From Paracoccaceae bacterium (GTDB lineage Bacteria > Pseudomonadota > Alphaproteobacteria > Rhodobacterales > Rhodobacteraceae), in contig PWWF01000039.1 in assembly GCA_003561595.1 (NCBI GenBank), positions 1-29,112 of the forward strand: a stretch of DNA of 29,112 nucleotides, in the 5' to 3' direction. The position numbers were made by a program, and so were the translations under genes. Position 1 is the first letter of the stretch, and every line of letters starts with the position of its first letter. Under the pieces are notes generated by a model, which saw only the letters and a program-made list of their open reading frames with translations, had not been told where the DNA came from and ran no database searches. Of the stretch, positions 1-29,112 are shown piece after piece.

Positions 1-342
1 CCCCAGATTGCCGTGGCTCTGGTCCGCAATGTGCATCGACCCGCCCTTGCCCCGGCAATAGCCCTCGGCCTTGCCCAGAAGCTCGCAGAACATCTCCTTG
101 AACTCGGCCCCCTTGGCCACGCAATGCCCGTGCCCGCGATGGGTCGAGGTGATGCGGTCGTCATCGGTCAGCGCCTCGCAGATGCCGACCGCAACCGCTT
201 CCTCGCCCGAATACATATGCGTAAGCCCCGGCATCTTGGCCGAGAGATAAAGCTGGTTCGCGTTATCCTCGAAGGTGCGGATGCGCACCATCTGGGCATA
301 CATCCGCAGGTATTCTTCGGTGTTCGACTTGGCCTTGGCCAT
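1..342 (-). CDS. TPP-dependent dehydrogenase E1 component, alpha subunit (N-terminal part)
   Basis: The first 114 residues of the alpha subunit of a thiamine-pyrophosphate 2-oxo acid or acetoin dehydrogenase E1 are present; the rest lies beyond position 1. The family decarboxylates a 2-oxo acid or acetoin and passes the acyl group to a lipoyl E2. The run MYAQMVRIRTFED, the MYSGEEAVAVG segment, STHRGHGHCVAKG and the RGKGGSMHIAD segment are hallmarks of the E1 alpha fold. The ATG at 342 is preceded by GAGAGGA. It is the fourth gene of a minus-strand run (regulator, SDR, M24 hydrolase, E1 alpha), 84 bases after the M24 gene. Beta and E2 subunits would be expected further on, outside the window. 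Pyruvate, acetoin or branched-chain specificity cannot be told from this part. Confidence 0.9.
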   Translation of the reverse strand, partial: MAKAKSNTEEYLRMYAQMVRIRTFEDNANQLYLSAKMPGLTHMYSGEEAVAVGICEALTDDDRITSTHRGHGHCVAKGAEFKEMFCELLGKAEGYCRGKGGSMHIADQSHGNLG

Positions 343-426
343 CGCTGCGTCCTCTCACGGGGCCTCGCGCCCCATCTTCATCTTGCCCAAAATACTCCCG
401 CCGGAGGCACGCCCCGACAGGGGCGT

Positions 427-1725
427 TCAATAGCGGTTCGCGATTGGCAGGTCTTCGGCGGGGAAGAGGCTGATCACCTCGCAGCCGGTCTCCGTGACGA
501 CGACCTCTTCCTCGATCCGCGCCGCCGAATAGCCGTCGGTCGCGGGGCAATAGGTTTCCAGCGCGAAGACCATGCCGGTCTTGATCTCCATCGGATGCTC
601 CAGACTGACGGCGCGGCTGATGATCGGCCGCTCATGCAGCGCCAGCCCCAGACCGTGGCCGAACTGCAGCCCGAAAGCCGCATCCTCGTTCGGGAAGCCC
701 AGCGACTCGGCGGTCGGCCAGACTTCGGCGACCTTGTCGGTGGTCACGCCGGGTTTGATCATCGCGATGGAGGCGTCGATCCATTCGCGCGCCTTGACAT
801 AGGCGTCGTTCTGCGACGGCGTCGCGCGGCCCACGTTGAAGGTCCGGTAGTAGCAGGTCCGGTACCCCTGATAGCTTTGCAGGATGTCAAAGAAACACTG
901 GTCGCCCGGCCGGATCAGCCGGTCGGTGAAGTTGTGCGGATGCGGGTTGCAGCGCTCGCCGGAAATGGCGTTGATCGCCTCCACATCATCGCTGCCCATC
1001 TCGTAGAGCATCTTGTTCGACAGCGCGACGATATCGTTCTCGCGAACCCCCGGTTTCAGTTCTTCCCAGATCATGTGGTAGACGCCATCGACCATGCTGG
1101 CCGCCTGGGTCAGAAGCTGGATCTCGTCCCAGTTCTTGATTTCGCGCGCCGCCAGCATGATCTGCTGGCCATCGACGACCTTGACCCCTTCTTCCTGCAG
1201 CGCATGGAACATGGCGGTTTCGGCATAGTCCACGCCCACCGGCATATCGGCCATGCCCGCATCCTTGATCAACTGCGCGATCATCTTGGCGTATTTGCGC
1301 ATCAGGCCGAACTCCGGCGGGATGGTGCCGCGCATCCCCACCACACCGGCGAGGCAATGATCCGGCTCCAGCCAGTCCGAATAGCGCTGGTGGTGCACGG
1401 CGGCCGAGCCGAAATCCCAGACATAAGGACTGTCATCCCCCGTCAGCAGGCAGAAGCGGCACATCTTGTCGCGCTCCCACTCGCCGATCTTGGTGGCGGT
1501 GACGTAGCGGATGTTGTTCACATCAAAGAGCAACAGCGACCCGGCGTTCGAGTTCTGCAGCGACTGGCGTGTGCGCGCCAGCCGGTAGCGCCGCAGCCGA
1601 TCATGGTCGACCCGGCGCTCGAAATCGACGGAAGTGTGGCCCCAGGCGGGCAGGCGGTCGCGCCATTCCCAGTTTGGGTCCAGATCCTGCGGGGTCAGCA
1701 GGTTGGGCATCAAGGCTCGTGACAT
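427..1725 (-). CDS. M24-family (creatinase/Xaa-Pro peptidase-like) hydrolase with an altered metal site
   Basis: A 432-residue protein with an N-terminal creatinase-type domain (about 40-195) and a C-terminal pita-bread domain (about 200-425). The family includes prolidases, creatinase and the DMSP lyase DddP. In the five-ligand M24 site I can place Asp280, His357 (in FGHGLG), Glu390 (in FALETY) and Glu405 (in ARIEEEV). The position expected to be the second Asp, just before the RTF run at 294-296, is Cys291 instead. A normal two-metal peptidase is therefore doubtful, and a metal-free or one-metal hydrolase or lyase is possible. I chose the ATG at 1725 because GGAG lies 8 bases upstream; an in-frame ATG at 1755 lacks this. 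It lies between the SDR gene (72-base gap) and the E1 alpha gene. The substrate is unknown, and a DddP-like lyase activity should not be assumed. Confidence 0.85.
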   Translation of the reverse strand: MSRALMPNLLTPQDLDPNWEWRDRLPAWGHTSVDFERRVDHDRLRRYRLARTRQSLQNSNAGSLLLFDVNNIRYVTATKIGEWERDKMCRFCLLTGDDSPYVWDFGSAAVHHQRYSDWLEPDHCLAGVVGMRGTIPPEFGLMRKYAKMIAQLIKDAGMADMPVGVDYAETAMFHALQEEGVKVVDGQQIMLAAREIKNWDEIQLLTQAASMVDGVYHMIWEELKPGVRENDIVALSNKMLYEMGSDDVEAINAISGERCNPHPHNFTDRLIRPGDQCFFDILQSYQGYRTCYYRTFNVGRATPSQNDAYVKAREWIDASIAMIKPGVTTDKVAEVWPTAESLGFPNEDAAFGLQFGHGLGLALHERPIISRAVSLEHPMEIKTGMVFALETYCPATDGYSAARIEEEVVVTETGCEVISLFPAEDLPIANRY

Positions 1726-1797
1726 GGAAAAGCTCCGTTGGATGCGTGGCTGCACGCACCGCTTGTCTGAAGTTGCGGGGGGAACAGGCGCGGCGCG

Positions 1798-2604
1798 CTA
1801 CTGGATGCCCCAGCCGCCATCGATATGGATCATCTGACCCGTCATGTAGTCGCTGTCGGCACTGGCGAGGAACGCGGCGGTGCCCTTCACGTCATCGGGG
1901 TAGGACACGCGCTTGATCTGCAACGCGTCGCGGACGATGTCGTCATAGGCTTGGCCCTCGCGTTCCTTGAAGCCGATATCGACCAAGTCCTTGTCAAGCT
2001 GCTCCCAGAGCGGCGTGACCACCACACCCGGGGCATAGCCGTTCACCGTGATCCCATGCTCGGCCAGCCCCACAGCGCCGCAATGGGTCAGCGCCAGACA
2101 GCCGTATTTCGACGTGCAATAGACCGTCACATCCACCAGCGGCTTGCGCGAGGCAATCGAGCCCACATTGATCAGCTTGTAGGGGTAGTCCTGCTTGCCC
2201 TGGGCGATCATCTGGCGCGCGGTCTCCTGCATGCCCAGCCACATCGCCTTGGTGTTGACGTTCATGATCATGTCCCAGTTGTCTTCATCGATATCCATGA
2301 AGAACCGGGGCTTGTTGAGACCTGCATTGAACAGACCCACATTGATCATGCCGAACGCCTCGACCGTGGCGGCGACGGCTGCGGCGTTGTCTTCGCGCTT
2401 GGTGACGTCCATCTTGACCGCAATCGCCTTGCCGTTGCCCCTGCCGTTGATCTTGTCGGCCATGTCCTGCGCGGCATCGAGGTCGAGGTCGCCCAAGCAG
2501 ACATTCGCGCCCAGTTCGGCGAAATGCTCGGCATTGCAGGCCCCCATCCCGCGTCCCGCGCCGGTGATCAGAATGTTCTTGCCCTTCAGGCGTTTGGTGT
2601 CCAT
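1798..2604 (-). CDS. Short-chain dehydrogenase/reductase (SDR)
   Basis: A 268-residue classical SDR, probably a cytosolic NAD-dependent alcohol or polyol dehydrogenase. Visible motifs in order are TGAGRGMG (residues 14-21, cofactor loop), Asp39 at the end of the second beta strand (favours NAD over NADP), FNAG (92-95), Ser149, and Tyr162-x3-Lys166 in YCTSK (catalytic). The end, MIHIDGGWGIQ, is typical of the family. The ATG at 2604 has a very good AAGGAGG just upstream, and the gene begins 22 bases after the regulator stop, so the two are almost surely co-transcribed. Substrate specificity cannot be read from the sequence. Its neighbours suggest it oxidises the imported compound or an intermediate before the TPP dehydrogenase step; this is inference. 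Confidence 0.93.
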   Translation of the reverse strand: MDTKRLKGKNILITGAGRGMGACNAEHFAELGANVCLGDLDLDAAQDMADKINGRGNGKAIAVKMDVTKREDNAAAVAATVEAFGMINVGLFNAGLNKPRFFMDIDEDNWDMIMNVNTKAMWLGMQETARQMIAQGKQDYPYKLINVGSIASRKPLVDVTVYCTSKYGCLALTHCGAVGLAEHGITVNGYAPGVVVTPLWEQLDKDLVDIGFKEREGQAYDDIVRDALQIKRVSYPDDVKGTAAFLASADSDYMTGQMIHIDGGWGIQ

Positions 2605-2626
2605 GGCGTCCTCCTTCCGCGCTTGG

Positions 2627-4438
2627 TTATTTCAGGGCGCGCTCAGCCCTTTTCTGGGCGCTCCTGAGTGCGTCGCGGGGGCTTTGGACCCCGCGCAGCA
2701 TGTCGTGGATTTCCTGCCCGCAGATCTCGAATATCTCGGAGATCTGGGGGATGGGCGGGCGCGGCCAGTATTGCAGCTCGTCGCGCAATGACATGGCGTC
2801 GACCGCCTCGAAGATGGGTGAAATACGGCGTACTTCGGTGTCGGCGCCGACCGAATAACGGGGCGCCGTGCGGCTGCCGTTCAGCACATAGAGCTTCTGC
2901 GCCTCGGGCGAGGTGAAGGCGATCAGCGCCTCGGCCGCTGCCGCGCGGCGCTCGGGCGCCAGATTGGCGGGAATGCCCAGAACGTAGCCGCCGACCGGGG
3001 CCAGTGGCGTGCCCTGCGGCCCTGCCGGATGGGGCAGATATCCGGTTCTGCCATGGGCGGGCGAGTCCGGATCGCGCTCGAAATACGGGGCGAGCAGCGT
3101 GTAGCCATAGGCCATCGCGATCTTGCCCGAGGCAAAGGGGCGCACGCGCTCATACCAGGACATCGACAGGATATCGGGCGGCGAATAGTCCAGCAGTTGC
3201 AGCAGGTAGTCGCAGGCATCGCGCGCAAGCGGCGTGTCGATGGTCGGCACGATGTCACTGCGGCTGGCCGTGTCGGCGTCGAACCCGCCCGCAATGGCGT
3301 CGAGGTTCAGGATCGGCTGGCCGAAATCGGCGCAGGTCATCAGGAACTGATGCCCGAGCGCCGTGCCGCGCGCCGCGTTCCAGGCGATGCCGTAGCGTCC
3401 GCGCTGCGGATCGTGGAAATGGCGCGCCGCGGCGATCAGCTTGTCCGTGGTCTCGGGCAGGTCCAGCCCGGCCTCGGCAAACAGGTCCTTGCGGTAGAAC
3501 AACAACTCCGGCGTGGTCTGGCTGGGCACACCATAGGGTCGCCCGCCCCAATGCGCCGCCATCCAGCCCGCGGTGTGAAAATCGGCGGGATCAAGCCGGT
3601 CGGTGTCAAGGCAGGCATCGAGCGGCAGCAGCACGCCCTTTTCGGCGAATTCGCCGATCCAGGGCAGGTCGACGGCGATGATGTCATACTTGCTGACCCG
3701 GCGATCGGCGTTGCGCAGCGCCTCGTTGCGCAGCCGGTCGATGGAAAAGGCGCGCTGGCTTATGTTGGTGCCGATGATCTGCTCGAACTGGCGTTTGAGG
3801 TTCTCCATCACCATGAAGGTCGGATCGCCATGCACCAGCACCCGCACGCCGCCGGCGACCTGCAGCGGTTCGGACAGCACTTGCGGGGGCGCGATGGACT
3901 GGCTGGCCGGAAGGTAGGAAGCCCCGTAATAGTAGTCCCCCTCGGCCTGGGTGGCGGTGCCGGTGGTTTCCACGCTCAGGCGCATGATTCGGTCGGCGAA
4001 CTGGCGCCAGTTCGCCATCAGCCGGTCGGTCGGATGCAGCGAAAAGGACCGGCCCGAACGGGTGCGAACCCGCTGTTCGATCAGCCCGCAATCCAGCATC
4101 CTGTGCAGTTTGCGGCGCGCGGTTGCGTAGGGCACCCCCGACGCGCTGATCAGCATCGTGGCGGTCACGACCTTGCCGTCCAGATGCGCGCGCAGCAACG
4201 CCATGACCATGTTGAGGTATGGATTGGGCTCGGCGATCTCCAGCGCCATGTCGAGTTCAGCCTCGACCCCTTCCAGAAACGCAAGGGCGGCCGACAGGGC
4301 AGACCTCTCTTCCGACGCGCCGAGCATTGCACGGGCGGGTACGGGGGAGATATCTCCATTCTGAACGTTTGCCATCTGCACGCGTTGCGTCTTTCCTGTG
4401 CGCCCGGGCATCGCTGCCCCTTTCGTCGACTTGACCAT
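2627..4438 (-). CDS. Fusion regulator: winged-helix DNA-binding domain plus ABC solute-binding-protein domain
   Basis: A 603-residue protein with two unlike parts. Residues about 73-145 look like a MarR/GntR-like winged helix (GVPYATARRKLHRMLDCGLI followed by a wing RVRTRSGRSFSL). Residues about 195-590 are a family-1 extracellular solute-binding fold: YDIIAVDLPWIGEF, LLPLD, YGVPSQTTPELLFYRKDLF, FASGKIAMAYGY and a late VGGYVLGIPAN. There is no signal peptide or membrane segment at the N-terminus, so the binding domain should sit in the cytoplasm and serve as a ligand sensor. The ATG at 4438 follows AGGAGAG. The gene heads the minus-strand run and is divergent from the CUT2 importer; the DNA between them carries TGTCCA-type inverted repeats that are its probable operators. 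The sensor domain is of the maltose/CUT1 kind, whereas the neighbouring importer uses a ribose-type binding protein. Confidence 0.88.
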   Translation of the reverse strand: MVKSTKGAAMPGRTGKTQRVQMANVQNGDISPVPARAMLGASEERSALSAALAFLEGVEAELDMALEIAEPNPYLNMVMALLRAHLDGKVVTATMLISASGVPYATARRKLHRMLDCGLIEQRVRTRSGRSFSLHPTDRLMANWRQFADRIMRLSVETTGTATQAEGDYYYGASYLPASQSIAPPQVLSEPLQVAGGVRVLVHGDPTFMVMENLKRQFEQIIGTNISQRAFSIDRLRNEALRNADRRVSKYDIIAVDLPWIGEFAEKGVLLPLDACLDTDRLDPADFHTAGWMAAHWGGRPYGVPSQTTPELLFYRKDLFAEAGLDLPETTDKLIAAARHFHDPQRGRYGIAWNAARGTALGHQFLMTCADFGQPILNLDAIAGGFDADTASRSDIVPTIDTPLARDACDYLLQLLDYSPPDILSMSWYERVRPFASGKIAMAYGYTLLAPYFERDPDSPAHGRTGYLPHPAGPQGTPLAPVGGYVLGIPANLAPERRAAAAEALIAFTSPEAQKLYVLNGSRTAPRYSVGADTEVRRISPIFEAVDAMSLRDELQYWPRPPIPQISEIFEICGQEIHDMLRGVQSPRDALRSAQKRAERALK

Positions 4439-4454
4439 CGGCCTCTCCTGAAAA

Positions 4455-4469
4455 TGTCCAAAACTGACA
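4455..4469. promoter_or_regulatory. Operator-like inverted repeat, site 1
   Basis: TGTCCA-AAA-CTGACA, an imperfect copy of the site at 4489-4503, centred 34 bases from it. It lies 17 bases upstream of the fusion regulator's ATG, next to its ribosome binding site. Probable autoregulatory operator; inferred from sequence symmetry only. Confidence 0.55.
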
Positions 4470-4488
4470 AGCGATCATACGCGTGAAA

Positions 4489-4503
4489 TGTCCAAAATGG
4501 ACA
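4489..4503. promoter_or_regulatory. Operator-like perfect inverted repeat, site 2
   Basis: TGTCCA-AAA-TGGACA, with perfect 6-base arms around a 3-base spacer. It lies in the divergent promoter region between the fusion regulator and the CUT2 importer. It is the best-formed of the related sites here, so I take it as the core operator. Confidence 0.65.
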
Positions 4504-4509
4504 TTGTAT

Positions 4510-4524
4510 TATTCGTTTTGGACA
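4510..4524. promoter_or_regulatory. Operator-like site 3 (one good half)
   Basis: The right part, TTTTGGACA, matches the site 2 consensus exactly; the left half is degenerate (12 of 15 bases agree overall with the reverse-strand consensus). Its centre is 21 bases, two helical turns, from the centre of site 2, so proteins bound at both would be on the same DNA face. Confidence 0.45.
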
Positions 4525-4647
4525 AATCTGTTGTTTGGCGGTGGGGTGGAGATGGCAGAGTGCGTCCACTGTCCGTTGCTCCGGACGAGTCGGAAGCGTT
4601 TCTCGGACGTCAGGACAAAGCAAGAGTGACACTTTGGGAGGAAGACC

Positions 4648-5589
4648 ATGCGCAACTCTATGAGACTTATGCTTGCCACCTGCGGCACCGTGGCCCTGGC
4701 AAGCGCTGCACCGGCGGATACGATCCGCATCGGTATCACGCAGAACAATGTCGGCATCGACAGCTATCAGACCACCTATGAGCGCGCCTTCATCGAAGCC
4801 GCCGACGCGAACGACGATGTCGAGGTGATCGTCCTCGATGCAGGCGGCGATGTTGCCCGCCAGATCAGCCAGATGCAGGACCTGATCCAGCAGGATGTCG
4901 ACGCGATCATCATCTGGCCGACCGACGGTCAGGCCCTGGTGCCCGCCGTGCGCAACGCGCACCGCGAGGGGATCCCGGTCATCGTGACCAATTCGAACAT
5001 CGCCGAGGCGGGCATGGACTTCATCGCTGCGTTTTCCGGGCCGAACAACATCCAGCAGGGCATCTACTCGGCCGAGATGATGTGCGAGGCGCTGGACGGC
5101 GAGGGACAGATCGTCCAGATCACCGGGATGCCGGGCTACACCACGGCGATCGAGCGCCAGCAGGGCTTCGATGATCGTCTGGCCGAACTGTGCCCCGATG
5201 TGGTGCAACTCGACATCCAGCCCGGCGACTGGAACCGCGAGCGCGCGCAGCGCACCATGGAGACATTCCTGACCCGCTTCGACGACATCGACGGGGTGTA
5301 TTCCGGCGACGACAACATGGGCGTCGGCGCGCTGAACGCCGCGATTGATGCCGGCCGGGCCGAGGGCATGGTGTTTATCGGCGCCACCAACTTCGCCGTC
5401 GGCTATGACGCGATGGAGCGCGGCGAATACTGGGGCTCGGTGTATCAGTCCCCGGTCGATGATGCGCGCGCCGCGCTGCAGACCGCGCTGGACGTGCTGG
5501 CGGGAGAGGATGTGCCGAAGCTGAACTACTTCGACACGCCGAAGATCACGCAGGAGAACATGCACGAGTTCGACCGCCCGGTCTTCTGA
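4648..5589 (+). CDS. Periplasmic sugar-type substrate-binding protein of a CUT2 ABC importer
   Basis: A 313-residue type-I periplasmic binding protein (ribose/xylose/rhamnose-binding family, PF13407-like). It has a short signal peptide (about residues 1-23, MRNSMRLMLATCGTVALASA then a small-residue cleavage region) and a mature start DTIRIGIT. The domain shows the usual IIIWPTDGQALVPAVRNA, GIPVIVTNS and GVYSGDDNMGVGAL blocks. The ATG follows GGGAGGAAGACC. It is the first gene of a four-gene plus-strand importer operon and is followed by two hairpins before the first permease gene, as is common where the binding protein is made in excess. The ligand cannot be deduced. Operator-like TGTCCA repeats lie upstream. 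Confidence 0.93.
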   Translation: MRNSMRLMLATCGTVALASAAPADTIRIGITQNNVGIDSYQTTYERAFIEAADANDDVEVIVLDAGGDVARQISQMQDLIQQDVDAIIIWPTDGQALVPAVRNAHREGIPVIVTNSNIAEAGMDFIAAFSGPNNIQQGIYSAEMMCEALDGEGQIVQITGMPGYTTAIERQQGFDDRLAELCPDVVQLDIQPGDWNRERAQRTMETFLTRFDDIDGVYSGDDNMGVGALNAAIDAGRAEGMVFIGATNFAVGYDAMERGEYWGSVYQSPVDDARAALQTALDVLAGEDVPKLNYFDTPKITQENMHEFDRPVF

Positions 5590-5600
5590 TCAATGGCATT

Positions 5601-5623
5601 CAGGGCGGGCCTGCCCCGCCCTG
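5601..5623 (+). other. Intercistronic hairpin 1
   Basis: CAGGGCGGG and CCCGCCCTG form a perfect 9-bp stem with a 5-base loop, 12 bases after the binding-protein stop. There is no T run. It probably acts as a 3' stabiliser or partial attenuator that sets binding protein above permease levels (inference). Confidence 0.6.
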
Positions 5624-5651
5624 GATCCGATGATACACTACGCGTATCTTG

Positions 5652-5673
5652 CCCGCGCCGGGGAGGGCGCGGG
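5652..5673 (+). other. Intercistronic hairpin 2
   Basis: CCCGCGCC and GGCGCGGG form a perfect 8-bp stem with a 6-base loop, ending 24 bases before the first permease ATG and just ahead of its ribosome binding site (GGGAGGAG). It may shield the 5' end of the processed permease message. Confidence 0.5.
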
Positions 5674-5697
5674 TCATGAGTTTCCGGGAGGAGCCAG

Positions 5698-6672
5698 ATG
5701 CTGTTGACCCGCCTCAAGGCCGGGGGCCCTGCAATTGCCAAGCAGGGCATCCTCATTGCCTTCATCGTCTTCATGATCGTGTTCGCGCTGATGTCGGACC
5801 GGTTCCTGACGACCGCGAACATCATGTCCGTCTTCCGGCAGGCGACGATCATCGGTGTCATCGCGCTTGGGGTGACCATTGTCGTGATCGGTGGCAATCT
5901 GGACCTGTCGGTGGGATCGATGCTGTCCTTTGCGACCGTGCTGGTGGTCGATCTGCACGACAAGATCGGCCCGGAACTGGCGATTCCCGTCATGGTCGCG
6001 GCAACGCTGTGCTTGGGCGCGATCAACGGGTTCCTGATCGGCATATTGCGACTTAATTCGCTGATCGTGACGCTGGGGATGCTCTCGGCCATCCAGGGGC
6101 TGGTGCTGATCTACAGCGGCGGGCAGAATGTCGATATTGCGGATCAGAGCGGCACGTGGTTCGCCATCTTCGGGCGCGGAGCGATCTTCGGCATCGCCAC
6201 ACCGATCATCATCTTCCTTGGGCTCGCGCTGATCTTTCATGTCATCATGACCACCATGCCATTCGGGCGGCGGGTCCATGCAGTCGGGGGCAACCCCACA
6301 GCTTCGGTCTTTTCCGGCATCCCGCGGTCGCGGATCGTGTTCATGACCTATCTTATCTCGGCGCTTTGCGTGGCGGTTGCGGCGATCATCCTGGGCAGCC
6401 GCGTCATGGGCTCTCAGAACAATGTGGGTCAGGGATATGAGCTTCAGGTACTGGCGGCGGTGATCCTGGGCGGCACGTCCCTGCTTGGCGGCTCCGGCAG
6501 CATCCTGCGCACCGTGCTGGGCGTGCTGATGCTGGCCTTCATCCAGAACGGTCTGATCCTGATGGGGCAGCCCTACTACACGCAATGGCTGGTCACCTGG
6601 GCGGTCATCATCATCGCGGTCTGGCTCGACGTGGCTGCCAAGCGCGGTCGCCTGTTCTCGCCCATAGCATGA
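5698..6672 (+). CDS. CUT2 ABC importer, permease 1
   Basis: A 324-residue inner-membrane permease of the RbsC family with about eight to ten hydrophobic segments. Family marks are the ALGVTIVVIGGNLDLSVGSM block, the GAINGFLIG segment, GRRVHAVGGNPTASVFSGI (cytoplasmic loop that meets the ATPase) and VILGGTSLLGGSGSI near the end. The ATG at 5698 has GGGAGGAG 4 bases upstream. It pairs with a second permease gene immediately downstream, so the channel is probably a heterodimer. A few bases separate it from that gene, with possible translational coupling. Confidence 0.93.
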   Translation: MLLTRLKAGGPAIAKQGILIAFIVFMIVFALMSDRFLTTANIMSVFRQATIIGVIALGVTIVVIGGNLDLSVGSMLSFATVLVVDLHDKIGPELAIPVMVAATLCLGAINGFLIGILRLNSLIVTLGMLSAIQGLVLIYSGGQNVDIADQSGTWFAIFGRGAIFGIATPIIIFLGLALIFHVIMTTMPFGRRVHAVGGNPTASVFSGIPRSRIVFMTYLISALCVAVAAIILGSRVMGSQNNVGQGYELQVLAAVILGGTSLLGGSGSILRTVLGVLMLAFIQNGLILMGQPYYTQWLVTWAVIIIAVWLDVAAKRGRLFSPIA

Positions 6673-6680
6673 GGCCCGTC

Positions 6681-7670
6681 ATGGCAAACCTTACTCAAAT
6701 CCCGCTGGTGCGCTGGCTGATGCGCAATCCGATCTGGGGCTTCGTGCTGATCGTCTTCATCTTCTTCAGCTTCGCGGCGGATAACTTCTTTTCGGGCCAA
6801 AACGTGATGAACATCTTGGTGCAGACCTCGACCATCGGGCTGATCGCGCTGGGCATGACGCTGGTGATGATCAACGGCAACATCGACCTGTCGGTGGGGG
6901 CGACCCTGGCGCTGGCCGCGGCCTTTGCGGTCGATGTCCAAAGCTGGGCGATGTTTGCGACATGGGGCAACTGGCAGATCCTGCCTGCGGTCTGCATCGC
7001 CCTGCTGGTGGGCATATTGATGGGGGCGATCAACGGCTTCATTGTCTGGAAGACCGGGGTCGATGCCTTCATCGTCACCCTGGGCGCGATGCTGGGCATT
7101 CGCGGGCTGGTCTTCGTCTACACCGGCGAGCAGTCCTTCTACGCGATGAACTTCGCCTATTCCGACTTCAGCTTCCTGACCATCGGCCCGTTCCCGGTGC
7201 TCGCCGTGATCTTCGCGGTGGCCGTGATCGCCGTGCATCTGCTGCTGTCGCGCACGGTCCACGGGCGGAACACCTACGCCGTCGGCGGCAACCGCGAGGC
7301 GGCGGTGAACGCAGGCATCCGGGTCGGTCCGCACATGATGGTCAACTTCATGCTGATCGGCTTTCTGGCCGCGCTGTCGGGCGTGCTGCTGTCAACGCAG
7401 ATGGGCGCGGCAACGCCCAATCTGGGCCGCGACTACGAGCTTTGGGTCATCACCGCGGTCGTCCTCGGCGGCACCAAGCTGACGGGCGGCAAGGGCGATA
7501 TCATCGGCACGCTGGGCGGGGTGCTGGCCATCGGTATCCTGCGCAACGGGATGAACCTGATGCAGGTGCCCGCCTTCTATGTCCTTGTCATCCTCGGCAG
7601 CATCCTGATCGCGGTCCTGTTCCTCGACAAACGCTTCAACCGCCCCGCTGACGGAGGGCTGCGCCTATGA
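6681..7670 (+). CDS. CUT2 ABC importer, permease 2
   Basis: A 329-residue RbsC-family permease, clearly related to the previous one: ALGMTLVMINGNIDLSVGAT, GAINGFIVWKTGVDAFIVTLG, NTYAVGGNREAAVNAGI and VVLGGTKLTGGKGDIIGTL. I chose the ATG at 6681 because GAGG lies 6 bases upstream. An ATG at 6669 overlapping the previous stop as ATGA is also in frame and would add four residues. Its own stop overlaps the ATPase start as ATGA at 7667-7670, showing translational coupling. It partners permease 1 in the inner membrane. Confidence 0.92.
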   Translation: MANLTQIPLVRWLMRNPIWGFVLIVFIFFSFAADNFFSGQNVMNILVQTSTIGLIALGMTLVMINGNIDLSVGATLALAAAFAVDVQSWAMFATWGNWQILPAVCIALLVGILMGAINGFIVWKTGVDAFIVTLGAMLGIRGLVFVYTGEQSFYAMNFAYSDFSFLTIGPFPVLAVIFAVAVIAVHLLLSRTVHGRNTYAVGGNREAAVNAGIRVGPHMMVNFMLIGFLAALSGVLLSTQMGAATPNLGRDYELWVITAVVLGGTKLTGGKGDIIGTLGGVLAIGILRNGMNLMQVPAFYVLVILGSILIAVLFLDKRFNRPADGGLRL

Positions 7671-9181
7671 GTGATGCACGCGAACCCGCCCTGCGCCTGA
7701 AGGGCATCGTCAAGACCTTCCCCGGCGTGCGCGCCCTGGACGGCGTGGATTTCGAGGTGATGCCGGGCGAGGTCCACGCCCTGCTGGGCGAGAACGGCGC
7801 CGGCAAGTCCACGCTGATGAAGGTGCTGGCCGGCATGTACCAGCCGAACGAGGGGCAGATCATCATCGGCGGCAAGCCCGTGCAGATGACCAACCCGATC
7901 GAGGCCAAGTCCCAAGGCGTGGTGCTGATCCACCAGGAACTGAGCCTTGTCCCCGAAATGTCGGCGGCCGAGAACATCTATCTGGGTGAATTGCCGCGCA
8001 AGTCCTTCGGGCGGGTGGACTGGAAGACGCTGGAAGAGCGCTCGAACGCCATCCTCAAGCGGCTGAAATGCAGGTTCCGGGCCGAAGCGACGGTGGCGCA
8101 GCTTTCCATCGCCAACCAGCAGATGGTCGAGATCGCACGTGCCCTGACCGTCGATGCGCGGGTCGTGGTGTTCGACGAGCCGACCGCCTCGCTCACCGAT
8201 GCCGAAAAGGTGGTGCTGTTCGATATCATCAACGACCTGAAATCGCAGGGCGTGGGCATTGTCTACATCTCGCACCGCATGGATGAAATCTTCACCCTGT
8301 CGGACCGGATCACCGTGCTGCGGGACGGGGCCTATCGGGGGACCTTGACCACCGCCGAGACGAACGAGGACGAGGTCACGCGCCTGATGATCGGGCGCAG
8401 CCTTGATCTGTCGCGCAACGAGGCGGCGCCGAATTTCGGTGAAACCATGCTCGAGGTGCGGGGCCTCACCTGCGCGGGCTTGTTCGAGGATGTCAGCTTC
8501 ACCGTGCGCACCGGTGAAATCGTGGGCTTCTACGGGCTGGTCGGCGCGGGCCGGACCGAAATCGCCGAAACGCTGTTCGGCCTGCGGACCCCGACCTCGG
8601 GTGAAATCTGGGTCGACGGCCAGAAGGTCGAAATCACCTCGCCCCGCGATGCGATTGCGCTGGGTGTGTCGCTGGTGCCGGAAAACCGCAAGGAACAGGG
8701 ACTGGTGCTGCAGATGAACTGTCGCGACAACATGACCCTGCCGCAGGTGCAGGACCTGACCGCCGGGCCGTTTGTCGCGAAAGGTTCCGAGATCGCGATT
8801 TTCGACCAGTATCGGGACAAGCTGGCCATCAAGACCCCAAGCTGGCGCCAACCCACCGCCGTGCTCTCGGGCGGCAATCAGCAGAAGATCGTGATCGGCA
8901 AGTGGCTGTCGATGCAGCCCCGCGTCCTGATCGTCGATGAGCCGACCCGCGGAATCGACGTGGGTTCGAAATCCGAGATACACAATCTGCTGCGCGAACT
9001 GGCGGGGCAGGGCTATGCGGTGATCGTGATCAGCTCCGAAATGCCCGAGGTGCTGCGCGTGTCGGACCGGATCGTGGCCATGTATCACGGAAAGATCATG
9101 CGCGAGTTCACCATTGATGACGTGACCGAGGATTCGCTGGTGCAGGCGATCTCGGGGATCGCCGCGGCAGAGCCCGCCTGA
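7667..9181 (+). CDS. CUT2 ABC importer, tandem ATP-binding protein
   Basis: A 504-residue RbsA/MglA-type ATPase with two nucleotide-binding domains in one chain. Domain 1 has a full Walker A, GENGAGKST (residues 41-49), an unusual signature stretch LSIANQQ, and Walker B VVFDEPTASLTD. Domain 2 has a degenerate Walker A without Lys (GLVGAGRTE), a good LSGGNQQK signature and Walker B LIVDEPTRGID. This division, with only one fully competent Walker A, is normal for the family. The start overlaps the permease 2 stop. It is the last gene of the importer operon; the next gene is convergent after 47 bases. Confidence 0.95.
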   Translation: MSDAREPALRLKGIVKTFPGVRALDGVDFEVMPGEVHALLGENGAGKSTLMKVLAGMYQPNEGQIIIGGKPVQMTNPIEAKSQGVVLIHQELSLVPEMSAAENIYLGELPRKSFGRVDWKTLEERSNAILKRLKCRFRAEATVAQLSIANQQMVEIARALTVDARVVVFDEPTASLTDAEKVVLFDIINDLKSQGVGIVYISHRMDEIFTLSDRITVLRDGAYRGTLTTAETNEDEVTRLMIGRSLDLSRNEAAPNFGETMLEVRGLTCAGLFEDVSFTVRTGEIVGFYGLVGAGRTEIAETLFGLRTPTSGEIWVDGQKVEITSPRDAIALGVSLVPENRKEQGLVLQMNCRDNMTLPQVQDLTAGPFVAKGSEIAIFDQYRDKLAIKTPSWRQPTAVLSGGNQQKIVIGKWLSMQPRVLIVDEPTRGIDVGSKSEIHNLLRELAGQGYAVIVISSEMPEVLRVSDRIVAMYHGKIMREFTIDDVTEDSLVQAISGIAAAEPA

Positions 9182-9189
9182 AATCAGCG

Positions 9190-9228
9190 CCGGCGCGCCG
9201 TGCAGGGTCCTTGGACGCCGCGCGCCGG
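9190..9228. terminator. Possible bidirectional terminator between convergent genes
   Basis: CCGGCGCGC (9190-9198) and GCGCGCCGG (9220-9228) make a perfect 9-bp stem with a 21-base loop in the 47 bases between two convergent stops. No T run follows on either strand, so it may be only a transcript end stabiliser. Confidence 0.4.
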
Positions 9229-11760
9229 TCAGTCCGGATTATCGCCAAAGGCCAGATTGCTGCGGGCGACCTGACCCGCGGGGCTGTCGGGGTTGCGGGC
9301 ATGGGGCGGGGTCAGCGCCACGAATTCCTGCCAAAGCGGCCCGGCGCGCAGGTCGTTGCGTGTGCGCATCCCCTGCCAGCGCGCATAGAGCGCACCGGCG
9401 CCCGGCATGGTGCGCTGCGCCCCCGTCAGGCGCGACAGATGGGGGTCGTCCTCGGCCGGCATCGCGTCCAGAAGATCGGCATAGAGCCGGTCCCGCGCCG
9501 CGCCGGTCAGGAAACTGGCAGTCCCGGCGATCACCGCGCGATGGGTGCGCGGAGCAAGGTATTCGATCAGCGGGCGGTCGTCGGTGTTGATCGGCGCATC
9601 GGCAAACAGCCCCGACGCCGCGTTGCCCGCGTAGAATTTCAGCGCCCGGTCGATCAGAACATTGTCGGGCGCCTCGTCCCCCGTCATCACCCGCCATTGC
9701 GCCGCCAGCGTCCCGGGATCCAGCGGTGCGGCCTCATTGCGCCCCACCAGCGCCAGGATCGAGCGCTCGGGGTAAAGGTCCCCGCGCCAGAACGTCAGTT
9801 CGGGGAAGACCTGCGCCATGGTGTTGGCGATGATCTCGAACTCGGGGCGCGAGACCTGATAGAGCGGCATCCACTGCACATAAGTGCCGCCCTTGTTCAG
9901 CCGGGACGCGGCAAGGCGGTAATGTTCAAGCGTATAGACATTGCCCACCCCCGCGCGCCAGGGCGTGAACAGATCGGCGATGATCATGTCATAGGTGGCG
10001 CGGGACCGGGCCAGACACTGCCGCCCGTCCTCGCGGTGGATGGTCACGCGCGGGTCGGTGAAGAGGCCGTTTGTGTAGGGCTCGAACCAGTCGCGTGCGA
10101 AATCAACCACATCGGGCAGCAATTCGCAGACCGCCACCCGCTCGGGGTTTGCGAACAGCCCTGCCCCGGCGGAAATCCCGGTCCCCATGCCCAGGAAAAA
10201 GACCTCGCGCGGGTCCGGGTGGGTCAGCAGCGGGATCATGGTCTGGTTACGCTCGGGCACCAGCGCGCCGGACCCGCCCAGCGTGTAGAAATTGTTGACG
10301 CGGATGAATTTTGCGCCCCGGCGCTCGACCACGGCGACATGGGCCGAGGCGCCCTCGCGGAAGTCCAGCAATTCCTCGCCCGCGTTCAGCCGCGTAGGCT
10401 CCAGCCCCGGACGGCCCGCCATCAGCGCCACCGCCCCCGCCAGCGCGGCCAGGCGCAGGGACTGTGCCGCCAGGCGCTCATCCGGTCGCCAAAGCGCAAG
10501 CACCAGCACGGCATAGACCGCCGCCATCAGCCACAAACCCTGCCACATGCCGACCAGCGGCAGCAGCACGAAGCCCCCCGCCAGCGCGCCAAGGATCGCG
10601 CCCGTCGTGTTGACCGCGATCAACCGCCCCAGCACCGCGCCGGGCGCCCCGCCCCCCTCCATCAGCCGCAACAGGTAGGGCAGAACCGCCCCCAGGATGG
10701 TTCCGGGGATCAGCATGGTCAGCGCCGCCACGCGCCCGACCTCGGCCACATACCCCGCGAACTCGGCCCGCCCGCCCAGATAGCCCAGGCCTCGGGTCAG
10801 GTGGTGGAACAGATGCGGCGTGGCAGTGATCATGAGGGCCGAGGCCACCAGGAGCCCGGTCAGCACCGCCTCGGGGCGCGCGCGCAGCCTGTTCAGCGCA
10901 TTGGCCAGCGCCGCACCCAGCGACAGCGCCGCCAGGAACACGGTCAGCACCAGCGCGTAGGTGTAGACCGAGTTTTGCAGGACCTGGGCGAAAGCGCGGG
11001 TCCAGATCACCTCGACCGCCAGCGTGGCAAAGCCCGAGGCGAAGGCGATGCCCCAGAGCCGCGCGGGAATGGCGACATGCGCGACCGTCGCCTGCGCGAC
11101 CCGCGGCAGGGCGCGCCGCGCCAGCAGCAGCGCCGCAGCGCCCACGAACAGGTCGAACCCCACCGCCAGCAGATAGGCGCCCGAGAACCCCAGCCAAATC
11201 GGCAGGAAGAACCCCGCCGCCATCGCGCCCATCGCGCCCCCGGCAGTGTTGAGTGCATAAAGCGCCGCGCCCATGCGGCCCAGCGCATCGCGCGCGCGGA
11301 TGACGTGCTGGCCCATCAGCGGCAGCGTCCCGCCCATGAGGATCGCCGAGGGCAGCAGGATCGTCGCGGCCACGGTCGCTTTCAGCGCGGTTTCCAGCAC
11401 GGGATTGCCGCCGACCAGCGCGAAGAGCGCCGGGTATAGGCGAAAGTAGACATCAGCGACCAGGAAATGCCCCAGCGCGGTCGCCGCCACCCCGATCTCG
11501 ACCAGCCCGAAGGCGCGCAGGGGCCGCGCCAGCCGTGCCGCCAGCCGGCCGAACAGCCAGCCCCCCAGTGCGATGCCAGCAAAGAAGATGGCGATGGTCA
11601 GCGCCGCCGCCTGCGCGGTGGAGCCGAACAAGAGCCCCAACTCGCGTACCCAGAGCACCTGATAGATCAGCGCCGCGGCCCCGGAAAGCGTGAACAGCGC
11701 GCCGAGGACGGGTGTTTCGAAACGCGCCGACGCAGCGCTTTGGGCATGGGCAAGGCTCAT
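9229..11760 (-). CDS. Fused multi-pass membrane protein / spermidine-synthase-like protein
   Basis: An 843-residue protein. Residues about 15-450 hold a dozen or more hydrophobic segments in two related halves (for example AALIYQVLWVRELGLLFGST near residue 30 and TLAVEVIWTRAFAQVLQNS near 250), a family-typical internal duplication. Residues about 460-750 resemble polyamine synthases: an S-adenosylmethionine-type loop VFFLGMGTGISAG (520-532), acidic Glu546 in VAVCELLPDV, then EDGRQCL and IIADLFTPW. Databases usually name this architecture fused MFS/spermidine synthase; whether it makes polyamines is unproven. A further stretch of about 90 residues at the C-terminus is not assigned. The ATG at 11760 has no clear Shine-Dalgarno. 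It appears monocistronic. Confidence 0.85.
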   Translation of the reverse strand: MSLAHAQSAASARFETPVLGALFTLSGAAALIYQVLWVRELGLLFGSTAQAAALTIAIFFAGIALGGWLFGRLAARLARPLRAFGLVEIGVAATALGHFLVADVYFRLYPALFALVGGNPVLETALKATVAATILLPSAILMGGTLPLMGQHVIRARDALGRMGAALYALNTAGGAMGAMAAGFFLPIWLGFSGAYLLAVGFDLFVGAAALLLARRALPRVAQATVAHVAIPARLWGIAFASGFATLAVEVIWTRAFAQVLQNSVYTYALVLTVFLAALSLGAALANALNRLRARPEAVLTGLLVASALMITATPHLFHHLTRGLGYLGGRAEFAGYVAEVGRVAALTMLIPGTILGAVLPYLLRLMEGGGAPGAVLGRLIAVNTTGAILGALAGGFVLLPLVGMWQGLWLMAAVYAVLVLALWRPDERLAAQSLRLAALAGAVALMAGRPGLEPTRLNAGEELLDFREGASAHVAVVERRGAKFIRVNNFYTLGGSGALVPERNQTMIPLLTHPDPREVFFLGMGTGISAGAGLFANPERVAVCELLPDVVDFARDWFEPYTNGLFTDPRVTIHREDGRQCLARSRATYDMIIADLFTPWRAGVGNVYTLEHYRLAASRLNKGGTYVQWMPLYQVSRPEFEIIANTMAQVFPELTFWRGDLYPERSILALVGRNEAAPLDPGTLAAQWRVMTGDEAPDNVLIDRALKFYAGNAASGLFADAPINTDDRPLIEYLAPRTHRAVIAGTASFLTGAARDRLYADLLDAMPAEDDPHLSRLTGAQRTMPGAGALYARWQGMRTRNDLRAGPLWQEFVALTPPHARNPDSPAGQVARSNLAFGDNPD

Positions 11761-12152
11761 GCTCGCGTGTTATCTTGTAACATTGATGGCGACAAGACAC
11801 GGGCGCCGCCGCGCAGGACCGCGCAAGGGCGCTGATCAGGACATGCGCATTCGATCAAGGAACCGTGCGCTTTCGCCATGCGCCGGTCTCGCGGTCCCTC
11901 TGCCGCAACGGCCAGCCATCTGTTCGCACCGGGATTCAGGATCGGGCAATCCCGACAGCGCAGAATGCGCCGCGCCGCCCCTTCCGCGGGCGCGGGCGCT
12001 CGGAACATGACCCGCGGGCACGCGGGCGAACCCTTGCCCCTGACGCCAACCACTTATCGGCACGTCGGTTGCGCCGTAGCCTCCGCCAAATCGCAAATGC
12101 CCACCGCGGCGCCTGCGGTGGGCATTTCCGGGCCTCGATCCAGATCGGGATG
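11761..12152. other. Gene-free spacer
   Basis: 392 bases between two minus-strand genes. I find no convincing coding frame. It holds the strong hairpin at 12095-12127 and a weaker one at 11930-11954 (CGGGATT and AATCCCG arms, 11-base loop). The promoter of the membrane protein gene at 11760 must lie in its left part, but I cannot place it with confidence. Confidence 0.6.
12095..12127 (-). terminator. Rho-independent-like terminator of the aminotransferase gene
   Basis: AAATGCCCACCGC and GCGGTGGGCATTT form a perfect 13-bp stem with a 7-base loop, 25 bases beyond the aminotransferase stop. Read on the minus strand the stem ends in ATTT and is followed by GCGATTT, a short and broken T-rich tail. 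This is the strongest hairpin in the window. Confidence 0.8.
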
Positions 12153-13358
12153 TCACTCGGCGGCGATACCGCCGTCCACGACCCGCAGGGTGTAGGGCGC
12201 GGCATAGGTCTCCTGCGCCGCGGCTACGCCCGCGCCATAGGGCACGCGCGCCCCGGCGGCGTTGAGCGCCATTTCCACGATGCTCAGCGCGCTCAAGCAC
12301 ATGCCCTCGTTCAGGTCGCCCAGATGGCCGATCCGGAAGGCCCGCCCCGCCAGCGGTCCCAGCCCGGCGCCCAGGTAGCAGTTGTAGCGGTCCCGCGCGA
12401 TGGCGATGACCTCGCGCGCGTCGACCCCGTCCGGGGTGTAGATCGCCGTCACCGTGTCCGAGGCGCAGGCCGGGCTTTCCGCCACCGTCCGCAGCCCCCA
12501 GGCCGCCACCGCCGCGCGCACGCCGCTGGCCAGCCGGTGATGCCGGTCAAACACCCGGTCCAGCCCTTCGGCGGCCAACCGGTCCAGGGCCGCGCGCATC
12601 CCGTGCAGGAGCGGCGCGGGCGGGGTGTATGGGAAGCTGCCCGCCGCATGGGCGTTCACCATGTCGAACAGGTGGAAGTATCCGCGCGGCATGGTCGCCT
12701 TCTCGGCCAGTTCCAGCGCACGTGGGCTCAGCGCCAGCACGCCCAGACCGGCGGGGCACATCAGCCCCTTCTGGCTGCCCGCGATGGCCAGGTCCACGCG
12801 CCAGGCATCCATTTCGAACGGGACCGAGGCGATGGAGGACACACCATCCACGAACAACAGCGCGTCGTGCCCGCAGGCATCCATTTCCGCGCGCACCGCT
12901 TCGACGTCCGAGGCGACGCCGGTCGCGGTCTCGTTGTGGGTAACGAAGACGGCGCGGATGCGCCCGTCGCGATCCTCGGCCAGCTTGCGGGCAAAGGTCT
13001 CCACCGGGCAGGGCGCGCCCCAGGGCACGTCGACCACGTCCACATCCAGGCCCAGCCGCTCGGCCATCTCCACCCACAGGGTCGAGAACATGCCGTGCCG
13101 CGCCATCAGCACACGGTCGCCCGCCTGCAGCGTGTTGGCGATCGCCGCCTCCCACGCGCCGGTGCCCGAGCCGGGGAACAGTGCGATGGTCCCGTCGGTC
13201 GTGCCGAAGACCGGGCGCAGGTCATACCGGATCGGCGTCAGCAGGGACGCGAATTCGGGCGCGCGGTGATCCTGCATTGGCACCGCAAGCGCGCGGCGCA
13301 CCTCTTCGGGGATGATGGTGGGGCCGGGAATGTAAAGATGGGCGTGTCCGGTTTTCAT
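12153..13358 (-). CDS. Class V aminotransferase, glyoxylate type (BhcA / serine-glyoxylate aminotransferase-like)
   Basis: A 401-residue PLP enzyme of fold type I, class V. Features in order are IPGPTIIPEEVRRAL (10-24), SGTGAWEAA (64-72, phosphate loop), THNETATGV (140-148), the DGVSSI block with Asp171 (pairs with the PLP ring nitrogen), GSQKG with Lys197 (Schiff base), FPYTPPAPLLHGM and RIGHLGDLNEG. The pattern resembles the aspartate-glyoxylate aminotransferase BhcA of the beta-hydroxyaspartate cycle and serine-glyoxylate aminotransferases, so glyoxylate to glycine is the likely half-reaction; the amino donor is uncertain. No bhcBCD genes are nearby. The ATG at 13358 follows GGAGG; a longer frame to 13457 lacks support. 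It is divergent from a RamB/ScfR-type regulator across a palindrome-bearing promoter and ends at a strong terminator. Confidence 0.88.
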   Translation of the reverse strand: MKTGHAHLYIPGPTIIPEEVRRALAVPMQDHRAPEFASLLTPIRYDLRPVFGTTDGTIALFPGSGTGAWEAAIANTLQAGDRVLMARHGMFSTLWVEMAERLGLDVDVVDVPWGAPCPVETFARKLAEDRDGRIRAVFVTHNETATGVASDVEAVRAEMDACGHDALLFVDGVSSIASVPFEMDAWRVDLAIAGSQKGLMCPAGLGVLALSPRALELAEKATMPRGYFHLFDMVNAHAAGSFPYTPPAPLLHGMRAALDRLAAEGLDRVFDRHHRLASGVRAAVAAWGLRTVAESPACASDTVTAIYTPDGVDAREVIAIARDRYNCYLGAGLGPLAGRAFRIGHLGDLNEGMCLSALSIVEMALNAAGARVPYGAGVAAAQETYAAPYTLRVVDGGIAAE

Positions 13359-13428
13359 AGGCAATCCTCCGCTTTCCCGGCACCTGTGCCACGTTGAAAG
13401 CAAAGTCGGAAAGGAATTCGGGTTCTGT

Positions 13429-13448
13429 TGTAAATGCGAGATTTTACA
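13429..13448. promoter_or_regulatory. Inverted repeat TGTAAA-N8-TTTACA
   Basis: Perfect 6-base arms with an 8-base spacer, in the divergent promoter region. Its centre is about 31.5 bases (three turns) from the centre of the larger palindrome at 13460-13480. Possible second operator or part of the aminotransferase promoter. Confidence 0.4.
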
Positions 13449-13459
13449 GCCTCTCATTT

Positions 13460-13480
13460 TGTGAAGTTGTGAACTTCACA
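13460..13480. promoter_or_regulatory. Perfect 9-3-9 palindrome, probable operator
   Basis: TGTGAAGTT, spacer GTG, AACTTCACA. It lies between the divergent aminotransferase (start 13358) and the XRE regulator (start 13534). A possible regulator promoter overlaps it: TTGTGA at 13468-13473 and TATACA 16 bases on. It is best explained as the regulator's autoregulatory and target operator. Confidence 0.65.
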
Positions 13481-13533
13481 TTGCGTGGTATACATGATAT
13501 TGCATAAGATGAGGGATTCGGGAGGGGTTCGTC

Positions 13534-14949
13534 ATGCGCAAGACATTCATCGGTCCGCATCTGCGGCGCCTGCGCCGCGAGCGTGGCCAGACCCAGGCCG
13601 ACATGGCGCGCGCGCTGGGCATCAGCCCGGCTTATGTGAACCTGCTCGAGAACAACCAGCGCAGCGTCTCGGTCTCGATCCTGTTGCGGCTCCTGGAAAC
13701 CTATGGCGTGGACTGGCGCGACATCGCCGAGGATGACACCGGCGCGCGGCTGGCCGACCTGCGCGGGATGCTGCAGGATCCGATCTTCGACAACGCCCGC
13801 CCGGACCTGCAGGAGCTGCGCGCCGCCCTGGCCCATGCGCCGCGCCTGCTGACCGCGCTTTCGCAATTGCACCGCGCCTATCTGGCGGTAACCGACCAGC
13901 TTCAGGCGGTGGCCCTGCGCACCGGCGAGGGCGAGCCGCTGCTGGGCACCTCGCCCGAGGCGGCGGTGCACGACTTCTTCCGCCGCCATCGCAACCATTT
14001 CCCCGGTCTGGAAAAGGCCGCCGAAGCGTTCTGGGACGGCAAGCCGCCTGCCACCGACGATGTCTATGCCGCGCTCAAGGACCGTCTGGCCCGGCGCCAC
14101 CGGATCGCCGTGCGGCTGGCCCCGGTCTCCGAGATGCCCCGTACCCTGCGCCACCATGACGAAACCCGCGGCGAGGTGCTGCTGTCCGAGGCGCTGGACC
14201 ACCCCAACCGTGTGTTTCAGCTTGTCCATGTGCTGGGGCTGATCGAATGCAGCGATGCGCTGGACAAGCTGCTGGAGGGTGTGCCCGCGGACAGCCCGCA
14301 GGGGCGCGCGCGCTGCCGGGTTGAGCTGGCAAACTATTTCGCCGCCGCGCTCCTGATGCCCTATGATGCGTTTCTGACCGCGGCGCAGGCCAGCAAATAC
14401 GATTTCGACCATCTGGCCACACGCTTCGGCGTCAGTTTCGAACAGGCCTGCCACCGCGCCACCACACTGCAACGCAACGGGGCGCAGGGGGTGCCGATGT
14501 TCTTCCTGCGCATCGACAAGGCCGGGAACGTCACCAAGCGGTTCAACGCCACCGATTTCCAGTTGGCAGAATACGGTGGTGCCTGCCCGCGGCTGGACGT
14601 GCACATGAGTTTCCGCACCCCGGGCCGGATCATCCCGCAACTGGTCGAGATGCCGGACGCCTCGCGCTATTTTGTCTTCGCCCGCACCGTGGACCGGCCG
14701 CAGTTCGAACGCCACGGGCAGGACAATCGGCTGGCCGTGGCCATGGGCTGCACCATCGATAACGCCTCGGAAATCGGCTACGCCGAAGGGGTGGCGCTGG
14801 GGGATGCCCGGGTCACGCCCATCGGGATCAACTGCCGCATCTGCCCGCGCGCGGGCTGCGAACAGCGCGCCCATCACGCCCCCGCGCTGACCGCGCCCGT
14901 GGACGAACGCCGCCGCGGTGCCACGCGCTACGATTCGGTTCAGGGCTGA
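13534..14949 (+). CDS. RamB/ScfR-type transcriptional regulator (XRE HTH plus IrrE-like domain)
   Basis: A 471-residue regulator. Residues about 8-62 form an XRE helix-turn-helix (LRRLRRERGQTQADMARALG, then SPAYVNLLENNQRSVS). Residues about 180-300 resemble an IrrE/ImmA domain, but the zinc motif HExxH is degenerate (LVHVLGLIE, His232), so peptidase activity is unlikely. A C-terminal domain ends in a conserved CRICPRAGC cluster (Cys434, 437 and 442). This layout is that of the RamB/ScfR family, which controls acetate, propionate and short-chain acyl metabolism in actinobacteria and alphaproteobacteria. The ATG has GGGAGGGG upstream. It is divergent from a glyoxylate aminotransferase and probably controls it and itself through the palindrome at 13460-13480. 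The acyl-CoA-like effector is unknown. Confidence 0.88.
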   Translation: MRKTFIGPHLRRLRRERGQTQADMARALGISPAYVNLLENNQRSVSVSILLRLLETYGVDWRDIAEDDTGARLADLRGMLQDPIFDNARPDLQELRAALAHAPRLLTALSQLHRAYLAVTDQLQAVALRTGEGEPLLGTSPEAAVHDFFRRHRNHFPGLEKAAEAFWDGKPPATDDVYAALKDRLARRHRIAVRLAPVSEMPRTLRHHDETRGEVLLSEALDHPNRVFQLVHVLGLIECSDALDKLLEGVPADSPQGRARCRVELANYFAAALLMPYDAFLTAAQASKYDFDHLATRFGVSFEQACHRATTLQRNGAQGVPMFFLRIDKAGNVTKRFNATDFQLAEYGGACPRLDVHMSFRTPGRIIPQLVEMPDASRYFVFARTVDRPQFERHGQDNRLAVAMGCTIDNASEIGYAEGVALGDARVTPIGINCRICPRAGCEQRAHHAPALTAPVDERRRGATRYDSVQG

Positions 14950-15045
14950 GCGGCATCCGGTTTTCTTGGTGCCGCCATTGAACACAAGCCCCCGCCTCTG
15001 CCACCGGCAGGGCGAGCGCTGTCCTGTGTTGGATAGGGGGCGTGC

Positions 15046-15106
15046 GGGTGGGTAGGCGGGGCACGCGCCGAGGGCGCTTTTTCAGGGTGCGCACGGGAAC
15101 GCGCAC
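15046..15106. repeat. Repeat-like element, copy A
   Basis: Contains GGGTGGGTAGG (15046-15056), GGGCGC (15072-15077) and ACGGGAA (15093-15099), with an inverted repeat GTGCGC-N8-GCGCAC at 15087-15106. The same blocks occur in the same order and orientation at 17986-18026, on the other side of the ligase/exonuclease pair. Confidence 0.4.
15065..15082 (+). terminator. Short hairpin with T run
   Basis: GCGCC and GGCGC form a 5-bp stem with a 3-base loop, followed directly by TTTTT. It lies 116 bases after the RamB/ScfR-type regulator stop and may end its transcript. It is part of the repeat-like stretch at 15046-15106. Confidence 0.5.
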
Positions 15107-15204
15107 GGGCGTCCCCGGATCGCCTACCGATCACCGCGCAGGCCGCTTGCCCCAACGGCACTCGAACACGGGTGACATGCGCCAAAGCCCCGAACGTGGC
15201 GCGC

Positions 15205-16788
15205 TCAGCCCAGCTCGGGCGGCAGCAGGGCGCGCAGGTGTTCCAGCCGGTCGGCCTCGGCGGCGGGTTTGTCGGTGCGGATGCGGGCGATTCGCGGGAA
15301 CCGCATTGCCACGCCCGACTTGTGTCGGGTGGAGCGGTTCAACCCCTCGAAGGCGATTTCCAGCACCAGTTGCGGGGCCACCGCGCGGACCGGGCCGAAC
15401 CGATCGGTGGTGTGATCGCGCACGAAGCGGTCCAGGTCGCGCAATTCGGCGTCGGTGAAGCCGAAATACGCCTTGCCCACCGGCACCAGCGCGTCCCCGT
15501 CCCAAAGCCCGAAGGTGAAGTCCGAATAATACCCCGACCGCTTGCCGTGGCCGCGCTGGGCATACATCAGCACCGCGTCCACCACCATGGGATCGCGCTT
15601 CCACTTGAACCAGTGCCCCTTGACCCGTCCGGCCAGATACGGGCTGGCGCGGCGCTTGATCATCACCCCTTCGATCACGGGGTCCGGGGGCGCGGCGCGC
15701 AGGGCGGCGAGCGCCTCCCATGTGTCGAAGGACAGCAGAGCCGAGAGGTCGATGCGCGGGTCATCAAGTGCGCGCACCGCATCCTCCAGCGCCGCGCGGC
15801 GGATCGCGAACGGCTCCGCCCGCAGGTCGCGGCCCTGCCACAGCAGCAGGTCATAGGCGCGGAGCGCCGCCGGAAGCCGCGCCATCATCGGGCCCGAGAC
15901 GCGCTTGCGGTTCAGCCGTTTCTGAAGCTCCGAGAACGGCGCCACCCGGTCGCCCGTGCGGATCAGCAACTCGCCGTCGATCACGCCGTCGAAGACCAGC
16001 CGCTCCAGCAGGTCGGGGAAGGTGGCGCTGATGTCCTGCCCGGTGCGGGTGTAAAGCCGCTGCACACCGCCTTCGGCCACCGCCTGCACCCGCACCCCGT
16101 CCCATTTCCATTCGGCGGCAAAATCGGCGGGGTCCAGCGTTCCGGGGTCCAGATCGTCGAAGCCGGTGGCCAGCATGACGGGCCGCAGGCTGGCGAGAGC
16201 GGGTTCCGGGCGCGGTCCGCCGTCCGCCCACTGGAACAGCGCCGTGTAGGGCGGGGCCATGCCGTGCCAAAGCTCCTCGACCTCGGCCACGTCCACGCCG
16301 ATGAATTCGGCCAGCGTCACGCGGGCCAGACGGCCCGAGACGCCGACCCGCAGCCCGCCGGTCGCGAGTTTCAGATAGGCGTAGCGCTCGGACATGCCCA
16401 GCGCGTCCAGCCGCCCGGCCACCATCGCGGGCAGATCGGCGCGGCCTGCGCGCTGCAACTCGGTGATCAGGGCCGAGAGCGGCGGCGCGTCGGGCGCGCG
16501 AACAGTGTCTGGGGCGCCATCCGGCCAGGCCAGGGCGATGGTCTCGGCCAGATCACCGACATAGTCATAGGAGAGCGCAAACAGTTCCGGGTCCATCCGC
16601 TCCGAGATCAGCGTGCGCAGAAGCGACGGCGTGACCTGCCGCAATTCCAGGTCGCCGGTCAGCGCGGCCAGCGCATAGCCCCGGTCCGGGTCCGGCGTGG
16701 TGGCGAAATAGCGCAGAAACTGCGCCTGTTTCACGCTGCGCCGCGGCGTGAAGGCGAGCGCTTCCAGCAGGCGGGCGAAGCGGCGCAT
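15205..16788 (-). CDS. ATP-dependent DNA ligase (LigB/LigC-like, exonuclease-associated family)
   Basis: A 527-residue ligase: an N-terminal helical DNA-binding domain (about 1-200), an adenylation domain (about 200-410) and an OB-fold (about 415-527). Motif I is EWKWDGVR with Lys228 as the AMP-accepting residue. Other nucleotidyltransferase motifs are TRTGQDIS, VIDGELL, EGVMIKRRASPY and HWFKWKRD. It seals nicks with ATP, probably in DNA repair rather than replication. It follows an MBL-fold exonuclease gene with a one-base overlap (TGATG), so the two are translated together. This pairing is a known bacterial ligase-associated repair set. The ATG at 16788 is used; a GTG at 16791 is also possible. 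There is no Ku or LigD polymerase domain. Confidence 0.93.
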   Translation of the reverse strand: MRRFARLLEALAFTPRRSVKQAQFLRYFATTPDPDRGYALAALTGDLELRQVTPSLLRTLISERMDPELFALSYDYVGDLAETIALAWPDGAPDTVRAPDAPPLSALITELQRAGRADLPAMVAGRLDALGMSERYAYLKLATGGLRVGVSGRLARVTLAEFIGVDVAEVEELWHGMAPPYTALFQWADGGPRPEPALASLRPVMLATGFDDLDPGTLDPADFAAEWKWDGVRVQAVAEGGVQRLYTRTGQDISATFPDLLERLVFDGVIDGELLIRTGDRVAPFSELQKRLNRKRVSGPMMARLPAALRAYDLLLWQGRDLRAEPFAIRRAALEDAVRALDDPRIDLSALLSFDTWEALAALRAAPPDPVIEGVMIKRRASPYLAGRVKGHWFKWKRDPMVVDAVLMYAQRGHGKRSGYYSDFTFGLWDGDALVPVGKAYFGFTDAELRDLDRFVRDHTTDRFGPVRAVAPQLVLEIAFEGLNRSTRHKSGVAMRFPRIARIRTDKPAAEADRLEHLRALLPPELG

Positions 16789-17795
16789 CACTCGGGCTCA
16801 TCTTCGTAGCCGACCATGTTGAGCGCCCGCGCGCGGTGGCCGTTCAGAGTGCACCAACGCAGGAGCGCTTCCTCGCGGCCATGGGTGATCCAGGTCTCCG
16901 CAGGCGCCAGTTCGGCGATGGTGGCGGTCAGTTGCGGCCAGTCCACATGGTCTGAGATCACCAGCGGCAGTTCCACGCCGCGTTGCCGCGCCCGCGCGCG
17001 CACCTGCATCCACCCGCTGGCGAACCCGATCACCGGGTCGGGGAAGCGCTGCACCCAGGGGCTGGCAAAGGCTGACGGGGGCGCGATGACGATAGCGCCA
17101 GAAAATTGCGCCTTGTTCCCGCGTTCGATGGTGGCGGCGCGCAACTCGCCCAGGTCGATCCCCTGGTCGACATGATAGTCGCAGAGCCGCCGCAGCGCGC
17201 CATGGACATACACCGGCCCGTCCCAGCCCGCCGCGCGCAAGAGCGTGATGACCCGCTGCGCCTTGCCCAGCGCATAGGCGCCGATCAGATGCGCGCGGTC
17301 GGGGAAGGTGCGGCGCGAGTCCAGCAGCCGCGCGATTTCGACGTCCGGGTCCGGGTGGCGAAAGACTGGCAGCGCAAAGGTCGCCTCGGTCACCAGCACG
17401 TCGGCGGGCACCGGCTCCCACGGCGCGCAGGCGGCGCTGGGGGTGCGGGTATAGTCGCCGGTGACCACGAAGACGCCGCCCGGGGTTTCGATCCTGATCT
17501 GCGCCGAGCCCAGCACGTGACCTGCGGGGTGGAAGCTGACAGTCGCCGCGCCGATCCGCATGGGGGCGTCCGCGACCTGGGTGTGATCCGCGAAATCCGC
17601 GCCGTAGCGCATCGCCATGATGTCCAGCGTCTGGCGTGTGGCCAGCACATGCATGTGCCCGGCGCGGGCGTGATCGGCGTGGCCATGGGTGATCAGCGCC
17701 CGATGCACCGGGCGCACCGGGTCGACGAAGAAATCGCCGCCGGGGCAGTAGAGCCCCTCGGGGCGCGGGTGAAGAAAGGCATCGAAACCGGGCAT
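16788..17795 (-). CDS. Ligase-associated MBL-fold DNA exonuclease
   Basis: A 335-residue metallo-beta-lactamase/beta-CASP-like nuclease. The metal motif HGHADH is at residues 37-42, with later metal residues in FHPAGHVLGSAQI, VVTGDYTRTP and the beta-CASP-like segment IGAYALGKAQRV; late motifs are SDHVDW and TWITHGREEA. The family, named for its constant link to the adjacent ligase, is related to the SNM1/Artemis group and is thought to trim DNA ends before sealing. The ATG at 17795 gives the usual family length; the open frame continues upstream without family similarity. The Shine-Dalgarno is weak. The helicase (Lhr-type) and phosphoesterase genes that often complete this set are not beside it. 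Confidence 0.9.
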   Translation of the reverse strand: MPGFDAFLHPRPEGLYCPGGDFFVDPVRPVHRALITHGHADHARAGHMHVLATRQTLDIMAMRYGADFADHTQVADAPMRIGAATVSFHPAGHVLGSAQIRIETPGGVFVVTGDYTRTPSAACAPWEPVPADVLVTEATFALPVFRHPDPDVEIARLLDSRRTFPDRAHLIGAYALGKAQRVITLLRAAGWDGPVYVHGALRRLCDYHVDQGIDLGELRAATIERGNKAQFSGAIVIAPPSAFASPWVQRFPDPVIGFASGWMQVRARARQRGVELPLVISDHVDWPQLTATIAELAPAETWITHGREEALLRWCTLNGHRARALNMVGYEDEPE

Positions 17796-17942
17796 CGGCG
17801 TGCGTGGGTTGAAAGCTCGAGAATGGCGCGCGTCCACCTGCAACCTAACGCGCCGACACGCGATTCCAACGCGTGTGTGCCCAGCGTATCCCAAGGCAAC
17901 CGGCCTCCGGTGGGTTCGATGCGCCATCGCCCGTTTCTCCCC

Positions 17943-17962
17943 GCCCGACGCTTGCGTCGGGC
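17943..17962. repeat. Perfect hairpin in the promoter region of the exonuclease gene
   Basis: GCCCGACGC, TT, GCGTCGGGC: perfect 9-base arms. It lies 148 bases upstream of the exonuclease ATG and just before the nested repeat at 18000-18059. The shape is like that of REP-type extragenic palindromes. Confidence 0.55.
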
Positions 17963-17985
17963 AGCGCCCGCGAAGCGCCACGGGA

Positions 17986-18059
17986 GGGTGGGTGGGGGCG
18001 CTGAGCGGGCGCACTTTCTACGGGAAACGTGCGTCGCAGCGCAGCGGTCGACGCTCAGC
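17986..18059. repeat. Repeat-like element, copy B, with nested inverted repeats
   Basis: Outer arms GCTGAGCG (18000-18007) and CGCTCAGC (18052-18059) enclose a hairpin at 18009-18034: GCGCAC-TTTC, a 5-base loop, GAAA, a bulged C, then GTGCGT. It also carries the GGGTGGGTGGG, GGGCGC and ACGGGAA blocks shared with 15046-15099. It lies 2 bases beyond the lytic transglycosylase stop and may act as its transcript end. Confidence 0.5.
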
Positions 18060-18061
18060 CC

Positions 18062-18652
18062 CTAGCGCCGCCGGCAGGCCCGCAGTTGCGTGTCATATGT
18101 GATCGCGCGCGTCTCGACCCGCTGCGCCACGTTCAGCAGCCAGGGCTTGGCGTTGTAACTGCCGCGCCGGAACCCGGCGTGCCCCTCGTGATAGGCCAGA
18201 TACTGGTTGCGCGCATCGGTCAGCGGGATGCCGTTCCGCTCCCGCGTCTTGTTCGTGTACCAGCCGATGAAATCCGTGGCGTCGCGGATGTTTTCGCGCC
18301 GGGCACGGCGGTTGCCGGTCTCGTCCTGGTATTCCTCCCAGGTGCGGTCCAGCGCCTGGCTGTAGCCAAAGGCCGAGGATTGCCGCCCCATGGGGATCAC
18401 CCCCAGCGTATAGCGCACCGGTGTCCGGGCGTCGCCGATGAACCGGCTTTCGGCGTGGATGATCGCCATCTGCACCGGCACCGGAATGCCCCAGCGCCGC
18501 TCGGCGTTGCGCATGGCCTGCAGGTAATGCGGCCGCTCCGCGACGATCGCGCAGGCATCGTTCAGGTTGCGCGGCGCGCTGAACTCCTGCCGCCCGCCAC
18601 AAGCCGCCAGCAGCGCCGCGACCACGGCGATGCGGAAGAAGAGACTCATCAT
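18062..18652 (-). CDS. Lytic transglycosylase (SLT domain) lipoprotein
   Basis: A 196-residue predicted lipoprotein: MMSLFFRIAVVAALLAAC with lipobox Leu-Ala-Ala-Cys18, then a SLT domain. The catalytic Glu is probably Glu68 in IIHAESRF; the downstream AFGYSQALDRTWEEY matches the G-x-x-Q plus helix of the family, and YLAYHEGHAGF the late Tyr/His region. It should cleave peptidoglycan glycan strands from the periplasmic face of a membrane. I start at 18652, where AAGG lies 8 bases upstream and the signal begins; the longer open frame lacks these. It is divergent from motB, so a role in opening the wall for flagella is conceivable, but general wall turnover is as likely. Confidence 0.88.
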   Translation of the reverse strand: MMSLFFRIAVVAALLAACGGRQEFSAPRNLNDACAIVAERPHYLQAMRNAERRWGIPVPVQMAIIHAESRFIGDARTPVRYTLGVIPMGRQSSAFGYSQALDRTWEEYQDETGNRRARRENIRDATDFIGWYTNKTRERNGIPLTDARNQYLAYHEGHAGFRRGSYNAKPWLLNVAQRVETRAITYDTQLRACRRR

Positions 18653-18873
18653 TGTTACTGCCTTGCTGCCTCTGCGTGCACTATTTTTCCCTGTACCATA
18701 GCGGAATTCGGCGCGTGTGGAAACGGCATTCCCCGCGACACGTTGCGCGGCGGGCGCGGTCATGGTCACACTGGCGCGAGCGCGCACCTGCGTTCATGCA
18801 GCTTCTGCGCTTTACCCTTTGTTCATGGCCGCGCGCTAGCCTGCCAGGTGTGGGTGAAAGATCGGGTGTGGGT

Positions 18874-19734
18874 ATGCGTGGGCAAAATGAGTCCCGGCCC
18901 ATCGTCATCAAGCGGCGCAAGGTCGTCGCGGGCGATGGGCATCATGGCGGCGCGTGGAAGGTCGCCTATGCGGATTTCGTCACCGCGATGATGGCGTTCT
19001 TCCTGATGCTCTGGCTCCTGGGGTCCACGACCGATGACCAGCGCAAGGGTCTGGCGGATTACTTCAGTCCCACCGTCCCCGTGCACCGGGTCTCGGGCGG
19101 GGGCGATGGGCTGGACGGCGGGGACACGGTGGTCGCGCCGGAGAACCTGGCCGGCGAGCACGCGCAGCCCGGGATCGATGCCACCCTCTCGGGCGATGAT
19201 GCGGCGGAAACGCATGCGCGCAGCGCACCCGCACAAGACGAGCCGCCGCTCGAAAGCATCGAGGCGATGCTGAACACCGCAGCCCAGGCGCATGCGCAGG
19301 GCGCCGAAATGCTGCGCCATCTGCTGATCCGCATGACCGAAGACGGGTTGCAGATCGAGCTGTTCGATCTGGACGATTCGCCCCTGTTCACGCCCGGCAC
19401 CGCCGAACCGATGCCCGTGCTGCGGGCGCTGGGCGGCCTGCTGGCCGAGGTTGTGGCGCTGGTATCGAATCCGATCACACTGGACGGCCATGTCCGCGCC
19501 CATGCCGTGGTCGAACGCGAGGATCGCGCCTGGGAACTCTCCATGAGCCGCCCGCAGGTCATGCGCCAGTTGCTCGAGGAGGATGGGGTGCTGTCCCGGC
19601 GCTTCCTGCACCTGACCGGGCATGGCGACCGCAGACCCGTCGCGGGCAACCCGGTTTCGCCGCGTAACAACCGGCTGGTGCTCTTGCTGCGGACCCCTGC
19701 GGCAGCACCTCCGGCGCGTCCGGGTCCCTTCTGA
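18874..19734 (+). CDS. motB: Flagellar motor stator protein MotB
   Basis: A 286-residue MotB. The N-terminus is basic and cytoplasmic (IKRRKVV), followed by one membrane helix, AYADFVTAMMAFFLMLWLLG, with Asp34 as the proton-carrying residue. The C-terminal part (about 195-280) is an OmpA-like peptidoglycan-binding domain: ITLDGHVRAHAV, LSMSRPQVMRQLL, RFLHLTGHGDRRP and PRNNRLVLLLR. The middle stretch (about 60-130) is low-complexity and probably a flexible plug/linker. It works with MotA, whose gene is not in this window. The ATG at 18874 fits the usual MotB start; a GTG at 18868 is possible. It is the first gene of a plus-strand run, 150 bases before flgE. Confidence 0.92.
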   Translation: MRGQNESRPIVIKRRKVVAGDGHHGGAWKVAYADFVTAMMAFFLMLWLLGSTTDDQRKGLADYFSPTVPVHRVSGGGDGLDGGDTVVAPENLAGEHAQPGIDATLSGDDAAETHARSAPAQDEPPLESIEAMLNTAAQAHAQGAEMLRHLLIRMTEDGLQIELFDLDDSPLFTPGTAEPMPVLRALGGLLAEVVALVSNPITLDGHVRAHAVVEREDRAWELSMSRPQVMRQLLEEDGVLSRRFLHLTGHGDRRPVAGNPVSPRNNRLVLLLRTPAAAPPARPGPF

Positions 19735-19753
19735 CCGCCAGCCCTGACCGCCC

Positions 19754-19779
19754 GTCCTGAACGCCGGTCCTGAACGCCG
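19754..19779 (+). repeat. 13-bp tandem duplication upstream of flgE
   Basis: GTCCTGAACGCCG occurs twice in direct succession (19754-19766 and 19767-19779) in the motB-flgE gap. The rest of the gap includes the AT-rich patch AAATTAAACC near 19799-19808, a possible promoter area for flgE. Confidence 0.6.
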
Positions 19780-19884
19780 AACGGGGGCCGTTAGGGGGAA
19801 ATTAAACCGCTTGGGCGATGCTCTGTCCCGAGTCGGCGTCCGGGATACCCGCCCGGGGCGCACCCAAGGCACAGGAACCACTCC

Positions 19885-21201
19885 ATGACCATGAACATGA
19901 CGTCATCGATGAACGCCGGGATCGCCGGGTTGCAGTCCAACGCAACGCGGATGGCCGGTATCTCGGACAATATCGCCAACGCCAGCACCCATGGCTACCG
20001 CCGGGTGCACACCAGCTTTCACGCCATGGTGCTCGGGGATACAGTCGCGAATCGCGGCACCTACGCAGCGGGTGGCGTGCGCACCAGCACCATGCGGATG
20101 GTGGATCAGGGCGGGCAGATCACCGGCACGCAGAACGCCACCGATCTGGCCGTGAACGGGCGCGGCTTCCTGCCCGTGACCTCGCTGACCGGCGCGCGCA
20201 ACGGGGGGGAGGCGATGCCACTGATGCTGACGCCCACCGGGTCCTTCCGCTTCGATGCCGATGGCTTTCTGCGCAGCGATGCGGACCTCGTGCTGCTGGG
20301 TTGGCCGGCGAACGCCGACGGCACGGTTCCGGCCTTTGCCCGCAACAGCAATGACGGGTTGGTGCCGGTCCGCCTGGACGACATGCAGCTTGCGCCGCAA
20401 CCGACCGGGACAATCTCGCTCGGGCTGAACCTGCCCGCCAGCGCAACCCTGCCCGATGCACCGGGCACGCCCAGCGATCTTTCGCTCGATTACATCGACA
20501 CCCTCGGCCTCAGCCGCAACCTCGACATCAGTTTCGTGCCCACCGTCACGCCGGGGACGCACAGCAACGCCTGGACCATGCAGGTGGAGGATCCGGCCAC
20601 CGGCACGGCGCTGGGGGCCTGGGCGCTTCAGTTCGGCAGCGGCGTTGCCGATGGCGGCCGGTTGACCAGTGTCACCGAACTGCCCGGAAGCGACGCCTAT
20701 GATCCCGCGACCGGCACCGTCGGGATCACCATCGATGGTCAGGACATTGCGATCGAGATCGGCGCCCTTCTAGACCGGCAGGGCATCACCCAGACCGCCG
20801 GCGCGTTCCAGCCCCATCGCATCGCGCAGGACGGGTTCGGCGCGGGCGAGGTGCTGGGCGTTTCCGTCACTGAAGAGGGCATGGTGCAGGCCGTCTATGA
20901 TCAGGGCACCGTGCGGACGCTCTATCAGGTCCCGCTGGTCGATGTGCCCAATCCCAACGGTCTGGAATCGCTTAGCAATCAGGCGTATCGCGTGTCCGCC
21001 GAAAGCGGCGCCTTCCTGCTGTGGAACGCGGGCGAAGGCCCCACCGGCACGGTGATGGGCAACGCGCTGCAGCAATCGGCCACCGACATCGCTGCGGAAC
21101 TGACCGGGCTGATCCAGACCCAGCGCGCGTATTCCTCGAACGCCAAGCTGATCCAGACCGTGGACGAGATGCTGCAGGAAACCACCAATATCAAGCGCTG
21201 A
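19885..21201 (+). CDS. flgE: Flagellar hook protein FlgE
   Basis: A 438-residue hook protein, exported by the flagellar type III system with no cleaved signal. The N-terminal rod/hook motif is clear (GIAGLQSNATRMAGISDNIANASTHGYRR, residues about 12-40), as is the DLAVNGRGFLPV block that opens the D1 region. The C-terminal motif, IQTQRAYSSNAKLIQTVDEM, packs with the N-terminal helix in the hook core. Length is normal for alphaproteobacteria. The ATG follows AGGAA by 7 bases. The next gene, flgK, starts 40 bases after the stop, so flgE-flgK-flgL-flgI are probably one operon. Confidence 0.95.
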   Translation: MTMNMTSSMNAGIAGLQSNATRMAGISDNIANASTHGYRRVHTSFHAMVLGDTVANRGTYAAGGVRTSTMRMVDQGGQITGTQNATDLAVNGRGFLPVTSLTGARNGGEAMPLMLTPTGSFRFDADGFLRSDADLVLLGWPANADGTVPAFARNSNDGLVPVRLDDMQLAPQPTGTISLGLNLPASATLPDAPGTPSDLSLDYIDTLGLSRNLDISFVPTVTPGTHSNAWTMQVEDPATGTALGAWALQFGSGVADGGRLTSVTELPGSDAYDPATGTVGITIDGQDIAIEIGALLDRQGITQTAGAFQPHRIAQDGFGAGEVLGVSVTEEGMVQAVYDQGTVRTLYQVPLVDVPNPNGLESLSNQAYRVSAESGAFLLWNAGEGPTGTVMGNALQQSATDIAAELTGLIQTQRAYSSNAKLIQTVDEMLQETTNIKR

Positions 21202-21241
21202 ACGCTGCGCAACGCGCTGACGCACCCAGGGAGACATGGCC

Positions 21242-22678
21242 ATGTCGCTGAACGCCGCCCTTCTGGCCGCCACGTCGGGACTGAACGCCGCGTCGCGCGG
21301 CGCCGCCGTTGTCGCGGACAATATCGCCAACAGCGCGACCGAGGGGTTTGGCCCGCGGCGGCTGGCGCTGTCCTCGACCGTGCTGGGCGGGGCGGGGGTC
21401 GGTGTCACCGTCGCCGGGGTGCAGCGGCAGGAGAATGCGGCGCTGACCGCCTCGCTGCGCGCGGCCAGCGCCGATGACAGCGCTGCCCGGACGCTGCGCG
21501 ACCACTGGGCGGGGATGGAGGCGCTGGTGGGCGCCGGCGATGCGCCCGGCGGCCTGTCCGCCCGGGTGGATGCGCTGGGCACCGCGCTCGCCCATGCCGC
21601 CGCCCACTCCGAAAGCACCACGCGGCTGGATCAGGTCGCGGCCGCGGCGCGCGCCCTGACCGGCACACTGGCGCGAATCGAAACCGGGATCACCGAGGCG
21701 CGGGCTGCGGCGGACCGCAGCATCGCCCGCGATGTGGAGGCGCTGAACACCGGCCTGCGCCGGGTCGAAGCGCTGAACGCCGAAATCACGCGTCAGCAGA
21801 TAGCGGGCAGCGACCCGAACGGGCTCATGGACGAACGCGCGCGCATCATCGACGGGCTGGCCGCGCTGGTGCCGCTGCGGGTGATGCCGGGCGATCATGG
21901 TGCCGTGCGGCTTATCACCGACGGCGGCGCGGTGCTGCTGGGCAGCCGTGCCGCCGAAATCGGCTTCGATCCGGCACCGGGTGTTGCGCCGGGTGATGAC
22001 ACGGCTTCGGGCGTGCTTTCGGGGCTGACAGTGAACGGGCGCGCCGTCGACACCGGCCCCCGAGGTCCCCTCGCCGGGGGGAGCCTCGGCGTGGCCTTCG
22101 ACATCCGCGACCGGTATGCGCCGACCATGCAGGCCGGGCTGGACCGGCTGGCCGCGGACCTGGTGGCGCGCTTTGCCGACCCCGCCACCGACCCGACCTT
22201 GTCGATGGGCGCACCGGGGCTGTTCGCCGACCCGGACCCGGGGGCAGGAATCGTGGGTCTTGCCGGACGCTTGCAGCTGAACCCGCTGGCCGACCCCGAA
22301 GCGGGCGGCGCGCTCTGGCGGCTGCGCAGCGGGTTGGGCGCCCCGGTGCCCGGACCGGTCGGCGATCCGGCGCGGCTGGATGCGATGGCGCAGGCGCTGG
22401 ACCGGCCCACCGCACTGGCGCCGGGCATGGCCGCAGGTGGGCTGGCCGCCCATGCCGCCGACCTTGGCGCCGAGGTCGGCGCCGCGCTCCACCGGGCCGA
22501 GGCGCAGCAGACCTTCACCGCTGCGGCCCGGGCGCAACTGGCCGACGCGCGCGCCGCCGCAGGCGTCGACACTGATGCCGAGTTGCAGACCCTGCTGACC
22601 ATCGAAGCGGCCTACGCCGCCAATGCCCGGGTCATGCGCGCCGTGGATGACATGCTGCGCCGCCTGATGGAGATCTGA
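21242..22678 (+). CDS. flgK: Hook-filament junction protein FlgK (HAP1)
   Basis: A 478-residue FlgK. It has the N-terminal flagellar rod-type motif (LLAATSGLNAASRGA, then VADNIANSATEGFGPRR) and the C-terminal helix ending IEAAYAANARVMRAVDDM. The middle, about 90-400, is Ala/Gly-rich and variable, with a coiled segment around 100-190 and QIAGSDPNGLMDERARIIDGL typical of the D1 region. I chose the ATG at 21242 since AGGGAG ends 8 bases before it; the in-frame ATG at 21236 is too close to that site. It joins the hook to the filament with FlgL, whose gene begins four bases after the stop. Confidence 0.94.
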   Translation: MSLNAALLAATSGLNAASRGAAVVADNIANSATEGFGPRRLALSSTVLGGAGVGVTVAGVQRQENAALTASLRAASADDSAARTLRDHWAGMEALVGAGDAPGGLSARVDALGTALAHAAAHSESTTRLDQVAAAARALTGTLARIETGITEARAAADRSIARDVEALNTGLRRVEALNAEITRQQIAGSDPNGLMDERARIIDGLAALVPLRVMPGDHGAVRLITDGGAVLLGSRAAEIGFDPAPGVAPGDDTASGVLSGLTVNGRAVDTGPRGPLAGGSLGVAFDIRDRYAPTMQAGLDRLAADLVARFADPATDPTLSMGAPGLFADPDPGAGIVGLAGRLQLNPLADPEAGGALWRLRSGLGAPVPGPVGDPARLDAMAQALDRPTALAPGMAAGGLAAHAADLGAEVGAALHRAEAQQTFTAAARAQLADARAAAGVDTDAELQTLLTIEAAYAANARVMRAVDDMLRRLMEI

Positions 22679-22682
22679 TGCC

Positions 22683-23690
22683 ATGAACGGACCCACCCTT
22701 GGCGACATGACCCGCCCACAGATGCTGACCCGTTTGGGCAGCGCCCTGCGCCGGGACATCCAGACCCGCACCCAGGAACTGACTACCGGCCGCGTCGCCG
22801 ATCGCACACGGGCGCTGGGCGGCGACACCGGGCGCGCCACGCGGCTGGAAAGCGCCCGCGCCGCCACCACCACCGGGCTGGAGATCGCGCGCGGCGCCGC
22901 CCTGCGGCTGGAGGCCGCGCAGCTCGCGATGGCCCGGATCGCAGAGTCTGCCACCGAGACGCGCAACACGCTTCTGCGCAGCGTCCAGACCGGCACCGCA
23001 GGCGCGCTGGCCACCGCGCAGACCGAGGCCGAAGGCACCTTCCGGCAGGTGGTTGCCACCTTGAACACCACGCTTGCCGGGCGCAGACTGTTCGCAGGGG
23101 TCGCCAGCGACGGTCCGGCCCTGGCATCCGCCGACACCATGCTCGATACGCTCCGCGCCCAGATCGCCGGTGCCCCCACTGCCGGGGCCGCGGCCGCCAC
23201 CATTGCAGACTGGTTCGCACCGGGCGGCGGGTTCGATGCCGACGGCTATCTGGGCGGGCCTGTCGCCGACGTGCCGCTGCGACTGCCGGGCGACCTGACG
23301 CTGCCGCCGGGCCCCACGGCCACTGACCGCGCCTTCCGCGAAACCCTCGCCGCACTGGCCACCGCCGCGCTGGCCGGGGAGGGCCCCGGCGCCGGTGATC
23401 TGCGCGCCCGGTCCGACATGACGGCCGCCGCCGCCGCGCGCCTCGGTGCGGCGGGCGATGCGCTTATCGGGCGGGCCGAAACCCTGGGCCGGGATGAAGC
23501 CCGCGTCGCCCGGGCCGAGACTGTCGCGCGCAGCGAACTCCATGCCCTCGACACGGCCCTCACGGACCTGCTGGAAGCCGACCCCTATGAAACCGCGACC
23601 CGGCTGGAGGCGGCGATGTCGCGACTCGAGGCGCTCTATACCGTGGCTGCGCGCAGCGCCCGGCTCAGTCTGACGGGTTTCCTGCGATGA
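22683..23690 (+). CDS. flgL: Hook-filament junction protein FlgL (HAP3)
   Basis: A 335-residue flagellin-like junction protein. The N-terminal helix (LTRLGSALRRDIQTRTQELT, then GRVADRT) and C-terminal helix (ALTDLLEADPYETATRLEAA, then LSLTGFLR) are the paired coiled ends of the flagellin family; the middle is Ala-rich and variable. The ATG at 22683 lies just after the flgK stop, with GGAG about 10 bases upstream inside flgK. Its last codons overlap the flgI start as ATGA (23687-23690), so translation of flgI is coupled to it. It acts outside the cell at the hook tip with FlgK. Confidence 0.92.
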   Translation: MNGPTLGDMTRPQMLTRLGSALRRDIQTRTQELTTGRVADRTRALGGDTGRATRLESARAATTTGLEIARGAALRLEAAQLAMARIAESATETRNTLLRSVQTGTAGALATAQTEAEGTFRQVVATLNTTLAGRRLFAGVASDGPALASADTMLDTLRAQIAGAPTAGAAAATIADWFAPGGGFDADGYLGGPVADVPLRLPGDLTLPPGPTATDRAFRETLAALATAALAGEGPGAGDLRARSDMTAAAAARLGAAGDALIGRAETLGRDEARVARAETVARSELHALDTALTDLLEADPYETATRLEAAMSRLEALYTVAARSARLSLTGFLR

Positions 23691-24805
23691 CCGCGCGGCG
23701 TTTTCGGCGCGCCTGGGCTGGCGTGCTTCTCTTGACCCTGCTTCTGCCCCTGCAGGCGGTCGCCGATGTGCGGCTGAAGGACCTGGTGGAATTCGACGGG
23801 GTGCGCGGCAACGACCTCTTGGGCTATGGCCTTGTGGTCGGGCTGGACGGCACCGGGGACGGTATCCGCAACGCGCCCTTCACCGAGGATATCATGGCCA
23901 ATATCCTCGAGCGGCTGGGCGTGAATGTCACCGGCGAGCAGGTCCGCCCGCGCAATGTGGCCGCCGTGATCGTCACCGCCACGCTGCCGCCCTTTGCCCG
24001 CACCGGCGGGCGGGTGGATGTCACCGTCTCGGCCATCGGCGATGCCTCGAGCCTGCTGGGCGGGACACTGGTGATGACGCCGCTCAATGGCGCCGACGGG
24101 CAGATCTATGCCGTCGCCCAAGGGTCGGTGCTGGCAGGTGGCGTCGCCGCCCAGGGCGAGGCGGCGCGCGAGGTGCGCGGCGTGCCCACCGCCGGGATCA
24201 TCCCGCTCGGCGCGCGGGTGGAGCGTGAGGTCGATTTCACCCTGTCCAGCCTGAACAGCATCCGGCTGGCCCTGCGCGCGCCGGATTTCACCACCGCCGC
24301 GCAGATAGAGGGCGTTATCAACGCGTTCTACGGGCGCGGCGTGGCGCGAATGCTCGATGCCGGGACCGTGGCGCTGGATGTGGGCGCCACTGGCGCCCCC
24401 TCGCCCGCCCATGCGCTCAGCCGGATCGAGAATCTGACCGTGCGCCCGCAAACCCGCGCGCGGGTGGTGGTGGACCAGCGCTCGGGGACCATCGTGATGG
24501 GTGCGGATGTGCGCATCAGCCGGGTCGCGGTGGCGCAGGGCGGACTGACCCTGCGCGTGGCCGAGGAACCGGCGGTGGTTCAGCCCAACCCCTTCGCCGA
24601 GGGCGAGACCATCGTGATCCCCCGCACCCGCACCGAGATCGAGGACGCGCCGCCCACGGCAATGGCCGAACTTGCCGCCGGCACCTCGCTGACCGAGATC
24701 GTGGCCGGACTGAACGCGCTCGGCGTTGCCCCGCGCGAGATGATCGACATTCTCAACAGCATCAACGCGGCCGGGGCGCTGCACGCGGAACTGATCGTGC
24801 GGTGA
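23687..24805 (+). CDS. flgI: Flagellar P-ring protein FlgI
   Basis: A 372-residue P-ring precursor with a clear Sec signal (RRFRRAWAGVLLLTLLLPLQ, cleavage near AVA-DV at about residue 25). Very strongly conserved blocks follow: RLKDLVEFDGVRGNDLLGYG, VVGLDGTGDG, RPRNVAAVIVTATLPPFA, GRVDVTVSAIGDASSLLGGT and LNGADGQIYAVAQGSV, and late LTEIVAGLNALGVAPREMID. The protein forms the periplasmic bushing around the rod. The start overlaps the flgL stop. It is the last flagellar gene of this run; a hairpin 54 bases after its stop may end transcription. FlgA (its chaperone) and FlgH are not in the window. Confidence 0.97.
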   Translation: MTARRFRRAWAGVLLLTLLLPLQAVADVRLKDLVEFDGVRGNDLLGYGLVVGLDGTGDGIRNAPFTEDIMANILERLGVNVTGEQVRPRNVAAVIVTATLPPFARTGGRVDVTVSAIGDASSLLGGTLVMTPLNGADGQIYAVAQGSVLAGGVAAQGEAAREVRGVPTAGIIPLGARVEREVDFTLSSLNSIRLALRAPDFTTAAQIEGVINAFYGRGVARMLDAGTVALDVGATGAPSPAHALSRIENLTVRPQTRARVVVDQRSGTIVMGADVRISRVAVAQGGLTLRVAEEPAVVQPNPFAEGETIVIPRTRTEIEDAPPTAMAELAAGTSLTEIVAGLNALGVAPREMIDILNSINAAGALHAELIVR

Positions 24806-24841
24806 GCCCATCCGGTCGGCACCGCAAAGGCGTGATGCGAA

Positions 24842-24871
24842 GGGCCTGTGGCGGCCGGGCCTGTGGCGGTC
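24842..24871 (+). repeat. 15-bp tandem repeat
   Basis: GGGCCTGTGGCGGCC is followed directly by GGGCCTGTGGCGGTC (one mismatch). The second copy supplies the left arm of the hairpin at 24860-24890. Confidence 0.7.
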
Positions 24872-24890
24872 GGGCTTGCCGACCCACAGG
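24860..24890 (+). terminator. Probable end hairpin of the flagellar operon
   Basis: CCTGTGG, a 2-base bulge, GTCGG, loop GCTTG, then CCGAC and CCACAGG: 12 paired bases. It begins 54 bases after the flgI stop. No good T run follows, so Rho-dependent ending or message stabilisation is also possible. Confidence 0.5.
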
Positions 24891-25196
24891 GTCGCGTTGT
24901 CCGGAACTGTCCCGCAAGGGATGACCCCAACCAAGTTGAGCGGCCCCGCCAACGCCGGGACAGCGGCACCCGCGCCGTGACAGCCGTCGGCGCCCGCGCT
25001 GGCTGCCGCGCAACGGGGCAAGCGGCAGATGCGCTGTGGCGGCCGCCAGCGCCCGCCCCGCATGGCGCGCAACCCATCTCATGGCCTGGGCGTTTCATCG
25101 CCGGGCAGAGGGCTTGAGGCCCTCGGCCCTGCCCGCAATCGCCCCGGTCCGCAATCGGCCCGGCTGCAGCAACACCCGCCGCGCCAGCGACAGGCG

Positions 25197-25268
25197 GCGA
25201 GGGGCTGGATCTACCTTATGACCACTTGCAGCCTGGCCTGTCCCGCGCGGAAACCTGAAGCCCCTCGC
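25197..25268. other. Widely spaced 10-bp inverted repeat
   Basis: GCGAGGGGCT (25197-25206) and AGCCCCTCGC (25259-25268) are perfect partners across 52 bases. It begins 60 bases beyond the stop of the FNR-type regulator on the minus strand. Possible structured 3' end or small RNA. Confidence 0.4.
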
Positions 25269-25328
25269 GGTTGTGCACACGCTCGGCGCTGCAGGTTCGG
25301 ACAGAGCCTCCGGCGCACGGCCTTGCCG

Positions 25329-26078
25329 TCAGCCGGAACCCTCGCGTGACAGCGGAAGACCAATGCCGGCGCTGGTGGCCACCGCGTCCGGTCCGTCGAT
25401 CAGCCGGTCTGGCTTTGCAAGGGCCGTCAGTTTCGCGCGATCGGTGATGATGACGCGCGCACCGTCGATCTTCACGCCGTCCGCCTCGAGCGTCTTGAGC
25501 GTCCGGGACAGGTTTTCCGGTGTCATGCCGAGGTAGGATGCCAGCAGCCGTTTCTCCACCGGAAGCGTGTAGGAGGGCGTGCCCCCGGCCAGCAGCGACT
25601 GACGCAGCAGATACGAGGCCACGCGCTCGCGCGAGTTGCGCAGCTTCATCGATTTCGCGCTGCGCACCACAGAGCGGTAGCAGGCGGCCAGCTCGTCAAT
25701 GACAGCGAGGGCGAACTCGCCGTCGCGCCGGAACATCGCGCGCACGTCCGAGGCGGGGACAAGCATGAGCCGGGTGCGTTCCAGCGTCCGCGCGCCCATC
25801 AGATAGGGCGCATCGCGGATGCAGGCGGCCAGGATGAAGGTCGAGACCGGTTGCACCACCGCCATGGTGCATTCCCGCTCCGCCCATTGCCCGAAAAGCT
25901 CCACCGATCCTTCCAGCACGATGTGCAGGAAATCCGCCGGGTCACCCTGCCGGATGATCTCGAGCCCCGGCGGGAACAGCTGGACGTAACTCGCCGTCAT
26001 CAGGTCCGCGAAATGGGCCTGCGCCATGTCGCGGAACAGGTGCAGGCGGCGAATCCTCGGGTCGGTGTCTGGGCGCAT
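25329..26078 (-). CDS. narR: Crp/Fnr-family regulator, NarR-like
   Basis: A 249-residue Crp/Fnr protein: a cyclic-nucleotide-binding-like beta barrel (about 20-110; GLEIIRQGDPADFLHIVLEGSV), a long dimer helix (about 118-145) and a winged HTH (about 175-205). The recognition helix TPENLSRTLK carries Glu188, Ser191 and Arg192, the E-x-x-S-R pattern that reads TTGA half sites. The N-terminal cysteine cluster of FNR is absent, so it is not an Fe-S oxygen sensor. Paracoccus NarR is likewise an FNR relative without these cysteines, encoded beside narK, and linked to nitrate/nitrite. Here too it is divergent from a nitrate-transporter operon, with FNR boxes between. The start at 26078 has only AAGAG upstream. 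The symbol rests on family plus context; Dnr/Nnr-type is the main alternative. Confidence 0.8.
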   Translation of the reverse strand: MRPDTDPRIRRLHLFRDMAQAHFADLMTASYVQLFPPGLEIIRQGDPADFLHIVLEGSVELFGQWAERECTMAVVQPVSTFILAACIRDAPYLMGARTLERTRLMLVPASDVRAMFRRDGEFALAVIDELAACYRSVVRSAKSMKLRNSRERVASYLLRQSLLAGGTPSYTLPVEKRLLASYLGMTPENLSRTLKTLEADGVKIDGARVIITDRAKLTALAKPDRLIDGPDAVATSAGIGLPLSREGSG

Positions 26079-26107
26079 GGGACTCTTGACTAGCTTGGGG
26101 CTGGAGA

Positions 26108-26121
26108 TTGACGAATATCAA
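26108..26121. promoter_or_regulatory. FNR-type box next to the narR-like gene
   Basis: TTGA-CGAATA-TCAA, matching TTGA-N6-TCAA. Its centre is about 36 bases upstream of the regulator's start codon, close enough to cover the start of transcription, which would suit autorepression. Confidence 0.6.
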
Positions 26122-26243
26122 TCATCAATGACAGGTCCGACAAGCGAAACACAACCCTTGTGAGTTCGCAAGCCAAAGTATTTCTTCTGGCCCTTTGAAG
26201 GGTGACAAATCCTGCGCGATTGCACCGCCGGACGCCGCGCCAT

Positions 26244-26257
26244 TTGACCTGAATCAA
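26244..26257. promoter_or_regulatory. FNR-type box upstream of the usp-narK operon
   Basis: TTGA-CCTGAA-TCAA (also readable as TTGAC-N4-ATCAA). It is 77 bases upstream of the usp start codon. This leaves room for an activator-type position near -41 of a start site at about 26292, though I see no clear -10 box to fix it. Confidence 0.7.
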
Positions 26258-26334
26258 GTTTCACGTTGCTACCCTGTGGCTGTGTCCTGACATCCGGGCA
26301 TGCAAAGCCGTGTCCGAAGCGCAAGGAGACGCCG

Positions 26335-26808
26335 ATGCATGTGATGCTGGCTTATGACAATTCCCGAAATTCCCGGATCGCTCTGGATGCGGTGCGTGAC
26401 CTGCTCGGGCCGATCCGGCCCCGCGTCACTCTCATCAGCGTCGTCGAGGCGGTCGGCAGCGCGACCTCGGACGCCGATGAGTTGTTTTCTGCGCAATACG
26501 AAGACCAGAAGAGTGGCACCGAAGCGGCGGCAAGGGAACTGTCGGCCGACGGGTTCGAGACGGCGGTGCTGATCGCCGAAGGCGATGCGCGCAAGATGAT
26601 CCTGCGCGCCATCACCGAGCGCAGCCCGGACCTGCTGGTCATGGCGCGGCACAGCCACAAGCCCGATGCGGGACCCTTCAACTTCATCACCAAGCGGCTG
26701 GACGCACTGGTCGAGGAGTTCGATCACATGACCTTCGGCTCGACCAGCGCATTCCTGGCCCGCCGGGCGCCGTGTCCGCTGCTGATCATTCCCACACACG
26801 CCGAGTGA
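26335..26808 (+). CDS. Universal stress protein (UspA family)
   Basis: A 157-residue single-domain Usp. It begins MHVMLAYDNSRNSRIALDAV (first beta strand with Asp8), has an ISVVEAVGS strand, ends GSTSAFLARRAPCPLLIIPT, and carries the usual LLVMARHS strand. The ATP loop G-x2-G-x9-G-S/T is not intact: about 20 residues (HKPDAGPFNFITKRLDALVE) sit where the first two glycines belong, so ATP binding is uncertain. The ATG follows AAGGAGACGCCG. It is the first gene downstream of an FNR-type box, 48 bases before the first narK. FNR-controlled Usp genes in anaerobic respiration loci are known; its exact role here is not. Confidence 0.88.
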   Translation: MHVMLAYDNSRNSRIALDAVRDLLGPIRPRVTLISVVEAVGSATSDADELFSAQYEDQKSGTEAAARELSADGFETAVLIAEGDARKMILRAITERSPDLLVMARHSHKPDAGPFNFITKRLDALVEEFDHMTFGSTSAFLARRAPCPLLIIPTHAE

Positions 26809-26856
26809 TCCTGAAAGCCAAGCGCGCGTGCCCATTTCCAACGTTCGAGGTCTGAC

Positions 26857-28503
26857 ATGCAGGTCAGCGACATTTTCCGCTTCAAGAACGCCGAGATAAA
26901 GGCCCTCCACCTGACATGGATCGCCTTTTTCATCAGCTTCTATGTCTGGTTCAACATGGCGCCGCTGGCGTCATCCATGCTGCGTTCGGTCGACTGGCTG
27001 ACGCGCGACGATATCCGCCTTTTTGCCATCGCCAATGTGGCGCTGACCATCCCTGCGCGGATTATCGTGGGCATGGCGCTGGACCGTTTCGGCCCGCGCC
27101 GGGTGTTTTCGGTCCTGCTGGTGATCATGTCGCTGCCGACCTTTGTCTTCGCCTTCGGGGACACGCGCGAAGTGCTGTTTGTCTCGCGGTTGGTCATGTC
27201 CTCGATCGGGGCGAGCTTCGTCGTCGGCATCCACATGACCGCACTGTGGTTCCGCCCGCGCGATATCGGTTTCGCCGAAGGGTTCTATGCCGGCTGGGGC
27301 AATTTCGGGTCGGCCGCGGCGGCGATCACGCTGCCCACCATAGCGCTGACCATCTATGGCGGCGAGGACGGCTGGCGCTGGGCGATTGCCACCTCGGGCG
27401 TGGTCATGGCGGCCTATGGTGTCTTCTACTGGTTCGCCATCACCGACGGCCCCACCGCCGACACCCACAAGAAGCCGCGCAAGGCTTCGGCGCTGGAAGT
27501 GTCGAGCTGGGGCGAGCTGGTGCTGCTGTGCATCTTCATCGTGCCGATGGTCGGTATCCTGTCGATCCTCGTCTATCGAATCCAGCTGATGGGCTACATC
27601 GACGGCATGACGGCGGCGGCCTGCTACTTCGCCATCGCCGTGGTGGTGACCTACCAGGTGGTCCAGGCAATCCGGGTCAACGTGCCGATCCTCAGGAAGG
27701 GCGTGCCCGAGGATGACAGGTATCCCTTCAAGTCGGTTGCGGCGCTGAACGCCACCTATTTTGCCAACTTCGGCGCAGAACTCGCCGTGGTGTCGATGCT
27801 GCCCATGTTCTTCGAGGAGACCTGGGGCCTGACCGCGGCGGCGGCGGGACTGATCGCGGCCTCTTTCGCCTTCGTCAACCTGTTTGCGCGGCCCATGGGC
27901 GGGCTGGTGTCCGACCGGTTCGGCAACCGCCGCTTCGTGATGCTGGCCTACATGTTCGGCATTGCCATCGGCTTCGTGCTGATGGGGCTTCTGAACAGCA
28001 ACTGGCCGCTGATCATCGCCATCGGTTTCACCATCATGTGCAGCTTCTTCGTGCAGGGGGCAGAGGGCGCGACCTTCGGCATCATTCCGTCGATCAAGCG
28101 CCGCCTGACGGGGCAGATCTCGGGCATGGCGGGGGCCTACGGCAATGTCGGCGCGGTCTTCTACCTCTTCGTCTTCATGTTCGTCACGCCGTCGCAGTTC
28201 TTCTTCATCATCGCGGCGGGGGCCTTCATCAGCTGGCTGGTCTGCTACTTCTGGCTGGTCGAGCCCGAGGGTGGGTTCGGGGATGAATATGTCATCTCGT
28301 CCGTGGACCGCGCGATCGCCCGCGAGGCCGCCGAGAAGAAGGCGCTCGATGCCGAACTCGCCACCATCTTCGCCGGCTCCGAGAAGGTCGAGCTGACCCA
28401 GCGCGGCGGGGGGCTGCAACTCAAGGCGCAGTTCAAGTCGGTCGATGACTTGCGACAGGCGCTGGACCGGCTGGATCGCGGCAAATCGCAACCTGCTGAA
28501 TAG
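26857..28503 (+). CDS. narK: NarK-type nitrate/nitrite MFS transporter, first (NarK1-like)
   Basis: A 548-residue MFS transporter with about 12 hydrophobic segments in residues 15-470. Family marks are the two nitrate-signature glycine motifs, GWGNFGSAAAAITLP in the first half and GMAGAYGNVGAVFYLF in the second, plus the MFS loops GMALDRFGPRR and GLVSDRFGNRR. The start resembles the NarK1/NasA branch, usually seen as proton-nitrate symporters. Unusually, about 75 residues follow the last helix: a charged helical stretch (VDRAIAREAAEKKALDAELA) and a small terminal segment. The ATG follows GAGG with 6 bases between. The second transporter gene follows after 72 bases. In Paracoccus the two are fused into one protein; here they are separate. 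Confidence 0.92.
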   Translation: MQVSDIFRFKNAEIKALHLTWIAFFISFYVWFNMAPLASSMLRSVDWLTRDDIRLFAIANVALTIPARIIVGMALDRFGPRRVFSVLLVIMSLPTFVFAFGDTREVLFVSRLVMSSIGASFVVGIHMTALWFRPRDIGFAEGFYAGWGNFGSAAAAITLPTIALTIYGGEDGWRWAIATSGVVMAAYGVFYWFAITDGPTADTHKKPRKASALEVSSWGELVLLCIFIVPMVGILSILVYRIQLMGYIDGMTAAACYFAIAVVVTYQVVQAIRVNVPILRKGVPEDDRYPFKSVAALNATYFANFGAELAVVSMLPMFFEETWGLTAAAAGLIAASFAFVNLFARPMGGLVSDRFGNRRFVMLAYMFGIAIGFVLMGLLNSNWPLIIAIGFTIMCSFFVQGAEGATFGIIPSIKRRLTGQISGMAGAYGNVGAVFYLFVFMFVTPSQFFFIIAAGAFISWLVCYFWLVEPEGGFGDEYVISSVDRAIAREAAEKKALDAELATIFAGSEKVELTQRGGGLQLKAQFKSVDDLRQALDRLDRGKSQPAE

Positions 28504-28514
28504 ACATTTGCGTC

Positions 28515-28542
28515 GCGCAGGCCCTGCTTTCAGGGGCCGCGC
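28515..28542 (+). other. Hairpin between the two narK genes
   Basis: GCGC-(A)-GGCCCTG, loop CTTT, CAG-(G)-GGCC-GCGC: 11 pairs with two single bulges. It ends 33 bases before the next ATG. It may tune the ratio of the two transporters. Confidence 0.45.
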
Positions 28543-28575
28543 CAACCCGAGACTCGTTACGAAAGGGACATTGAC

Positions 28576-29112
28576 ATGTCTTCCGAGAACACAACCCAAG
28601 CCTCTTCGGCAACATGGCTTCCCCGGTGGGACCCGGAGAACAACGCTTTCTGGGAAGAGGAAGGCAAGGCCCGCGCCTGGACCACGCTGATCCTGACCAC
28701 GGCCGCGCTGACCATGGCCTTCATCACTTGGTTTCTGGTCTCCGCATTGGTCGTGCGGTTGCCGCAGATCGGGTTTCAGTTCACCGCAAGCCAGCTCTTC
28801 TGGCTGGCGGCGATGCCCGGGCTCGCGGGCGGGTCGCTGCGGCTGATCCACATGTTCCTCACGCCGATCTACGGCACACGCCATGTGGTCAGCCTGTCAA
28901 CCTTGTCGCTGCTGATCCCGCTGGTGGGCTGGTTCTACGCGGTCCAGAACCCCGAGACACCCTATTGGGTGCTGATGTTCCTCGCCTTCCTCGCGGGTCT
29001 CGGCGGCGGCAATTTCTCGAGCTTCATGCCGTCGACGAGCATGTTCTTCCCCAAGCGCCTGCAGGGCACGGCGCTGGCGATTCAGGCAGGTGTCGGCAAT
29101 TTCGGGGTCTCG
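28576..29112 (+). CDS. narK: NarK-type nitrate/nitrite transporter, second (NarK2-like), N-terminal part
   Basis: The first 179 residues of a second NarK; the frame is open to the window edge. It starts MSSENTTQASSATWLPRWDP, then ENNAFWEEEGKARAW, the cytoplasmic lead typical of E. coli NarK/NarU-type proteins (W-P-E-D-P-x-F-W in that family). FLVSALVVRLPQIGFQFTAS forms the first membrane helix. Arg in GGSLRLIHMF matches the substrate-binding Arg of helix 2, and the segment near the edge, QAGVGNFGVS, is the first nitrate signature. This branch is usually nitrate/nitrite antiport. The ATG follows AAGGGA by 7 bases. It is in the same operon as usp and the first narK, and narGHJI would be the expected next genes, beyond the window. 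Confidence 0.92.
   Translation, partial: MSSENTTQASSATWLPRWDPENNAFWEEEGKARAWTTLILTTAALTMAFITWFLVSALVVRLPQIGFQFTASQLFWLAAMPGLAGGSLRLIHMFLTPIYGTRHVVSLSTLSLLIPLVGWFYAVQNPETPYWVLMFLAFLAGLGGGNFSSFMPSTSMFFPKRLQGTALAIQAGVGNFGVS

Follow-up and report, generated by a model that had tools for sequence, protein, structure and literature searches.

A MarR-like winged helix joined to a full-size CUT1-type binding-protein domain: a predicted one-component regulator with a conserved candidate operator

What does a full-size, maltose-type binding-protein domain do behind a predicted DNA-binding head, in a gene that faces a ribose-type (CUT2) importer? LacI/RbsR-type proteins, which have the type I, ribose-like fold, are the usual regulators of CUT2 importers; the sensor of the protein considered here, REG, is not of that type. 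The window (the whole stretch of DNA analysed, 29,112 nucleotides) comes from a Paracoccaceae bacterium. A sequence-only reading of it had proposed that the 603-residue REG joins a DNA-binding domain to a complete family-1 binding-protein fold and acts as a one-component regulator. REG and its parts are placed as follows.

2627..4438, minus strand: REG, regulator, 603 aa
4241..4318, minus strand: predicted long helix ahead of the winged helix, residues 41-66 (structure prediction)
3962..4222, minus strand: MarR-like winged helix, residues 73-159 (predicted structure and fold matches)
4091..4129, minus strand: putative recognition helix, residues 104-116 (predicted)
3848..3961, minus strand: linker, residues 160-197, with a conserved DYYFG.SY stretch
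2633..3847, minus strand: CUT1-type solute-binding sensor domain, residues 198-602 (Pfam and predicted fold)

Structure prediction recovers both halves of the proposed protein, a winged helix at 73-159 and a solute-binding domain at 198-602. SBP_bac_1 matches residues 250-515 (Pfam, E 8.5e-29) at 101.9 bits against a gathering score of 26, which places the domain in the CUT1 sequence family, and SBP_bac_1 and SBP_bac_8 are the only SBP-type Pfam matches of REG; the winged-helix matches in the N-terminus of the window's REG all fall below the Pfam cut-off. When 11 diverse members were compared with helix-turn-helix families, MarR_2 was matched in seven (E ≤ 0.01) and HTH_IclR in four (best E 2e-8). 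The AlphaFold2 model (mean pLDDT 82.7, pTM 0.69) was built on a 117-sequence alignment, comprising 109 of 120 listed REG proteins and 8 from a search with residues 45-190. It has a head of helices 73-86, 93-99 and 104-116, wing strands 120-124 and 132-136 and a helix 138-159, and, after it, a complete binding-protein fold (198-602). In this full-length model pLDDT is 52-66 for the final helix of the head; modelled by itself (57 sequences) the head has the same structure at pLDDT 87.5. The 50 best solved-structure matches of the head are mostly MarR-type regulators, with weak E-values (best 1.0e-3). One structural match reaches a middling Z of 9.2 but with an rmsd of 10.1 over 113 residues, and 2rdp gives Z 8.2 with an rmsd of 2.3 over 84 residues. 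P103, Y104, T106 and R109 of the head are invariant in all 117 aligned sequences. The modelled helix 41-66 is possibly a dimer helix. The C-terminal fold is closest to 5iai (TM-score 0.89 by target length), then to 1eu8 and others, and the solved close relatives of the sensor are named sugar, trehalose/maltose and sorbitol binders.

REG is a single gene. The possibility that a sequencing frameshift had fused two genes is ruled out by the alignment and by uniform length, since 119 of the 120 listed proteins (query included) are 550-634 aa long; the remaining one has 528 aa. All 120 carry the identical two SBP matches. A search with residues 45-190 alone returned 70 proteins, 69 of them with SBP matches; it admits only proteins of 0.55-1.75 times the query length, so that lone heads could not show up in it.

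The search for proteins with the same domain order, suggested at the outset, yielded relatives and their gene neighbours. Those spanning head and sensor, at 27-49% identity, come from Skermanella, Shinella, Agrobacterium, Rhizobium, Sinorhizobium, Loktanella, Aminobacter and Paraburkholderia. Where public records name family members, the names are 'extracellular solute-binding protein', 'multiple sugar transport system substrate-binding protein' or similar, or hypothetical; no entry with a shown name says regulator, and most entries are nameless. REG is a family with patchy spread rather than a single curiosity. Within the host's family, a REG-type head occurs in 24 of 149 genomes and a close M24 enzyme in 23 (both in 21, REG alone in 3, M24 alone in 2; cut-offs E ≤ 1e-8 for the REG N-terminus and E ≤ 1e-120 for M24, same genome but not always same contig). 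Strong matches with REG-length open frames were found in 3 of 142 genomes of the class (G000, G117, G030; G028, with an open frame of 589 at L098, is outside this count) and in 4 of 299 genomes of the phylum (G000, G534, G196, G418). Most weaker profile matches in the class and phylum sit in shorter proteins, and Response_reg plus MarR-type matches were present in four of the six checked (L097, L101, L104, L106). The N-terminal profile also picks up receiver-domain response regulators from other genomes of the class, through their MarR-like C-terminus.

Three REGs compared with one another are 28-42% identical over 545-565 residues, their whole length, and are far closer to each other than to the CUT1 binding proteins that adjoin two of them. 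Because of this full-length resemblance, the sequences suggest an old fusion, presumably of single origin, rather than repeated copying. The earlier statement that the sensor had not been copied from the gene next door also holds, since the neighbouring binding protein is ribose-type and the three REGs are closest to each other.

The genes around REG form two divergent groups, one of them cut by the end of the contig.

1798..2604, minus strand: SDR oxidoreductase, directly downstream of REG
427..1755, minus strand: M24 (creatinase/DddP-like) enzyme
1..342, minus strand: PDH-like E1 alpha, N-terminal part, cut by contig end
4648..5589, plus strand: ribose-type (CUT2) solute-binding protein of the divergent importer
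5698..6672, plus strand: CUT2 permease 1
6585..7670, plus strand: CUT2 permease 2 (mechanical ORF; the real start probably lies inside it)
7667..9181, plus strand: CUT2 ATPase, two ABC domains

This layout, REG-SDR-M24-E1/E2-ALDH facing a CUT2 importer, is conserved. Of 80 loci (L004-L083), taken from named genomes of Rhodobacterales, Stappiaceae and their relatives, all have REG, 79 have the SDR, 78 the importer binding protein, 76 M24 and 72 the permeases and ATPase, the missing genes being due in part to contig ends. A search with Phaeobacter plasmid genes placed E1 alpha, E1 beta, a lipoyl protein, an aldehyde dehydrogenase and E2 after M24 in 55 of the 61 loci that extend at least 6 kb beyond it. 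One of the remaining six is without E2 only and five have none of the E1-E2 genes there; four of these five carry two SDR-like genes instead. The window's E1 alpha fragment shares 90% identity with its Phaeobacter counterpart across 114 residues. The NCBIfam matches listed for five downstream genes are to PDH-like E1/E2 and a succinate-semialdehyde-like dehydrogenase, all but one below cut-offs; the ThuA gene had no match. An identity of the M24 enzyme as DddP (DMSP lyase) was rejected, the DddP model scoring 120 bits against a cut-off of 600. The operon of SDR, M24, PDH-like E1/E2 and aldehyde dehydrogenase would be a catabolic pathway; neither the NCBIfam matches of the downstream genes nor the open-licence literature searched gave an answer as to its substrate. 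The adjacent permeases are BPD_transp_2, the CUT2 type, and no CUT1 permease was found among the 21 window ORFs scanned. Nor was another regulator found among the annotated Phaeobacter cluster genes or the cluster genes of the window, which is the range of this negative; the 80-locus survey sought named cluster genes.

Beyond the cluster the window encodes an 843-aa fused MFS/spermidine-synthase-type protein (9229-11760, minus; NCBIfam NF037959), a RamB/ScfR-like regulator of ordinary type with HTH, IrrE-like and ScfRs domains (13534-14949, plus), an ATP-dependent DNA ligase adjoining a protein with a weak beta-lactamase-fold match (15205-18014, minus) and a flagellar block with FlgE-type, FlgK, flagellin-like and FlgI genes (19885-24805, plus).

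The region between REG and the importer contains a three-site candidate operator. Two of its sites are 15-bp palindromes TRTYCAWWWTGRAYA spaced by 21 bp; the third, a weaker one, lies 34 bp further on.

4510..4524, no strand: operator site 1, 11/12 on the consensus
4489..4503, no strand: operator site 2, perfect palindrome TGTCCAAAATGGACA, 12/12, 21 bp from site 1
4455..4469, no strand: operator site 3, 10/12, 34 bp from site 2, shortly before the REG start

The best TRTYCANNNTGRAYA pair at 21-bp spacing scores 19-24 of 24 in 78/78 intergenic regions and averages 22.1; dinucleotide shuffles (n=234) average 14.5 and never exceed 18. The 78 regions come from the 80 loci, L057 and L073 being left out as their importer-REG region is not on the contig. 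Across them the site spacing has maxima at 21, 34 and 55 and a minor one at 43. The remaining sequence of these 80 loci, which total 1.52 Mb, has five pairs at 19 and one at 23; the latter, the only pair of at least 20, lies upstream of REG in L073, whose importer is off the contig. A lone 12/12 match to the half-pattern at 24243-24257, in the flgI-like ORF, has no partner at 21 bp and is probably due to chance.

Since the consensus derives from these 78 regions themselves, many of which are related to one another, further regions were scored. Out of sample was defined as having no exact 100-base match to the 78 defining regions; of 44 upstream regions, four that were among those 78 and one duplicate (L108 = L129) were set aside, which left 17 clade orthologues and 22 divergent family members. 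A pair of at least 19 is present in 16/17 of the former and 0/22 of the latter (Fisher p 4.5e-10, relatedness not corrected). In the 17th clade member, L138, two sites of 11/12 stand 22 bp apart. The top out-of-sample score, 24 of 24, belongs to L109, from a genome of another class of the phylum, in which relatives of the importer, SDR and M24 are also present (L110). In the divergent members, a broader single palindrome, chosen after seeing the sequences, matches 10/10 in 4/22 (0.05 expected) and at least 9 in 6/22 (1.3 expected), with no full match in 18/22.

We propose that REG is a cytosolic one-component regulator which acts on the three-site operator and switches the CUT2 importer and the catabolic operon through a ligand-sensing flytrap, a reading in which we place high confidence. 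The domain order, the predicted folds, the conserved cluster and the conservation of the operator with the REG clade are computational observations; from them we infer that REG itself binds the operator, dimerises and senses in the cytosol. The one-component claim of the sequence-only reading thus gains support from the structure prediction and from the clade-conserved operator beside the gene. The MarR-like winged helix would bind the operator, probably as one dimer per 15-bp palindrome. The CUT1-type domain would sense the imported compound or an early product by flytrap closure, and ligand-driven closure would alter the DNA binding of REG. The importer operon and the catabolic operon (REG-SDR-M24-E1/E2-ALDH) would then be switched together, perhaps with REG repressing its own expression until ligand lifts the repression. 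That the ligand is polyol- or sugar-like is a guess.

REG might activate the importer operon rather than repress it, with the same sensor and the same operator; this is a possible reading, though not the one we favour. In the 78 regions the site pair sits 116-221 bp ahead of the importer start, from where activation would be possible. Read by eye in the direction of REG, however, the sites flank a conserved TA-containing stretch, which may be the -10 of REG, and the third falls in the leader just before the start codon, a repressor-like layout. Autorepression is for this reason somewhat more likely than activation.

It is unlikely, in our judgement, that the paired palindromes belong to an unlinked regulator and that REG, as a cytosolic binding protein whose HTH has degenerated, serves another purpose. 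What ties the operator to REG is position and co-conservation only, the divergent REGs lack the pair, and L124, from another REG subfamily, has no pair despite adjoining an M24 gene. Against such a separation, the evidence can be summarised as (i) the invariance of the recognition-helix residues in 117 sequences; (ii) the absence of a further regulator among the annotated Phaeobacter cluster genes; (iii) the operator pair accompanying the REG clade into another class (L109); (iv) two loci with M24 and E1 relatives and no REG match (L114, L144) in which no pair exceeds 18, a control of n=2 that is imperfect in L144, where just 1 kb before M24 is available.

The N-terminus of the window's REG is not hydrophobic (0.86) and mean hydropathy exceeds 1.6 in the first 60 residues of 0/117 REG sequences, in a signal test that discriminates poorly, as it gives the window's own exported-type binding protein just 1.26. 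That REG is a normal exported solute-binding protein whose N-terminus carries an unusual extension, as the public names, the complete CUT1 domain and the weakness of this test would allow, is very improbable given the predicted winged helix with its invariant residues, the non-hydrophobic N-terminus, a cluster that owns a CUT2 binding protein and BPD_transp_2 permeases, and the absence of a CUT1 permease from the 21 window ORFs scanned.

Several known systems share parts of the plan of REG. LysR-type regulators combine a winged helix with a type II binding-protein-like sensor of smaller fold; the REG sensor, in contrast, has the roughly 400 residues of a full-size CUT1 domain. LysR HTH and substrate domains were found neither in the whole of REG (Pfam, E ≤ 0.001) nor in its N-terminus at E ≤ 10, a scan whose filters drop most matches above about 0.1. 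The MarR family resembles the N-terminal domain in predicted fold, at weak E-values; MarR proteins are not known to have a binding-protein domain, whereas the REG head is fused to one. GntR heads fused to SBP_bac_1 may occur in Firmicutes. The CUT1 binding proteins Arad_9887 (5iai) and TMBP (1eu8) resemble the C-terminal part in whole fold and in sequence, but they are importer components, and the REG domain is instead fused to a DNA-binding-type head. SgrR, which autoregulates, and its Vibrio homologue DsvR have, like REG, an N-terminal HTH and a C-terminal solute-binding domain, but the latter is SBP_bac_5 rather than SBP_bac_1 and the gene context differs (PMC13060122). Neither SgrR_N nor SBP_bac_5 was found in REG, SgrR_N being absent from the Pfam matches of its N-terminal 191 residues in the same E ≤ 10 scan. 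Since SgrR/DsvR and LysR share the HTH-plus-binding-protein plan, a regulator with a type II binding-protein sensor is an already known kind of device, and the suggestion of a little-described class stands only for the particular, unnamed combination of head and CUT1 sensor. For this combination we found no named NCBIfam model and, among the matches listed for narrow terms in the open-licence literature, no description, which hints weakly that none exists.

The divergent relatives have other surroundings. CUT2-type importer genes lie near five divergent REGs (L085-L088, L091) and CUT1-annotated importers near two (L087, L092); just the edge of a permease is in view in L089 and L090, and just a binding protein in L093. 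Five of the eight annotated divergent loci (L085, L088, L089, L090, L092) have an intradiol dioxygenase, four of these five with a maleylacetate reductase. Several of the five also have sugar importers or Gfo/Idh/MocA oxidoreductases. A sugar or cyclitol route to a hydroxyquinol-type ring in these loci is speculation.

Taken as a family, REG probably represents an unnamed group of regulators of Alphaproteobacteria and Burkholderiales, with a MarR-like head, a full-size maltose-binding-protein-type sensor and a subfamily-specific cluster and operator, hidden in databases as extracellular solute-binding protein. If this is true, the large sugar-binding fold of importers has also been turned into a cytosolic transcription sensor, and such a regulator gains a specific, testable operator. 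Where such a head precedes what is annotated as an exported binding protein, the gene would then probably encode a regulator. The operator and the conserved cluster make the metabolite directly searchable, and the REG architecture would be a natural starting point for sugar biosensors.
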